Assembly: GCF_026013905.1 (NCBI RefSeq)
Contig: NZ_CP110257.1
Coordinates: 3,271,501 to 3,335,500 of the forward strand
Source of the DNA: Schlegelella aquatica
Lineage (GTDB): Bacteria; Pseudomonadota; Gammaproteobacteria; Burkholderiales; Burkholderiaceae_C
Direction of reading: 5' to 3'
Length of the DNA: 64,000 nt
In this document: one piece after another, positions 1 through 64,000 of the stretch
Numbering within the stretch: position 1 is the stretch's first letter
How the letters are laid out: each line of letters begins with the position of its first letter
Position numbers and translations under genes: made by a program
Notes under the pieces: model-generated
What the model was told of the DNA's origin: nothing
The model's database searches: none
The model's input: the letters and a program-made list of their open reading frames with translations, nothing else

Positions 1-504
1 TAAGTCGACCCCGGAGTTCGCCCGCGGCCTGTCGAGCGTCGCCGCGCAGGTGCAGCGCGGCTGGGATGGCGAGCGAACCATGTCCTTGTGCCGGCGCGGC
101 GCGATGTCGGTTGGTGCGATTTACCGCGATGAAACGTCCAGCGAGCGCACCGGTTGCCAGGAAAGCCGGGGCCCCAAGCAGGTAGAGAAACCAACCACTG
201 GCCGCGTGGGATTCGGTCGACTGGGCGACGAAAAACCAGACGGCACAAAGCAAAAGGTGGAGCCCAATGAAGCCACCCACCACCGCTCCCTTGATGCGTC
301 AAAGAGACTCGCCACGCCCGCCCAGATCCAGTGGGGCAAGGCAAACATCATGTACAGAGACGGCAACGTCTCTGCGGTGCGTTCAAGCACGGAAAGGCCC
401 CCTTCCCCTGAGGCGCCGGTGAGTGCCATGACCAGTGCAACAAAGGCTGGGAGTGTCAAACGGACGAGATAGTGTATGCAGGGACTCACACAAAGGGCCG
501 GCAC
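1..504 (-). pseudogene. Frameshifted membrane-protein cassette gene, runs off left edge
   Basis: From a GTG at 504 the minus strand encodes hydrophobic protein (LVRLTLPAFVALVMAL, then PSLYMMFALPHWIWAGVASLF). Near 290-310 the membrane-like reading jumps to another frame (VVGGFIGLHLLLCAVWFF, then GWFLYLLGAPAFLATGALAG), which stays open to position 1. The two halves look like one small multi-pass membrane protein broken by a frameshift. It lies in cassette orientation just downstream of an attC-like site, so it is probably a decayed integron cassette. A plus-strand reading from position 2 (STPEFARGLSSVAAQVQ) could instead be the tail of another gene. The function is unknown. Confidence 0.4.
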
Positions 505-509
505 TTTGA

Positions 510-588
510 GGCAACAGCCTCCGGTACAGCATGCCGGCCCCGCTTCAGCCTATAGCCGCGATATGTCCGAGAAGAGCGGGCGTTAGAC
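510..588 (-). other. attC-like recombination site (weak)
   Basis: A perfect GTTAGAC core lies at 582-588. The opposite boundary is a degenerate GCAAC near 511-515. The arms show limited complementarity, and a 9-bp inverted repeat (GGGCCGGCA 495-503 with TGCCGGCCC 532-540) lies across the left end. The site lies just downstream of the YbjN-like gene, as expected for that cassette's attC, but one end is poorly conserved. Confidence 0.4.
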
Positions 589-608
589 GTCACCCGTCGA
601 TCTCCCGA

Positions 609-1028
609 CTATCGACCTGCCTCTCCGAGGGCCTTCTCCACGAGCTGATCCAAGATGGCTGCTTCTATCTCGAACTCCAGTAACGCCATTGCCACGTTCC
701 ACTCCGAAACCCCGCCCGACACGGAGAGGGCGTGCGTAAAGATGAGGGTGCTCTCCTCTGACACGTACGCCCCCGTCATGAAAGCCAAGTCCGAGTTAAG
801 GCTGTTGGCGGCACTTAGCAGCGCCCCCTCATTCGCGTGGTGCCGGGACGATGCGGTCGACGGTCGCAGGAATCTTACTTGGTGACGCCCAATCACAGCG
901 ACCACGATGGTTTGGTCGTGAACCGTGACTTTCAAACATCCGTTCTCGTCGATGTCTACGGACTTCACGTCTGCCCGTACAAGCGCATCCCGGAGTCGCC
1001 CGAGAGAAAGATTTTCCGGAGATATCAT
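609..1028 (-). CDS. YbjN-like cassette protein
   Basis: This predicts a 139-residue soluble protein starting MISPENLSLGRL. It has an alternating strand/helix pattern and an acidic C-terminal helix (EFEIEAAILDQLVEKAL). The overall look is that of the YbjN / type III chaperone-like fold, but no specific function can be assigned. It is followed at once by an attC-like site and is oriented like the other cassette genes. The ATG lies 14 bases from the end of an insertion sequence, and the frame stays open up to the IS. The original start and ribosome-binding site may therefore have been removed. No good Shine-Dalgarno is visible. Confidence 0.55.
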   Translation of the reverse strand: MISPENLSLGRLRDALVRADVKSVDIDENGCLKVTVHDQTIVVAVIGRHQVRFLRPSTASSRHHANEGALLSAANSLNSDLAFMTGAYVSEESTLIFTHALSVSGGVSEWNVAMALLEFEIEAAILDQLVEKALGEAGR

Positions 1029-1042
1029 GATCGACGAATTAG

Positions 1043-2220
1043 GGAAGGTCTGCACAAAGCCCCCTGAACCGTGCCTGCGCCCCGAGTGACTCGAAATCGA
1101 ATGTCTGCGATGCCCCCTTCGGCCCCAATGCGCCAACACTCCCGCCGATTCGGTGGCCGTGGCGGCCCCGCAGGCCCATTTCGGGCGCACTATGCCCCGG
1201 CTCCCAGGAGTTGGCGGCGCGCCAGCCACAGGTTGGCCAGCGCAAACAGCGTGTGCAGCTGCGCCGTGTTCTTGGCCAGGCCCCGGTAGCGCACCTTCAC
1301 ATGCCCGAACTGGCGCTTGACCACCCGGAAGGGATGTTCCACCTTGGCCCGGATGCGCGCCTTCAAACGCTCGAGTTGCTCGGTCAGCCCTTCGATGGGA
1401 TCGGTCTTGTCCAAGGCCCGCCGCTGGCCCGGCTTCATGGCGATGTGCCACTGCACTCCGGGCGGCGCGTCAGCTCGTTTGCCCGCACCCTGGTAGCCCG
1501 CATCGGCAAACACGTCGCGCTCGTGCCCATGCAGCAGGCTGGCGGCCTCGACCACGTCGTTGACGTGCCCGCCAGTGCCGCGCGCGGTGTGCACCAGGCC
1601 CGAGTCGGCATCCACGCCGATGTGGCACTTCATGCCGAAGTACCACTGCTGGCCCTTGCGGCTTTGCTTCATCTCGGGATCACGCTGCCCCGAGGCGTTC
1701 TTGGTGGAGCTCGGGGCTGCGATCAGCGTGGCATCCACCACCGTGCCGCTCCTGAGCAGCAACCCCTTGGCGCCCAGCAGGTCGTTGACGGTCTTCAGCA
1801 TCTGGGCGGCCAGCTGGTGCTGTTCGAGCACGTGGCGGAACCTCAGGATGGTGCTCTCGTCGGGCAGCCGTTCGTCCCAGCCTTCCAGTCCGGCGAACTC
1901 GCGAAACAGCGGCACGTCGTGCAGCGCCTCTTCCATGGCCGGGTCGCTCAGGTTGAACCACTGCTGCATGAAGTGGATGCGCAGCATGGTCTCCGGGGCA
2001 AACGGCGGGCGTCCGCGCCGGCCCTCGGGCAGGTAGGGCGACACCAGCGCCACCAGGTCCGCCCAGGGCACCACGCGTTCCATCTCTTCCAGAAACTCGC
2101 GCCGCCGCGTGCGCTTGGCCGTCATCCCCAGGCCCAGGCTGTGTTGCTTCATGGGCGATATGGTCTCAGCAGCTCATGCTCTTGCCAAGCACGGCGGGGG
2201 CCCATTTGTGCAGACCTTCC
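1043..2220 (-). mobile_element. IS5-family insertion sequence, no matching target duplication
   Basis: The terminal inverted repeats are GGAAGGTCTGCACAAA at 1043-1058 and its reverse complement ending at 2220. The element is 1178 bp and contains one transposase gene. The flanks are TTAG on the left and TCAA on the right. They do not match, although IS5 members usually make a 4-bp YTAR duplication. The right end abuts the core of an attC site. This suggests a deletion or recombination after insertion. The ends resemble those of the element at 8263-9422, so the two are related. Confidence 0.85.
1190..2152 (-). CDS. IS5-family transposase
   Basis: This is a 320-residue DDE transposase of the IS5 group. 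It shows the N-terminal pattern RRREFLEEMERVVPWADL, then MLRIHFMQQWFNLSDPAMEEAL, the first catalytic Asp in GTVVDATLIAAPSSTKN, the second in DVFADAGYQG, and the C-terminal Glu region KVEHPFRVVKRQFG. It appears intact. It shares the family blocks with the transposase at 8379-9359 but is clearly a different, diverged element. Confidence 0.92.
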   Translation of the reverse strand: MKQHSLGLGMTAKRTRRREFLEEMERVVPWADLVALVSPYLPEGRRGRPPFAPETMLRIHFMQQWFNLSDPAMEEALHDVPLFREFAGLEGWDERLPDESTILRFRHVLEQHQLAAQMLKTVNDLLGAKGLLLRSGTVVDATLIAAPSSTKNASGQRDPEMKQSRKGQQWYFGMKCHIGVDADSGLVHTARGTGGHVNDVVEAASLLHGHERDVFADAGYQGAGKRADAPPGVQWHIAMKPGQRRALDKTDPIEGLTEQLERLKARIRAKVEHPFRVVKRQFGHVKVRYRGLAKNTAQLHTLFALANLWLARRQLLGAGA

Positions 2221-2288
2221 TCAACTTTCAACACGAGAGGCCCTGGCCGGCTTGCCGGACAGCGTCCTCTCGATGGAAGGGTTAGAGC
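2221..2288 (-). other. attC site
   Basis: The right core is GTTAGAGC at 2281-2288. The left core is cut to TCAAC at the IS junction (2221-2225). The arms CAACACGAGAGG and CCTCTCGATGGA pair, around a CCGG-CTTG-CCGG centre. The layout and the CTCGATGGA motif are shared with the sites at 2614, 3920 and 7616. Confidence 0.75.
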
Positions 2289-2334
2289 GCACAATTTCCA
2301 CGAAGCCGCCTTGATAATTTTGCCACGAGTGGCG

Positions 2335-2613
2335 CTATGGCATGGGCAGCCTGCAACCGGGACATACTTTCCAGTTTGTCATTTGGTCTTCTGTCTGAAC
2401 GCTGCGGCCTTCGCGTATCTCCCAGTTTTGCCCACAGTTTGGACACTCAGCAAGTATTGGGAAGAGCTTACGAGCTGAGAGCAGGACGACTATTGCGGAG
2501 CATTGCCAGGCCGACGAGGATGCCCCCGAAGCACGTGTAGTTGCGCACCGACCTATTGCGATGGGCGATCTGAACTTGAACTGCTGACGGCGTTGGGGAC
2601 ATGCTCTATGCAC
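2335..2613 (-). CDS. Small zinc-ribbon cassette protein
   Basis: This is a 92-residue protein from a GTG that directly abuts the attC core. The N-terminus is basic, followed by a hydrophobic stretch (SAIVVLLSARKLFPIL). The C-terminal half has two CxxC knuckles, CPNCGQ and CPGCRL, consistent with a zinc ribbon. It fills its cassette exactly: attC at 2614-2682 upstream and attC at 2221-2288 downstream. The function is unknown. The GTG start is chosen because no ATG occurs in the N-terminal part. Confidence 0.55.
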   Translation of the reverse strand: MHRACPQRRQQFKFRSPIAIGRCATTRASGASSSAWQCSAIVVLLSARKLFPILAECPNCGQNWEIREGRSVQTEDQMTNWKVCPGCRLPMP

Positions 2614-2682
2614 GCTCTAACGGTCGACATAAGCGGCAGCCCCTGGCTTGCCGGTAGCTGCCGCTCGATGGAGGGGTTAGGT
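2614..2682 (-). other. attC site
   Basis: The cores are GCTCTAAC (2614-2621) and GTTAGGT (2676-2682). The arms CGACATAAGCGGCAG and CTGCCGCTCGATGGA pair around a CTGGCTTGCCGG apex. It is a compact 69-bp site, very like those at 2221 and 3920. Confidence 0.85.
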
Positions 2683-2698
2683 CTCGCTTGCTGGCAGC

Positions 2699-3097
2699 TC
2701 ATAACGTCTTGATCAAGTCTTGGATGACGTCTGGCTCCATGAACGGCTTGTTTACGTTATTATTCACGAGAAATCCATCAGCGAGAATGGCGCCAAGCTT
2801 TTCCTCTGCGGCCTTGTTGAAGACTCCTGAGTAAATGCGCTTGTATGCATTGAATGTATGAAGCATTCTTCTCGCGGCATTCTCGGCTTCCGAAAGCGTG
2901 ATTGATTGGCCAGAGTTGAAGATCGGTATGAAAATCTGCAGTAGGTCATCCTTCAACTTCTGCTTCAGCTTCCTGCGTTCGTCGATCCGGGCAAACCACA
3001 CGCCAAGCAAGAACGTAGATATTCCCGGAATCCAGGAGTTCACAACACTCTCGAGAGATATCTGCCACCAAACTATGTCATTGACAATGAGGGTCAT
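2699..3097 (-). CDS. Single-pass membrane cassette protein
   Basis: This predicts 132 residues. An N-terminal segment (SWIPGISTFLLGVWFARI) looks like one membrane helix. It is followed by a charged, probably cytoplasmic region (DERRKLKQKLKDDLL) and a helical C-terminus. The ATG at 3097 is chosen because GGAG lies 6 bases upstream. A longer reading would run through the homopolymer and the attC core. The 29-C run (minus strand) lies 23 bases upstream of the ATG. The stop is followed by attC 2614-2682. No family is recognised. Confidence 0.6.
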   Translation of the reverse strand: MTLIVNDIVWWQISLESVVNSWIPGISTFLLGVWFARIDERRKLKQKLKDDLLQIFIPIFNSGQSITLSEAENAARRMLHTFNAYKRIYSGVFNKAAEEKLGAILADGFLVNNNVNKPFMEPDVIQDLIKTL

Positions 3098-3120
3098 GAT
3101 GCTCCGTAGGTGTTCAGGTC

Positions 3121-3149
3121 GGGGGGGGGGGGGGGGGGGGGGGGGGGGG
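3121..3149. repeat. 29-base poly-G tract in cassette 5' region
   Basis: Twenty-nine consecutive G residues lie between the cassette boundary (GTTAGGC on the minus strand, at 3175-3169) and the start codon of the gene at 2699-3097. Tracts this long are unstable during replication and can alter promoter or leader spacing. The exact length may also be a sequencing or assembly artefact. Confidence 0.9.
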
Positions 3150-3168
3150 ATGACTGCGTTTGTGCCAA

Positions 3169-3321
3169 GCCTAACGAATGAAAGGGGCTTCCGTGTCTCG
3201 AACAAGCCGCGTTGCGGCCAACGGCATCGAAGTGCGACGATGGGAAGTGCGATATCAGTAACCGGCGCTGTGCAAGCGGCGAGCCGCTTGCACAGCGCCC
3301 GCGTTGACTGGATGGTTAGCC
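3169..3321 (-). other. attC site with a 17-bp perfect hairpin
   Basis: The cores are GCCTAAC (3169-3175) and GTTAGCC (3315-3321). The apex is a perfect 17-bp inverted repeat, GGCGCTGTGCAAGCGGC at 3264-3280 with its complement at 3283-3299, separated by 2 bases. Pairing continues outward (CAGTAACC with the GTTGACTG side). At 153 bp this is the longest site in the array. The TAA stop of the next gene lies inside the right core. Confidence 0.8.
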
Positions 3322-3861
3322 CTCACAACTCGCCTCCCGCAAATGGATGTGTGGAGCGAGAAATTCATACGCGCGGCGGTTTCGAATTACAAAGGCACGG
3401 ACGAAATGTGTTGCTGCAACATAGACCAGCCGTGCGTTCCAAAGGGCAAACAAGAAGAGTGCCGCGTACCACCCGATATACTCGGAGGGGAACCAGCCCA
3501 GGTAAACACTGAGTAACGCAAGGAAGAGAAGCACGGTCACGCCAGTCATACCCTGCTTGGGCATGGACGAGGCACCCGCGACCACGAAGTAGACGACAAT
3601 TGAGACGGGGATGGCGAGTGCTGCCCACCAGCCGAAGGCCAAGACGGCCAAGACAAAACTAGCAAGCAGCGAGACAGGAGCGCCCACAAAAGCTCCGAGC
3701 ACCACCATCTTCTCGAAGTATGGAGCTTCACCCGTTTCTGCCTCGATACGGGAAAGCGAAACATCCGTATAAAGCTTTCGGGCCATGCTCCGATCGACGC
3801 CAATAAGAAGCGAACCGGATTGAATTCGGGCAACCAGCGCTTGATATTCCTCGTCAGTCAT
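3316..3861 (-). CDS. Multi-pass membrane cassette protein
   Basis: This is a 181-residue protein with a soluble N-terminal third (TDEEYQALVARIQSG) and about four hydrophobic segments, near residues 55-75 (VGAPVSLLASFVLAVLAF), 75-95, 105-125 and 130-145. The ATG at 3861 sits 8 bases from a GGCTAAC core, so the leader is minimal, as in many integron cassettes. The stop codon overlaps the attC core at 3315-3321. No conserved family is recognised. Confidence 0.65.
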   Translation of the reverse strand: MTDEEYQALVARIQSGSLLIGVDRSMARKLYTDVSLSRIEAETGEAPYFEKMVVLGAFVGAPVSLLASFVLAVLAFGWWAALAIPVSIVVYFVVAGASSMPKQGMTGVTVLLFLALLSVYLGWFPSEYIGWYAALFLFALWNARLVYVAATHFVRAFVIRNRRAYEFLAPHIHLREASCEG

Positions 3862-3919
3862 AGCCAAGGGCTAACGTGTTTTAGGAATCAACAGTTAAGG
3901 GTAACATGGACGACTGATC

Positions 3920-3990
3920 CCCTAAACGTTCGACATGAGCGGTATGACCCGGCTTGCCGGCGCATGTCCGCTCGATGGAGGGGTTAGAGC
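3920..3990 (-). other. attC site
   Basis: The cores are CCTAAAC (3921-3927) and GTTAGAGC (3983-3990). The arms GTTCGACATGAGCGG and CCGCTCGATGGAGGGG flank a CCCGGCTTGCCGG apex. It shares its sequence with the sites at 2221, 2614 and 7616. A second core-like GGCTAAC at 3869-3875 lies just outside and could be the true left boundary. Confidence 0.8.
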
Positions 3991-3999
3991 GGACCGCCG

Positions 4000-4485
4000 C
4001 TACTTGATACCGTACTGAACCTTTATCGACTTCGCTACCAGCGCGGCATCGTACACGGTCGTGCTCAGAGGCGGCTTTTCCTTGAAGAGGACGACGGTGA
4101 TGGAAGGCGCAGGAAAGCTAAAAACGTACGTCTGTCCCCCGTAGGTCTGCGCGGTTCCGCGCGTTGAATTACCGTAGGTTGTCAAGTTGATGTTGGTCGT
4201 AGATGGCGTTGTATAGGCCCCGGTCCTCGAATCGTCGGGGGCAGACCCGATGATGAAGTGACTGTAGCCGTTGGCCAATGCCAGCTCTGCTGCGCGCAGA
4301 AGCGCCAAGTCTGCTGCCTGTGTTTTTGACATATGGCCGTTCGCCTCAAAAGTAACTTTGAAGGCGTTGTCCGCGATCTGCACTTCTTTCCAGCCCCCGC
4401 CGCCCAAGAAAGTGTACGGCCGATATGCAGTTGCGCAGGCGGTCAAGAAGATCGCGGCCAGAGCCGAGCTGATTGGTGCTTTCAT
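4000..4485 (-). CDS. Cassette-borne lipoprotein (CC0125/CC1285-like)
   Basis: This is a 161-residue predicted lipoprotein. A short signal peptide (ISSALAAIFLTAC) ends in an LTAC lipobox. The mature part starts ATAYRPYTFLGGGGW and contains a region rich in Thr, Tyr and Gly (TTPSTTNINLTTYGNST). The YRP...GGW pattern resembles the CC0125/CC1285 lipoproteins common in integron cassettes, though that is a recollection of the family, not a search result. The ATG at 4485 has GGAGG 10 bases upstream. It is flanked by attC sites 4508-4622 and 3920-3990. Confidence 0.7.
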   Translation of the reverse strand: MKAPISSALAAIFLTACATAYRPYTFLGGGGWKEVQIADNAFKVTFEANGHMSKTQAADLALLRAAELALANGYSHFIIGSAPDDSRTGAYTTPSTTNINLTTYGNSTRGTAQTYGGQTYVFSFPAPSITVVLFKEKPPLSTTVYDAALVAKSIKVQYGIK

Positions 4486-4507
4486 AGGATTGATGCCTCC
4501 GTCGTGA

Positions 4508-4622
4508 GCTCTAACGTTGGAGTTGACCGGCAGGCAGCGGCATTGCGCCGCGGGGCGTGTGCTCTCCTGCACGCCTCGCGGCGCAATGCCGCTGCGTGTC
4601 CGGGTCGAACGACCTGTTAGGC
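4508..4622 (-). other. attC site with a 26-bp near-perfect hairpin
   Basis: The cores are GCTCTAAC (4508-4515) and GTTAGGC (4616-4622). The centre is an inverted repeat of 26 bp with a single mismatch, arms 4534-4559 and 4570-4595, and a 10-base loop. It lies downstream of the reverse-transcriptase gene and upstream of the lipoprotein cassette. Confidence 0.85.
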
Positions 4623-4671
4623 CGCATGCGCATGAAGACGAGGTTCACAAGAGCGCTTGTCACGAACGGCA

Positions 4672-6204
4672 TCAGAAAGGCAATTCATCTTCGAGAGGGT
4701 TGGTTTCTGGGGAGCCACAAAGCACCCACTTTGCCATCCACTTCTCCATGGTGCTAAGGCTTTCGCCTGTGATCAGGGGCCAAAGCCACTTTTCGCGCTC
4801 ATCCTTGGACAGGATTTGGGCTGCTAGCAAAATCGAGCGCCTGTCCCAATACGCATAGTGGAGCAGCTGGTTCTTCCTGTCCTTCACCCAAGCCTGGTTG
4901 CCCATTGTTATTGCGGCACGGGCCTGCGGACGGAGCCGTCTGCTCGTGAATACAAAGGAGCGAATCTTAGGCAACTTCAGAAGACCAGAGTGACGAGAGA
5001 AGTACCATTCGAGCCAGAGCCTAACGGCCCTGATGTTTGCGGCAGGATCTTCTGCAAGCGCCTCCAGCTTTGCTCCGTGTGAGTCGATGAAATCCGAATC
5101 CGTGACGGAGTCTAGATACAGAGCAATGTCGTTCGCCGCCGGAGCAAAGAACGACATGTTCTCCATGAGCATCGGAGCGATGTCCGGGATTTCGTGTGCC
5201 CGAGCTCTACGCACGATGGCACGAATCACGCCCAGATCCAGCGAGTCGAACTTTGTGATGCGCTTCAGGGCATCGAGCAAGATTTCTCCGACGTTGTCCA
5301 AGGGAGTCAAATCAACATCTTCAACCTCCATCGTGTAAGGGTTGACAACTTCAATCTCTCCGAGGATTTCAAGCTTCTCCAACTGATATTGATTGTTCAG
5401 CTCCTTCTGCACGAACTCCTCGGACTTGCTGATCCGAGTCTTCTCCGCTGAGAGTGAGAGTCTCTGATTCTCGTGAAGATAGAGGCAAAAGTCCTGCACC
5501 AACGCCTCTAGCTCCTGATATGAGTTTCCGAAGATCCGGAAATCATCAACATACCTAACGTGGTCAAACCCACGACCGTAGACGAACTGATCGACATTGA
5601 TGAGAGTAGCCTCGGCCATGACAATGCTGGCTGCAGGGCCGACAGGGATTCCCTGGGATGCTCTCGTATTGAGCGCAGTGAGGAAATACTCGATTTTCTT
5701 GGAGATCCCCGGTGGGACATCGGTCGCTGACTGAATCGCGTTCTGCAGTCGATGAAGATAGATCTTGTTGTAGAAGTCAGCGATGTCCGCAGAAAGCACG
5801 AATGGGTATGCCTTGGCGAGGTTCTCGCAACGCTCACGATACACATTAAAGCCTGACCCGTCTGCGAAGAAGCTCCTATCGCTCTCCGAGATTCTGTAGG
5901 AGCAGGCGACTTCCGGGCTCGCGCGTGCCCCTTCCACGGACATTGCCACAGTTTTAGCTAACGCTGCATAGATCAACGAATCTATTGGCTCGGGTCGATG
6001 AACGACTCTGAATCCGTTCCGCGTCTTCGGCCAAGGCTCCACTAAGGGCGGGGCTGAAAGCACTTGATCCAGTTCTGAGTTCAGGATGTGCGCTTTCACC
6101 TCGTCCCAGAGGTGGCCGATCGCGAAGAACTCCTCTGCTCGAGGGAAGAAGTCGGTGTCGTAGGGCACTTCGCATAACCCCATTTCCGAAGGCTGAACCG
6201 GCAT
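4672..6204 (-). CDS. Abi/DRT-like reverse transcriptase, 5' end replaced by IS sequence
   Basis: The 510-residue reading frame has the RT palm motifs: SADIADFY (138-145), QGIPVGP (184-190), catalytic RYVDD (217-221) and LSLSAEKTRI (249-258). A roughly 240-residue helical C-terminal region follows. The lack of intron-maturase features, the CSYR motif and the N-terminal DTDFFP motif place it with the stand-alone Abi/DRT (UG) reverse transcriptases, most of whose studied members act in phage defence. The subgroup is not certain. The first 14 codons (MPVQPSEMGLCEVP) come from the IS5-family element. The native 5' end lies beyond the IS at 7465-7539 and joins in frame to give a 520-residue protein. 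As it stands, the start codon and promoter would be IS-derived, so activity is doubtful. Confidence 0.85.
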   Translation of the reverse strand: MPVQPSEMGLCEVPYDTDFFPRAEEFFAIGHLWDEVKAHILNSELDQVLSAPPLVEPWPKTRNGFRVVHRPEPIDSLIYAALAKTVAMSVEGARASPEVACSYRISESDRSFFADGSGFNVYRERCENLAKAYPFVLSADIADFYNKIYLHRLQNAIQSATDVPPGISKKIEYFLTALNTRASQGIPVGPAASIVMAEATLINVDQFVYGRGFDHVRYVDDFRIFGNSYQELEALVQDFCLYLHENQRLSLSAEKTRISKSEEFVQKELNNQYQLEKLEILGEIEVVNPYTMEVEDVDLTPLDNVGEILLDALKRITKFDSLDLGVIRAIVRRARAHEIPDIAPMLMENMSFFAPAANDIALYLDSVTDSDFIDSHGAKLEALAEDPAANIRAVRLWLEWYFSRHSGLLKLPKIRSFVFTSRRLRPQARAAITMGNQAWVKDRKNQLLHYAYWDRRSILLAAQILSKDEREKWLWPLITGESLSTMEKWMAKWVLCGSPETNPLEDELPF

Positions 6205-7463
6205 GAGGGCGCTCGCGTCGTTCAGTTCGGGGTTCTCGGTGCCGCTCAGGCCCCGTCATCGCAGCCTTGGCGGGCGCCCGAGGCCCTGCAAAACTGCGTT
6301 TGCAGGCTCTGCGGGCGCACCTCTCCCTTCATCGCGCACACCCGCACGGGTCATGGCGCACCAGCCAGACCAGCCGCTTGGCGTTGTACGCCGCGCACTT
6401 CAGCAGGATCGCCAGTTCGTTTCTCGCCAGCGTCATCGCCCGCACGCACTTGCCGCCCAACTGCTCGAGGCCGGCGAACACATGTTCGCCTCTGGCGCGG
6501 ACGCGGTTGATCGCCTTGTTGCGCGCGTCCAGTCGCACGCGCCGCTCCTGCCCGGGCTTGGCACGCCGCGCGATGCCGTCGCGCAGCCCGTGGGCCTGCA
6601 GCAACTGGCGGTTGGTCTGCGCGTCGTAGCCTCGGTCGGCCAGCAGCCGCGCGCCGGTGTTGGCGCGGTCCAGCACCTCCTTGAGCGTCTGGCCGTCGTC
6701 GGCGTTGGCCGGCGTGACCTTCGCCCGGCGGATCAGCTTGTAGCGCGCGTCCGCGTTGGCGTGCACCTTGTAGCCGTAGAAGCTCTTGCCGTGCTTCTTG
6801 GTCCAGCGCGCGTCGCGGTCGGTGTGCTGCAGCCGCTTGGCATTCCAGCCCTCGGGCCTGCGGCCTTCGTTGAGCGCTTCGCGCTCGTCCTTGTTCGCCT
6901 GGGTGAGCGGTGCCTGCACGATGCTGGCATCCACGATCTGCCCGCCGCGCGGGATGTAGCCGTGCTGCTGCAACTGCAGGCTCACCGCCTCGAAGATAGC
7001 GCGGCCGCCCAGACCGCCTTGGGCCAAGCGCTGCTTGAAACTCCACAGCGTGCGCGCATCGGGGATGTGCAGTGCTCCGTCCAGGCGGCAGAAGTGCTGG
7101 AAGCTCATGCGGTCCAGCACCTGGTACTCGCAGTCCTCGTCGCTGAGGTTGTACAGCGACTGGATGAACAGCAGCCGCACCATCACCTCGGTGGGGTACG
7201 GCGGGCGCCCGCCTTTGCTACGGTCAGCGCGAGGGCAGGCGGTGTCGACCCGGGCGGCAATGGCCGCGAAGTCGATCAGTTCGTCCATTGCTGCCAGGTT
7301 GGCGATGAAGCCGCCGAGCTTGGCTTGGCGCTGGTCCTGCACGAACAGGTCAGCGCCAGGCTGGTGACGCCACAAAGACGAGGGCTTGATGCGCGGGGTG
7401 ATCATGGGCGACATCATGCCGGCTCACGGGCTGCAAGGGGGAGGGAGGTTTCGAGAAGTGCCC
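6163..7463 (-). mobile_element. IS5-family element inside the reverse-transcriptase gene
   Basis: The ends are GGGCACTTC at 6163 and its complement at 7463. The next bases are also similar (GCATAACC and TCGAAACC). The target duplication CGTA is present at 6159-6162 and 7464-7467. Removing the 1301-bp element and one CGTA restores an uninterrupted RT reading frame (...HITSYY-DTDFFP...), which confirms both ends. Confidence 0.93.
6329..7417 (-). CDS. IS5-family transposase (second type)
   Basis: This is a 362-residue transposase. It has a GGRPPYPTEVMVRLLFIQ block, a catalytic Asp in GGQIVDASIVQAPL, a second in ARLLADRGYDAQTN, and a C-terminal VRARGEHVFAGLEQLGGK block with the Glu. It is longer than, and distinct from, the transposases at 1190 and 8379 and belongs to another IS5 subgroup. 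It is transcribed in the same direction as the gene it interrupts. It looks intact. Confidence 0.9.
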   Translation of the reverse strand: MMSPMITPRIKPSSLWRHQPGADLFVQDQRQAKLGGFIANLAAMDELIDFAAIAARVDTACPRADRSKGGRPPYPTEVMVRLLFIQSLYNLSDEDCEYQVLDRMSFQHFCRLDGALHIPDARTLWSFKQRLAQGGLGGRAIFEAVSLQLQQHGYIPRGGQIVDASIVQAPLTQANKDEREALNEGRRPEGWNAKRLQHTDRDARWTKKHGKSFYGYKVHANADARYKLIRRAKVTPANADDGQTLKEVLDRANTGARLLADRGYDAQTNRQLLQAHGLRDGIARRAKPGQERRVRLDARNKAINRVRARGEHVFAGLEQLGGKCVRAMTLARNELAILLKCAAYNAKRLVWLVRHDPCGCAR

Positions 7464-7464
7464 C

Positions 7465-7539
7465 GTAGTAGCTGGTTATATGCCGCAACGCAAAGTCGAG
7501 GGTCTCGGCAGAGATAAGTGTCTTGAGCGGCTGCGTCAT
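7465..7539 (-). pseudogene. Severed 5' end of the reverse-transcriptase gene
   Basis: From the ATG at 7539 the minus strand encodes MTQPLKTLISAETLDF, then ALRHITSYY, where the IS begins. The helix followed by DTDFFP (now at 6162 and below) is the usual N-terminus of this RT family, so these 25 codons are the native start. The 5' cassette boundary (GTTGGAC at 7622-7616) is 77 bases upstream. That leader holds a small hairpin (GAGCGGC-GA-GCCGCTC, 7564-7579). There is little room for a long upstream ncRNA. Confidence 0.85.
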
Positions 7540-7615
7540 ATCAGGTTCTAAGTCTTAGATCGGGAGCGGCGAGCCGCTCTTTGACGGTCGGATCATCGCA
7601 CTGCGGTCTCATGCG

Positions 7616-7726
7616 GTCCAACGTTCGACATGAGGGGCGACTACCGGCAGGCCGCGCGGAAGCGACAATGAACCACCTCTGCAGCGTGGCCTGCCGGTAG
7701 ACGTCTCCTCGATGGAGAGTTAGAGC
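7616..7726 (-). other. attC site
   Basis: The cores are GTCCAAC (7616-7622, perfect) and GTTAGAGC (7719-7726). A perfect 13-bp inverted repeat, CTACCGGCAGGCC (7641-7653) with its complement (7688-7700), forms the stem. The arms carry the shared CGACATGAG and CTCGATGGA motifs. Confidence 0.85.
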
Positions 7727-8051
7727 TGTAGCCGACCGCGCCACTGCTCAGACAGAACCGCGGCTCAAAGTTGCTCGGTGCGTTAACGGCAAGAAACCCA
7801 TTGCCAAAGTTTTCCCGCGAGCCGCCCCGCCCCGCAAGGCCCACTTTCGGGGGAGGCACATGGCCAGACGACCAGACAGACTAGCCCGACCATGAGCACC
7901 CGGGGACGAACAACCCAGCCAGCGAGCGCTTCAAACTGAACCTGCTGCCCAAGCGCCCCTGACCTCCACACACCCCGAGCCTAAGAGGCCGAGAAACCCC
8001 TCGCCGCTGTTTCAAGCAGCGGCCGACGTGCCCCGGTGCCGCTTCACGCGC
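7727..8051. other. Apparently non-coding cassette body
   Basis: This is about 325 bp between two attC sites without a convincing gene. The best candidate is a 62-residue minus-strand ORF at 7783-7971 with one hydrophobic stretch (VLMVGLVCLVVWPCA). It could be a small membrane protein, or chance. The segment may be a promoter-bearing or RNA cassette. Confidence 0.4.
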
Positions 8052-8132
8052 GCTCTAACAGGGGGCGCTAAGCGGTGGACGGAGGCTGGCGTAGCCAGCC
8101 GGAGGACGTTTGATTGAGCAACGGGTTAGAGC
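8052..8132 (-). other. attC site closest to the integrase
   Basis: The cores are GCTCTAAC (8052-8059) and GTTAGAGC (8125-8132). A GGCTGGC-GTA-GCCAGCC hairpin lies at 8084-8100. This 81-bp site is the last recognisable one before the integrase promoter region. Confidence 0.75.
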
Positions 8133-8228
8133 GCGACCGTGCCATGCGCTGCATCTTCAGCCACGACCAAACAAGCCGGACATGGCAGCTAGCACGAGCA
8201 ACGCGCCCCCTAGGCTTGCGCGGGGATG
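8133..8228. other. Expected attI / cassette-promoter region
   Basis: The stretch lies between the first attC and the intI LexA box, where attI and the cassette promoter Pc sit in other integrons. No clear GTTRRRY core or direct repeats could be identified, so the assignment rests on position only. It might instead be a tiny ORF-less first cassette. Confidence 0.3.
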
Positions 8229-8244
8229 CTGTATATACATACAG
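8229..8244. promoter_or_regulatory. LexA (SOS) box in the intI promoter
   Basis: CTGTATATACATACAG matches the CTGT-N8-ACAG LexA operator and is embedded in a longer palindrome (GATGCTGTAT...ATACAGCATC, 8225-8248). It ends 7 bases before the intI start codon at 8252, where LexA boxes sit in SOS-controlled integron integrase genes. Confidence 0.85.
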
Positions 8245-8262
8245 CATCGCAATGGTCCCTAA

Positions 8263-9422
8263 GGAAGGTCTGAACAACCCGCTCTGCCGCCCGGATTGCG
8301 GCATCGTGGCGCCGGCCTGGCGTCGCTTTCGAGCCGGATTTCGCCCGTGCAGGGCGGTTTTTGGCGGGTTTCCCCGCCTTACGGACGCACTGCTCCCGTC
8401 GTCGGCAACAAACGCCGGCGCGCCATCCACAGGTTCGACAGCGCGAACAGCGTCAGCACCTGCGCCGCGTTCTTCGCCAGGCCGCGGTAGCGCACCTTCG
8501 TGTAGCCGAACTGCCGCTTGATCACCCGGAACGGGTGCTCCACCTTCGCCCGCAGACTGGCCTTGTAGCGCTCCCACCGCTCGGCGTAGCGCCGCTCGCG
8601 CTCGTTCTTCATCGCACGCAGCTTCGACGGCTTCTCCGCGATCAGGAATCCGGCGTCCACGTCCTGCAGCTCCTCGCGCTTCTCGGCACCCGTGTAGCCG
8701 CTGTCGCCGCACACCGTGTCTTCCCGGCCGTGCAGCAGCTTGTACACCTGCGTCACGTCGGCCACGTTCGCCGCCGTGCATTCCACGTGGTGCACCAGAC
8801 CGGACGCGTCATCCACGCCGATGTGCGCCTTCATCCCGAAGAACCACTGGTTGCCCTTCTTGGTCTGGTGCATCGCCGGATCGCGCTCGCCCGCCTTGTT
8901 CTTGGTCGAGCTCGGCGCACTGATGATCGTGGCATCCACGATCGTGCCACTGCGCAGGCTCAGGCCCTTGCGCTGAAGATGGGCGTTGACCTGCTCGAAG
9001 AGCTTCTCGGCCAGCCCGTGCGTCTCCAACAGCCGGCGGAAGTTGAGGATCGTCGTCTCGTCCGGGATGTCGGCAAGCCCGCCCAACTGCGCGAAGCGGC
9101 GCATCACCGGCGTGTCGTACAAGGCTTCTTCCATCGCCGGGTCGCTGAGCGCATACCACTGCTGCAGGAAGTGGATGCGCAGCATCGTCGCCAACGGATA
9201 GGGCTGGCGACCGGGACGGCCCATCTTCGGGTAGTGCGGCTCGATCAGACCCAGCAGCGCCTGCCACGGCACCACCTGCTCCATCTCCGCCAAAAACACC
9301 TCGCGCCGCGTGCGCTTGCGGCTCCCCAGACCCTCGGCATCACCGAACGACAGCTGCATCGCACTCACCCCGATCACGGTGAGGCATTGTCGCGCAATCG
9401 GGCGGAGTTGTTCAGACCTTCC
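8263..9422 (-). mobile_element. IS5-family insertion sequence in intI
   Basis: The terminal inverted repeats are GGAAGGTCTGAACAAC at 8263 and its complement (one mismatch) ending at 9422. It is flanked by a perfect 4-bp CTAA duplication (8259-8262 and 9423-9426), which fits the YTAR target of the IS5 group. It is 1160 bp long and complete. Confidence 0.95.
8379..9359 (-). CDS. IS5-family transposase
   Basis: This is a 326-residue transposase starting MQLSFGDAEGLGSRKRTRR. It is very close in layout to IS5 itself: MLRIHFLQQWYALSDPAMEEAL, SGTIVDATIISAPSSTKNK with the first Asp, MHQTKKGNQWFFGMKAHIGVD, TVCGDSGYTG with the second Asp, and KVEHPFRVIKRQFG with the Glu region. The ATG at 9359 is preferred over the upstream in-frame GTG at 9377 because it matches the IS5 start. 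It appears intact. Confidence 0.93.
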   Translation of the reverse strand: MQLSFGDAEGLGSRKRTRREVFLAEMEQVVPWQALLGLIEPHYPKMGRPGRQPYPLATMLRIHFLQQWYALSDPAMEEALYDTPVMRRFAQLGGLADIPDETTILNFRRLLETHGLAEKLFEQVNAHLQRKGLSLRSGTIVDATIISAPSSTKNKAGERDPAMHQTKKGNQWFFGMKAHIGVDDASGLVHHVECTAANVADVTQVYKLLHGREDTVCGDSGYTGAEKREELQDVDAGFLIAEKPSKLRAMKNERERRYAERWERYKASLRAKVEHPFRVIKRQFGYTKVRYRGLAKNAAQVLTLFALSNLWMARRRLLPTTGAVRP

Positions 9423-9678
9423 CTAACTCGACGTCTCGTGTGGAGCACCCCCTCGCCTGCTGGATGAAATGCAGCCTGGCCTGTATTCGCGCGCGGCACT
9501 ACAGCATACGGACGGAGCAGCAATACGTCCACTGGTGCGGCTGCTTGCCGGGCTTCGCGTCGGTGAGGTTAGCGCAGGGCGGTCACCCTTCGGGGCCGAC
9601 ACCGCCCGCGAATCCTTTTCGCCTCTCGCAGCCTCTTGTCTTCGGAAGTCGTTGGCGACTTCATGACTGGAGGACCAC

Positions 9679-9885
9679 ATGCTGTATCGTAAGAATATTT
9701 CGCCCCTGCACCGCCTGACCCGCATCCTGATGGCTCTGGTTGGCAGCGCCCTGATGGTGGCCGGCATTCTGAATGAAGCGCTGCTGATTCCCGTCGGCAT
9801 CGGTATCGTCGCGCTCGCGGTCACGGGTTTGGTGGGCTGGTGCCCGATGTGTGCGATCGCCGGTTTTGGAGAGCGAAAGAAATGA
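9679..9885 (+). CDS. DUF2892 (YgaP-like) small membrane protein
   Basis: This is a 68-residue protein with two membrane helices (ILMALVGSALMVAGILNEALL and VGIGIVALAVTGLVGW) and a C-terminal CPMC pair. That is the layout of DUF2892, the membrane part of YgaP-like proteins. Its function is not established. GGAGG lies 5 bases before the ATG. Its stop overlaps the ATG of the sigma factor gene (ATGA), so the two are translationally coupled. Confidence 0.8.
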   Translation: MLYRKNISPLHRLTRILMALVGSALMVAGILNEALLIPVGIGIVALAVTGLVGWCPMCAIAGFGERKK

Positions 9886-10406
9886 GCCTGGCCGCCCTTG
9901 ACGATTCGGTGATCCGTCGAGCGGTGCAGGGTGACTCGCGTGCGCTGGAGTGGCTGCTGCGCCGCAGTCAGCCGGATATCCGGCGATACGCACGACGGTA
10001 CTGCATGGCCGCCGACGTCGACGACGCCGTGCAGGAATCCCTCGTGCGCATCGCGCAGCGCCTCCCGCAACTGCGGGCAGCCACGGCACTTTCTGCCTGG
10101 CTCATGACCATCGTCAAGAGAGAGTGCGCGAGGCTGGCCCGGTGGGTCATGCGCAACGATGAACTGACCCCTGATGTGTTGGCCGGGCTCACGGCGCGCT
10201 CCGACGAAACGCTGCGCTTGGACTTGGCGCGTGCCCTGGAATCGTTGCCTCCCCACTATCTGGAAATCGTGCTGTTGAGGGATCTCGAGGAATTGTCTCT
10301 GCAAGAAATTGCTCGACGGACCGGAGAAACGATCGCCTGCATCAAGAGCCGCTTGCACCGCGCTCGGATGATGGTGCGAGAGCATCTGATGGCACCCCCC
10401 GGGTAG
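9882..10406 (+). CDS. ECF-type RNA polymerase sigma factor
   Basis: The 174-residue protein has sigma region 2 (residues 15-80: ALEWLLRRSQPDIRRYARRY, then DDAVQESLVRIAQRL) and region 4 (residues 115-165: LESLPPHYLEIVLLRDLEELSLQEIARRTG, helix-turn-helix). ECF factors redirect RNA polymerase to stress or envelope regulons. The start overlaps the DUF2892 stop. No anti-sigma factor gene is adjacent. The small membrane protein is the only partner in the operon, so a role for it in control is possible but unproven. A strong terminator follows at 10625. Confidence 0.88.
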   Translation: MSLAALDDSVIRRAVQGDSRALEWLLRRSQPDIRRYARRYCMAADVDDAVQESLVRIAQRLPQLRAATALSAWLMTIVKRECARLARWVMRNDELTPDVLAGLTARSDETLRLDLARALESLPPHYLEIVLLRDLEELSLQEIARRTGETIACIKSRLHRARMMVREHLMAPPG

Positions 10407-10624
10407 CGGTTCCCCGGCGCAACGAACCGAGCGTTCGATACTGACCGCCCCAGAACGGGGCAGGAAAACCCCTAGTGCCCGCCCGGAGACCAGCGCATAC
10501 AGTCTCATCCACTCGCAGCGAGGCGGCCCAACAGGCGGCGCTCGCGCAGGGCGGGGGACTGAGGAGACAGCACAACCATTCCAAGAGATGAGTGTGGCGC
10601 CGGTTGACGGACGCCATGCCTGAC

Positions 10625-10656
10625 GGGCGCTGGCACTGCCAGCGCCCTTTGTTTTT
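10625..10656 (+). terminator. Rho-independent terminator
   Basis: The 11-bp perfect stem GGGCGCTGGCA / TGCCAGCGCCC (10625-10635, 10637-10647) is followed by TTTGTTTTT. It ends the DUF2892-sigma operon. The 218 bases between the sigma stop and this hairpin, and the 125 after it, hold no recognisable gene. Confidence 0.85.
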
Positions 10657-10781
10657 CTGGGCTCGGGGCCGGCCAGGGCGGCGAGCGACGACCGCCGGCG
10701 AAGGTCGACAGGGTCGCGCCTGGCGGGGTTGGGTGAGAATCGCCGCTTCGCCTCGTGGCGCCCCTGCCTCACGCCTTGCCC

Positions 10782-11546
10782 ATGCTCGAGTTCGCTGTCG
10801 TCACCGTCGCCTCCCTCTTCGCGGGCTTCGTGGATGCCATCGTGGGGGGCGGCGGCTTGATCCTGGTGCCGGCGTTGTTCGGCACCTTCCCCTCGGCGGC
10901 GCCGGCCACGCTGTTCGGCACGAACAAGGGCGCGGCGGTGTGGGGCACGGCGTGGGCCACGGTGCAGTACGCGCGGCGGGTGGAGATGGTGTGGAGTGCG
11001 CTGGTGCCCGCTGCCGTGGCGGCCCTGGTGGGCAGTGCGCTCGGGGCCTGGACGGTGACGGTGGTGCCGCCCGAGGGCCTGCGCAAGGCGCTGCCGCTCA
11101 TCCTGCTGGGTGTGCTGCTCTACACGCTGGCCAAGAAGGACCTGGGCCGCGAGCACACGCGGCCTTTTCGCGGGCGGGCCGAGGCGTGGATCGCCTCGGC
11201 CATCGGCCTGGTGATCGGCTTTTACGACGGCTTCTTCGGCCCGGGCACGGGCAGCTTCTTCGTGTTCTTGTTCGTGCGGCTGCTGGGCTACGACTTCCTG
11301 CACGCCTCGGCGAGCGCCAAGCTGCTCAACACGGCGACGAATCTGTCGGCGCTGGCGCTCTTCATCGCCAAGGGGCACATCTGGTGGCACTACGCGCTCG
11401 CGATGGCGGTGGCCAACGTGGCGGGCAGCTTGCTGGGCACGCGGCTGGCGCTCAAGCACGGCACGGGCTTCGTGCGCGGGGTGTTCCTGCTCGTGGTGGG
11501 CGCGTTGATCCTGAAGACGGGGTACGACGCGTTCTTACTGACCTGA
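10782..11546 (+). CDS. TSUP (TauE/SafE) family transporter
   Basis: This is a 254-residue inner-membrane protein with about eight helices and the two characteristic TSUP half-motifs: GFVDAIVGGGGLILVPAL (residues 12-29) and GFYDGFFGPGTGSFFVFLF (about 146-164). TSUP members move sulfite, sulfoacetate or other organosulfur anions, but the substrate cannot be read from sequence. The ATG at 10782 is preferred over a GTG at 10755 because it begins right at the first helix. It stands alone between the terminator and the histidine kinase. Confidence 0.88.
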   Translation: MLEFAVVTVASLFAGFVDAIVGGGGLILVPALFGTFPSAAPATLFGTNKGAAVWGTAWATVQYARRVEMVWSALVPAAVAALVGSALGAWTVTVVPPEGLRKALPLILLGVLLYTLAKKDLGREHTRPFRGRAEAWIASAIGLVIGFYDGFFGPGTGSFFVFLFVRLLGYDFLHASASAKLLNTATNLSALALFIAKGHIWWHYALAMAVANVAGSLLGTRLALKHGTGFVRGVFLLVVGALILKTGYDAFLLT

Positions 11547-11722
11547 CCGGGCAGCACGCGGCGGGCGGCGGCCTGGGCCTGGCCGGTCGCGGTCGGGCGT
11601 CGTGCACGCTTCCCGAGGGTCGATGAAGGCACCTGTCAACTCAGACAGGCGCGAGTTGGCGTGCGTGCGTTGCAACATGTCGTAACCGCGCCACCGCTCG
11701 CCGGCGCGGCTCCATCGGCCCC

Positions 11723-12910
11723 ATGCCTGCGCCCATCCTTCACCGCCACTGGCCCCGACGCGGGGTGCCCACGCCTTCGCCCCCGACGGCCGGCGCCTGG
11801 CTGGGGGTGATGAGCGCGGCGGTGTGCTTGGCGGGCGCGGCACTCGCCTCCCTGCAGGGTTGGCCTCCCTGGGTGTGGGCGCCGGTGGCGGGTGCCCTCC
11901 TGGGCGGGGCGGCATGGTGGTGGGCCCACTGCGTGTGGCAGCGGCTGCGCGAGGTGGCCGAGGAGGCCGAGGCGCTGGCGACGGGCCGCGTCTCCGACTT
12001 CGCTACGGCCGACCACGGCGCCGCCGAGCCGCCGGAGCTGGAGTGTCTGTCGCGCTCGCTGGCGCTGCTCGTCACACGGCTGCGGGAGCGCGAGCGGGAG
12101 CTGGTGACCCTGGCCGGCTCGCTGGAGGAGCGCGTGCGCGAGCGCACCCAGGAGCTGGAGCGGGCCAACAGCGACTTGCAGAGCTTCACGCGCATGGTGT
12201 CGCACGACCTGAAGGGGCCGCTCGGCTCCATCGGGGCGGCGGCGCGCTTCGTGTACGAGAGCGGCCAGTCGCTGGAGGCCCGCCCGCGTCAGATGCTGGC
12301 GCTCATCTCGAGCGAATGCGATCGGCTCACGCTGCTGGTGGACGAGCTGCTGGCGCTGTCGCGCGTGGAGCAGCAGACCCTGGAGGTGCAACCGGTCGAC
12401 TCGGCGGCGGTGGTGCGCGCGGTGCTGGCCGACCTGCTCGCCCCCGCGCCCGGCGAGCCGGCGCCGCAGGTGGTGTGCGGGCCGCTGCCGGTGGTGCTGG
12501 CCGACGCCGTGTTGCTGCGGCAGGTGTGGCACAACCTCATCGGCAACGCGATCAAGTTCACGCGCCGGGTGCCGCAGCCGCGCATCGAGATCGAGGGCCA
12601 GGTGCGTGGCGAGGAAGTCGTCTTCCAGGTGCGCGACAACGGCGCGGGCTTCGACATGCGCCATGCCGACCGTCTGTTCGGCGTGTTCCAGCGCTTGCAC
12701 TCGAATGCCGACTTCCCCGGCAGCGGCATCGGGCTGTCCATCGTCAAGCGGGTGGTGCAGCGCCATGGTGGTCGGGTGTGGGCGAGCGGGCGGCCCGGCG
12801 AGGGGGCGTGTTTTTGCTTCTCGCTGCCGTACCGGGCGCGGCAACCCTCGCCCGCCCCCCGGCCCCCGAGCCGGGAGCCGGCCAAGAGCACGCTCGCCGC
12901 ACACGGCTGA
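11723..12910 (+). CDS. Orphan sensor histidine kinase
   Basis: The 395-residue protein has two N-terminal membrane helices (about 27-45 and 50-68) with almost no periplasmic loop. A HAMP/coiled-coil follows (to about 150), then the HisKA box MVSHDLKGPL with phospho-acceptor His161, and an HATPase domain with N box WHNLIGNAIKFT, G1 DNGAGF and G2 GSGIGLSIVKR. The short loop suggests it senses a membrane or cytoplasmic signal. The ERTQELERANSDLQSF linker resembles phytochrome- and hybrid-type kinases. No response regulator gene is adjacent, so the partner is elsewhere. The Pro-rich tail is low complexity. Confidence 0.9.
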   Translation: MPAPILHRHWPRRGVPTPSPPTAGAWLGVMSAAVCLAGAALASLQGWPPWVWAPVAGALLGGAAWWWAHCVWQRLREVAEEAEALATGRVSDFATADHGAAEPPELECLSRSLALLVTRLRERERELVTLAGSLEERVRERTQELERANSDLQSFTRMVSHDLKGPLGSIGAAARFVYESGQSLEARPRQMLALISSECDRLTLLVDELLALSRVEQQTLEVQPVDSAAVVRAVLADLLAPAPGEPAPQVVCGPLPVVLADAVLLRQVWHNLIGNAIKFTRRVPQPRIEIEGQVRGEEVVFQVRDNGAGFDMRHADRLFGVFQRLHSNADFPGSGIGLSIVKRVVQRHGGRVWASGRPGEGACFCFSLPYRARQPSPAPRPPSREPAKSTLAAHG

Positions 12911-13022
12911 CCGAGCGGCAAGCGGCCGTTGCGCGCGGCGCGCGCCCCGCTCCTGGCCCGGCCCCTCGCGTCGGCCCTCCCCTCGCCGCCCGAACAGGTC
13001 GCGCAAGGTGGGCCGCACAGGC

Positions 13023-14471
13023 TCAGCGCCCGGCGTGCGGCGCCTGGGCGGCAGCGATCGCGCCCACGGGCGGCGGCTCTTTCACGAGGATGACGGTGCA
13101 CGGCGCCTCGCGCGCCACGCGGAGGGGGACGGTGTCGATGAAGCGCTGCAACTGGAGCCCGTGGGTGGCCGCCCCCAGGATGATCATGCTCACCTGGTTG
13201 CTCTGGGCGTAGCGCACCAGGGCCTGGGCGACGTCGTTCGATTCGAGCACGTGGTAGCTCGCCTGGTGGCCGTGCAGGTCGAGCGGCGCGGCCCATTGGC
13301 GCAGGCGCGCCAGGTGGCGGCGATGGCGGCTGGTTTCGCTGCGGGCGTCGTCGGCGCTGCTGGCCGATGACGGCGAGATCACGGTGACGCACGCGAGCCG
13401 CGCGCCGGGGCGGATGCCGAGCGAGCGCGCGACCGCCTGGCGCAGCGCGTAGAGCGTGGCGTCGCTCACGTCACGGTGCGGCACCGCCACCATCACGATC
13501 GGCACCTCGGCCAGTTGCTGCGAGGGCAGCGGGCTGGGCTGGTAGTGCATGCCCGCGGCCTTGACCCACCGCCGCAGGTGCTCGCGCCAGCCCACCCCGC
13601 GGGTGCGCCGGCCGCGCTCGGTGAGCGTCACCTGATCGGGGTGGGCCAGGTCGAAGGCCAGGTGCGCGGCGCTCGGGTAGCGGCGCTCGGCCTCGGCCTC
13701 CAGGCAACGCAAGATGACCTCCTGCAGCCATTCGGGCACGGCGGGGTTGTGCTGGCGCGGCGGCGCGGGCGTCATCCACAGCCGCTGGCGCAGGCCCCCG
13801 CGCGTGACGGGCGCACCGAAGGGCAGCTCGCCGGTGGCCAGCTCGTAGAGCATCACACCGATCGCGAAGATGTCGCTGCGCAAGTCGCCGCGCACGCCCA
13901 CCACCTGCTCGGGCGCGATCCATGCGGGCGAGCCCACGGCCGTGCGCATCTCCTCGGCCAGCAGGTCCGGGTAGTGGGCGTGGCACGAGAGGCCGAAGTC
14001 CAGCAACACCGCCGTGCGGTCGTCCTTGACCAGCACGTTGGCCGGTTTCAGATCGAGGTGGCAGACGTTCTGCTGGTGCAGGCTGTGCGCGGCAAGCGCA
14101 GTGGCGGCGCCCAGACGCGCGATGGTGTCGGCATCGGGGCGTTCGGGGGCCTCGACCCAATGCTGCAACGTGCGGCCCGGCACGTACTCCATCACCAGGT
14201 ACGGCAGGCGCAGCAGGTCGCCCGCCGCGACGAAGCGCGGCACGTGCGCTCCGGTGAGCGTCGGCAGGATCTGCAACTCGACCTCGAAGCTCACGATGTT
14301 CTCCGCGCCGTCGCCTTGCGTCATGCGCGGGATCTTCATCGCCATCGGAAAGCCCGGATCCGGCGCGCCGCTGGCGTATTCCACCGCGTAGATGTGGGCC
14401 ATGCCGCCCACGTGGATGCACTGGCGGATGCGAAAGCCGTCGATCTCGGTGCCGGGTTCGAGGAGCTTCAT
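13023..14471 (-). CDS. Ser/Thr protein kinase fused to a UspA domain
   Basis: The 482-residue protein has an N-terminal Hanks-type kinase (about 1-275): Lys46 in AMKIP, HLDLKPANV (138-146, Asp140 catalytic, HLD instead of HRD), LDFGLS (157-162) and a PEQ equivalent of APE (187). A linker to about 325 has no transmembrane helix. The C-terminal universal-stress-like domain (about 325-465) ends in IILGAATHGLQLQRFIDTVP and an APCTVILVKE strand. It is therefore soluble and may link a nucleotide- or stress-sensing UspA module to phosphorylation. The UspA signature GxxGxxG(9x)G is only partly kept, so ATP binding there is uncertain. It is convergent with the histidine kinase and followed upstream by a phosphoesterase on the same strand. 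Confidence 0.9.
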   Translation of the reverse strand: MKLLEPGTEIDGFRIRQCIHVGGMAHIYAVEYASGAPDPGFPMAMKIPRMTQGDGAENIVSFEVELQILPTLTGAHVPRFVAAGDLLRLPYLVMEYVPGRTLQHWVEAPERPDADTIARLGAATALAAHSLHQQNVCHLDLKPANVLVKDDRTAVLLDFGLSCHAHYPDLLAEEMRTAVGSPAWIAPEQVVGVRGDLRSDIFAIGVMLYELATGELPFGAPVTRGGLRQRLWMTPAPPRQHNPAVPEWLQEVILRCLEAEAERRYPSAAHLAFDLAHPDQVTLTERGRRTRGVGWREHLRRWVKAAGMHYQPSPLPSQQLAEVPIVMVAVPHRDVSDATLYALRQAVARSLGIRPGARLACVTVISPSSASSADDARSETSRHRRHLARLRQWAAPLDLHGHQASYHVLESNDVAQALVRYAQSNQVSMIILGAATHGLQLQRFIDTVPLRVAREAPCTVILVKEPPPVGAIAAAQAPHAGR

Positions 14472-14592
14472 CTAGAGGGGCCTCGCAGGGGCTCGCGGGG
14501 GACGACTGCGCGCGGCGCTTGCCAAGGCGGGCCGTTGCCCAAGCAAGCCGTGGCGGGCGCGGCGGCTCCCGCCACCACGGGCGGGCTGCCGC

Positions 14593-15354
14593 TCACCGGC
14601 CACGCTCCAGCCGCTCGGCGTCGAACTCGGGCAGGCCCGCCGCGCGGATGGCCGCCGCCGCGGCGGGCACGTCGTATTCGACGCGGTGGAAGGTGATCTG
14701 CGCGGCCGCGTCGTCGTAGATCGCGTACATCGCGCGCGCATCGCCGTCGCGCGGCTGGCCCACCGAGCCCACGATGGCGAGCCACTGCCGGTGCGGGGGC
14801 ACCGGGATCGGCACGCCCGGCTGCGGCGCAAAGCGCATCAGCTTGGCCGTGGGCGTGAGGTAGTACAGCGCCTGCTCGTGCACATGGCCGCTGAACACAT
14901 AGCGGATCGCCCCGTCTTGCTGCGCGGCGGCCGAGAGGCTGCGCTCGGCGGCGCTCGCGTCCTCGATGTAGTGCCAACGCTCGGGGCCGTCGGCACTGGC
15001 GTGCACCAGCAGCACCTCGGGCGACAGGTGCGCCACGAGCGGCAGCGAGCGCAAGAAGTCGCGATGAGCCGGCGACAGCTGCGCGTGCGTCCACACCGCG
15101 CTTTGCTCGCCGCGCTGGCGCGGCACGGCCGGCGGGTCCAGCGCCAGCGCATCGTGGTTGCCCAACACCGCCAGCGCACCCTCGTGCGCCACCAGACCCA
15201 TCACGCGGTCCAACACCGCGATCGGCTCGCCCCCATAGCCGACCAGATCCCCCAACAGCGCAAAGCGCCCCACCCCCTGCGCCCGCGCATGGGCGAGACA
15301 CGCCTCCAGCGCCGGCCGGTTGGCATGGACGTCGGACAGCACGGCGGTCTTCAT
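14593..15354 (-). CDS. Calcineurin-like metallophosphoesterase
   Basis: The 253-residue protein has the full metal-binding set: SDVHAN (7-12), GDLVGYGG (35-42), GNHD (64-67), VHASADG (about 115) and SGHVHE (about 155). It matches the YfcE/MJ0936-like branch of small two-metal phosphodiesterases. It is cytoplasmic. The substrate is unknown. It lies 121 bases upstream of the kinase-UspA gene on the same strand and may be co-transcribed with it. Confidence 0.9.
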   Translation of the reverse strand: MKTAVLSDVHANRPALEACLAHARAQGVGRFALLGDLVGYGGEPIAVLDRVMGLVAHEGALAVLGNHDALALDPPAVPRQRGEQSAVWTHAQLSPAHRDFLRSLPLVAHLSPEVLLVHASADGPERWHYIEDASAAERSLSAAAQQDGAIRYVFSGHVHEQALYYLTPTAKLMRFAPQPGVPIPVPPHRQWLAIVGSVGQPRDGDARAMYAIYDDAAAQITFHRVEYDVPAAAAAIRAAGLPEFDAERLERGR

Positions 15355-15504
15355 CGTGAGCCGATCATGACGCGCCAGGCTGAGGCGAGGCTTGCAAGAG
15401 GGCGGCGGTCGCTCGGTAGAAACCCGAACGGGTGTGGCGCTGAAACGCGGGGCGTCGTGCCGCTCGTGAGGGCATGGCGCCGCGAACGGCAGGCCACGCC
15501 GGCT

Positions 15505-17040
<1,536 letters not shown>

Positions 17041-17088
17041 GGCGGGTGCGATGGAAAGCTGCCGCAACGATACCAAGCGGCGCGCCGC

Positions 17089-17883
17089 TCACCGGCCTTG
17101 GAAGGTCGGCACGCACTTGCCGAGGAAGGCCTCGATGCCCTCGCGGTGGTCGGCGCTCGCGGCATAGGCGAAGTGCTCGCGGCGCTCGCCCTCGTCGGGC
17201 AGGCGCCCTTGGGCGAGCAGGCGCAAGGTGCGCTTGTTGGCCCGTGCGGCGAGCGGCGCGAGCGCGGCGATGCGCGCCGCCGTGGCGTCGGCCTCGCGCG
17301 CCACCTCGGCGTCGGGCACCACCCGGTGTACGAGGCCGCGCGCGAGCGCCGTGGGGGCATCGAGCAGGCGCGCTTCGAGCAGCAGCTCGGCCGCGGTGGC
17401 CAGGCCCGCCACGCGGGCGACGACGGCCAGCTCGTCCGGCGCCATCGGAAAGCCCAGGCGGGCGATGGGCGCGCCGAAGCGGGCCGACGCGCCCGCGATG
17501 CGCAGGTCGCAGCAGGCCGCGATCTCCAAGCCGCCGCCGACGCAGGCGCCCTCGATCTGCGCGACGATCGGCACGTCGCACGCGAGCATCGCGTGCAGCG
17601 CCGGGGCGATCAGCCCCTCGTGGTACTCGCGCAGGGCCGCCTCGTCGAAACGGAAGGACGGGAACTCTTCGATGTCGGCTCCGGCGGCGAAGCTGCCGCC
17701 CTCCCCGCGCACCAGCACGCACCGCAGCGACGGTTCGCGCTCGGCCCAGCCCTCGAACGTCTCGCGCAGCGCGCGCCACATCGCGCGGCTGATCGCGTTG
17801 AGTTTGTCCGGTTGCGAGAGCGTGACGCACGCGACGTGCGCCAAAGCGGGATGCGGGTGGACGACGATGCCGGCAGGGCTCAT
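17089..17883 (-). CDS. Enoyl-CoA hydratase/isomerase family protein
   Basis: The 264-residue crotonase-fold protein has oxyanion-hole segments FAAGADIEEF (about 65-74) and GACVGGGLEIAACCDLRIA (about 112-130). The position of the usual second catalytic Glu reads FGAPIARLGFPMAPDE, without the canonical FGxPExxLG Glu, so the reaction may be other than simple hydration (for example isomerase or decarboxylase). It lies 48 bases upstream of the matB-like gene and 78 bases downstream of the TctC gene, all on the minus strand. Confidence 0.85.
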   Translation of the reverse strand: MSPAGIVVHPHPALAHVACVTLSQPDKLNAISRAMWRALRETFEGWAEREPSLRCVLVRGEGGSFAAGADIEEFPSFRFDEAALREYHEGLIAPALHAMLACDVPIVAQIEGACVGGGLEIAACCDLRIAGASARFGAPIARLGFPMAPDELAVVARVAGLATAAELLLEARLLDAPTALARGLVHRVVPDAEVAREADATAARIAALAPLAARANKRTLRLLAQGRLPDEGERREHFAYAASADHREGIEAFLGKCVPTFQGR

Positions 17884-17961
17884 CGGTAAGGGCTCATGCG
17901 AGGGTTCGTGTGTGGATTCGTGCGAGGGCTCGTGGGCCTGGGGCGACCGCGGGGGCGGCCT

Positions 17962-18936
17962 TCAATCGAGCTTGGCACCCGAGGTCTTGGCCACCTCGGC
18001 CCAACGCTTGGTCTCGGCCGCGACGAACCGGGCGAAGTCCTCCCCGTAGAGCTGCGGCGTCTCGGAGCCGAGCTGCGTCCAAGCGTCTTTGAGTTCGGGG
18101 GAGTTGAGCGCGGTGCGCAGCTCCGCCGTCATGCGATCGACGATCTCGCGCGGCGTGCCCTTGGGCGCCCACAGGCCATACCACGTGGACACCTGGTACG
18201 TCGGCACCCCGCCCTCGCCGGCCGTCGGCACGTTGGGAAAGCCCGGCGCGCGCTTGTCCGAAGCCACGGCGATCGCGCGGATGCGGCCGGCCTTGATGTG
18301 CTGGGCCGACGAGCCCAGGCCGTCGAACATCAGATCGACCTGACCGGCGATGAGGTCCTGCAGCGCCGGGCCCGCGCCGCGGTACGGGATGTGCGTGATG
18401 AAGGTGCGCGTCTGCATCTTGAACAGCTCGCCCGCCAAGTGGTGCGAGGTGCCGTTGCCGGCCGAGCCGTAGTTGTACTTGCCAGGATTCTTGCGCAGCA
18501 GCTGCAAGAGACCCGCCAGGTCGGTGGCCGCCACCTTCTGCGGGTTGACGACGATCACCTGCGGCACGCTGGCGACCAACCCCACCGGGATGAAGTCGGT
18601 CTCGAGGTGGTAGTCGAGCCGGGCGTACATGGCCGGTGCAATGGCGTGATGCACCGCGCCCATGAACCAGGTGTAGCCGTCCGGCGCCGAGCGCGCCGCC
18701 AGGCCTGCGCCCAGCGTGCCGCCCGCCCCGCCCTTGTTGTCGATGAGGACCTGCCGCCCGAGCTGCTTGGTGAGCTGGGCGGCCAGCGGCCGCGCGAAAG
18801 CGTCTGTGCCGCCCCCGGCGGGAAAGGGCACGATCACCGTGAGGGGTTTGGCCGGCCAGGAGGCGCCCTGCCCTTGCGCCAGGGCCACCGACGAGGGGCC
18901 GAGGGTGGTCAGGGCCGCGAAGGCGGCGAGGCGCAC
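17962..18936 (-). CDS. TctC/Bug-type periplasmic solute receptor
   Basis: The mature protein (WPAKPLTVIVPFPAGGGTDA onward) is a Bug/TctC extracytoplasmic receptor with the family blocks VIVPFPAGGGTD, DNKGGAGGTLG, YNYGSAGNGTSHHLAGEL and PYRGAGPALQDL. Such proteins capture carboxylates. Clustering with a MatB-like ligase suggests malonate or a related acid. The start is uncertain. The only ATG with a good position (18985) is out of frame because of a run of 10 C in the signal-peptide region (plus-strand G run 18948-18957). Nine C would give an in-frame signal peptide ending VALAQ. The coordinates use the in-frame GTG at 18936. The TctAB membrane partners are not nearby. Confidence 0.8.
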   Translation of the reverse strand: MRLAAFAALTTLGPSSVALAQGQGASWPAKPLTVIVPFPAGGGTDAFARPLAAQLTKQLGRQVLIDNKGGAGGTLGAGLAARSAPDGYTWFMGAVHHAIAPAMYARLDYHLETDFIPVGLVASVPQVIVVNPQKVAATDLAGLLQLLRKNPGKYNYGSAGNGTSHHLAGELFKMQTRTFITHIPYRGAGPALQDLIAGQVDLMFDGLGSSAQHIKAGRIRAIAVASDKRAPGFPNVPTAGEGGVPTYQVSTWYGLWAPKGTPREIVDRMTAELRTALNSPELKDAWTQLGSETPQLYGEDFARFVAAETKRWAEVAKTSGAKLD

Positions 18937-19155
18937 CAGGCAGGCGCGGGGGGGGGGCGGCGGGCAGGCGTGGGCAGCGGGGCATGGCGGCTCCTCGTTC
19001 GGGGCGCAGGGGCGACGGGGCAGGCTACCACCCGCCCAGGGGGAGCCGGCTCCGGGGAATCCCATGTGCCCGCGGACCGCGGGCGCCGGAACGGCAGTTG
19101 CTGCGCCTGCGCTGTGACCCGCTGCGTTTCGCGGGGACGTCGAAAGGAGACTGCA

Positions 19156-19656
19156 ATGACTGCCGTATCGGAAGTGATGACCCGTGGCGTGCGCACGATG
19201 ACGCCGAACGACACCGTGATGATGGCCGCGCAGGCGATGGACGAGCTCAACGTCGGTGCGATCCCGGTGTGCCAGGGCGACCAGATCGTGGGCATCGTCA
19301 CCGACCGCGACATCGTGGTGCGGGGCGTGGCGCAGGGCTGCGCGCCCGACTCGACCAAGCTCGAAGACGTGATGAGCACCGACGTGCGCTGCTGCCGCGA
19401 GAACCAGTCGCTCGAGGAAGTGCTCGAAGAGATGCGCGGGGTCCAGGTGCGGCGCATGCCCGTCGTGGACGACGAGGGCCACGTCGTGGGCATCCTGTCG
19501 CTGGGCGACGTGGCGGTCAAGGCCGGCGAGGAGTGCGCAGGCGAGGCGCTGGCCGACATCTCCGAGCCCGCCGAGCCCGATCGCTCCAACATGAGCCAGG
19601 CCAGCGGCCCCGCAGGCGGCGGCTCGGCCTCGGGACAGGCCAGCCGCATGCACTGA
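19156..19656 (+). CDS. Tandem CBS-domain protein
   Basis: This is a 166-residue stand-alone CBS pair. CBS1 covers about 7-60 (VMTRGVRTMTPNDTV, then VGIVTDRDIVVR) and CBS2 about 72-125 (VMSTDVRCCRENQSLEEVL, then VVGILSLGDVAVK). A Ser/Gly-rich tail follows. CBS pairs bind adenine nucleotides and report energy state. Family members are common next to stress genes. AGGAGA lies 5 bases before the ATG. It is divergent from the TctC gene and probably heads a small stress-gene set with the two hypothetical genes downstream. Confidence 0.88.
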   Translation: MTAVSEVMTRGVRTMTPNDTVMMAAQAMDELNVGAIPVCQGDQIVGIVTDRDIVVRGVAQGCAPDSTKLEDVMSTDVRCCRENQSLEEVLEEMRGVQVRRMPVVDDEGHVVGILSLGDVAVKAGEECAGEALADISEPAEPDRSNMSQASGPAGGGSASGQASRMH

Positions 19657-19926
19657 CGCTGACGGGCCGCCTCACTTGCCGAAAGGGCCGCGAGCGGGTC
19701 GTCATCGACCCCGCCAGCGGCTCGCACTGCACCCATCGGCTGGCCCCGAGCGCGTCGGGCCGGTCCGCCTCCACCGTCGCGGCGTCGAAGCCGCGCTCCA
19801 CGAGGAGGCGCCGGGTGATCTCCGCGCAGCGCGATGCCCGGTGCCCCGCACCGGCTTGCAGTGGCGCGAAGGACGTGGAACGCTGCTTGCCGGGCTGGAT
19901 CGAGACGAGACAGGCCGGGAGACGCA

Positions 19927-20256
19927 ATGCAGACGGTGCTCAGGACGTTCGAGGCCTACGCCCACGCGCAGCAGGCGCGCGAGGCGCTGTTGGGGGCCGG
20001 CTTCGCACCGGAGGCGGTGCGTCTGGAGTCGATCGACGACGAGGCCGGCCCGGTGGAAGGCAACTTCGTGATCGGCAACGGCCGCGGCGTGACCGACGAG
20101 AGTCCCGCCCAGCCGGACTACTGCAGCAACTTCGAGCGCACGGTCGAGCGAGGCGTGCACCTGCTCGTCATCGCCGTACAAGACGACGCCCAGCGCCGCC
20201 GGGTGGATGAACTCGTCAGCCCCCTGGGCGGCGTGGACCCCCAGGCGGCCGGCTGA
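19927..20256 (+). CDS. Hypothetical protein
   Basis: The 109-residue protein begins MQTVLRTFEAYAHAQQAREA, and a central GNFVIGNGRG segment follows. The N-terminal pattern (a short strand, then a helix reading AREALLGAGF) resembles the small 'general stress protein 17M-like' alpha/beta proteins, but the match is weak. ATG 19927 is chosen because GGGAGA lies 5 bases upstream. The longer upstream reading has no coding character. Its surroundings (CBS protein, trehalose genes, MscS) suggest a stress role. Confidence 0.55.
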   Translation: MQTVLRTFEAYAHAQQAREALLGAGFAPEAVRLESIDDEAGPVEGNFVIGNGRGVTDESPAQPDYCSNFERTVERGVHLLVIAVQDDAQRRRVDELVSPLGGVDPQAAG

Positions 20257-20308
20257 AGGGCGCCCCTACTCCGCGCCCCTACTCCACCCCTCAGTCAAGG
20301 ACCGACCC

Positions 20309-20569
20309 ATGCACGAACGCGAACCGAAGCCCAAGAGCGAACCCGACATCCGCGAGATCTACGCGCAGCTCAAGCGCGGCGTGGGCCATGAGCACGTGAC
20401 CGACGCGAACGCCGGTGAACTGATCGCCATGGCCCGGGAGTACGGCGACACCGACATCGAGACGCTGCTGCGCGAATGGCTGGCGCCGTGCAGCCCGCAT
20501 TCCGGCAAGATGCCCAGCACCATCGCCCCGACGCCGGGCTTCAACCGCGAGCAGGTGAAGCACCGCTGA
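20309..20569 (+). CDS. Small hypothetical protein
   Basis: This predicts 86 charged residues (MHEREPKPKSEPDIREIYAQ at the start), mostly helical, with no membrane segment. It lies 52 bases after the preceding hypothetical gene on the same strand. It is not recognised. The upstream segment contains a near-duplicate of 'cgcccctactcc' at 20260-20285. Confidence 0.5.
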   Translation: MHEREPKPKSEPDIREIYAQLKRGVGHEHVTDANAGELIAMAREYGDTDIETLLREWLAPCSPHSGKMPSTIAPTPGFNREQVKHR

Positions 20570-20700
20570 GCCCGCAACGAGAGGGCCCCTGCCGCCCGCG
20601 GCGGCTCCGCCCGCAGTCCCTCAGCCGAGGGTTCGCGCCAGGCCGCCTTGCCCGGCCCCGGCTTCTGCCTGCCTGCGGGCGCGCCGGCTCGACCGCTCGA

Positions 20701-20895
20701 TCAGGTGCGCTTCATCGGGCAGGTATTGAGGCCCAGCATCGAGTAGAGGGGGCAAGTGCCGACCGCCCCGGTGACGAGCGGCACCAGGCCGATGTAGCCC
20801 CAGGCACCGATGGCACCGAAGACGGCGGCCAGCACCAGCGCCAGGCCCACCACGATACGCAGCACGCGGTCGACACCGCCGACATTGGTTTTCAT
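20701..20895 (-). CDS. DUF2892 (YgaP-like) small membrane protein
   Basis: This is a 64-residue protein with two membrane helices (LRIVVGLALVLAAVFGAIG and GYIGLVPLVTGAVG) and the typical C-terminal CPLYSMLGLNTCP. That is the DUF2892 layout, as in the protein at 9679. A GAGG-type ribosome-binding site lies upstream. It is encoded opposite to its neighbours. The function is not known. Confidence 0.85.
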   Translation of the reverse strand: MKTNVGGVDRVLRIVVGLALVLAAVFGAIGAWGYIGLVPLVTGAVGTCPLYSMLGLNTCPMKRT

Positions 20896-21109
20896 CTGCT
20901 TCGCTCCTCAACAGGACGTTGGCCGTCACCGGCGCGGTTCTTTGCAGGCGCGGCGGCCCAGACAAGGGCGTGGCGCAGCACCGGGCGTCGGGGGAAGTGT
21001 CGCAGACCTGGGCCGCGTTGTCTTGACGAACGTCACGTGCATCACGCGCCCAGGCGCGTCGGGCTCTGTCTGACTGACGAGGCATGGCACTTGCTCTACG
21101 GTCGGGGCC

Positions 21110-21982
21110 ATGTCGCCTGCACCTCTGTCTGTTTCCGAGCTGCCTTTGCTGACGCCCGACGCGGCGCTCTTCCTCGATTTCGACGGCACCCTCGCCGATC
21201 TGGCCCCGCGGCCCGACGCGGTGCGGGTACCGCCTTCGCTGATCCACACGCTGCAGCGCTTGCAGCAAGCGCTGCACGGCGCGGTGGCCGTCGTCTCGGG
21301 CCGACCGCTGGAGCAGCTCGACGAGCTGCTGCGCCCGCTGCGCCTGCCCTCGGCCGGAGTGCACGGCGTGGAGCGCCGCAGCGCCGACGGCTACGTGCAG
21401 CGCCTGGCGGCCCCCGCGCTGGACCGCGTGATCGAGGCGGCGCAGGCGCTTTGTGCCCGTCTGCCGGGGCTGCTGGTGGAGCGCAAGCACGGGGCCGTGG
21501 CCCTGCACTACCGGCAGGCGCCCGAGTTGAGGCCGTACTGCGAGGCGGCCTTGCGCGCGGCGCTGGAAGACGCGCCCGGGCTGACCTTGCTGCACGGCAA
21601 GATGGTGTATGAGGTCAAGCCCGCCGTGGCCAACAAGGGGCACGCGATCCAGGCCTTCCTGCGCGAGCCTCCGTTCCGGGGCCGCCGCGCGCTGTTCGCA
21701 GGCGACGACGTCACCGATGAAGACGGCTTCGCCGCGGTGCAGTCCGAAGGCGGCACCGCGATCAAGGTGGGGGACGGCCCGAGTTGCGCGCGCTGGCGTC
21801 TCGGCGATCCGCAGGCACTGCGCGAATGGCTCGCGCAGTGCGCGCACGCGTTGGACGCGGCCCCCGTGAACGGGAACCGGCCGGCCGCGGCGCCGGGCGA
21901 GGCTGCGGCGGGCACGTCCCGAGAAGCGGGCCCCGAGGCCGCGAGGGCGGTGCGGGCGGCCGCCCTGCCCGGAGGGGCATGA
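21110..21982 (+). CDS. otsB: Trehalose-6-phosphate phosphatase
   Basis: This is a HAD-superfamily phosphatase that converts trehalose-6-phosphate to trehalose. It has motif I LFLDFDGTLAD (nucleophile Asp in DFDGT, residues 23-27), motif II VVSGRP, and motif IV GDDVTDEDGF with KVGDG. The last roughly 35 residues are Ala/Gly-rich and beyond the usual family end. It lies 119 bases upstream of otsA, giving the two-step trehalose pathway used as an osmolyte or desiccation protectant. Confidence 0.93.
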   Translation: MSPAPLSVSELPLLTPDAALFLDFDGTLADLAPRPDAVRVPPSLIHTLQRLQQALHGAVAVVSGRPLEQLDELLRPLRLPSAGVHGVERRSADGYVQRLAAPALDRVIEAAQALCARLPGLLVERKHGAVALHYRQAPELRPYCEAALRAALEDAPGLTLLHGKMVYEVKPAVANKGHAIQAFLREPPFRGRRALFAGDDVTDEDGFAAVQSEGGTAIKVGDGPSCARWRLGDPQALREWLAQCAHALDAAPVNGNRPAAAPGEAAAGTSREAGPEAARAVRAAALPGGA

Positions 21983-22101
21983 AACGGCTCCAGAGCCCTC
22001 TCGCGCCCCCGCCTCGGCGGCGCGGCGGCGCCTCTGCCCCGGGGCGCGCCCGGCCCACTGGGTCGGTAGGCCCCACGTAGGCCCTATCAAGGAGGATGCA
22101 G

Positions 22102-23511
22102 ATGGCACGAGTGGTCGCCGTATCGAACCGCGTGGCCGACCCGCGCAAAGCCGCCGCCGGCGGACTCGCCGTGGCGCTGGGCGAAACGCTCAACGCCACC
22201 GGGGGGCTGTGGATGGGCTGGAGCGGCAAGATCGTCGAGGGCGCCGAGGGCGGACGTCCCGGCGAAGGCGAGCTGAAGGTCCAGCAGGCGGGCAACGTCA
22301 CCCTGGCGACGCTGGACCTCAGCCGCGAGGATCACGACACCTACTACCTCGGCTACGCCAATCGCGTGCTGTGGCCGGTGTTCCACTACCGGCTCGATCT
22401 GGCCGACTTCAACACCGCGTACCTCGCCGGCTACCGGCGCGTGAACCAGCTCTTTGCGCGCCAGCTGCTGCCGCTGCTCAAGCCCGACGACTTGGTGTGG
22501 GTCCACGACTACCACCTGATTCCGCTTGCGGCCGAGTTGCGCAAGCTGGGTTGCAACAACCGCATCGGCTTCTTCCTGCACATCCCGCTGCCGCCGCCGC
22601 TGATCCTGGCCGCACTGCCAGGGCATGAGTGGCTCGTCGGCGCGCTCTTCGCCTACGACGTCGTGGGCTTCCAGAGCGAGGCCGACGCGCAGCACTTCAG
22701 CCGCTACGTGCAAAGCGAGGCCCACGCCGAGGTGGTGGGCCCCGACCTCTACCGCGCCTTCGGGCGCACGGTGCTGGCCCGCTCCTTTCCCATCGGCATC
22801 GACGTGGACGAGTTCGCCGCGCTCACGCACGGCAAGGAGGCTCGCGAGACGTACGAGACGATGCGCGAGCAGTACTCCAAGCGCCAGCTGCTGGTGGGCA
22901 TCGACCGGCTCGACTACTCCAAGGGCCTGCCCCACCGCATACGCGCCTTCCAGGAGTTGCTCGCCTCCTACCCCGAGAGCCGCCGCAGCGCCACGCTCAT
23001 CCAGATCGCCTCGCCCACGCGCGAGGACGTGGACGCCTACATGGACATCCGACGCGAGCTGGAGCATCTGTGCGGGCAGATCAACGGCGACTACGGCGAG
23101 CTCGACTGGATGCCGGTGCGCTACATCCACCGCACGCTCGCGCGCAAGCGTCTGCCGGGGCTGTGCCGGGCCGCGCGCGTGGCGCTCGTCACGCCGCTGC
23201 GCGACGGCATGAACCTCGTCGCCAAGGAGTACATCGCCGCGCAGGACCCGGGCGACCCGGGAGTACTCGTGCTCTCGCGCTTCGCGGGCGCGGCCGAGCA
23301 GTTGCGCGAGGCGCTGCTGGTCAATCCCTACGACACCCAGGGCACTGCGCGGGCCATCCATCAGGCACTCAACATGCCCTTGGAGGAGCGACAGGCACGG
23401 CACCAGGCGCTGCTGCACCGTATCCGCACGCACGACGTGCACTGGTGGCGCCGCAGCTTCCTGGAAGCGCTCGAACACGTGGATGCGGCCGCACGTCAAC
23501 GGGCCGCCTGA
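22102..23511 (+). CDS. otsA: Trehalose-6-phosphate synthase
   Basis: This is a retaining GT20 glycosyltransferase that joins UDP-glucose and glucose-6-phosphate. Signatures are [22 protein letters not shown] (glucose-6-P loop), [35 protein letters not shown] and [18 protein letters not shown]. The ATG at 22102 is preferred to one 6 bases upstream because AGGAGG (22090-22095) then has proper spacing. It forms a stress operon with otsB and probably the MscS gene 34 bases downstream. Confidence 0.95.
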
Positions 23512-23545
23512 CTCGCAACGACCCGCTCGAAGGCGGGCCTTCTGC

Positions 23546-24484
23546 ATGGATTCGACGACGACCTTCGAGGCGTGGTGGGCCGGCCTGGGTGTGGCGGCCA
23601 CCACCGGACTGCGCATCCTCGCCATCGCGGTGGCGGCCTGGCTGCTCATCGTGGTGCTGCAACGCCTGATCCGCGGCTTCCGCCTGCGCTTGTCGGCGCA
23701 CATGCACGACCGCGAACAGATCAAACGCGCCGAAACGCTGGGCCGCGTCTTCCGCTACCTGGTGGCAGTGGTGGTGTCGGCCATCGCCATCATGCTCATC
23801 CTGGCCGAGCTGGGCGTCTCGGTCGCGCCCATCCTCGGCGCGGCCGGGGTGGTCGGCCTGGCCGTCGGCTTCGGCGCGCAATCGCTCGTCAAGGACTACT
23901 TCACCGGCTTTTTCATCCTGCTCGAAAACCAGATCCGCCAGGGCGACGTGGTGCAACTCGGCGACCACGGCGGGTTGGTCGAAGAGGTCACCCTGCGCTA
24001 CGTGCAGCTGCGCGACTACGACGGCAACGTGCACTTCGTGCCCAACAGCGAGATCAGAACGGTGATCAACATGAGCCGCGGCTACGCCCAGGCGGTGGTG
24101 GATGCCTCGGTGGCCTACCGCGAGGACGTGGACGAAGTCATCGAGGTGATGAAGGCGGTGGGCGCCGAGTTGCGCAACGACCCGGGCTTTTCCAGCCGCA
24201 TCCTCGCAGACCTCGAAATGGCGGGTGTCGAGCGCTGGGACGACTCGGCCGTCGTCATCCGCTGCCGCTTCAAGACCGCGCCCCTGGAGCAATGGAACGT
24301 CAAGCGCGAGTTCCTGCGGCGGCTCAAGAAGGCCTTCGACGCACGGGGCATCGAGATCCCCTATCCGCACCTGACGGTGTACGCCGGACAGGACAAGGAC
24401 GGACGCGCACCCGCATTCGCCGTGCGCAGCTTGAACGCTGCCGCCCCGGCCGAAGCCGGCATCGCGCCTTCGGTGCGGCACTAG
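23546..24484 (+). CDS. MscS-type mechanosensitive channel
   Basis: The 312-residue protein has TM1 (about 18-38), TM2 (about 65-90) and the pore helix region APILGAAGVVGLAVGFGAQSLVKDYFTGFF (in pieces about 95-125). Then come the beta domain (QIRQGDVVQLGDHGGLVEEV) and the C-terminal alpha/beta domain ending IPYPHLTVY. Small MscS channels release solutes on hypo-osmotic shock, a fitting partner for trehalose accumulation. It starts 34 bases after otsA. ATG 23546 is chosen because the upstream reading is the otsA tail in another frame. Confidence 0.92.
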   Translation: MDSTTTFEAWWAGLGVAATTGLRILAIAVAAWLLIVVLQRLIRGFRLRLSAHMHDREQIKRAETLGRVFRYLVAVVVSAIAIMLILAELGVSVAPILGAAGVVGLAVGFGAQSLVKDYFTGFFILLENQIRQGDVVQLGDHGGLVEEVTLRYVQLRDYDGNVHFVPNSEIRTVINMSRGYAQAVVDASVAYREDVDEVIEVMKAVGAELRNDPGFSSRILADLEMAGVERWDDSAVVIRCRFKTAPLEQWNVKREFLRRLKKAFDARGIEIPYPHLTVYAGQDKDGRAPAFAVRSLNAAAPAEAGIAPSVRH

Positions 24485-24590
24485 CGCGAGGGGCCGCCGG
24501 ACGAAGGCCCTACGGGGCAGCGGGCCCCAGACGTCCTCGCCTGCCGCGGGACGCGCCGCTCGTGCGGGCAAGGGCCGAGTGCCCGGCCCG

Positions 24591-24863
24591 TCACTGCGGT
24601 CGCAGCACCGCGGGCATCGTCTCCTGCTCGAGCCGCCCCAGCCATCGCATGGCCTGTTCGCGGCTGGCGCCGCACATGTCCTCGTGAGGGAGCAGCGAGG
24701 TGCACACGGCGGGTCGCTCCGGCCGACCGAACAGCCGGCATCGCAGCGCCTCGTCGAGCTGCACGCAGGGCACGCCCGCAGGCTTGCCCCGCGGCATGCC
24801 GGGGATGGGGCTGCTGATCGACGGCGCGATGCAGCAGGCGGCACATCGCGGGCGGCAATCCAT
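24591..24863 (-). CDS. YkgJ-family cysteine-cluster protein
   Basis: This is a 90-residue protein with [14 protein letters not shown] at the N-terminus and further conserved Cys in [25 protein letters not shown] and EDMCG. The arrangement matches the YkgJ/UPF0153 zinc- or iron-binding cluster family, of unknown function. It lies 15 bases after the hypothetical gene at 24879 on the same strand, so the two are probably co-transcribed. Confidence 0.85.
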
Positions 24864-24878
24864 CCAGCAAGCCCCCCT

Positions 24879-25226
24879 TCACCAGGCGCAGCTGCCCGCG
24901 GCGAAGCGCGGATGGCCGTCGACACTGACGAGCGGCGCACGCGCGGCAAGCGAGAACGCCTCCTCGCCCGGCCCCTGAGCTCGCAACGCCGCCTCGTGGC
25001 GCAGCGCCTCCAGCCGCGCCTCCAGCGCATGCACCCACGCGGACGAGCGCCCGGGAAACAGCCCCGAGAGCATCAGGATGCGCTGCTCCCACCGCAGCGG
25101 CAGCGCCTGCGGCCGGTGCAACACCCCCCAGGCGCGCCGCAGGTCGCACGGCTCCACGTGCAAAGACGAGGCCTCCGGCGAGCGGTGAAGCAAGGCGCGA
25201 TCGAGAGCAGCAGCGGGAACGACCAT
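24879..25226 (-). CDS. Hypothetical protein upstream of the YkgJ-like gene
   Basis: The 115-residue reading frame (MVVPAAALDRALLHRSPEAS at the start) has no recognised family. Its close spacing to the cysteine-cluster gene and the lack of a better frame support it as real. It has charged helical stretches and no signal or membrane segment. In a GC-rich genome a spurious ORF of this length is possible. Confidence 0.45.
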   Translation of the reverse strand: MVVPAAALDRALLHRSPEASSLHVEPCDLRRAWGVLHRPQALPLRWEQRILMLSGLFPGRSSAWVHALEARLEALRHEAALRAQGPGEEAFSLAARAPLVSVDGHPRFAAGSCAW

Positions 25227-25632
25227 CGAGACAGATCAGAACTCGTCGAATCGAAGATCCGCCCCCAAGACGGGCGGATCTCCCGGGCGCGGGCGACGAC
25301 GCGGGGGAGGAGGGCCTCCGCACACGGCGGCGCTTCACAGAACTGACCATTGTTCTGGCAGCCCCGCGCGGCGACAAGCGCGTCGGGCGGGAAATCGCAG
25401 CCGTCTGGCTGGATTCCCCCTTCAGGGGGAGCTGCATGCAATCCTCCCGCCGGTCTTGGGCCGCGGAGGGGGCACCGAGGGGCGATCTGCTTCCACGCCG
25501 TGAAAAGCCTTGAGGATCACAGGCGCCAAACGCCCCTCATACAATTGAACGTTTGGCTGCGCGCGGCCGCGTGCCCCATGCCGGCGCGATCGAATCGCGC
25601 TCGTTCTCTTCCTCGTCGTCGCGAGGTGCCCC
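25227..25632. other. Divergent intergenic region before mnmG
   Basis: There is no gene in these 406 bp. A 9-bp inverted repeat GATCCGCCC / GGGCGGATC (25256-25264, 25272-25280) without a T run and a short palindrome CAGAAC...GTTCTG (near 25340) could be regulatory. The mnmG promoter presumably lies in the AT-richer stretch near 25535-25560. No DnaA boxes were recognised by eye. Confidence 0.5.
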
Positions 25633-27609
25633 ATGCTCTACCCCCAAGAATTCGACGTCATCGTGGTCGGTGGCGGCCATGCCGGCACCGAGGCGGCGCT
25701 CGCAGCAGCCCGCATGGGCTGCGCCACGCTGCTGCTGACGCACAACATCGAAACGCTCGGCCAGATGAGCTGCAACCCGTCGATCGGCGGCATCGGCAAG
25801 GGCCACCTCGTCAAGGAGGTGGACGCGCTGGGCGGGGCAATGGCCGCGGCCACCGACGAGGCGGGCATCCAGTTCCGCATCCTCAACAGCTCCAAGGGCC
25901 CGGCCGTGCGCGCCACGCGGGCGCAGGCGGACCGCGTGCTCTACAAGGCGGCGATCCGCCGCCGCCTGGAGAACCAGCCCCGCCTGTGGATCTTCCAGCA
26001 GGCCGTTGAGGACCTCATGCTTGAGGGCGACCGCGTGGTGGGCGCCGTCACGCAAGTGGGCGTTCGCTTTCGTGGCCGGGCCGTGGTGCTCACCGCGGGC
26101 ACCTTCCTCGACGGTCGCATCCACGTCGGCCTGCAGAACTATGCTGCCGGCCGAGCCGGCGACCCGCCGGCCGTGTCGCTGTCGGCGCGGTTGAAGGAAT
26201 TGAAACTGCCGCAGGGCCGGCTGAAGACGGGCACGCCCCCGCGCATCGACGGGCGCACGATCGATTTTTCGAAACTGACCGAACAACCGGGCGACCTGGA
26301 CCCGGTGCCGGTGTTCAGCTTCCTCGGCACGCCGGAGCAGCATCCGCAGCAGCTGCCCTGCTGGATCACCCACACCAACGAACGCACACACGAGATCATC
26401 CGCTCCGGCTTCGACCGCAGCCCGATGTTCACCGGCGTCATCGAGGGCGTGGGGCCCCGCTACTGCCCCAGCATCGAGGACAAGATCAACCGTTTCGCCG
26501 ACAAGACCTCGCACCAGATCTTCCTGGAACCCGAAGGCCTGACGACGAACGAGTTCTATCCCAACGGCATCTCGACCTCCCTGCCCTTCGACATCCAGCT
26601 CGCCGCGGTGCGCTCGATGCCGGGCTTGGAGCACGCGCACATCCTGCGGCCCGGTTACGCCATCGAGTACGACTACTTCGACCCGCGTGAGCTCAAGTCG
26701 AACTTCGAAACCAAGGCGATCCGCGGGCTCTTCTTCGCCGGTCAAATCAACGGCACCACCGGCTACGAGGAAGCGGCCGCGCAGGGCTTGTACGCCGGCC
26801 TCAACGCCGCGCTGCAGGTGCAAGGCCGCGCGCCTTGGGTGCCGCGCCGCGATCAAGCCTACCTCGGCGTGTTGGTGGACGACCTCATCACCAAGGGTGT
26901 CACCGAGCCCTACCGCATGTTCACGAGCCGCGCCGAGTTCCGCCTGCAACTGCGCGAGGACAACGCCGACCTGCGCCTCACCGAGATCGGCCGTCAGCTC
27001 GGCTTGGTGGACGACGCGCGCTGGGACGCGTTCAACCGCAAGCGCGACGCGATCGCGCGCGAGATGGAACGCCTGCGCTCGACCTGGGTGCATCCCGGCA
27101 TCCTCCCCGAAGCCGAGGCCACGCGGCTGCTGGGCAAGCCGATCGAGCGCGAATACAACCTCGCGGACTTGCTTCGCCGGCCGGGCATCGGTTTCGACAC
27201 CGTCGCCGAGGCCGCCTTGATCGCCCGTCCGGACGCGGGTGTTTCACGTGAAACACTCCGGGCCGAGCTGGGCGGGGCGCTGGCGGATGCGGTGATCGAG
27301 CAGGTGGAGATCAGCGTCAAGTACGCGGGATACATCGAGAAGCAGAACGCGGAGGTGCAACGGGCCGCCTACTACGAGCACCTGCGCCTGCCGGAGGACC
27401 TGGACTACACCCAGGTCACGGCGCTCAGCCACGAGGTGCGGCAGAAGCTTCAGAAGCACCGCCCAGAAACGCTGGGCCAGGCCTCCAGGATCTCGGGCAT
27501 CACCCCCGCCGCGATTTCACTGCTGCTCATCCACTTGAAGAAGGGCCGCTTCAAGGGCTTCGAGCGGTTGGCCGCCAACGACACCCCGGGTGCGGCCGAC
27601 GCCGCCTGA
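25633..27609 (+). CDS. mnmG: tRNA uridine-5-carboxymethylaminomethyl modification enzyme MnmG
   Basis: This is the 658-residue FAD enzyme that works with MnmE to modify the wobble uridine of several tRNAs. It has an FAD-binding [40 protein letters not shown] (residues 45-64), [11 protein letters not shown], PTxR-like [18 protein letters not shown] and the C-terminal helical domain ending with [12 protein letters not shown]. It is typical full length. It carries a perfect parS site (27240-27255) inside the coding region and is followed 1 base later by rsmG, the usual order near the replication origin. Confidence 0.98.
27240..27255. promoter_or_regulatory. parS centromere site (perfect)
   Basis: TGTTTCACGTGAAACA is the exact 16-bp chromosomal ParB-binding palindrome, inside mnmG. 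It encodes FHVKH-like codons without disturbing the frame. Confidence 0.96.
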
Positions 27610-27610
27610 T

Positions 27611-28378
27611 ATGCCGCCCCCTCCCCGCCCCCGCCGCCCCTCCGCCGGCACCCCGACCCTCAGCCGCCCCCGGGCGGCAGGCCACGGGGCCGGCTCGGGC
27701 CGCACGCCCGCCCATGCGTTGTCGCACGAGGAGGCGCAGGTCCGCTTGGCCGTGGCCGCCGAGGCGCTGCGCGTGCCGTTGTCGCCCGTGCAGCGAGACC
27801 AGCTGACCCGCTACCTCGACCTTCTCCTCAAGTGGAACCGGGTCTACAACCTCACTGCCGTGCGCGACCCAGCCGAGGCGCTGACACACCATCTGCTCGA
27901 CAGCCTGGCCATCGTGCCCTCGCTGCGCCGCCGCCTCCCGGGAACGGCCCGGCTCCTCGACGTGGGAAGCGGCGGCGGCCTGCCGGGCGTGGTGGTGGCC
28001 ATTGCATGCCCGGAGTGGCACGTCACCTGCGTGGACGCCGTGGCCAAGAAGGCGACCTTCATCCAGCAGGTGGCGGTCGAGCTGGCGCTCCCCCACCTCC
28101 ATGGCGTGCACAGCCGCGTCGAATCGCTCCCCTCGGCGAACGCGGACCTCATCGTCTCCCGAGCTTTCGCGTCGCTGCGAGACTTCACCACATGCACGGC
28201 CGCGCACTTGGCGCCCGGCGGCACGTGGGTTGCCATGAAAGGCAAGGAGCCTCTGGATGAAATGCGCGACTTGCCGCCCGGAGTCGAAGTGTTTCACGTG
28301 GAACATCTCGCCGTCCCCGGGCTCGAAGCAGATCGGTGCCTGGTCTGGTTGCGGCCCGCGGCCCAAGTCCACGGGTGA
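27611..28378 (+). CDS. rsmG: 16S rRNA (guanine527-N7) methyltransferase RsmG
   Basis: This is an S-adenosylmethionine-dependent enzyme for G527 of 16S rRNA. It has LLKWNRVYNLTAVRDP, the SAM loop LLDVGSGGGLPGVVVA, CVDAVAKKATFIQQ and SRAFASLRDF. It has a Pro/Arg-rich N-terminal extension of about 35 residues before the conserved core at ALSHEEAQ, so a downstream start is possible. ATG 27611 overlaps the end of mnmG closely. A second parS-like site (28291-28306) lies near its 3' end. Confidence 0.95.
   Translation: MPPPPRPRRPSAGTPTLSRPRAAGHGAGSGRTPAHALSHEEAQVRLAVAAEALRVPLSPVQRDQLTRYLDLLLKWNRVYNLTAVRDPAEALTHHLLDSLAIVPSLRRRLPGTARLLDVGSGGGLPGVVVAIACPEWHVTCVDAVAKKATFIQQVAVELALPHLHGVHSRVESLPSANADLIVSRAFASLRDFTTCTAAHLAPGGTWVAMKGKEPLDEMRDLPPGVEVFHVEHLAVPGLEADRCLVWLRPAAQVHG
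28291..28306. promoter_or_regulatory. parS-like site (one mismatch)
   Basis: TGTTTCACGTGGAACA differs from the consensus palindrome at one base (G for A). It lies in rsmG, about 1 kb from the perfect site, forming a small parS cluster 11 kb from parAB. Confidence 0.88.
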
Positions 28379-28445
28379 GCGGGTCGCGCGGAGGCATCGC
28401 CGGCCGACGCCGCGCCGCCGAGAGGCCGCAACCGGAGCCCCGAGC

Positions 28446-29105
28446 ATGACTCCCGCCCCCACCTCGCCACTCCCCGCCCTGTCCATCGTGCGGAACGGCC
28501 CCGCCCGCCGCGCCAGGCGCGCTCGAGTCGCGCTCGCTGCTGCCGCCCTCGCGTTGAGCCCCGGCCTGGCGCTGACCGCGGACGCCCCTCCCTTGCAACC
28601 GGTGCCTCGCGTGGACCTGCAGCGCTACGCCGGCCTGTGGTACCAAGTGGCGCTCTATCCCAACGACTTCCAATCGCATTGCGTCAGCGATACCACGGCC
28701 ACCTACACGCCGCGGCCGGATGGAACGATCGAAGTGCTCAACCAGTGCCGGCGAAGCAACGGCGAGCCCGACCGGGCCGAAGGCGTCGCACGACACGCGT
28801 CGAAGGCGCCGGGCGGCGTCGAGGGTTCGGTGCTGGAAGTGCGCTTCGCACCCGCATGGCTGGCGTGGCTGCCCTGGGTCTGGGGCGACTATTGGGTCAT
28901 TCAACTGGCGGACGACTATCGTTACGCGGTCGTCAGCGAGCCGAGCCGAAAGTACCTCTGGGTCCTCTCGCGCTCGCCCGCACTCTCCCCTGACGACGAC
29001 GCCACCATCCGCACGCGCCTGCGCGAACAGGGATTCGACCTGTCCCGCCTCCAGGTACACCCCCAGGAGCGCCCGCTCAACCAGCGCCCCACGGCCTCAC
29101 CCTGA
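28446..29105 (+). CDS. Bacterial lipocalin (Blc-like), periplasmic
   Basis: This is a 219-residue protein with a long signal sequence (a basic [18 protein letters not shown] stretch, cleavage near ALTADA) and no lipobox Cys, so it is predicted soluble periplasmic. The lipocalin signature is [19 protein letters not shown], with [30 protein letters not shown] and the C-terminal YLWVLSRSP. Blc-type lipocalins bind lipids under membrane stress. Most family members are lipoproteins, so the missing Cys is a variation. It is followed by a repeat-rich gap. Confidence 0.9.
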
Positions 29106-29181
29106 CGCGGGCGCGGTTGCGCTTTCTGGGGAAGTGCGGCTTTGCTGGGGTGCAGTGCGGCCGGTGGAGCGTCAGGCCAGT

Positions 29182-29618
29182 GGTGCGGTTCGTCGGGGTG
29201 GTACTGCGGCGGGTGGAGCGTCCGGCCGGTGGGGAGCCTGCGTGCTTCGGCCCCATCGCGGTCGGCCACCGAGCGGGGCGGGAGGTGGCCTCATCAACAC
29301 GAGCCAAGTGGCTCACCAGCCAGGACACCGCGAACCAGGGCCTGCGCCCGCAGGCACGCCCACCGGCCTTCTGGGGGCGGTGGTGCGGTTCGTTGGGGTG
29401 GTACTGCGGCGGGTGGAGCGTGCGGCCGGTGGGGAGCCTGCGGGCTTCGGCCCCTCGCGGTCGGCCACCGAGCGGGCGGGAGGTGGGTCTCGTCAACACG
29501 AGCCAAGTGGCTCACCCGTCAGGACACCGCGAACCAGGACTTGCGCCCGCAGGCACGCCCACCGGCCTTTGGGGGCGGGGTGCGGTTCGTCGGAGTGGTA
29601 CTGCGGGCGGGTGGCATG
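29182..29618 (+). repeat. Dispersed 200-bp repeat, two copies and a partial third
   Basis: Two near-identical units start at 29182 and 29382 (about 189 bp each, period 200). Both begin GGTGCGGTTCGT and end GCACGCCCACCGGCCT. A third start occurs at 29580-29618. An inverted copy lies at 33975-34150. The rest of the 29106-29848 gap holds no gene. The block from 29600 to 29670 (GCATGCGAAGAAGAG..., GGGGCTCGGGTCAGCGCGC) is also found inverted near 33785-33960. Confidence 0.85.
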
Positions 29619-29848
29619 CGAAGAAGAGAAAGAGAAGAAGGAGGAGCCAAGAGCGCAGGGGCTCGGGTCAGCGCGCCCCAGCGTGCCGCCCCAGCCCTGT
29701 CACGCGGCGCTCCACTCGCCACGGGCCTCCCCCCCTCTCACCCCTCAACGCCGCCAAACACACGACTCCTGCCGCACCCCCGACCCGGTCATCCACACCC
29801 TCCTACAATTGCCCGCACAGGGGACTCCTCCCCAGGACGACACGATCC

Positions 29849-31315
29849 ATGATCTCCCGCGAACCCACCCTCGAACGCCTCGCCATCGCCAAGTCGCTGC
29901 TCCTCGACCCCTTCGGCCTCGACGAATCCGCGCTCTCCCGCGCCTTGCAGGTCATCGCAGAGCACCGCATCGACGATGCGGACCTGTACTTCCAGTACAC
30001 CCGCAGCGAGGGCTGGAGCCTGGAGGAAGGCATCGTCAAGTCCGGCAGCTTCGGCATCGACCAGGGCGTCGGCGTGCGCGCCATCTCGGGCGAGAAGACG
30101 GCCTTCGCCTACTCCGACGACATCTCCGAAGCCGCGCTCCTCGACGCCGCCCGCACGGTGCGCACGATCGCCGCCAGCGGACAAAGCCGCCGCGTCAAGG
30201 TGGGGCGCTCCCAGCCCACCATCGCCCCGAGCCGTGTGCTGTACGCGCCGATGGACCCCATCGCCACGCTCGACAGCACCCAGAAGGTCGCCCTGCTCGA
30301 GAAGGTCGAGCGCCTGGCCCGGGCCAAGGACCCGCGCATCGTGCAGGTGATGGCCGGGCTCGTCGGCGAGTACGACGTCGTGCTGGTGGCGCGTGCGGAC
30401 GGCACGCTGGCCGCGGACGTGCGTCCGCTCGTGCGGCTGTCCGTCACCGTGATCGCCGAACAGCACGGCCGGCGCGAAGTGGGTACCGGCGGCGGCGGCG
30501 GACGCTTCGGGCTCGGCTACTTCCAGGACCACGTCCTCGCGGGATACGTGGACGACGCAGTGAAGGCAGCGCTCACTAACCTGGAAAGCCGCCCCGCGCC
30601 TGCCGGCGAGATGACCGTCGTGCTCGGCCCCGGGTGGCCCGGGGTGCTCCTGCACGAGGCCGTGGGCCACGGGCTCGAAGGCGACTTCAACCGCAAAGGC
30701 TCCAGCGCCTTCTCAGGCCGCATCGGCCAGCGGGTGGCCGCCAAGGGCGTCACCGTCCTCGACGACGGCACCATTCCCGACCGCCGCGGCTCGCTCAACA
30801 TCGACGACGAGGGCAACCCGACGCAGCGCAACGTGCTGATCGAAGACGGCATTCTGCGCGGCTACATCCAGGACGCGATGAACGCCCGGCTGATGAAGAC
30901 GCGGCCCACCGGCAACGGCCGGCGCGAGAGCTACGCCCACGTGCCGATGCCACGCATGACCAACACCTACATGCTGGCCGGCGACCGCGCGCCGGAAGAG
31001 ATCCTCGCCAGCATCAAGAAGGGCCTGTACGCGGTCAACTTCGGCGGCGGGCAGGTGGACATCACCAGCGGGAAGTTCGTCTTCTCGGCCAGCGAAGCGT
31101 ACTGGGTCGAGAACGGCAAGATCCAGTACCCGGTCAAGGGCGCCACCCTCATCGGCAACGGGCCCGACGCGCTGACGCGCGTGTCGATGATCGGCAACGA
31201 CCTCCAGCTCGACACCGGCGTGGGCACCTGCGGCAAGGAGGGCCAGAGCGTGCCGGTGGGCGTGGGCCAGCCGACGCTGCGCATCGACGGCCTCACGGTG
31301 GGCGGCACCGCCTGA
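29849..31315 (+). CDS. tldD: Metalloprotease TldD
   Basis: This is the 488-residue TldD subunit of the TldD/TldE zinc metalloprotease, known for maturation of modified peptides and CcdA turnover. The zinc motif [12 protein letters not shown] is present (about residue 268), as are [22 protein letters not shown] and [21 protein letters not shown] 29849 is chosen at the start of the conserved region. The longer upstream reading crosses the intergenic repeats. TldE (PmbA) is not in the window. Confidence 0.95.
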
Positions 31316-31438
31316 GCCCGCGCCGCGCCGGCCTGGCCCGAGGCGCTTGTCACGCCCGCGGCGCCTTCACCGGGCGGGCGCCTTGCCCTGCCCGGGGGGA
31401 GCCGCTACGCTGAGTGCCCTTCCCTGTGGCCGCCCGCC

Positions 31439-31939
31439 ATGGCCCCCGACGAAGACGACGTTCCACCCTCGCGCCGCCAGCCGCCCGATCCTTCGGTGAT
31501 CGAACGGGCCGAGCGCATCAACTCGGAGCTGATGAAGTTCGTGCGGCAAGCCCGCACGGCCAGCCCGCCCGTGCGCGCGAAGCTGCAACAGGACATGCGC
31601 GAGCGCCTCGAGGCCGAGCGCGCCGCGCTGTTGGGCGGCCAGTCGGTGCTGCCGGAGGCGCTGCGCCACTACGCCGTGACGTTCACCGAGGTCCAGTGGC
31701 TGCTCGACGCCTGGATCGCGACCACCGCGCGCGAGGCCGACGAGCTGGAGGTGCGGCGGGACTTCATCGACGTGGCCACGCGCATGCTCGGCGAGATCGA
31801 GGTGCTGCGTCAGCCCGACCCAGTGCTCGACCCGCCGGAACGCCGCCCGGGCTGGTGGTCGGCCCTCACCCGCGGGCTGGAGTCGGACGCAGGCGCCGAA
31901 CCCGCCTCCCCGTGGGACGAGCCCGACATTCTCGTTTGA
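31439..31939 (+). CDS. Hypothetical protein
   Basis: This is a 166-residue, mostly helical protein with an acidic, Pro-rich N-terminus and a WWSALTRGLESDAG segment near the C-terminus. There is no signal peptide or membrane helix. It lies between tldD (124 bases upstream) and the aroG leader. The codon bias is like its neighbours, so it is probably a real gene. The family is not recognised. Confidence 0.6.
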   Translation: MAPDEDDVPPSRRQPPDPSVIERAERINSELMKFVRQARTASPPVRAKLQQDMRERLEAERAALLGGQSVLPEALRHYAVTFTEVQWLLDAWIATTAREADELEVRRDFIDVATRMLGEIEVLRQPDPVLDPPERRPGWWSALTRGLESDAGAEPASPWDEPDILV

Positions 31940-32014
31940 TCTGACGCAGGCATCGTCGTCGGCGCACCACGCGCCTCTTGACGCGTTGCAGCAACCACGT
32001 GCTACAGTTGCCGC

Positions 32015-32089
32015 ATGGCCCGCGCTTGGTTTTTCGGCTTTTACTTTTGGTTCTCGCACCGCCCCGGCGGAGGAGAGGCCAGCGCGTAA
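32015..32089 (+). CDS. Aromatic-rich leader peptide (aroG attenuator)
   Basis: The 24-codon ORF starts MARAW and contains WFFGFYFWF: two Trp, five Phe and one Tyr in nine codons (32027-32053). It ends at TAA (32087). It is followed 30 bases later by a strong terminator and then by aroG. That is the arrangement of a ribosome-mediated attenuator that senses charged aromatic tRNAs. No Shine-Dalgarno is seen. A TTGACG (31978-31983) and TACAGT (32003-32008) pair would place transcription start near the ATG, so the transcript might be leaderless. Confidence 0.8.
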   Translation: MARAWFFGFYFWFSHRPGGGEASA

Positions 32090-32119
32090 CCCAACACGAG
32101 CGAACCGAATCCCAACCGA

Positions 32120-32150
32120 CCGCCGGGGCACCCCCCGGCGGTTTTTTTTT
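32120..32150 (+). terminator. Attenuator terminator before aroG
   Basis: The stem CCGCCGGGG (32120-32128) / CCCCGGCGG (32133-32141) is followed by nine T. It lies between the leader peptide and the aroG start (32202) and is the likely termination arm of the attenuator. Confidence 0.88.
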
Positions 32151-32201
32151 CGCCCCTCGGACGCTCACCGTACCCCTCGAACCCTTAGGAGAGCAGCTGC
32201 C

Positions 32202-33320
<1,119 letters not shown>

Positions 33321-33340
33321 TCTTGCGCCCCCGGAACGAG

Positions 33341-33381
33341 GCGCCCGCTCCGTCTGACACGGTGCGGGCGCTTACTTTTTT
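33341..33381 (+). terminator. Terminator after aroG
   Basis: The stem GCGCCCGC (33341-33348) / GCGGGCGC (33364-33371) is followed by TTACTTTTTTG. It lies 21 bases after the aroG stop. Confidence 0.8.
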
Positions 33382-33556
33382 GTAAACGCCGTAAGGGGCG
33401 GCAAGCGTGCTGGCACCCCGCGGGGGAACGTAGTCGAATACGGTGCGTCGGGATTGCAACGTCTCCATCGAGCGGAATCTCCGTTTTCCCTCAGCAGAGC
33501 CCACGTCGAGTGGGATAGCCCGCCGCAGGCCCTTGGACCTCGGCGGGCATTTTTTT
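33382..33556 (+). ncRNA. Possible small RNA between two terminators
   Basis: A roughly 175-base stretch follows the aroG terminator and ends in a second strong terminator: GCCCGCCG (33518-33525) / CGGCGGGC (33541-33548), then seven T. It has no ORF of note. It could be a separate small transcript or just the aroG 3' region. It does not match any RNA family I can recognise. From 33557 to 33974 the sequence is GC-rich with short palindromes (GGGCCCCGCGGGGCCC near 33664) and no gene. Confidence 0.35.
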
Positions 33557-33974
33557 GCTCGCTTGGCGCTGGGGAACGCTCTCGGGGCGGCGGCAAGGTG
33601 CTTGCGGCGGGTGGAGCGCTGCGCGGCAGGGGGTGGGCGGCGGGGGCTCATGCTCGAGCGGTCGGGCCCCGCGGGGCCCGACTCCGCTGTGGTGCTCGGG
33701 GCTCGGGTCCGCCGCCGAACTCGCTGCGCTCACTGCGTTCGCTGCGCTCGAACATCGGCGGCGAGTATGAGGACGTGGCGCGCTGGCGCGCGCTGACCCG
33801 AGCCCCTGCGCTCCTCGCCGCCCGAGAAATCGCCCCCACCACCCACCCCCTGCCGCTCGGGCACCGGCGTGCCCTTCGCTCAGGCGTGGGGAGGGTCGGG
33901 GCGCCGCACCCGTCGGTGCTGGTCACCCGTTGTTCTCCTTCTTCTGCTTCTTCGCATGCTACCCGCCGTGTCGC

Positions 33975-34150
33975 AGGCCGGTGGGCGTGCCTGCGGGCGC
34001 AGGCCCTGGTTCGCGGTGTCCTGACGGGTGAGCCACTTGGCTCGTGTTGATGAGGCCACCTCCCGCCCCGCTCGGTGGCCGACCGCGATGGGGCCGAAGC
34101 CCGCAGGCTCCCCACCGGCCGCACGCTCCACCCGCCGCAGTACCACCCCT
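33975..34150 (-). repeat. Inverted copy of the 200-bp dispersed repeat
   Basis: It is the reverse complement of the units at 29182 and 29382 (AGGCCGGTGGGCGTGCC through CCGCAGTACCACCCC). Homology extends leftward to about 33785 in pieces. It lies downstream of the cobalamin adenosyltransferase gene. Confidence 0.85.
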
Positions 34151-34227
34151 GACCTCTACGAACCCCACCACCACCCCCAAAAGCCGATCAGCCCAAGAAA
34201 GACTGCCGGCACTGGGCTCCTTGGGCT

Positions 34228-34809
34228 TCAACCCCCAGCGTCGTCGCGCTTCAGCCGCTCGCTGTTCCAGTACACGTCGTCGCCACCGAGCCCGTCGAGG
34301 TTCGCACGGTTCAGCACCCGGGCGAGCACGAAGAGCAGATCCGACAGCCGGTTCAGGTACTGGCGGGCCGCGTCTCGCACCGCCTCGTGCTGGCCAAGCG
34401 CCACCACCGCGCGCTCGGCGCGGCGGGCCACCGTGCGGGCCACGTGCGCCAGGGCCGCGCTGCGCGTGCCAGCCGGCAGGATGAATTCTTTCAGCCGGGG
34501 CAGCTGCGCGTTGTAGTGCGCCAGCGCTTCGTCCAGCCGGGCGACGGCCTGCGTCTTGAGCAGCTCGAAGCCGGGCATCGACAGCTCGCCGCCCAGGTTG
34601 AACAGCTCGTGCTGGATGGTCACCAGCAGCTCGCGCACGTCCTGCGGCAACGGCTCGGCCAGGAGCACGCCCAGGTGCGAGTTGAGCTCGTCCACGTCGC
34701 CCATCGCGTGGACGCGCAAATGGTCCTTCGACACACGGGTGCCATCGCCCAAGCCGGTGGTGCCGTCGTCGCCCGTGCGCGTGGCGATCTGCGAGAGCCG
34801 GTTGCCCAT
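34228..34809 (-). CDS. Cob(I)alamin adenosyltransferase (PduO/ATR type)
   Basis: This is a 193-residue helical-bundle enzyme that transfers the adenosyl group of ATP to cob(I)alamin. It has an ATP-binding TRTGDDGTTGLGDGTRVSK at the N-terminus (residues 10-28), VDELNSHLGVLL, IQHELFNLGGEL, RTVARRAERAVVAL and YLNRLSDLLFVLARVLN. It is typical length. Its 5' side is a 79-bp tandem repeat array, and no cobalamin riboswitch is apparent. The roughly 80 bases after its stop adjoin the inverted dispersed repeat. Confidence 0.95.
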   Translation of the reverse strand: MGNRLSQIATRTGDDGTTGLGDGTRVSKDHLRVHAMGDVDELNSHLGVLLAEPLPQDVRELLVTIQHELFNLGGELSMPGFELLKTQAVARLDEALAHYNAQLPRLKEFILPAGTRSAALAHVARTVARRAERAVVALGQHEAVRDAARQYLNRLSDLLFVLARVLNRANLDGLGGDDVYWNSERLKRDDAGG

Positions 34810-34858
34810 GTCGTCTCCTCTTCGTCGCAACCCAGTGTACCGGGCACGCGGCCCTGGG

Positions 34859-35204
34859 CGGCCCGGCTCCGGGCGGCCGCGCGCCGGGCATCGTATCTTT
34901 GCCCCCGGGGCGTGCGCCCCACCCCCCGCGGGGGTGACGGCCCGGCTCCGGGCGGCCGCGCGCCGGGCATCGTATCTTTGCCCCCGGGCATGCGCCCCAC
35001 CCCACGCGGGGGTGACGGCCCGGCTCCGGGCGGCCGCGCGCCGGGCATCGTATCTTTGCCCCCGGGGCATGCGCCCCACCCCCCGCGGGGGTGACGGCCC
35101 GGCTCCGGGCGGCCGCGCGCCGGGCATCGTATCTTTGCCCCCGGGGCGTGCGCCCCACCCCCCGCGGGGGTGACGGCCCGGCTCCGGGCGGCCGCGCGCC
35201 GGGC
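34859..35204. repeat. 79-bp tandem repeat array, about 4.4 copies
   Basis: The units (period 79, 78, 79, 79) contain CATCGTATCTTTGCCCCCGG (at 34889, 34968, 35046, 35125), a GGCCCGGCTCCGGGC block and a CACCCCCCGCGGGGGTG palindrome. The last copy stops one base before the metY stop codon. There are no unique spacers, so it is not CRISPR. Confidence 0.93.
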
Positions 35205-35205
35205 C

Positions 35206-36477
35206 TTAGGCCACCTGCAGCGCCTGGTCGAGGTCGGCGATCAGGTCCTCGACGTGCTCGATGCCGATCGACAGGCGCACCATGTCCTCCGTCACGCCCG
35301 CCTGCTGCAGCTCGTGCGGTGCCAGCTGGCGGTGCGTGGTGGAGGCCGGGTGGCACGCGAGCGAGCGCACGTCGCCGATGTTGACCAGGCGCGTGAAGAG
35401 CTTGAGCGCATCCTGGAAACGCGCGCCGGCCTCGCGGCCGCCCTCGACGCCGAAGCTCACGATGCCCGAGGCGCGCCCGCCCATGTAGCGCTGCGCCAGC
35501 GCGTGCTCGGGGCTCCCGGGCAGGCCGGCGTAACGCACCCACCGCACCTTCGGATGGCCCTGCAGATGCTGCGCGATGCGCAGCGCGTTGTCGCAGATGC
35601 GGTCCATGCGCAGGGCGAGGGTCTCCAGCCCCTGCAGGATCAGGAAGCAGTTGAGCGGCGAGATCGCGGCGCCCATGTTGCGCAGAGGCACCACGCGGGC
35701 GCGGCCGATGTAAGCCGCCGGCCCCAGCGCTTCGGTGTAGACCACGCCGTGATACGAGACGTCCGGTTCGTTGAGCGACTTGAAGCGCTCCTTGTGTTGC
35801 GCCCACGGGAAGCGGCCGGAATCGACGATGACGCCGCCCAGCGCATTGCCGTGGCCGCCGATGTACTTGGTCAGCGAGTGCACGACGATGTCCGCCCCGT
35901 GCTCGAACGGGCGGCACAGGTAGGGGCTGGGCACGGTGTTGTCCACGATGAGCGGCACGCCGTGGCGGTGGGCGATGTCGGCCAGGCGGGCGAAGTCGGT
36001 GACGTTGCCGCGCGGGTTGCCGATCGACTCGCAGAACACCGCCTTCGTGCGCGCATCGATGTGGCGCTCGAAGCTCGACGGATCGGCCGGGTCGGCGAAG
36101 CGCACTTCGATGCCCTGCTGCGGGAAGGTGTGCGCGAACAGGTTGTAGGTGCCGCCGTACAGCGTCGAAGACGCGACGATGTTGTCGCCCACGCCCGCGA
36201 TGGTCTGGATCGCCGCCGTGATGGCCGCCATGCCGGAGGCCAGGGCCAGGGCGCCGACGCCGCCCTCCAGGTCGGCCAGGCGCTGCTCGAGCACGGCCTG
36301 GGTCGGGTTCATGATGCGGGTGTAGATGTTGCCCTGCACCTTCAGGTCGAACAGGTCGGCACCGTGCTGGGTGTTGTCGAACGCGTACGAGACGGTCTGG
36401 TAGATCGGGACCGCGACCGCGCGGGTGGTCGGGTCTGGCGCCTGGCCGGCGTGCACGGTGCGGGTTTCGAAACGCAT
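35206..36477 (-). CDS. metY: O-acetylhomoserine sulfhydrylase (MetY)
   Basis: This is a 423-residue PLP enzyme of the Cys/Met metabolism family that makes homocysteine from O-acetylhomoserine and sulfide. It starts FETRTVHAGQAPDPTTRA and contains YTRIMNPTQAVLEQRLADLEGG, ASSTLYGGTYNLF, ESIGNPRGNVTD, VDNTVPSPYLCRPFEHGAD, and PLP-Lys in HSLTKYIGGHG. AGGAGGACCC precedes the ATG. The tandem repeats begin at its very 3' end. Confidence 0.95.
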   Translation of the reverse strand: MRFETRTVHAGQAPDPTTRAVAVPIYQTVSYAFDNTQHGADLFDLKVQGNIYTRIMNPTQAVLEQRLADLEGGVGALALASGMAAITAAIQTIAGVGDNIVASSTLYGGTYNLFAHTFPQQGIEVRFADPADPSSFERHIDARTKAVFCESIGNPRGNVTDFARLADIAHRHGVPLIVDNTVPSPYLCRPFEHGADIVVHSLTKYIGGHGNALGGVIVDSGRFPWAQHKERFKSLNEPDVSYHGVVYTEALGPAAYIGRARVVPLRNMGAAISPLNCFLILQGLETLALRMDRICDNALRIAQHLQGHPKVRWVRYAGLPGSPEHALAQRYMGGRASGIVSFGVEGGREAGARFQDALKLFTRLVNIGDVRSLACHPASTTHRQLAPHELQQAGVTEDMVRLSIGIEHVEDLIADLDQALQVA

Positions 36478-36651
36478 GGGTCCTCCTGATGGTGGTGCAA
36501 AGGACGGCGGCGGGGCGGTGCGAGCGCTCGCGCCGCAGCGAGTGCGAGTGTACGGGCCCCACCGAGGGGGGCTCGTTTGAGTCCGCGGGCGACAGCGCGT
36601 ATCCTGAGGTGTGGCGCCGCGTTGCGATGAGCGCCCCCGGAGTCCTTGCCG

Positions 36652-38088
36652 ATGAATGCCCCCGACCCCCTGCCCGCCGCGATGAGCGTCATCGCGCCGC
36701 AGATCGCCCCCCGCCCCGTGCCGCCCGCCCTCATCGAGGCGCTGCGTGAGCGTTTCGGCGAGCGGTGCTCCACCGCCGCCGCGGTACGCGAGCAGCACGG
36801 CCGCGACGAATCGCCCTTCGACGTGCCGCCGCCGGAGGCGGTCGTCTTCGCCGAGAGCAACGAGGACGTGGCCGACGCGGTGCGCCTGGCCGCCCGGCAC
36901 GAGGTGCCGGTCATCCCCTACGGCGCGGGCTCCTCGCTCGAAGGGCATCTGCTCGCGGTGCAAGGCGGCATCAGCATCGACCTGTCGCGCATGAACCGGG
37001 TGCTCGCCGTGCACGCCGAGGACCTGACGGCCACCGTGCAGGCCGGCGTCACGCGCACGCAGCTCAACGCGGCGATCCGCGACACGGGCCTGTTCTTTCC
37101 GATCGACCCGGGGGCCGACGCGTCCATCGGCGGCATGACGGCCACGCGCGCCAGCGGCACGAACGCGGTGCGCTACGGCACGATGCGCGAGAACGTGCTG
37201 GGGCTCACCGTGGTGACGGCCAGTGGCGAGATCGTGCGCACCGGCACGCGCGCAAGGAAGTCCAGCGCCGGCTACGACCTCACGCGGCTGTTCGTCGGCA
37301 GCGAGGGCACGCTGGGCATCATGACCGAGATCACGGTGCGCCTGTACCCGCACCCGGAGGCCATCTCCGCCGCGATCTGCAGCTTCCCGACGCTGGCCGC
37401 GGCGGTGCAAACGACCATCCAGATCATCCAACTCGGCGTGCCCATCGCGCGCTGCGAGCTGCTGGACACCAACGCCGTGCGCGCCGTCAACCGGCACGAC
37501 CGCCTCAGCCTGCGCGAAGGGCCGATGCTGCTGATGGAGTTCCACGGCACGCCCGCGAGCGTGAAGGAGCAGGCCGAGCTGGTGCAGGAGATCGCGCGCG
37601 AGCACGGCGGCGAGGACTTCGAATGGGCCACGACGCCCGAGGAGCGCACCCGGCTGTGGACGGCGCGCCACCACGCCTACCTCGCCGCGTTGCAGATGAA
37701 GCCCGGCTGCCGGGCCGTGACGACCGACGCCTGCGTGCCGATCTCGCGTCTGGCCGACTGCCTGCTGGCCACCATCGACGAGGCCGACGCCGCCGGCCTG
37801 CCTTACTTCGTGGTGGGCCACGTGGGCGATGGCAACTTCCACATGGGCTACCTCATCGACCCGGCACGACCCGAAGAGCGCGAACTCGCCGAGGACCTGA
37901 ACCGCCGGCTCGTGGCACGCGCGATCGGGCTCGAAGGCACCTGCACCGGCGAGCACGGCATCGGACTGCACAAGATGGGCTTCCTGCGCGAGGAGGCCGG
38001 CGACGGCGCGATCGCACTGATGCGCGCGGTCAAGCACGCGCTCGACCCGAAGAACATCATGAACCCGGGCAAGATCTTCCCCTGGTGA
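36652..38088 (+). CDS. FAD-linked oxidase (D-lactate/glycolate dehydrogenase type)
   Basis: The 478-residue flavoprotein has the PCMH FAD fold: PVIPYGAGSSLEGHLLAV, GADASIGGMTATRASGTNAVRYG, GYDLTRLFVGSEGTLGI, and the C-terminal VGHVGDGNFHMGYL, GTCTGEHGIGLHK and NPGKIFPW. It matches bacterial and mitochondrial-type D-lactate dehydrogenase (cytochrome) and GlcD. The precise hydroxy acid is not determined by sequence. It is divergent from metY with a 174-base gap. An internal ATG at 36682 is an alternative start. Confidence 0.92.
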   Translation: MNAPDPLPAAMSVIAPQIAPRPVPPALIEALRERFGERCSTAAAVREQHGRDESPFDVPPPEAVVFAESNEDVADAVRLAARHEVPVIPYGAGSSLEGHLLAVQGGISIDLSRMNRVLAVHAEDLTATVQAGVTRTQLNAAIRDTGLFFPIDPGADASIGGMTATRASGTNAVRYGTMRENVLGLTVVTASGEIVRTGTRARKSSAGYDLTRLFVGSEGTLGIMTEITVRLYPHPEAISAAICSFPTLAAAVQTTIQIIQLGVPIARCELLDTNAVRAVNRHDRLSLREGPMLLMEFHGTPASVKEQAELVQEIAREHGGEDFEWATTPEERTRLWTARHHAYLAALQMKPGCRAVTTDACVPISRLADCLLATIDEADAAGLPYFVVGHVGDGNFHMGYLIDPARPEERELAEDLNRRLVARAIGLEGTCTGEHGIGLHKMGFLREEAGDGAIALMRAVKHALDPKNIMNPGKIFPW

Positions 38089-39078
<990 letters not shown>

Positions 39079-39106
39079 GCAGCGCCTGGCCGCCCGAGGG
39101 CCGCCG

Positions 39107-39523
39107 ATGAGCGCCCTCGTCCTCGACGCGTCCGCGACGCTCGCCTGGTGCTTCCGCGAGGAGCAGACCGAGCGCGCGCTCGCGCTGCTGGACCGCGTGG
39201 CCGACCACGGCGCGGTGGTGCCGGCCCTGTGGCACCTGGAGGTCGCGAACATGCTGCTCAACGCCGAGCGCCGGCAGCGGGCGACGCAATCGGTGATCGC
39301 CGAAATCCTCGCCAGCCTGGACCAGCTGCCCATCGACACCGACGGGGCCGCCGCGCGGCTGATGCGCCACGACGTGCTGCCTTTGGCGCGCGCGCAGGGC
39401 CTGACGGTTTACGATGCCGCCTACCTCGAACTGGCGATGCGCCGCCACCTGCCGCTGGCCACGCTGGACGCCGACCTGCGCCGGGCCGCCCGGGCGGTGG
39501 GCGTGGACCTGATCGAACTGTGA
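39107..39523 (+). CDS. vapC: VapC PIN-domain toxin
   Basis: The 138-residue PIN-domain ribonuclease has acidic active-site residues in [10 protein letters not shown] (Asp7), [10 protein letters not shown] (Glu), YDAAYLELA (Asp) and [10 protein letters not shown] (Asp). All four expected acids are present, so it should be active. Such toxins cleave tRNA or rRNA. It is inserted between the lysE gene and parA, a place where Burkholderiales usually have no TA pair. Confidence 0.92.
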
Positions 39524-39533
39524 CCCCCACCTG

Positions 39534-40304
39534 ATGGCCAAGATCTTCTGCATCGCCAACCAGAAAGGCGGCGTCGGCAAGACGACCACCGCCGTGAACC
39601 TCGCTGCCGGGCTGGCCAAGGTGGGGCAGCGCGTGCTGCTCGTCGACCTCGACCCGCAAGGCAACGCCACCATGGGCTCCGGCGTGGACAAGCGCGCCCT
39701 GCCCCACACCGTCTACGACGTGCTGATCGACGCGGCCACCATCCCCGAGGCCCGGGCGCGCTCGGCGCTGGGCGGCTACGACGTGCTGGGCGCCAACCGC
39801 GAGCTGGCGGGCGCCGAGGTCGAATTGGTGGACCTCGAACGCCGCGAGCGGCGCCTGAAGGAAGCGCTGGCCGCCGTCGCAGGCGACTATGACTTCGTGC
39901 TCATCGACTGCCCGCCGAGCCTGTCGATGCTCACGCTCAACGGCCTGGTCAGCGCGCACGGTGTGATCGTGCCGATGCAATGCGAGTACTTCGCCCTCGA
40001 AGGCCTGTCGGACCTGGTCAACACCATCAAGCAGGTGCACGCCAACCTGAACCCCGAGCTCAAGATCATCGGCCTGTTGCGCGTGATGTACGACCCGCGC
40101 ATCACACTGCAAAGCCAGGTGAGCGACCAGCTCAAGCAGCACTTCGGCGACAAGGTGTTCAACACCGTCATTCCGCGCAACGTGCGCCTGGCCGAGGCGC
40201 CCAGCTACGGGCAGCCGGGCGTGGTGTTCGACCCGGCCTCCAAGGGCGCCCAGTCGTACGTCGAGTTCGCGCGCGAGATGGTCGCCCGCATCGCCACGAT
40301 GTGA
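39534..40304 (+). CDS. parA: Chromosome partitioning ATPase ParA (Soj)
   Basis: This is a 256-residue Walker-type ATPase with deviant Walker [19 protein letters not shown] (residues 11-28), [30 protein letters not shown] and the C-terminal [19 protein letters not shown]. It binds DNA nonspecifically and moves the ParB-parS complex. It begins 10 bases after vapC and is followed by a small hydrolase and parB. Confidence 0.97.
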
Positions 40305-40317
40305 CCGGCGCGCCGCG

Positions 40318-40866
40318 ATGAACGACGCCGTCCGCATCCTCCTGCTGCCCGGCTGGCTCGACTCCGGCCCCGGGCACTGGCAAACGCGCTGGGAGGCCCT
40401 GCACGGCGACCGCCGCGTCGTGCAGGACGACTGGGAGTGGCCCAAACGCGGCGACTGGATGGCGCGGCTCGAAGAAGAGATCCTGGCCGACCCCAGGCCG
40501 GCCGCGTTCGTCGCGCACAGCCTGGGCTGCCAGCTGGTGGCCGCCTGGGCCGCGCACTCGCGCCACACCGACCGCGTGCGCGGCGCGCTGCTGGTCGCCC
40601 CGCCCGACACCGAGCGCCCCGACACCCCGCCCCAGCTGCACGGCTGGCGGCCGATCGTGCGGCAGCGCCTGCCCTTTGCTGCCACCGCCGTCGTCAGCAC
40701 CGACGACCCCTTCTGCGCGCCCGAGCGTGCGGCCGAGATGGCCGCGGCCTGGGGCGCCACGCTGGTGCAGATCGGCGCGCGCGGCCACATCAACGCCGAG
40801 TCGGGCCTGGGCGACTGGCCGCAAGGCCGCCAGCTGCTCGACGCGCTGCTCGCGCCGCAATCCTGA
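40318..40866 (+). CDS. RBBP9/YdeN-type alpha/beta hydrolase
   Basis: The 182-residue small serine hydrolase has LLLPGWLDSGPGHWQTRWE (residues 8-26), nucleophile Ser in FVAHSLGCQLVA, acid Asp in VSTDDPFC and catalytic His in ARGHINAESGLGDWP. This branch (RBBP9, YdeN) has unknown substrates. It sits between parA (13 bases) and parB (19 bases), an arrangement seen in some Burkholderiales, and is probably in the same operon. Confidence 0.9.
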   Translation: MNDAVRILLLPGWLDSGPGHWQTRWEALHGDRRVVQDDWEWPKRGDWMARLEEEILADPRPAAFVAHSLGCQLVAAWAAHSRHTDRVRGALLVAPPDTERPDTPPQLHGWRPIVRQRLPFAATAVVSTDDPFCAPERAAEMAAAWGATLVQIGARGHINAESGLGDWPQGRQLLDALLAPQS

Positions 40867-40885
40867 TTCCTCTCTGGTGCCGCCC

Positions 40886-41860
40886 ATGGTCACGAAAAAA
40901 CCCAAAGGCCTCGGCCTCGGACTCGAAGCCCTGCTGGGCCCCAAGGTGAGCGACACGCCCGGCCCCTCGCCCGCGGGCGAGGGCCCGCCCTCCACGCTCA
41001 AGGTCTCGCAACTGCAGGCCGGCAAGTACCAGCCGCGCACCCGCATGGACGAGGGCTCGCTCTACGAGCTGGCCGAAAGCATCAAGGCCCAGGGCATCAT
41101 GCAGCCCATCCTGGTGCGCCCGCTGGGCGCATCAGCACAGGCGCCGGACGACAAGCCGCAGGGCTCTTCCCCGGCGCCGGGCGCATCGCACCGGCCCGGC
41201 GGCCTGCCCCGCTACGAGATCATCGCCGGCGAGCGGCGCTTTCGCGCCGCTCAACTCGCCGGGCTGGACGAAGTGCCGGTGTTGGTGCGCGACGTGGCCG
41301 ACGAGGCCGCCGCGGCCATGGCCCTCATCGAGAACATCCAGCGCGAGGATCTCAACCCGCTGGAAGAAGCGCAGGGCCTGCACCGCCTGGTGCACGAATT
41401 CGGCCTGACGCACGAGCAGGCCGCGCAGGCCGTGGGCCGCTCGCGCAGCGCGGCGAGCAACCTGCTGCGCCTCTTGCAACTGGCCGAGCCCGTGCAGCAG
41501 ATGCTCATGGCCGGCGACCTCGACATGGGCCACGCGCGCGCGCTCTTGTCGCTCGAGCCGGCCCAGCAGATCCTCGCCGCGCACGAGATCGTCGCCAAGA
41601 AGCTCAACGTGCGCGAGGCCGAGAAGCTCGTGACCCGCACGCAGCAAGCGCGCCAGGCGCCGCTCTTGCGCGTCAAGCAGGACAAGCCGCGCGACCTCGT
41701 GCGCATCGAGGAGGAGCTCTCCGACCACCTCACCGCCGCCGTCGAGATCCGCATCAAGAAGCGCACCAAGCGCGGCGAGCAAGGCGAAATCGCGATCGCC
41801 TTCGGCTCGCTCGACGAGCTCAACGGCCTGCTCGACAAGCTGGGGCTCGGCGCGCGCTGA
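40886..41860 (+). CDS. parB: Chromosome partitioning protein ParB (Spo0J)
   Basis: This is a 324-residue ParB CTPase/clamp. It has an N-terminal KKPKGLGLGLEALLG for ParA contact, QPRTRMDEGSLYELAESI, GERRFRAAQLAGL (CTP-binding box), ENIQREDLNPLEEA, the HTH FGLTHEQAAQAVGRSRSAASNLLRLL and a C-terminal dimerisation domain. An unusual linker of about 27 residues rich in Ala, Pro and Gly (GASAQAPDDKPQGSSPAPG) is inserted between ILVRP and RYEIIAGERR. Its binding sites are the parS elements in mnmG and rsmG. Confidence 0.97.
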   Translation: MVTKKPKGLGLGLEALLGPKVSDTPGPSPAGEGPPSTLKVSQLQAGKYQPRTRMDEGSLYELAESIKAQGIMQPILVRPLGASAQAPDDKPQGSSPAPGASHRPGGLPRYEIIAGERRFRAAQLAGLDEVPVLVRDVADEAAAAMALIENIQREDLNPLEEAQGLHRLVHEFGLTHEQAAQAVGRSRSAASNLLRLLQLAEPVQQMLMAGDLDMGHARALLSLEPAQQILAAHEIVAKKLNVREAEKLVTRTQQARQAPLLRVKQDKPRDLVRIEEELSDHLTAAVEIRIKKRTKRGEQGEIAIAFGSLDELNGLLDKLGLGAR

Positions 41861-41965
41861 GGGCGCCTCCCGTGCGGTCACGCAGTTCTGAAGCCCCGCT
41901 CCGCTGGGTGCCCGGGCGCGCTGAGCCGCCCCTCACGCGAGCCCCGGAAGGCCCCAAGGGCCTCT

Positions 41966-43276
41966 TCAGCCGCCCACCGAGCGTGCCGGCTCCCCGCCAG
42001 CCAGCCACTGCTCGCACACCTCGCTCAAGCGCGCTTGCCAGGCGTCGATCGCGGGCGTCAGGAGCACCCCGCGCGACGGGCGCCACTGGCGCCGCAGGAA
42101 GCGCACCACGGCCCGGGCCTGCCAGGCGGCCTCGCGGCCCAGCAGCGTGAGTTCGGCCGCCACCGCGTCGTCGATCGCCTCACGCGACAGCCACGCGAGC
42201 TGCTCCGCGCTCACCCCGGCGCCTGCCATGCTGCGCAAGACGCGATCGACTTGCTCGTGCGTGCGGGCCACCGCCGTGCGGGCCTGCTCGTCCGGCAGGC
42301 TCGCCCGGGCCGCCACCTCCCGCCATTGCCCGAGCACGTCGGCCAGCTCGCGCAGTCGCGGCAAGGCGTCGCCCCGGCAGGGCACGCGCGCCAGCGCCTC
42401 GCGCACGCCCGGCTCCAGCAGGCGCACGATGTCGGACAGCAAGGTCGCGTCGTAGCGATCCCGGTTCATCCGCAGCGCCAGCGAGAGCCTCAACTCGGGC
42501 GAATCCGACTCGCACTTGAACATGGCCGTGGCCACCTCGGCCACCGCCAGCACGCGCCCCAGCGGGCTGATCGCGTCCGCGCGCAAAGCCCGGGGATAGC
42601 CGGAGCCATCCAGCAGCTCGTGATGCTCCAGGATCGCGCGCACCACGTCCTTCGGATACTCGTGGTGGCGCTCGGCGAGCAAGGCCCCCGTCACCGGATG
42701 CGCATACAGCTGGCGGCGCTGCTCGCTGTTGAGCCGGTGCTCCGGCTGCCACAGCACCGGGTCGGCGTAGAGCATGCCCAGGTCGTGCAGCAGCCCCGCC
42801 GCCACCGCCACCGCCACGTCGTGCCGCGACGCAACCGGCGTCCACACCAGGTAGCCCGCGGTGATGGCAGCGAGCACCGAATGATCGAAGAGGGCCGGGT
42901 AATTTTCGCGTGCGAGCGTCAAGCTGAAGGCCACCGGCGCCGGCAAAGGCGTGCTCTCGAGCGCATGCAGCACCACCTCCCGCGTCTTGGCCGCTGCGAG
43001 CATCCGGGCGAAGAAGTCCCAGCGCTGCAACGCCTCCTGCGCGACCTCGCGCAACACCCGCCCCGTCACCGAGGGCTCGCTGGCCAGGCACTCATCCACC
43101 GGCTGCGAAAGCCTGTGCTGCGTCAGGCGCTCGTACAGGCGCTCGTCCACCCCCACGCCTTGGTCCAGCAACTTCACCCCCTGCACGTTGTAGACGGCCC
43201 GCGTCGTCACCACCGGTCGCTTGCGGTGCAGGCGCGTGACGGCCAGCAGGTAATGCTTCGGGTCCGGGGGGTTCAT
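41966..43276 (-). CDS. HD-GYP domain protein
   Basis: The 436-residue cytoplasmic protein has an HD-GYP core: HSVLAAITAGYL, AGLLHDLGMLYADP (HD pair), HPVTGALLAERHHEYP and HHELLDGSGYPRAL (a GYP-like SGYP). Such domains hydrolyse cyclic di-GMP or act as degenerate binders. The main metal ligands look kept. The N-terminal 100 residues lack a recognised sensor. A helical C-terminal extension follows. ATG 43276 is preferred to an upstream TTG. It is convergent with parB. Confidence 0.85.
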   Translation of the reverse strand: MNPPDPKHYLLAVTRLHRKRPVVTTRAVYNVQGVKLLDQGVGVDERLYERLTQHRLSQPVDECLASEPSVTGRVLREVAQEALQRWDFFARMLAAAKTREVVLHALESTPLPAPVAFSLTLARENYPALFDHSVLAAITAGYLVWTPVASRHDVAVAVAAGLLHDLGMLYADPVLWQPEHRLNSEQRRQLYAHPVTGALLAERHHEYPKDVVRAILEHHELLDGSGYPRALRADAISPLGRVLAVAEVATAMFKCESDSPELRLSLALRMNRDRYDATLLSDIVRLLEPGVREALARVPCRGDALPRLRELADVLGQWREVAARASLPDEQARTAVARTHEQVDRVLRSMAGAGVSAEQLAWLSREAIDDAVAAELTLLGREAAWQARAVVRFLRRQWRPSRGVLLTPAIDAWQARLSEVCEQWLAGGEPARSVGG

Positions 43277-43382
43277 CAACGGCGCAGACAAGGCGTGGCA
43301 GGGGAGGCGATCCCCGCATTATCGGCAGGCCCGGCGCTCGACGGGCATCTCGAACATCGTCGGCTTGGGCGGGCGCTGCAGA

Positions 43383-43858
43383 TCAGTCGCCGATCCGCTC
43401 CCACAGCGTGATGCCATAGGCCGAGCCGAGGTCGGGCAGCCGCTCGCCCGGCTGGACCCTCACGTGGCGCCTGTGTTCGTCCACCGATTGCCACACGCCG
43501 CCTTGCGGGGCCGGCTCGCCGGCTTTGATGCGAGGCGGTGACACTTCCGCTCGCCAATCGTCGGGCCAGTCGATGGGGCCGGTGTATTCCTCGTCAAGAA
43601 TCCAGTCGTCGGTGCCCTCGTATGTCCACATGTCGTCCACCGTATAGCGGATGTTTTGTGCCATACGCGCCATCGGTGTCCAGTACTTGGCCTTGCGTAT
43701 CACCTCGACCCATTGGTGGTGCAGACGCAGCATCTCCTCGTGGTACTCGAACGATGCGAACTTGCGCTTGAGCCACTCCTTGCGCAAACGCTTCTCTTCT
43801 TCTGGCATCGCCTTGATGTGCGGGGCACGTCGTAGGGCAGAAGGATCGGCTCGCTCAT
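43383..43858 (-). pseudogene. Chimeric, truncated copy of an immunity-like gene
   Basis: From about 43820 down, this is a near-copy of the gene at 45108-45833 (HIKAMPEEEKRLRKEWLKRK, then YWTPMARMAQNIRYTVDDMW and the same C-terminus). It lacks about 80 internal residues. Its 5' end (43858-43822) is instead a copy of the start of the gene at 43948 (ATG of MSEPILLPYDVP), joined out of frame. The fusion explains why no start codon with a proper leader reads the body. It is a recombination product of the neighbouring genes and probably inactive, though the body frame is still open. Confidence 0.7.
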
Positions 43859-43947
43859 CAAGCGCTGGCCCGTGCTGGGAAGATGGACATGTGGGGACGA
43901 ACCAGGAGCTCCGTGTCATCCCGCTGCGCACCAGCGCGGCGAAGTGG

Positions 43948-45021
43948 TCAGGTGTCCTGCCGCTCGTCCCACTGCCAGATGGTCAGGCCGTAGTCCGTAC
44001 CGAAGGCCGGCATCACTTCGCCTTGCCTGAAAAAGCGCCGGCTGTCGGCCTTCGCTGGGGTGAACCACCAGCCTTCGCGCGGGCAGGGCTTGTTCGCTTC
44101 ACAGCGCAGACGAACCGGAGATTGCCAATTCGGCTGTTCGCCGCCACGCACGTCCGGCTTGTGCACGAAGTACCACGTGGTGTCTACGGCCACCGTCTTC
44201 AGCGTGCCGGTCACTTCAGTGAGATCGTCCGGTTCGTGCTCAATTCCGAGCTGGCGATCATAGTCTTCCCAGATATCAACCACCTCGCGGCCTGTGATTC
44301 TGTAGGCGGGCTGCATCGCACGTCCTTCGATGCAGAACGCCAAGCTGAAGTTGCCCGCACCTTCGTCGGCCCATTGAGCCGGAACCCATACGCCCGTGCG
44401 TGGGCAGCGCTCGCCGGGTCTTGCTTGGATGCCACGGTCGATCGGATGGACTGGAAAGGAGGCGGGAGGGTTTGCCAGCCGGTACTTGTCGACGAAGGAC
44501 TTCTTTCCTACTGGGTCGTCACCGACCGGCCCATTGCTCATATCCAATAGCCTGCGACTCTGCTCAATGAGCGAATCCCGATTCAGCCATTTCAACCCCT
44601 TCCACTCGTTGTCCCTCAGCACGTCGGCGCCCGTCCCACAGGCGTAACTCATGCGTTCGAACTCTTTTCTCCATTCGTCACGCGTCTCATAGCCAAAGGC
44701 GTTCTCGATCAAGCCTCGATAGTCGGAAGATGCCGACGACAGGAAGTCGAGCATGGGCATGTAGTCGCCCGCCGTTCTGACGAACTCGATGCCACGGCGA
44801 ATGTTCTCTGCATGGGTCAGGTAGCGTGAAACCCAATAGTCGACCCGCCCCCGGCCATGGGCTTGGTGGCCTCCAATGAGCTTGTTGAAGAAGTGCGCGA
44901 ACTCCTCGCACAGCTGCGCGCACAGCTCGTAGTAAGGGATCGACGTGGCCTCATACAGGAACCACGCATCCTGGTCCAGGTTGCGGGGCACGTCGTAGGG
45001 CAGAAGGATCGGCTCGCTCAT
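43948..45021 (-). CDS. Imm71/Imm72-like T6SS immunity protein
   Basis: The 357-residue cytoplasmic protein has an N-terminal helical half (to about 190) and two copies of a small module. The first is RPGERCPRTGVWVPAQ (about 196-240). The second is RLRCEANKPCPREGWWFTPA, ending YGLTIWQWDERQ (about 302-355). The layout recalls Imm71/Imm72 polymorphic-toxin immunity proteins of Burkholderiales (from memory, not a search). It lies downstream of VgrG, PoNe and PoNi in one transcriptional direction. No cognate toxin is adjacent, so it may be an orphan immunity gene. ATG 45021 is chosen at MSEPILLPY. Confidence 0.65.
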   Translation of the reverse strand: MSEPILLPYDVPRNLDQDAWFLYEATSIPYYELCAQLCEEFAHFFNKLIGGHQAHGRGRVDYWVSRYLTHAENIRRGIEFVRTAGDYMPMLDFLSSASSDYRGLIENAFGYETRDEWRKEFERMSYACGTGADVLRDNEWKGLKWLNRDSLIEQSRRLLDMSNGPVGDDPVGKKSFVDKYRLANPPASFPVHPIDRGIQARPGERCPRTGVWVPAQWADEGAGNFSLAFCIEGRAMQPAYRITGREVVDIWEDYDRQLGIEHEPDDLTEVTGTLKTVAVDTTWYFVHKPDVRGGEQPNWQSPVRLRCEANKPCPREGWWFTPAKADSRRFFRQGEVMPAFGTDYGLTIWQWDERQDT

Positions 45022-45107
45022 TGGGTGCCGTCGGGTACGGAAAGGGGGACCTTCATTCAGAGGTCGGAACAGACTTTGACTGCCCGCCGACGGGCGGGCG
45101 CTGCAGA

Positions 45108-45833
45108 TCAGTCGCCGATCCGTTCCCACAGCGTGATGCCATAGGCAGAGCCGAGATCGGGCAGCCGCTCGCCGGCGTGGACCCTCAACTGGCGCTTGTG
45201 GTCATCCACCGACTGCCACACGCCGCCCTGGGGGACCGGCTCGCCGGCTTTGATGCGAGGCGGTGAGACTTCGGTTCGCCAATTGTCGGGCCAGTCGATG
45301 GGACCGGTGTACGTCTGGTCAAGAATCCAGTCGTCAGTGCCCTCGTATGACCACATGTCATCCACCGTATAGCGGATGTTCTGCGCCATACGCGCCATTG
45401 GCGTCCAGTACTTGGTCAGTTCCGTGTGTTCGTCCTCCGTCATCCAGTCCAGCATGTCGCCTTCGCTGAGCAGATAGCGGCTGTAGTCGGGGATGGACCG
45501 GAACATGCCTGTGGCGTAGTACTTGTCCCACAGTTCGGGTTTGTAGTCGCCCGGTTTGGGCTTGCGTTCGATGATGGGCCAGTACGTGCGCTCGAAGTTC
45601 CTTGCTGCCTGCCCTTTGGTACCGCAGTCCGGGTCTGGCGTCCGGTCGTGAACCGCCCGCTGCAGCGCCTTGCGCAGCGCATTGCGCCACTGCTCGTGCA
45701 GGCGGACCAGCTCTTCGTGGTACTCGAACGAGGCGAACTTGCGTTTGAGCCACTCCTTGCGCAGTCGCTTCTCTTCTTCTGGCATCGCCTTGATGTGCGC
45801 CGGCAGTTGCAGCGGGTTGTCAGCGGTACTCAT
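45108..45833 (-). CDS. Orphan immunity-like protein
   Basis: The 241-residue protein is Trp-, Tyr- and charge-rich (HIKAMPEEEKRLRKEWLKRK, then IDWPDNWRTEVSPPRIK) and ends in a module (PVPQGGVWQSVDDHKRQL, then ERLPDLGSAYGITLWERI). The module is a diverged version of the one in the neighbouring immunity genes. ATG 45833 has GAGGAAA 8 bases upstream. The frame stays open further upstream to 46331. The function is inferred only from context and the shared module. Confidence 0.6.
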   Translation of the reverse strand: MSTADNPLQLPAHIKAMPEEEKRLRKEWLKRKFASFEYHEELVRLHEQWRNALRKALQRAVHDRTPDPDCGTKGQAARNFERTYWPIIERKPKPGDYKPELWDKYYATGMFRSIPDYSRYLLSEGDMLDWMTEDEHTELTKYWTPMARMAQNIRYTVDDMWSYEGTDDWILDQTYTGPIDWPDNWRTEVSPPRIKAGEPVPQGGVWQSVDDHKRQLRVHAGERLPDLGSAYGITLWERIGD

Positions 45834-46210
45834 GTTGCATTTCCTCAGTGGCTGGCCGGCGGCACGGCTTGGTCTAGCGGCTTCCCGGCGGGCCGAGAGC
45901 GGATGTCGCTGCTCTCGAGCACGAGGGCACTCGCGCGCGTACGGAACGAGCTTTTCGACCGGCGTCTCGAACATCGTCGGCTTGATGTTCGACCACAAGT
46001 CGTTGTCCGCCGGCGGCGGCGTCCGCCGCCCACCCGCGTAAATGAACCGTACGTTGCGCTTCAACGCGATGACGCTTCGCCGCTTGCCCCATGACGCCCA
46101 GTGGAACTCGTTGTCCGCGGCTTTGACACCGAAGGCAAACACCCGCGGCGGGGTGGTACCGAGGTCCAGGAGCGCCGCTTCATCCCGCTGAGCACAGGCG
46201 CGGCGAAGTG
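45834..46210 (-). other. Coding-like remnant between immunity genes
   Basis: This stretch is open on the minus strand in frame with the gene at 45108 and reads like protein in part (FHWASWGKRRSVIALKRNV, then KPTMFETPVEKLVPYA). A similar KPTMFEMPVER piece occurs just left of the pseudogene (near 43330-43380). It may be the remains of another effector or immunity gene, or an N-terminal extension from a GTG at 46216. It is unresolved. Confidence 0.4.
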
Positions 46211-47221
46211 TCACGTGTCCTGCCGCTCGTCCCACTGCCAGATGGTCAGCCCGTAGTCGGTGCCGAAGGCCGGCATCACTTCGCCTTGCTTGAAGAAGCG
46301 CCGGCTGTCGGCCTTGGCGGGGGTGAACCACCAGCCTTCGCGTGGGCAGGGCTGGCCGGCTTCGCAGCGCAGGCGCGTTGGCCCGCCGGGTGACTGCTCC
46401 GAAAGCTCGGCATGCTCGCGCGCCCAGGCGACGAGATCCTTCGGGTAGTAGATGTACTTGTGCAGGCTGGAGTCGTCCTCGATACCGAGCAGCAGCACGG
46501 CGGCGCCTGCTTCGAAGCTCCAGTAGCCGTAGTAGCCACCCTGGTTGCCGTTCTCGTCCGGTTTGTGGCTGTCATGCCAGCCGGTGCCGGCCAAGTCCTT
46601 GTACCAGCGCTTCAGGAACAGGTCGAGTTCCTTGAGTTGCTTGGCTGGTGTGTCCTCGGTCAGGGCATAGAAGAGGTTTTCGTACGGCCGGACCTGGCAT
46701 GCGTGCTCGGTGGTAAACCGCTTCTCTGCTCCGAACACGTGGATCATGAACTCTTCATAGATGACATCGGCTCCGCCGTTTGACGTGCCGCCTTCCCCGT
46801 CCTGCAAGGCGGCGATCCGCGGGAGCAAGTCACGGCGGTGGAGAAGGAAGCACAGTCCGATCAGTTGCATCAGCTCGCAGTACTCGTCGAGGAAGGTGAA
46901 CGTGAACACGACCTCGTTGCGATCGTCCGTCTCGCGCCATATCAGTTCACCGTAGCGCTCGTAGGCTGCAACCACACCCTCCAGCTCGAGACGCAACTGC
47001 TCGATGGCCTCGCCCGCCGTGTAGCGAAGCAGCAACCTGCAGAACCGCTCATAGGCCGCGCCACGCGCGAGGGACATGTGCCAGCCAGGCTCCCTCTCGG
47101 GAGACCGAAGGTTTTCTTCCAGACCCTCCGGACCGTACAGAACTTCCTCGAATCCTTTGAGCTGATCGAGGTAGTACTGCTGGGTCAGGAACTGCTGGCG
47201 GCGGATCTCATGGAACTCCAT
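46211..47221 (-). CDS. PoNi-type immunity protein (DUF1911) with extra C-terminal module
   Basis: The 336-residue protein has a helical DUF1910/DUF1911-like body: RRQQFLTQQYYLDQLKGFEE at the N-terminus, then YYGYWSFEAGAAVLLLGIED followed by YYPKDLVAWAREH (about 225-275), the hallmark of PoNe immunity proteins. The last 50 residues (CPREGWWFTPAKADSRRFF, then YGLTIWQWDERQ) are a module almost identical to the end of the gene at 43948. It lies directly after the nuclease gene (9-base gap), so it should protect the cell against that toxin. Confidence 0.82.
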   Translation of the reverse strand: MEFHEIRRQQFLTQQYYLDQLKGFEEVLYGPEGLEENLRSPEREPGWHMSLARGAAYERFCRLLLRYTAGEAIEQLRLELEGVVAAYERYGELIWRETDDRNEVVFTFTFLDEYCELMQLIGLCFLLHRRDLLPRIAALQDGEGGTSNGGADVIYEEFMIHVFGAEKRFTTEHACQVRPYENLFYALTEDTPAKQLKELDLFLKRWYKDLAGTGWHDSHKPDENGNQGGYYGYWSFEAGAAVLLLGIEDDSSLHKYIYYPKDLVAWAREHAELSEQSPGGPTRLRCEAGQPCPREGWWFTPAKADSRRFFKQGEVMPAFGTDYGLTIWQWDERQDT

Positions 47222-47230
47222 ATCTCTCCT

Positions 47231-48682
47231 TCAACGTGAACGCCGGTTCGCGGCGGGAACGCCTGCCCGGTCGTTCACGACTTGCGCAATCTGGTTGTCC
47301 GTCCACTCTCTTGTGGCTTGATGCGTGGCGTGAAAGCCTGCCTGTACGTCGCGTTGCGAAGCATGAAGAATCAAGGCCTCCGCATGAGCTCCCGCCTGAG
47401 GAATGGAGAAGAACAACACGTGCCGGCTGTACGCCGCTGCCTTCAGTCGGCGGAACACTTGAAGGTCCGGAGGGCTTGAAGCGAGCGCAGATGGCAGACG
47501 CCTTTCTATCCAGGAGTGACTCATCTGCGTGATCTTGCCGTTAGTCTGGCGGAAGGCGGTAGCCCCGGCTGCACTCTGTCCGCCCGTACCTGTTCGCCGG
47601 CGCAGGCCGCCGGCGTTCGGCGCTCCCCGTTCGTTCTTGTCCCCCGCCTCCCCCAACAACGCGGCCAGACTCTTCGTCGGGTCATAACTGGCCTTGGCCT
47701 CGATGATCGCGTACGGCTTCGGGCCGTTGTTGGTCCTCCACACCGCGTCGATGCCGCGCCCCCTCGGTGCACAAGGCCACAGCTGCACCAAGTGCCCGCC
47801 GTCATTGAGCTTCGCGTTGTTCTTGGCCCCGCGGTCGTGCTGCACCTTGCTGCCCCAGCCCTTGATCTCCTGACAGTGGTAGTCGGCCATGTGCTCGCCC
47901 ATCACGCCCAGCACCTTCTGCGTCAGGCTCTTGAACCGCGCGGTGCGCTGGGTCGCGGCGTTGGGGCTGTTCGGCTGGGCGTGGTTGTGGTGGTCGGTGC
48001 CGGGGTTGCTGCCAGCGCGCGCATGCGTGTTGGGCTTGGTGACCGGCGTGCCTGCACCCGGCCGCGTTGGAAGCGGGGTGTCGGCGCTGGTCTTGCGACC
48101 CCGGGCCAGCCATTCGTCGACCTGCTTCTTGAAGGCATCGAACTGCCGGCCCAGGTTTTGGCGGATCCGCTCGATGCTCTGCCGCACCTCGGGGCTGAGG
48201 CGCCGCGTGAGGTTGGCATTCGTCAGGATGCCGTCCAGCGTCTGGCGCAACTTGGAAAGATCCAGCACCTCGCGCAGCACCTTCTCGGGGTCGCCCTTGT
48301 ACAGGCGGCGGATCATGTCGAGCAGTTCGTCGACACGCACTGTGCCACTGTTCACCGCGCGCAGCGAGCGCTTGGCAGCATCGCCGCCACCGGGGATCAA
48401 TCCGATCAGGGCCGTGATCAGGTTGAACCAGGCCAGCGGGCTGGCGGGCGCGGCGCTCACCTCAACCAGCCCCTTGATGATGTCGCGCGCGTCGACGAGC
48501 TGGCCGAGCACCGGCACGCAACCGATGACGGTTTCCGCCAGGATGGCCCACGGCGCGTTGTTGTCGCCCTTGAGGAAGCTGACGGCTTCGTCCTTCAGCT
48601 CATCGAGCCAGCCGTGACGGCTGCTGCCTGCACCGGCCTGAGCGCCCTCGCGAGCAGCACGGGTGGCCACGGCGGTGCTCAT
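47231..48682 (-). CDS. T6SS effector, PoNe-type DNase toxin
   Basis: The 483-residue protein has an N-terminal hydrophobic pretoxin-like segment (AILAETVIGCVPVLGQLVDA, about 46-65) with a helical region. A Pro/Asn/His-rich linker follows (about 200-245). The C-terminal nuclease domain has the PD-(D/E)xK pattern GIDAVW (Asp312) ... YAIIEAKASYD (Glu328, Lys330) and QMSHSWIERRL (386-396), typical of PoNe DNases. Its ATG overlaps the VgrG stop (ATGA), so the toxin is translated with its carrier, and the immunity gene follows. It probably cleaves DNA of rival bacteria after T6SS delivery. The family call is from motifs, not a search. Confidence 0.85.
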   Translation of the reverse strand: MSTAVATRAAREGAQAGAGSSRHGWLDELKDEAVSFLKGDNNAPWAILAETVIGCVPVLGQLVDARDIIKGLVEVSAAPASPLAWFNLITALIGLIPGGGDAAKRSLRAVNSGTVRVDELLDMIRRLYKGDPEKVLREVLDLSKLRQTLDGILTNANLTRRLSPEVRQSIERIRQNLGRQFDAFKKQVDEWLARGRKTSADTPLPTRPGAGTPVTKPNTHARAGSNPGTDHHNHAQPNSPNAATQRTARFKSLTQKVLGVMGEHMADYHCQEIKGWGSKVQHDRGAKNNAKLNDGGHLVQLWPCAPRGRGIDAVWRTNNGPKPYAIIEAKASYDPTKSLAALLGEAGDKNERGAPNAGGLRRRTGTGGQSAAGATAFRQTNGKITQMSHSWIERRLPSALASSPPDLQVFRRLKAAAYSRHVLFFSIPQAGAHAEALILHASQRDVQAGFHATHQATREWTDNQIAQVVNDRAGVPAANRRSR

Positions 48683-51600
48683 GCCCGACCTCCACGCACT
48701 GTCTCGCTCAGGGCCTGCTGGCGCGTTTCGTCCAGGTAGTGCCAGAGGTCCTCGCCGTCCGGCTCACCCGTTGCGGCGTTCAACTCGGCGTGGAGTTCGC
48801 GCTGTTCGGCGGTGGCCTGCTGCGACCAGAACCGTGCCGTCTCGCTCAGGTAACGTTCGATGTTCGCGATGGCCTCCTCGTTCGTGCTGCTGCCGGCCTT
48901 GAAGGTGTTGGCGGGCAGTTCGACGCAGGCCCTGGGCGCCGCGGGGTCTTCGCCGTAGTACACGCGGGCGGGACAGTTCGGCACGCCTTCAAGCCGTGCG
49001 TAGCCGTTGTCGTCGAGCACACCTTGGCGCACGGTACCGTCTTCGAACACCACGTGGTAAGGCGCGCGGGCCACCGGTTGCAGCCACTCATCGTGGTAGT
49101 TCAGCTCCAGCACGGCCGGCTTCTGCGATGCAGTGCCCACCGGCAACGCCTCCAACACCGCCGCCTCCCGCCCCGCCCCCTCCCACTGATGCGTGGCCGC
49201 CTGCACCACAAAGCTGCCCGGGGTGGTGAAGCGGATGTCGCTGCCGTCGAGCACGACGGCGCTGTCGCCGCCCACCAGCTCGATGCGCTGCTTGGCCTGC
49301 ACGACGATCTCGTCGGCCACGCTCAGGATCTGCACCTGCTGGTCGGCCAGGATCTGCAGCCGGTCGGTGTGCGCGCGCAGGCTCACCGGCCCTCGCGCGG
49401 CCTTGAGCTGGAGGCCGCCGGCGTGGGTGTACCAGCTGGCCGTGCCGCCGGCGGTCACGCTGGCCGTGGCGCCGGCGCTGGCGTGCCAGTCGCCCTGCGC
49501 CACTGCGGCGTGGTCGCCCGAGGCATGCTGCACGAGGGCGGCCTCGCTCGCCTGGGCCAGGGTGGACGGCGTGTCCAACGTCACGGTGGGGCCTGCGGGC
49601 CGTTCGACCGGTTCGGTGGGCTGGCGCGCCGCGTCCTGCTTGACGGCGGGCTGTCCGCTCACCGGGCCGCCGTAACGACCCTCCTCGGCAGGGTCGAGCA
49701 GGCGCAACAGCTGTACCGCCGAGCCGGGCCCGCCGGCCGCCTGCCCCGCCGGCTCGGCCTCGTGCGGCTCCAGCCCGTGGGCGCGCGCCGCGCGTGCAGC
49801 GGCGTGCAGGCGTTCGGCCAACTCCTGCGCCGCGCGCAGTTGCGCCACCGCCTCGGCCGCATCCATCTGGGTGGACTCGGCACTGCCGTAGCGCCCGGGG
49901 CGGGCACTGGTGGTCACGAGCAGCCCCTCGCCGGCGCGCAGCGTCGCCCAGCCTTGGGTGCCGGCCTCGAAGCCGGCGCCACGCACGCCGCCGCGCCAAG
50001 CGCTCCCGCACGCTTGCTCGATGAGATGACCGAGCGCCAGCTCGGCCAGGGTGTGGCTGGCCTGCCAGCGCATGCGCAGCTGGCCGGTGGCGTCGTCGAG
50101 CACCCATTCCTGGTGACCGGCGCCGCCCAGGCTGCGCTGGTACCAGCCGCTCAGCACCCCCGGGTGGTTGGCCGCGCGAAGGGGGGCGCGGTCGCCCGCG
50201 GCGCGAGCCCCGGCGCGCCCGTCGAAGCCCCCGCTCGGCTCGCACGCGCCCGCCGGGGGCACTTCGCGCCCGGCCCTCTCGCCACCGGCCAGCGGCGGGC
50301 GGTCCTGCCCGTTGTACAGCTGCCCGACGATCACCGGGCGGTCGATGTCGCCGGCGATGAAGTCGACCAGCACCTCGCTGCCCACGCGGGCGGTGAAGAC
50401 GCTGCCCCAGTTGGCGCCGGCCGCGCGCTCGGCCACGCGCACCCACGCGCCGCTGCGTGCGTCGCCGGGGGCGTTGCCCCCTTCGTGCGGGCTGGACTCG
50501 TCGTGCGGCAGCCCACCCGGCCAGGGCGCCTCGCCCCGCTGCCAGGCGAACTGGATCTTCAGCCGCTGGTCGCGCTCGGTGGTGGCCGGCTCGCCGGGGT
50601 GGCCCACCACCAGCGCGGTCTGCAAGCCCCACGCGGTGGGGCGCGGGCGCGGGGGCGGCACATGGGCGAGTTCGGCCGGCTGGGCCTGCAGCTCGCAGCG
50701 GTACGCGCCGTGCTCCAGCTCGGGCTCGCCGGCGATCTCGGCAGCGCGGGCGCCCAGGTTGTTGTGCACCCGGTGCTCCACGGCGAGCACCAGGTACTCG
50801 CCGCCCAGGCTGGGGTGCTCCACCAGCGCGAACCGCGCGCCGGGACGCGCCATGCGCCAAGTGCCTTGCGCGTGCACGCGCCTGCCGTCCTGCGCGTAAG
50901 CGTCGGCGCGCACCTGGGCGCGCGCAGCGGCCACGCCCTCGGCGTCGTCCGGCCGCGTCGCGCGCCCGTCCTGGGCCGCGCCTCCGCCGGGCCAACGCTC
51001 GCCCACCCCGTCGTAATGCTCCAGGCGGGGCAGGGCCGCCCCGGCCAGGGGCACCTCCTGTTCGGCCGCGACGCCTTGCAGGCGCTCGGGATGCCAGCGC
51101 GCGAGCGTGAGGGCCGTGGGATGGGCCCGCTGGGTGCAACGCACGCGGCTCAGGGTGTCCACTTCCCATGCCCGCGCGCGGGCGTGGCGGCCGGCCAGGT
51201 CGCGCGGCTGACTGAACCGCACGGGCCCCAGGAACGGCCGGGGGCTGGCGCGGTCGGTGAGCACCAGGCAATGACGCGCCTGGTGCGCCGCGAGCCCGTC
51301 GCGCTGCGCCTGGGCGTCGGCGTCGCTCTGGTGCTCGAAGTGGTACCCGATGCCCTCCTCGGCCAGCAGGCGCTGCACGAAGTCGAGGTCCGTCTCGCGG
51401 TACTGGGTGCAGATCTCGCGCCGCGGCAGCGCCCGGGTCACCTCCACGCGCCAGTGCGCCTGAGGATGATCGCGAAACACGTCTTCGACGATCTCCAGCG
51501 CGGTGCGGTCCTGGTAGAGATAGGTGTCGCGCCGCAGCGCGAGGAAGTCCAGCCACGACCCCAGGCGCAGGCGCCAGCGATGCCAGCCGCCGTCGCTGCC

Positions 51601-51957
51601 CAGGTGGGCGGCCGCCGCGACGTAGCCGTGCCAGGTGCGCCGGCGGTCGTCGGCTTGCCGCAGCGCGAGGCTGAGCTGCTGGCCGATCAGCCGCGTGAGC
51701 GGCAGCTCGCCGGGGCTGCATGCCGTCAGCTCGATCGAGAACGGGGTGTCGCACGCTTCTCGGATCGTGGCCTGCTCGGCCACCAGGCGCTCGGGGCCGA
51801 GCACGGTGCAAACCTGCAACAGCCGGTCGTGCTGGCTCAGCCAGGCGGCGCCGGACAGCGCGCTGCGAGCGGCCTCCTCCAACCCGACCGGCCCGGCAGG
51901 CACGGCACGGCCCCACCCGGCCGCTGCGTGCGGCCGGTCCGCCACGATGCGGGTCAT
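48679..51957 (-). CDS. vgrG: Type VI secretion tip protein VgrG with C-terminal extension
   Basis: The 1092-residue VgrG has a gp27-like N-terminal part (to about 400, with ALEIVEDVFRDHPQAHWRVE, QYRETDLDFVQRLLAEEGIGYHFEH), a gp5-type OB region (WVRVAERAAGANWGSVFTAR, EVLVDFIAGDIDRPVIVGQL, about 500-555) and a DUF2345-like repeat stem (about 850-940). A transthyretin-like C-terminal domain follows (LELNYHDEWLQPVARAPYHV, then GVPNCPARVYYGED), followed by a helical tail. The last parts probably dock the PoNe effector encoded next. T6SS sheath and baseplate genes are not in the window, so this is an orphan VgrG island. Confidence 0.93.
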   Translation of the reverse strand: MTRIVADRPHAAAGWGRAVPAGPVGLEEAARSALSGAAWLSQHDRLLQVCTVLGPERLVAEQATIREACDTPFSIELTACSPGELPLTRLIGQQLSLALRQADDRRRTWHGYVAAAAHLGSDGGWHRWRLRLGSWLDFLALRRDTYLYQDRTALEIVEDVFRDHPQAHWRVEVTRALPRREICTQYRETDLDFVQRLLAEEGIGYHFEHQSDADAQAQRDGLAAHQARHCLVLTDRASPRPFLGPVRFSQPRDLAGRHARARAWEVDTLSRVRCTQRAHPTALTLARWHPERLQGVAAEQEVPLAGAALPRLEHYDGVGERWPGGGAAQDGRATRPDDAEGVAAARAQVRADAYAQDGRRVHAQGTWRMARPGARFALVEHPSLGGEYLVLAVEHRVHNNLGARAAEIAGEPELEHGAYRCELQAQPAELAHVPPPRPRPTAWGLQTALVVGHPGEPATTERDQRLKIQFAWQRGEAPWPGGLPHDESSPHEGGNAPGDARSGAWVRVAERAAGANWGSVFTARVGSEVLVDFIAGDIDRPVIVGQLYNGQDRPPLAGGERAGREVPPAGACEPSGGFDGRAGARAAGDRAPLRAANHPGVLSGWYQRSLGGAGHQEWVLDDATGQLRMRWQASHTLAELALGHLIEQACGSAWRGGVRGAGFEAGTQGWATLRAGEGLLVTTSARPGRYGSAESTQMDAAEAVAQLRAAQELAERLHAAARAARAHGLEPHEAEPAGQAAGGPGSAVQLLRLLDPAEEGRYGGPVSGQPAVKQDAARQPTEPVERPAGPTVTLDTPSTLAQASEAALVQHASGDHAAVAQGDWHASAGATASVTAGGTASWYTHAGGLQLKAARGPVSLRAHTDRLQILADQQVQILSVADEIVVQAKQRIELVGGDSAVVLDGSDIRFTTPGSFVVQAATHQWEGAGREAAVLEALPVGTASQKPAVLELNYHDEWLQPVARAPYHVVFEDGTVRQGVLDDNGYARLEGVPNCPARVYYGEDPAAPRACVELPANTFKAGSSTNEEAIANIERYLSETARFWSQQATAEQRELHAELNAATGEPDGEDLWHYLDETRQQALSETVRGGRA

Positions 51958-52811
51958 GGCTTCCCTCCCTGGAATGCATGTAGTGGTTCTCGGCCCGGCC
52001 CCCAGGCGGGGGCGCAGACCCGCGCCGCGAGCGCGGTGGCCCGATCGGCGCGCGCCGCATTGTGCCGAGCGCCGCGCAGGCTGGCACTCACCGAAAGGAG
52101 GGGATCGCGGGCGGAGTTGTTACCGGTCGTGACGCCCGCGCCGGTGGACCCCACCCAGGCGCCGGGCCCCATGCACCAGGAAGGCGCCGGCGAGCGATGC
52201 AATGCAGGATGGCAGCCGCTGCACGCGGCTGCCAACAGCGCCCCGCTCGGCGCGGCAGGTTCGATCCCGCGCGAGCGGGTCAACTTCCGGTCAGAGGCGA
52301 TGATGGACGAGCTGTCCCGATCGAGAAGCGGTGTGGGCGGCCACGACCACGGGCTTCTTCATCGATGCGCACCGACGATCGCTCCCGAGGACAGCCGCCT
52401 CGCGCGTGGCTTGTTCGCTCGCGCCCGCTCGTGCCTGGCGCACGCGCGAGGCGCCGGGTTCGCGCCGCCCTCCTTGACCGGCCCCGCACAGGCGTGCGAG
52501 CGACGCCTCACGAGCGAGTGTGCGCGTCGCGCAACTTCTCCACGCTCGATATTGCGTTGACCGCATATACCCGATGGAACTTTACGGGCGAGTGTGTTCT
52601 CCTTTCTTTCAGGAACCGTGCTTTCGTGAGTGAACACGGCCGCTGCGTCAGGGCACGCTCCTTGCACGACCACGGGAACAAAAAAACAGGAGTAGGTTTG
52701 TGCTTCTGTTTGCACGATGAGGGCTCGGCATTTCATCGATGCTGAAACCAAGGCCGCCGATCGGTGTCATCATGGATGCACACGGCGCCGCACAAGGACC
52801 TGGAGGTCTGA
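51958..52811. other. Divergent intergenic region vgrG/prkA
   Basis: This is about 850 bp without a convincing gene. The part near 52560-52720 is AT-richer and holds a sigma-54 type promoter for prkA. The stretch 52721-52811 would be its untranslated leader. GGAGGT (52802-52807) is the prkA ribosome-binding site. Confidence 0.6.
52650..52666 (+). promoter_or_regulatory. Sigma-54 type promoter for prkA-yeaH-spoVR
   Basis: AGGGCACGCTCCTTGCA has GG (52652-52653), ten bases, then GC (52664-52665), matching the -24/-12 element (GGCACG-N4-TTGCA). Transcription would start near 52676, about 135 bases before the prkA ATG. Confidence 0.7.
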
Positions 52812-54734
52812 ATGGACGTGATCAGCAACTTCGCCGCTCGCTACGAGCGCACTCGTGAAGAGGAGTACTCCCTCGAGGAGTACCTCGAGATCTGCCGGCG
52901 CGATCCGCTGGCCTACGCCACCGCCGCGGAGCGCATGCTCAAGGCGATCGGCGAGCCTGAGCTGATCGACACGCGCAACGACCCGCGCCTGTCGCGCATC
53001 TTCGCGAACAAAGTCATCAAGATCTATCCCGCCTTCCGGGAGTTCTACGGCATGGAAGACGCCATCGAGCAGGTGGTGTCCTACTTCCGCCATGCCGCGC
53101 AGGGCCTGGAGGAGAAGAAGCAGATCCTCTACCTGCTGGGGCCGGTGGGCGGCGGCAAGAGCTCCATCGCCGAGCGGCTCAAGCAGTTGATGGAGCACGT
53201 GCCCTTCTATGCCATCAAAGGCTCGCCGGTCAACGAATCGCCGCTCGGCCTGTTCGATCCGGAAGAAGACGGCTCGATCCTCGAGAAGGAGTACGGCATC
53301 CCTCGCCGCTACCTCAACCGCATCCTGAGCCCCTGGGCGGTCAAGCGGCTGGAGGAGTTCGGCGGCGACATCCGCAAGTTCAAGGTCGTCAAGCGCTACC
53401 CGTCGATCCTGAAGCAGATCGCCATCGCCAAGACCGAGCCGGGCGACGAGAACAACCAGGACATCTCCAGCCTGGTCGGCAAGGTTGACATCCGCAAGCT
53501 CGAAACCTACGCGCAAGACGACCCGGACGCCTACAGCTACTCCGGCGGCCTGTGCCTGGCCAACCAGGGCCTGCTGGAATTCGTCGAGATGTTCAAGGCG
53601 CCGATCAAGGTCCTGCACCCGCTGCTCACCGCCACGCAGGAAGGCAACTTCAAGGGCACGGAAGGCTTTGGCGCCATTCCCTTCGACGGAATCGTCCTCG
53701 CGCACTCCAACGAGAGCGAGTGGAAGGCGTTCCGCAACAACAAGAACAACGAGGCCTTCCTCGACCGTATCTACATCGTCAAGGTGCCGTACTGCCTGCG
53801 CGTGAGCGAGGAGATCAAGATCTACGAGAAGCTGATCCGCAACTCGTCGCTCGCCAACGCGCCGTGCGCGCCGGGCACGCTGAAGATGATGGCGCAGTTC
53901 TCGGTGTTGACGCGCCTCAAGGAGCCCGAGAACTCGAGCATCTTCAGCAAGATGCAGATCTACGACGGCGAGAACCTGAAGGACACGGACCCGAAGGCCA
54001 AGTCCATCCAGGAGTACCGGGACTACGCGGGTGTGGACGAGGGCATGAGCGGCATCTCGACGCGCTTCGCGTTCAAGATCCTGTCGAAGGTGTTCAACTT
54101 CGACCCCGCCGAGGTGGCGGCCAACCCGGTGCACCTCATGTACGTGCTCGAGCAGCAGATCGAGCGCGAGCAGTTCCCGGCCGAGGTGGAGCAGAAGTAC
54201 CTCTCGTACGTGAAGGAGCTGCTGGCGCCGCGCTACGCCGAGTTCATCGGCAAGGAGATCCAGACCGCCTACCTGGAGAGCTACTCCGAGTACGGTCAGA
54301 ACATCTTCGACCGCTACGTCACGTACGCCGACTACTGGATCCAGGACCAGGAATACCGCGATCCGGACACCGGCGAGATCTTCGACCGTGCGGCGCTCAA
54401 CGCCGAGCTGGAGAAGATCGAGAAGCCGGCCGGCATCAGCAACCCGAAGGACTTCCGCAACGAGATCGTCAACTTCGTGCTGCGCGCGCGCGCCAACAAC
54501 GGCGGCAAGAACCCGCTGTGGACGAGCTACGAGAAGCTGCGCACCGTGATCGAGAAGAAGATGTTCTCGAACACCGAGGAGCTGCTGCCGGTCATCAGCT
54601 TCAACGCGAAGTCCAGCGCCGACGAGCAGAAGAAGCACGAGGACTTCGTCAACCGCATGGTGCAAAAGGGCTACACGCCCAAGCAGGTCCGCCTGCTGTG
54701 CGAGTGGTACCTGCGTGTGCGCAAGAGTTCGTGA
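52812..54734 (+). CDS. prkA: PrkA-family serine protein kinase (YeaG)
   Basis: The 640-residue protein has an AAA+-like N-terminal domain with a P-loop LLGPVGGGKSSIAERLKQL (about 108-126) and a C-terminal PrkA kinase-like domain. YeaG/PrkA responds to sustained starvation and works with YeaH. It is full length. It lies first in the prkA-yeaH-spoVR set with short gaps. A sigma-54 promoter is upstream, as known for enteric yeaGH under nitrogen control. Confidence 0.96.
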   Translation: MDVISNFAARYERTREEEYSLEEYLEICRRDPLAYATAAERMLKAIGEPELIDTRNDPRLSRIFANKVIKIYPAFREFYGMEDAIEQVVSYFRHAAQGLEEKKQILYLLGPVGGGKSSIAERLKQLMEHVPFYAIKGSPVNESPLGLFDPEEDGSILEKEYGIPRRYLNRILSPWAVKRLEEFGGDIRKFKVVKRYPSILKQIAIAKTEPGDENNQDISSLVGKVDIRKLETYAQDDPDAYSYSGGLCLANQGLLEFVEMFKAPIKVLHPLLTATQEGNFKGTEGFGAIPFDGIVLAHSNESEWKAFRNNKNNEAFLDRIYIVKVPYCLRVSEEIKIYEKLIRNSSLANAPCAPGTLKMMAQFSVLTRLKEPENSSIFSKMQIYDGENLKDTDPKAKSIQEYRDYAGVDEGMSGISTRFAFKILSKVFNFDPAEVAANPVHLMYVLEQQIEREQFPAEVEQKYLSYVKELLAPRYAEFIGKEIQTAYLESYSEYGQNIFDRYVTYADYWIQDQEYRDPDTGEIFDRAALNAELEKIEKPAGISNPKDFRNEIVNFVLRARANNGGKNPLWTSYEKLRTVIEKKMFSNTEELLPVISFNAKSSADEQKKHEDFVNRMVQKGYTPKQVRLLCEWYLRVRKSS

Positions 54735-54845
54735 TGAGCCGCCGCCCGTCGAGTACCCCGGCCGCCCCGCCCCCGGGAGGGGCGCCGGCCGGCCCGTGCC
54801 GGCTGCGCGCTCGGCCCGCGGCTCACTGAAGAAAGGCTGACCCAG

Positions 54846-56135
54846 ATGCCCATGCTCCAGCAGATCATCGATCGCCGGCTGTCGGGCAAGAACAAATCCA
54901 TCGGCAACCGCGAGCGCTTCCTTCGCCGCTATCGCGATCAGATCCGCGAGGCGGTGCGTCGCGCGGTGAGCGGGCGGGGCATCCGCAACCTCGAGCAGGG
55001 CGAAGACATCACCTTGCCCCGGCGCGACGTCTCGGAGCCCGTGTTCGGGCACGGGCCCGGGGGCAAGCGCGAGTACGTGCACCCCGGCAACCAGGAGTAC
55101 GTCAAGGGCGACCGCATCCAGCGGCCGCAAGGCGGCGGGGGCGGCGGCGCAGGCTCCGGCGCGAGCGACAGCGGCGAGGGCGAGGATGACTTCGTCTTCC
55201 ACCTGACCAAGGAAGAGTTCATGCAGGTCTTCTTCGAGGACCTGGCCCTGCCGCATTTGATCCGCACGCAGCTGGCCGAAGTGCCGGAATGGAAATCGCA
55301 CCGCGCGGGCTTCACCAGCGACGGCACGCCGAACAACCTGCACGTGGTGCGCTCGATGCGCGGCGCGCTGGCCCGGCGCATCGCGCTGGGGGGCGATGCG
55401 CGCCGGGAGCTGCGCCACCTCGATCAGCACCTGGAGCGGCTGAAGGCGCACCCGCACCCCACCGACGTGATGGTGCAGCACGAACTGCGCGAGACGGAAA
55501 ACCGCATCGCCGAGCTGCGCGAGCGCCTCAAGCGCATCCCCTTCCTCGACCCGTTCGACCTGCGCTACCGCAACCGGGTGCGCACGCCGGTGCCCACGGC
55601 CAAGGCGGTGATGTTCTGCCTGATGGACGTCTCCGGCTCGATGGACGAAGCGCGCAAGGACATGTCCAAGCGCTTCTTCATGCTGTTGTACCTGTTCCTG
55701 ACCCGGCACTACGAGAAGATCGACCTCGTCTTCATCCGCCACCACACCCAGGCGGCCGAAGTCAGCGAGGACGAGTTCTTCCACGCCACGGAGACCGGCG
55801 GCACCGTGGTCTCGAGCGCGCTGCAGCTGATGCTGGACATCGTCAAGGCGCGCTACCCGAGCAGCGAGTGGAACATCTACGGCGCACAGGCCAGCGACGG
55901 CGACAACTGGCACCACGACAGCGGCCGCTGCCGGCAGCTGCTGGCCGAGCAGATCCTGCCGCTGTGCCGCTACTACGCCTACGTGCAGGTGGCCGAGGCC
56001 GAGCAGAACCTCTGGGAGGAATACACCCAGCTGCTCGAGACGCATAAGAACTTCGCGATGCGCAAGGTCTCCGACGCCGCCGACATCTATCCGGTCTTCC
56101 GCGACCTGTTCAAGAAGGAAGGGGCGCCGGCATGA
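54846..56135 (+). CDS. yeaH: YeaH/YhbH family protein (DUF444)
   Basis: The 429-residue protein starts MPMLQQIIDRRLSGKNKSIG. It has a basic N-terminal region (NRERFLRRYRDQIREAVRRA), a Gly-rich linker (about 98-110) and a von Willebrand-like domain with the metal-binding MDVSGSMDEARKDMSKRFF (about 258-276). It acts together with the PrkA kinase. It lies 111 bases after prkA. Full family length. Confidence 0.95.
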   Translation: MPMLQQIIDRRLSGKNKSIGNRERFLRRYRDQIREAVRRAVSGRGIRNLEQGEDITLPRRDVSEPVFGHGPGGKREYVHPGNQEYVKGDRIQRPQGGGGGGAGSGASDSGEGEDDFVFHLTKEEFMQVFFEDLALPHLIRTQLAEVPEWKSHRAGFTSDGTPNNLHVVRSMRGALARRIALGGDARRELRHLDQHLERLKAHPHPTDVMVQHELRETENRIAELRERLKRIPFLDPFDLRYRNRVRTPVPTAKAVMFCLMDVSGSMDEARKDMSKRFFMLLYLFLTRHYEKIDLVFIRHHTQAAEVSEDEFFHATETGGTVVSSALQLMLDIVKARYPSSEWNIYGAQASDGDNWHHDSGRCRQLLAEQILPLCRYYAYVQVAEAEQNLWEEYTQLLETHKNFAMRKVSDAADIYPVFRDLFKKEGAPA

Positions 56136-56163
56136 GCGCCGCGGCCCGGCCGAGGGTAGTTCC

Positions 56164-57693
56164 ATGAACGAGACCGTGCGCGAACGCGCGACCCAGCCGC
56201 TGCCCAGCCCGTCGGACTGGACGTTCGAGCTGATCGAGACGTACCACGACGCCATCGCCGAGGTGGCGCGCGAGTACAAACTCGACACCTACCCGAACCA
56301 GCTGGAGATCATCACCGCCGAGCAGATGATGGATGCCTACGCGTCGGTCGGCATGCCGGTCATCTACCGGCACTGGTCGTACGGCAAGCAGTTCATCGCC
56401 ACCGAGAAGAGCTACCGCCGCGGCCACATGGGCCTGGCCTACGAGATCGTCATCAACTCCGACCCCTGCATCGCCTACCTCATGGAAGAGAACACCATGG
56501 CGATGCAGGCGCTGGTGATCGCCCACGCGGCCTACGGCCACAACAGCTTCTTCAAGGGCAACTACCTGTTCCGCATGTGGACCGACGCGTCGTCGATCAT
56601 CGACTACCTGGTCTACGCGAAGAACTACATCGCCGAGTGCGAGGAGCGCCACGGCGTCGATGCAGTGGAGGACGTGCTCGACTCCTGCCATGCCCTCATG
56701 AACTACGGGGTGGACCGCTACCGGCGTCCGCAGAAGCTCTCGCTCGCCAAGGAACAGGCGCGCCGGGCCGAGCGCGAGGCCTACCTGCAGCAGCAGGTCA
56801 ACGACCTGTGGCGCACCGTCCCCCGGCGCACCGACAAATCCGGCGAGGAGGAGGAAGCCGCCAAGCGCTTTCCGCCCGAGCCGCAGGAGAACCTGCTTTA
56901 CTTCATCGAGAAGAACGCGCCGCTGCTGGAGCCCTGGCAGCGCGAGATCGTGCGCATCGTGCGCAAGGTGGCGCAGTACTTCTATCCGCAGCGCCAGACG
57001 CAGGTCATGAACGAGGGCTGGGCGACCTTCTGGCACTACACCTTGCTCAACACGCTCTACGACCGCGGGCTGCTGGCCGACGGCTTCATGCTGGAGTGCC
57101 TGAAGTCGCACACCAACGTGATCTTCCAGCCGCCCGTGGGGCACCCGGCCTACAGCGGCATCAACCCGTATGCGCTGGGGTTCGCGATGTTCTCCGACAT
57201 CAAGCGCATCTGCGAGAGCCCCACCGAGGAAGACCGCCGCTGGTTCCCCGAGATCGCGGGCAGCGACTGGCTCACCACGCTCGACTATGCGATGCGCAAC
57301 TTCAAGGACGAGAGCTTCATCGGCCAGTTCCTGAGCCCGAAGCTGATGCGCGATTTCCGCTTCTTCGCGATCCGCGACGACGAGGACGAGCCGGAGCTCG
57401 AAGTCTCCGCCATCCATGACGACAGCGGCTACCGGCACCTGCGCGAATCGCTGTCCAAGCAGTACGACCTCAACCATCGCGAGCCGAACATCCAGGTCTG
57501 GAGCGTCAATCTGCGCGGCGATCGCTCGCTCACGCTGCGTCACACCCAGCACAACGACCGCCCGCTCAACGACGACGCACAGGAAGTGCTCAAGCACGTG
57601 GCGCGGCTGTGGGGCTTCGACGTGCACCTGGAAAGCGTCGACGGCCGCGGCCGCACGCAGCGGCGCTGGACGGCGCACGCGCCCCGGCAGTAG
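56164..57693 (+). CDS. spoVR: SpoVR family protein (YcgB)
   Basis: The 509-residue protein has EITTxxQMMDAY-like EIITAEQMMDAYASVGMPV, YRHWSYGKQFIATEKSYRRG, IVINSDPCIAYLMEENTM, QTQVMNEGWATFWHYTLLN and the SGINPYALGFAMF block. In Bacillus SpoVR affects the spore cortex. In Gram-negatives it accompanies prkA-yeaH in a stationary-phase set. It is separated from yeaH by 28 bases. No truncation is seen. Confidence 0.95.
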   Translation: MNETVRERATQPLPSPSDWTFELIETYHDAIAEVAREYKLDTYPNQLEIITAEQMMDAYASVGMPVIYRHWSYGKQFIATEKSYRRGHMGLAYEIVINSDPCIAYLMEENTMAMQALVIAHAAYGHNSFFKGNYLFRMWTDASSIIDYLVYAKNYIAECEERHGVDAVEDVLDSCHALMNYGVDRYRRPQKLSLAKEQARRAEREAYLQQQVNDLWRTVPRRTDKSGEEEEAAKRFPPEPQENLLYFIEKNAPLLEPWQREIVRIVRKVAQYFYPQRQTQVMNEGWATFWHYTLLNTLYDRGLLADGFMLECLKSHTNVIFQPPVGHPAYSGINPYALGFAMFSDIKRICESPTEEDRRWFPEIAGSDWLTTLDYAMRNFKDESFIGQFLSPKLMRDFRFFAIRDDEDEPELEVSAIHDDSGYRHLRESLSKQYDLNHREPNIQVWSVNLRGDRSLTLRHTQHNDRPLNDDAQEVLKHVARLWGFDVHLESVDGRGRTQRRWTAHAPRQ

Positions 57694-57725
57694 TGACGCG
57701 GCCCTGATGCCCGCCGCACAGCGGC

Positions 57726-58505
57726 TCAGCGCGCCGCGAAGTCGGCGAGGTAGCGCAGCCCCCTCACCGCGCGGCTGCCGTACCAGCTCACCATCTCGGC
57801 ATCGATCAGCCGCACACGGGCCGTGCTGCCCAGCGCCTGCAGGCGCGCACTCACCTCGGCCACGTGCGCCTCGGTGAAGCGATAGGGCTCGCTGCCGAGC
57901 AGCACCTCGTCCACTTGGCTCACCAGCCGCTCGTCGAACTCGAACGCCGGGTAGCGGGCCGCACCGCTCGGGCCACCCTCGACCGCCGGCCAGGTGTGCC
58001 AGCCGACGAGCGCGAGCATGCGCGAGATGTAGGTGTCGCGCGCGACCGTCATCCACGGATCGCGCCAGATCGCATAGAGCACCCGCCGCTCGGGCCAGCG
58101 CTGCGCCTCCAGCCGGTCGAGCTCGCGGTGCAGCGCCTCGCTCCACGCGGCCGCCCGCGCGCGCACCTGCCCCCAGGCGCCGAAGACCTCCGCCATCTGG
58201 GCATACAGCGCGAGGTTGTCGCGCGGATCGCAGGGATGCGTCACCACCACTTCGGGCACGAAGCGCCGCAGCGCCTCGACCGTCTCGCGGGTGTTCTCGT
58301 CCACGTTGACGACGACGTGCGTGGGCGCGAGTCGCTCCAGCTTCTCGAGCTGCACGTCCTTGGTGCCGCCGACCTTCGGGATGGTGCACACCACCTCGCG
58401 GGGATGGATGCAAAAGCCCGTGCGCGCGACGATCCAAGGCGTCAGACCGAGATCCACCAGCAACTCGGTGATCGAAGGCACGAGGCTGGCGATACGCGGC
58501 GTCAT
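57726..58505 (-). CDS. BtuF-like helical-backbone metal/cobalamin-binding protein
   Basis: The 259-residue protein has the fold pattern of BtuF/FhuD binding proteins: RIASLVPSITELLVDLGL, VGGTKDVQLEKLERLAPTHVVV, VLYAIWRDPWMTVARDTYIS and EVLLGSEPYRFTEAHV. No signal peptide is visible, so it would be cytoplasmic, unlike BtuF. Similar cytosolic members are widespread and of unknown ligand. It is convergent with spoVR. Confidence 0.82.
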   Translation of the reverse strand: MTPRIASLVPSITELLVDLGLTPWIVARTGFCIHPREVVCTIPKVGGTKDVQLEKLERLAPTHVVVNVDENTRETVEALRRFVPEVVVTHPCDPRDNLALYAQMAEVFGAWGQVRARAAAWSEALHRELDRLEAQRWPERRVLYAIWRDPWMTVARDTYISRMLALVGWHTWPAVEGGPSGAARYPAFEFDERLVSQVDEVLLGSEPYRFTEAHVAEVSARLQALGSTARVRLIDAEMVSWYGSRAVRGLRYLADFAAR

Positions 58506-58551
58506 GTCAGCCTCCTCGATCCGGCCTCGCCACCCCGTACGCCCGACAGCT

Positions 58552-59754
58552 TCACGCCCGCGCGCCGCACGCCGCGCAGAAGCGGTCGCCTCGCGCCATC
58601 GGCGCGCCGCAGGCCCGGCAGTCCTGCCGGGCGGGCTCGTCCAGCGGCAGCAGCACGTCCACCGCCCTGCCGGGCGTCGGGGCCTGCGCCGGGGCCCTGG
58701 CCATCATGATGGTCGTCTCGAGCTGCGGCTCGGGCCCCGTCAGAATCCCGTCGCCGGCCGCGCGGCCGGCGGCGGCGCCCGCCGGCGAGCGAACCGGTGC
58801 GCCGCGCTCCGAGGGCTCGCTGCGGGGGCCGAGCCCGGGCACTTCCGGCTCCCGCCCCTCCTGCGAGAGATACACCGCGCACGCGCCTCGCAGGTAGACG
58901 AGGCTGGGCAGCACCAGACTGAGCACGAAGACCACGCCCCCGCCCACCAGGCCCGCGAGCGCGTGCGGCTGCCCCCGCAGGTCCACCCCGGCGCTGGCGA
59001 GGCTGCGCACCCCGTAGCCGAACAAGCCGGCCATCCACTGCGCGAGCGGCACCTCCGCGCCGAGGATCAGCCGGGACATCGCGGCCAGCGTCTGTCCTCC
59101 GGCCGCGATGACGAACACCACCACGGCCGCCACGAAACTCGCCAGCACGCCGACCCCGAGCATCAGCAGCAGCACTTCGAGCAGGCGGTGCCGCACGAGG
59201 CCGTACAGGCGCTGCAGCACGGACAGCGTCTCGACGCCGTCCCACACCGCCGGCGCGGCGAGCGGCACGATGACGGCCGGCAGCGCCAGCCAGGCCAGCC
59301 CAGACACCACGACCCCCGCCGGCAGCACCACGGTGTACATCAACGGGCCGAGCCAGGGCGTGCGGCACATCACCAGCACCAGGGCGAGCAACCCCAGCCC
59401 CGCCGCATAGGTGACGGCGACCAGCGCCATGACGCCGAGCAGGCGATGGGCCGTGCGCAACGACTGCCGCAGCGCCGCGGCCGCCGTGCGTCGCGGGGCC
59501 CCGCGGGCGTCGTCCATCAGCAAGATGCCGGCCGCGTTGCCGCCATAGAAGGCCACCGCGAGCATGGCGGCCCCATAGCCCCACGCGAATCCCCATCGTT
59601 CTGCGGCCACCGACTGCTGGACCATCGCCAGCAGCAGGCCCGCCGCGGCATAGGTGGCCGAGAGCATGCCCAAGGCCGGGCCATCACGAACCGCTCGCAA
59701 GCTGGCCCACAGCCCGCGCAAGGCTTCCTTCGGCAAGTGTCGGCTCACCGGCAT
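58552..59754 (-). CDS. Multi-pass membrane protein with C-terminal zinc ribbon
   Basis: The 400-residue protein has about six membrane helices between residues 25 and 310 (for example GMLSATYAAAGLLLAMVQQS, LLGVMALVAVTYAAGLGLLA, EVLLLMLGVGVLASFVAAVV). A low-complexity cytoplasmic stretch and a terminal double knuckle CRACGAPMARGDRFCAACGA follow. The function is unknown. The neighbouring gene on the same strand also encodes a zinc ribbon next to a membrane helix, so the two probably work together. Confidence 0.8.
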   Translation of the reverse strand: MPVSRHLPKEALRGLWASLRAVRDGPALGMLSATYAAAGLLLAMVQQSVAAERWGFAWGYGAAMLAVAFYGGNAAGILLMDDARGAPRRTAAAALRQSLRTAHRLLGVMALVAVTYAAGLGLLALVLVMCRTPWLGPLMYTVVLPAGVVVSGLAWLALPAVIVPLAAPAVWDGVETLSVLQRLYGLVRHRLLEVLLLMLGVGVLASFVAAVVVFVIAAGGQTLAAMSRLILGAEVPLAQWMAGLFGYGVRSLASAGVDLRGQPHALAGLVGGGVVFVLSLVLPSLVYLRGACAVYLSQEGREPEVPGLGPRSEPSERGAPVRSPAGAAAGRAAGDGILTGPEPQLETTIMMARAPAQAPTPGRAVDVLLPLDEPARQDCRACGAPMARGDRFCAACGARA

Positions 59755-59867
59755 CTGTCTGGTCCTCCCTGTGGCGTTTCGCGCGGCCCGGGGCCGCTCC
59801 ACCCCGCATCTTGCCTCGTCACGAGGCGGTGGACCGGCCGCCTGCGGGACGACGCCGCGGCGCTGGG

Positions 59868-61013
59868 CTAGCGGAACATGGCCTCGCGCTCCTCGCGCTG
59901 GCGTTCCTTCTCCAAGAAGTCGACGCACTTCGGATGCTGTGCGTACGCGGGTTTCGAGCATTCCTGCTTGAGGCAGACGATCGCCATGAGGAAGTTCTTG
60001 CCGGCGCACGGTTCCGCCGCTGCGGCCGCGCTCGTGCGCGAGCCGTCGGCCGCAGCCGGCGGCCGTGCAGGGCCGGCGCCCTCGTCGCGCGCCGCCGTCG
60101 AGCGCGAGGGCTCGCCCCGGACGTCGCTGCGAGGCTTGGCCTCGGCAGCGGGAGCGGGCTTGGACGGCGCCTTCGCCGCCACCTTGGGGGCCGGCTTCGG
60201 GTCGGCTGGCGCGGCCGGCTTCGGCCCTGCCGGCCCCCGGGCCCCGGCCTGGCGTGGCGGCGCGGCACCCGGTGTTGCGGCGCCATCGCCCGCACCCACG
60301 CCGCGCGCCGCGCCGGCTGGCGAGGGGGCCTCGGCCACGCCCGCCGGGCCCGCCGCCGCGCCCGAGGCGGCGACGGGCACCGCCACGGGTGCCGCGGCCG
60401 TGGAGGACGGGCCCTGCGCGCCCGCCGCCACGGGCGGGGCCTCGGCACCCGACGAAGCGGGCACCGGGGCCAGCGAAGCCGAGGCGGCGGCGCTGCCGGC
60501 AGCCACCGCAGGCAGGCGGGTCGTGCGGCCGAACCACAGGGCGGCCGCCCCCAGGCACACGAGGGCTGCGATCACCAGCGCCCAACGCCCGCCGCCGCCG
60601 CTGCCCGCGGGCAGGGGCTCGCGCGAGGCCCAGACGGGCTCGGGGAGGTCCCCATCCGCTTCGGGCTGCGCCAGCCGCGCGGCCGGCGAGGTGCCGAAGC
60701 CCGCGGCCAGCGGTGCCGGCGCGGCGAGCGGGGCCGCCCCCGCAGGGGCAAGCGCAGGTACAGGTGCGGGTGCCGGTGCGGGCACAGGTGCAGGGGCAGG
60801 CGGCGCCTCGGTGGGGTCGAAATCGATGGTCCGTGGGCCGGGCCGCGCCTCGTCCAGGGCGGCCGGCACGGTGTCGGCCAGCGCGCTGGGCGGCAGTTCG
60901 TCGGCGGGCGCAGCAGCCGCGGCGCTGCCACGAGCCAGCGCAAAGCCGCAGCTGCGGCAGAACTTCGCTTCCTCCCGGTTCTCCGCCCCGCATTCGAGGC
61001 AAGACACGCTCAT
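59868..61013 (-). CDS. Zinc-ribbon, single-pass membrane protein with Ala/Pro-rich region
   Basis: The 381-residue protein has an N-terminal zinc ribbon CLECGAENREEAKFCRSCGF (residues 5-24), a Pro/Ala-rich spacer, one membrane helix (WALVIAALVCLGAAALWF, about 143-160), a long Ala/Pro/Gly region and a conserved-looking C-terminus with four Cys (EPCAGKNFLMAIVCLKQECS). The low-complexity centre may be a periplasmic linker. It lies 113 bases upstream of the six-helix zinc-ribbon gene. The function is unknown. Confidence 0.78.
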   Translation of the reverse strand: MSVSCLECGAENREEAKFCRSCGFALARGSAAAAAPADELPPSALADTVPAALDEARPGPRTIDFDPTEAPPAPAPVPAPAPAPVPALAPAGAAPLAAPAPLAAGFGTSPAARLAQPEADGDLPEPVWASREPLPAGSGGGGRWALVIAALVCLGAAALWFGRTTRLPAVAAGSAAASASLAPVPASSGAEAPPVAAGAQGPSSTAAAPVAVPVAASGAAAGPAGVAEAPSPAGAARGVGAGDGAATPGAAPPRQAGARGPAGPKPAAPADPKPAPKVAAKAPSKPAPAAEAKPRSDVRGEPSRSTAARDEGAGPARPPAAADGSRTSAAAAAEPCAGKNFLMAIVCLKQECSKPAYAQHPKCVDFLEKERQREEREAMFR

Positions 61014-61274
61014 CACTGCTCCTCTCAGGGAAAAGTCGGGCCGCGACAGCCCGGCCCGCGGCCCGTCGGCATCATACGGCCGCCCTGCGCGGCGTCGGTT
61101 CGCGCAAGGCGGAAAGACGCCCCCCGCAATTTCCCCCACGAACAACACTTTTTCACATCGAAGCCTTCCTTTCCTGGCAGACAGCCCCATAATGGTTCTT
61201 GGAAGCGGCGCCTGGTTGAGTTGTTCGATGGGTAGAAGCTCCAAGTCTGTTTTGTGTTTGAAAGGGGCTCTCTC

Positions 61275-61679
61275 ATGGGCAACAAGCTATACGTCGGCAA
61301 CCTCGCCTATTCCGTGCGTGACGAAGAACTCGGCAGCGCGTTTTCTCAGTTCGGCACCGTCACGTCCGCCAAGGTCATGATGGACCGCGACACCGGCCGC
61401 TCCAAAGGCTTCGGCTTCGTCGAAATGGGCTCGGACGCCGAGGCCCAATCCGCCATCAACGGCATGAACGGCCAGTCGCTCGCCGGCCGCGCGATCGTCG
61501 TGAACGAAGCGCGCCCGCGTGAAGATCGTCCGGGCGGCGGTGCCGGCGGTGGCTTCCGCGGCGCCTACGGCAACGGCGGCGGTCGCGGCGGGTTCGGGGG
61601 TGGCGGTGGCGGCGGCCGCGGTGGCTTCGGCGGCGGTGGCGGCCGGGGCGGCTTCGGTGGCGGCCGCGGCGGCTACTGA
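61275..61679 (+). CDS. Glycine-rich RRM RNA-binding protein
   Basis: The 134-residue protein has one RNA-recognition motif: RNP2 LYVGNLAYSV (residues 5-14) and RNP1 KGFGFVEM (44-51). An Arg/Gly-rich tail follows (about 88-134, repeats of GGRGGFGGG). Such proteins are RNA chaperones, often cold-inducible, and are common in betaproteobacteria and cyanobacteria. ATG 61275 is chosen at MGNKLYVGN. A Shine-Dalgarno AAAGGGG lies upstream. A terminator follows at 61722. Confidence 0.93.
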   Translation: MGNKLYVGNLAYSVRDEELGSAFSQFGTVTSAKVMMDRDTGRSKGFGFVEMGSDAEAQSAINGMNGQSLAGRAIVVNEARPREDRPGGGAGGGFRGAYGNGGGRGGFGGGGGGGRGGFGGGGGRGGFGGGRGGY

Positions 61680-61721
61680 TCCCCCTCACCTCTCGTGTCG
61701 GCCCCACGGGGCCGGCCGGCG

Positions 61722-61753
61722 AAAGCGGCACGGCGCAAGCCCTGCCGCTTTTT
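61722..61753 (+). terminator. Terminator after the RRM gene
   Basis: The stem AAAGCGGCA (61722-61730) / TGCCGCTTT (61743-61751) is followed by a short T run. It lies between convergent genes and may serve both strands. Confidence 0.8.
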
Positions 61754-61759
61754 CATTGC

Positions 61760-62068
61760 TCAGAACTTCTCCGGGCGCAGCACCTGCACCGCGGCGAAGA
61801 ACATCGTCACCGCGTAATTGGGCGCGTACGTGTTGAGCACGTGCTCGGCGATCTGGTCGGCCACCTGCGCCTCGCAGATCACCTTCATCTCGATCGTGCG
61901 GTCGGCCTCCCACTCGCCTTCGCGCACACCCATCGCCCCTTCGCCACGCACGTCGTACACGGTGTAGCCGTGCGCTCCCAGGCGTTTGACGTCGCGCACC
62001 AGCGACTTCTCCAGCGCGGCCTCGGCGATGATCACCAGCAGCTGGCGGGCGTGTTTGGTCAGGGCCAT
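61760..62068 (-). CDS. SbtB-like PII-family regulator
   Basis: The 102-residue protein (MALTKHARQLLVIIAEAALE at the start) has the PII-like ferredoxin fold of SbtB proteins: VRDVKRLGAHGYTVYDVRG and MKVICEAQVADQIAEHVLNT. SbtB binds adenyl nucleotides and gates SbtA. ATG 62068 is chosen for its spacing to AGGAGG. It lies 31 bases downstream of the sbtA-like gene, on the same strand, which strengthens the call. Confidence 0.85.
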   Translation of the reverse strand: MALTKHARQLLVIIAEAALEKSLVRDVKRLGAHGYTVYDVRGEGAMGVREGEWEADRTIEMKVICEAQVADQIAEHVLNTYAPNYAVTMFFAAVQVLRPEKF

Positions 62069-62099
62069 GGTGTGCATGCCTCCTCGATGCGTCGTCGCA

Positions 62100-63032
62100 T
62101 CATTGTGTGAGCCATCGCGCCAACCCGATGTAGAGCGGGATGCCGACGACGATGTTGAACGGGAAGGTGATGCCCAGCGCCGCGGTGATCGACAGCGCCG
62201 CGTTGGCCTCCGGCACCGCCAGGCGCATGGCCGTGGGGGCGGCGATGTAGCTCGCGCTGGCCGCCAGCGTGGCGAACACCGCCACCCCGCCGGTCGACAG
62301 CCCCAGCGCGACGCCGACGCCCGCGCCCAGGACGGCCAGCAGCGGCGGTGCGAGCACGCCCACCGCCACCACCGGCAGGCCGAACCGCCGCACTTCCGAC
62401 AAGCGGCCCCCCGCGACCAAGCCCAGCTCGAGCAGGAACAGCGCCAGCACCCCCTTGAAGGGGTCGATGAACACCGCCTTGATGGGCGCCGTGCCCTCCA
62501 CGCCCGCGATCGCCCCGATGATCAGCCCGCCGAGCAGCAGCAGCACGCTCTTGCCGAACAGCACCTCGTGCAGCAACGCGCCCCAGCGCACCTCCTGCAG
62601 CTTGGCGAGCCGGGCGAGCAGAATCCCCGAGACGATCCCCGGCGCCTCCATCACGGCGACCCACAGCGCCGCATGGCTCTCGTAGGGCAGGCCGGCGCGG
62701 GTCAGCGCCGCCGTGACGACGGCGAACGTGACCACGCTGACCGAGCCGTAGTGCGCGGCCAGCGAGGCGCTGTCGGGCCCGGCGAGCCGCAGCGCGCGCA
62801 GCACCGGGTACAACAGGAACGGGATGGTGAAGCTCAGCAGGATCGCAGCGCCCACCTGGGGTGCGAGCGCGGCCATGGGCTGCTTGGACAGCTCGATGCC
62901 GCCCTTCAGGCCGATGGCCAGCAGCAGGTAGATGGACAAGGTCTCGTACAGCGCCTCGGGCAGGCGCAAGTCCGAGCCGACCACGCGGGCGATCACGCCC
63001 AGCAGGAAAAAGAAGACGACGACGTCCAGCAT
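62100..63032 (-). CDS. sbtA: SbtA-family sodium-dependent bicarbonate transporter
   Basis: This is a 310-residue membrane protein with about ten helices. Family blocks are YETLSIYLLLAIGLKGGIEL, HYGSVSVVTFAVVTAALTRA, MEAPGIVSGILLARLA, FGKSVLLLLGGLIIGAIAG and TLAASASYIAAPTAMRLAVP. SbtA imports bicarbonate with sodium in cyanobacteria. In proteobacteria the substrate is less sure but the SbtB partner is conserved. ATG 63032 begins the first helix. Confidence 0.9.
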   Translation of the reverse strand: MLDVVVFFFLLGVIARVVGSDLRLPEALYETLSIYLLLAIGLKGGIELSKQPMAALAPQVGAAILLSFTIPFLLYPVLRALRLAGPDSASLAAHYGSVSVVTFAVVTAALTRAGLPYESHAALWVAVMEAPGIVSGILLARLAKLQEVRWGALLHEVLFGKSVLLLLGGLIIGAIAGVEGTAPIKAVFIDPFKGVLALFLLELGLVAGGRLSEVRRFGLPVVAVGVLAPPLLAVLGAGVGVALGLSTGGVAVFATLAASASYIAAPTAMRLAVPEANAALSITAALGITFPFNIVVGIPLYIGLARWLTQ

Positions 63033-63092
63033 GGGCCGCGATGCTGCCACAACTGGCTGACGCCCGCCCCCGGAGGGGGGCCGCCCCCCGAC

Positions 63093-64000
63093 TCAGCCCG
63101 GCCGGGTCATCGCCAGCGGGTCGATCCAGCGGTCGTAGTCCTCGGCGCTGACGTAGCCCGAGGCCAGCGCCGCCTCGCGCAGCGTCAGGCCTTCCTTGTG
63201 CGCCTTCTTCGCGATCTGCGCGGCGCGGTCGTAGCCGATGTGCCGGTTGAGCGCCGTCACCAGCATCAGGTTGCGCTCCAGGTGCTCGTCGATCACGGCC
63301 TCGTTCGGCTCGATGCCCTGCGCGCAGTAGCGGTCGAACGCCCCGCACGCATCGGCCAGGAGCTCGATGCTCTCGAGCACGTTGTGCACCATCACCGGCT
63401 TGTACACGTTGAGCTGGAAGTTGCCCTGCGTGCCGGCGAAAGCGACCGCGGCATCGTTGCCGAAGACCTGCACGCACACCATCGTCAGGGCTTCGCACTG
63501 CGTGGGGTTCACCTTGCCCGGCATGATCGACGAGCCGGGTTCGTTCTCGGGGATGCGCAGCTCGCCGATGCCGCAACGCGGCCCGCTGGCCAGCCAGCGC
63601 ACGTCGTTGGCCATCTTCATGAGGCCCCCGGCGAGCGTGCGCAGCGCTGCGGAGCATTGCACCAGCGCATCGTGCGCCGACAGCGCGAAGAACTTGTTCG
63701 GCGCCGAGCGGAACGGGTGGCCGGTCAGCTCGGCCAGGTGCTCGGCCGCGCGCTCGCCGAACTGCGGGTGGGCGTTGAGCCCGGTGCCCACCGCCGTGCC
63801 GCCGATCGCCAGGTCATACAGCCCGGTGAGCGAGGCCTGCACCGCATCCAGCCCGAAGTCGATCTGCGCCACCCAGCTGCCGATCTCCTGCCCCAGTGTG
63901 ATGGGCGTGGCGTCCTGCAGGTGGGTGCGGCCGGTCTTCACGACGTGGTCGTAGGCCTGGGCCTTGGCGTGCAGCGTGTCGCGCAGCGCCAGCACCGCGG
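63093..64000 (-). CDS. fumC: Fumarate hydratase class II, C-terminal part (cut by window edge)
   Basis: The visible 301 C-terminal residues include [18 protein letters not shown], the superfamily signature [19 protein letters not shown] (with the catalytic Ser loop) and [20 protein letters not shown] at the end. It converts fumarate to malate in the TCA cycle. The N-terminus lies beyond 64000. It is 60 bases from the sbtA-like gene on the same strand. Confidence 0.95.

What the first reader, a model, noticed from the sequence alone, without database searches (positions are those of the whole stretch)
4672..7539. Phage-defence type reverse transcriptase carried as an integron cassette and split by an IS
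Removing 6163-7463 and one CGTA copy rejoins MTQPLK...HITSYY to DTDFFPRAEEF, restoring a 520-residue RT with YVDD. The gene sits between two attC sites (7616-7726 and 4508-4622), so an Abi/DRT-like RT is the cargo of a sedentary integron cassette. The RT sequence may belong to an undescribed subgroup, and the intact allele could be found in relatives. The IS also supplies an in-frame ATG (6204), so a chimeric protein lacking 25 native residues might still be made.
Basis: partly seen in the sequence, partly recalled or inferred. Interest (0 to 1): 0.85.

Follow-up and report, generated by a model that had tools for sequence, protein, structure and literature searches.

The report
DRT8 defence gene as integron cassette
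A reverse transcriptase of an anti-phage family sits in this genome as an integron cassette that a jumping gene has split, and relatives of the same enzyme in unrelated bacteria also lie in integron cassettes.

Summary
A 1,301-bp IS5-family element with a 4-bp target duplication splits a reverse transcriptase (RT) gene between two attC sites. Two other full copies of the IS are identical, so the insertion is probably recent. The RT is not an undescribed group but a clear DRT8 (431 bits; next family 113.5); its model is closest to DRT4 and DRT6.

The array holds five clear and two weak attC-like sites; the genome has no integron integrase above cut-off. It is an integrase-less attC cluster (CALIN).

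Following this up gave the most interesting result: attC sites occur in 12 of 91 other RT loci of the family, in three phyla by record title; six have attC directly on both sides of the RT. The cassette label needs at least 9 changes on the RT tree, a nuclease partner only 1. The window RT belongs to a lineage without that partner.

Defence by this RT, its DNA product, and use of the IS-started ORF are inferences. The papers most likely to report DRT cassettes could not be read.

The parts
4672..6204 (-). 510-aa ORF: RT domain and C-terminal helical domain of a DRT8 RT; its first 14 residues are IS-encoded
7464..7539 (-). native start region of the RT gene (ATG at 7539), cut off by the IS; carries the conserved LDFAxxHI...YY stretch
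6163..7463 (-). IS5-family insertion sequence, 1,301 bp; transposase ORF 6329-7417 in the same direction as the RT
6159..6162 (.). target duplication CGTA, left copy
7464..7467 (.). target duplication CGTA, right copy
4508..4623 (-). attC of the RT cassette (downstream border); 96 of 119 alignment columns identical to an attC in the genome's other array
7615..7726 (-). attC of the preceding cassette (upstream border of the RT cassette)
   Evidence: R1 was trained on it; weak with R2
3920..3990 (-). attC after the lipoprotein cassette
   Evidence: in the training sets of R1 and R2
2614..2683 (-). attC
   Evidence: in the training sets of R1 and R2
2218..2288 (-). attC abutted by an IS5-family element
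   Evidence: R1 was trained on it, R2 not
3216..3321 (-). probable attC, degenerate
   Evidence: 16.4 bits
8052..8132 (-). probable attC, weak; its R' heptamer pairs exactly with the R'' at 7726
   Evidence: 10.6 bits
4000..4479 (-). neighbouring cassette gene: CC0125/CC1285-family lipoprotein
3316..3867 (-). neighbouring cassette ORF, no family
2699..3205 (-). neighbouring cassette ORF, no family
1190..2152 (-). IS5-family transposase at one end of the array
8379..9377 (-). IS5-family transposase at the other end, where attI and the integrase would be expected

Best explanation
The RT is a DRT8-type phage-defence enzyme without the PD-(D/E)XK partner, packaged as a one-gene integron cassette. 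The cassette runs on the minus strand from about 7621 to 4515 (about 1.8 kb without the IS) inside a co-oriented attC array. Shown: family, cassette borders, IS insertion, and absence of an integrase above cut-off. Inferred: an integron integrase once inserted the cassette; the array lost, or never had, its own intI and became a CALIN bounded by IS elements; and a recent IS5 transposition separated a conserved N-terminal stretch from the catalytic body, probably disabling the gene. By analogy with DRT4 and DRT6, the intact enzyme probably makes DNA during phage infection and stops the infected cell (inferred). More broadly, DRT8 RTs have entered integron cassettes repeatedly, so integrons are a recurrent vehicle for them.
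For: DRT8 profile 2.4e-129, next family 2.3e-33. Of the 91 other RT loci, 82 were scanned with PADLOC and all 82 match DRT8; the 9 not scanned are fragments or near-duplicates. Model pLDDT 87; best PDB folds DRT4, UG15 and DRT6, TM about 0.6, then AbiK. Borders. The cassette start GTTGGACCGCATG and the end CATGCGGCCTAAC are complementary at 11 of 13 positions (read). RT GC is 53.5% against 68.6% for the window. IS. Recurrence: attC at E below 0.05 in 12 of 91 loci, 6 of them with a site on both sides of the RT (L115's downstream site is weak: E 0.28, 0.058). Exact cassette-end complementarity in 11 of 89 loci against a permuted mean of 0.76 and maximum of 5 in 5,000. Of 27 other RT loci, 1 has attC.
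Against: The nearest relatives L038 and L039 show no attC (L038 also with full scoring); in the 13-row clade of the window RT only L132 and the window have it. The upstream attC is weak with the general model R2. The window's own cassette ends pair at 11 of 13, so it is not among the 11 exact hits. Three DRT8 loci sampled later have none, in 4.5-kb stretches. R2 was trained on sites from 9 of the 12 positive loci; L099, L106 and L115 were not used, and L099 is one-sided and weak. No expression or phage test exists here for this lineage.
Confidence: 0.8

Rival explanations
1. The IS-split gene still works: the IS supplies a start codon, and transposase transcription carries on into a 510-residue chimera that keeps DTDFFP, the RT motifs and the helical domain.
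For: ORF open from ATG 6204 to the stop; transposase and RT in the same direction, 124 nt apart; the retained body models well.
Against: The lost 25 residues carry a conserved stretch, seen in 8 of the 12 relatives printed (the print missed that region in the other 4). The first 15 residues of the ORF model at pLDDT under 50. No promoter-like site in 6150-7760 and no clear ribosome-binding site before the ATG.
Confidence: 0.12
2. The attC-like hairpins are ordinary inverted repeats or terminators, and the RT sits in a plain genomic island.
For: Two sites score weakly and the upstream border only 12.8 bits with R2, there is no integrase above cut-off, and the nearest relatives lack attC.
Against: Several sites share arm sequence, structure and orientation; the cassette ends are largely complementary; a second array lies in the same genome; and RTs of the same family sit in unmistakable arrays, such as five attC sites of one type in L084.
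Confidence: 0.06
3. The array belonged to a complete chromosomal integron of this species; the integrase was deleted by IS activity. (Compatible with the main account; it concerns only where the integrase went.)
For: 3 of 8 same-genus genomes have an integrase above cut-off; IS5 elements flank the array.
Against: No integrase remnant above the XerC/D-like background in the genome; a second array also has none beside it.
Confidence: 0.35

Closest known systems
DRT8 (UG7; the UG number is recalled) defence RT
   Same: Full-length profile match; 82 of 82 scanned relatives share the model
   Different: No PD-(D/E)XK partner beside it, unlike 15 of the 104 RT loci examined; split by an IS; carried as a cassette
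DRT4/UG15, DRT6 and AbiK
   Same: RT domain followed by an all-helical C-terminal domain; best PDB matches
   Different: About 15% identity; two papers call the DRT8 mechanism unresolved (passages)
Integron cassettes with anti-phage genes (Darracq, Getz and Kieffer 2025; seen only as cited in PMC12444791)
   Same: Defence gene between attC sites in a chromosomal array
   Different: Here an RT of the DRT8 family, in an array without integrase, broken by an IS; the same family is in cassettes in three phyla by record title
Group IIC-attC introns (recalled)
   Same: RT gene next to attC sites
   Different: This RT is DRT8, its stop is 48 bp before its own attC, and it points along the array

Membership tests
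DRT8 | RT protein matching the DRT8 model over its length | tested here: met
   430.9 bits, residues 15-494 on 18-489 of 493
DRT8 | Catalytic RT aspartates (motif A and YVDD) | tested here: met
   D140, D220 and D221 invariant in 59 sequences
DRT8 | Adjacent PD-(D/E)XK partner (seen in part of the family) | tested here: not met
   None among the neighbouring ORFs scanned; in relatives the partner is confined to one clade of 13 tree rows, so I do not treat it as defining the family
DRT8 | Confers phage resistance | not testable with these tools
   Reported at family level only (passages)
Integron cassette | attC site after the gene, in its direction | tested here: met
   4508-4623
Integron cassette | attC of the preceding cassette before the gene | tested here: met
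   7615-7726 by fold, shared arms and the untrained detector; only 12.8 bits with R2
Integron cassette | Cassette ends mutually complementary | tested here: met
   11 of 13 positions, read from the ends printed; not an exact heptamer, so not a hit
Complete integron | intI in the genome | tested here: not met
   Best hit 84.9 bits against a cut-off of 265, matched in two pieces as XerC/D-like proteins are
CALIN (term recalled) | Array of attC sites without integrase | tested here: met
   Five clear and two weak sites, no intI above cut-off
Retron or group II intron RT | Match to retron or group II models over their cut-off | tested here: not met
   Group II 53.4 bits against a cut-off of 300; retron St85 27.9 against 235

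The most novel reading that the evidence does not exclude
DRT8 reverse transcriptases, mostly those without the nuclease partner, are a recurrent class of integron cargo: one-gene defence cassettes that integrons have picked up repeatedly and spread between phyla. In L065, L081 and L084 the RT stop codon lies inside the R'' box of a called attC; in L068 and L112 an R''-like heptamer overlaps the stop, although no full attC is called there. A bolder extension, not excluded, is that the attC hairpin at the 3' end of the cassette transcript also serves the RT as structured RNA or template.
Probability: 0.5. Interest if true: 0.7.

Novelty: new variant of a known kind. Interest (0 to 1): 0.6.

Why it matters
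Integrons are now seen as stores of phage-defence genes, yet in the papers and passages I could see RT-based defence is not linked to them. If DRT8 genes ride integrons repeatedly, integrons help explain how these enzymes reach unrelated bacteria, and the compact natural cassettes are ready-made minimal units for finding out what DRT8, whose mechanism is unresolved, does.

Tried and rejected
A new RT subgroup: rejected, clear DRT8. Complete sedentary integron: rejected, no integrase above cut-off. Integrase presence as support for recurrence: dropped, because the background is high (53 of 120 genomes of relatives, own included; 10 of 12 and 9 of 17 genomes holding DRT8 loci; L042's genome was not held). 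My first reading that only this DRT8 is in a cassette (close relatives only) was overturned. A first cassette-end test with a strict R' pattern found 4 of 89 (null mean 0.53, maximum 5) and then 6 of 89 (null mean 0.42, maximum 4). I widened the pattern after seeing known sites missed and got 11 of 89, of which L067 and L119 have no other attC evidence and are probably chance. attC in L038: none with full scoring. Three extra loci from a phylum sample had none. Rfam gave no attC family in window 1-16000. No match to the RT in 50,697 phage records. Rows dropped: 15 of 119 loci whose ORFs did not match the RT; 13 of 104 fragments, near-duplicates or other RTs from the tree; 9 of 91 not scanned by PADLOC.

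Full report
OBSERVATION. The window lies in a single-contig 3.35-Mb genome, the only RVT_1 match of which is this RT. The RT ORF is 4672-6204 on the minus strand. The IS (6163-7463) encodes an IS5-family transposase over the NCBIfam cut-off (238 against 140 bits). It has two other full copies at 100% identity and one partial copy at 98%. The three full copies have different perfect 4-bp duplications, CGTA, CTTG and CTGA, so the borders are secure and the insertion is probably recent.

FAMILY. PADLOC gives DRT8 at 430.9 bits; the next model is UG23 at 113.5. NCBIfam models for DRT4, DRT5, group II and retron RTs all score far below cut-off. The window ORF and 58 relatives all match DRT8, and no other model, at 1e-60 or better; 24 more relatives all match DRT8 at 1e-20 or better. 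So 82 of the 91 RT loci used below were scanned, all 12 attC-positive ones among them; 9 fragments or near-duplicates were not. In a 92-row tree (83 DRT8-group rows and 9 other RTs, no labelled group II or retron references) the window RT groups with L038 and L039 (SH-aLRT 100), inside a 13-row beta- and gammaproteobacterial clade (99). This was the quick tree, with long-branch warnings on other rows. Full-length DRT8 is uncommon near the host: 3 of 199 genomes, own included. AlphaFold2 gives pLDDT 87 and pTM 0.86 for the 510-aa ORF, with residues 1-15 under 50. Foldseek ranks DRT4, UG15 and DRT6 first (TM about 0.6), then AbiK, Abi-P2 and AbiA. That DRT8 equals UG7 is recalled.

CASSETTE. On the minus strand the order is attC 8132-8052 (weak), attC 7726-7615, RT (start codon at 7539, stop ending at 4672), attC 4623-4508, lipoprotein gene, attC 3990-3920, two unnamed ORFs with a degenerate site at 3321-3216, attC 2683-2614 and attC 2288-2218. 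An untrained detector ranks four of these as the top four in the whole window. Four sites share arm sequence, with 38 invariant columns, and model R1 built from them finds, besides those four, a second cluster at C1:974071-976811 with 41, 22 and 22 bits. The RT cassette's own attC is of another type and matches a site in that second cluster in 96 of 119 columns. The extra base in the L'' arm fits the minus-strand orientation (my reading). The RT cassette start and end are complementary over 11 of 13 bases, six of them beyond the core. RT GC is 53.5% against 68.6% for the window. No integrase reaches the cut-off in the genome, whereas 3 of 8 same-genus genomes have one. This is a CALIN.

RECURRENCE. 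Over 104 RT-bearing loci the untrained detector found 11 attC-like sites (score 12 or more) within 400 bp of RT ends and 25 elsewhere in 1.06 Mb, the best of the latter mostly in the same few loci. I built a general attC model R2 from 20 sites in A4; its pairs covary (score 0.302; slid controls at most 0.174). R2 finds integron arrays in other genomes of the order, for example 42 sites in G141 and 40 in G019, so it works as an attC detector. Over 91 RT loci plus the window and L143, 12 loci carry sites at E below 0.05: L059, L064, L065, L068, L069, L081, L084, L099, L106, L112, L115 and L132. The better-scoring strand is the RT strand at each of these sites. Six have attC close on both sides: L065, L069, L081, L084, L115 and L132. 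L115's downstream site is E = 0.28 and 0.058. In L112 the nearest called site is about 370 bp upstream, in L068 about 730 bp downstream; L099 has one weak site; in L106 the site follows a nuclease gene; L059's adjacent site reaches only E = 0.21. Nine of the twelve gave training sites; L099, L106 and L115 did not. The 91 include near-duplicates (L051/L052, L120-L122). A separate test asks whether the sequence before the gene contains the exact complement of an R''-type heptamer at its end: 11 of 89 loci (window included, itself not a hit) do, against a mean of 0.76 and a maximum of 5 in 5,000 permutations. Two of the 11 are probably chance, and the pattern was widened after two stricter tries. 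The stop codon lies inside the R'' box of a called attC in L065, L081 and L084, and overlaps an R''-like heptamer in L068 and L112. Controls: 1 of 27 other RT loci has attC, antisense to the RT (L024); 230 sites (my sum of the table) in 60 genomes, about one per Mb, an underestimate because of stricter filters. Three DRT8 loci found later have none. On the tree the cassette label (13 rows, weak L099 included) needs at least 9 changes and the nuclease partner 1; I made no shuffled-label comparison. Hosts named in the records include Luteimonas, Lysobacter, Halomonas, Thiodiazotropha, Vibrio mimicus, Methylobacter, a Syntrophaceae bacterium and a Bacteroidales bacterium, that is Pseudomonadota, Thermodesulfobacteriota and Bacteroidota; the last two are MAGs, where misbinning is possible.

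PARTNER. A downstream ORF of 233-264 aa, overlapping or abutting the RT, recurs in 15 loci (only the longest ORF starting within -120 to +200 bases of the stop was taken). The four scanned match PADLOC RTasPDDEXK. The window clade lacks it. In L106 an attC follows the RT-nuclease pair, which may be a two-gene cassette; its upstream border was not established.

MECHANISM. Inferred only. Two papers say DRT8 protects against phage but its mechanism is unresolved (PMC13314766 and PMC13213688, passages). The fold resemblance to DRT4 and DRT6 suggests DNA synthesis that stops the infected cell. The IS removes a conserved N-terminal stretch, so I expect loss of function; a chimeric product is possible but unsupported.

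LITERATURE. PMC12444791 (passages) reports 12 defence systems among Xanthomonas cassettes, with no hit for DRT or reverse transcriptase in its text, and cites Darracq, Getz and Kieffer 2025. Darracq, Getz, Mestre 2022 and the DOI I recalled for Kieffer are not held, so I read none of them. Searches gave listings only; I then looked at passages of two listed papers. PMC12593503 treats integrons and DRTs in separate sections, and PMC8649781 reports defensive RTs and integrons as separate Tn7 cargo. Neither passage set links a DRT to a cassette. This is not proof of novelty.

Noticed in passing
L143:8072-10812 (G000:C1:974071-976811): A second attC cluster in the same genome, with no integrase above cut-off in the genome, and with an attC very like that of the RT cassette.
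   Followed up: partly
window about 2152-2218; L143 about 9117: The same type of IS5-family element ends directly against or just beside an attC in both arrays, as if it favoured attC neighbourhoods.
   Followed up: no
L024:438-512 and 3071-3204: A non-DRT8 RT near an integrase (G043:C35) with attC sites on the opposite strand; perhaps a group IIC-attC intron (recalled).
   Followed up: no
L038:5725-5757 and 7588-7620: 33-bp inverted repeats (97%) flank the closest intact RT relative; further partial copies nearby. Possible other mobility.
   Followed up: partly
L106:3828-4682: RT plus an ORF of the PD-(D/E)XK partner cluster followed by an attC: possible two-gene DRT8 cassette.
   Followed up: partly
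L036:2956-6641 (Aminobacter plasmid pANY103b): Two adjacent RT genes, the first DRT8.
   Followed up: no
window 4000-4479: CC0125/CC1285-family lipoprotein as the next cassette.
   Followed up: no
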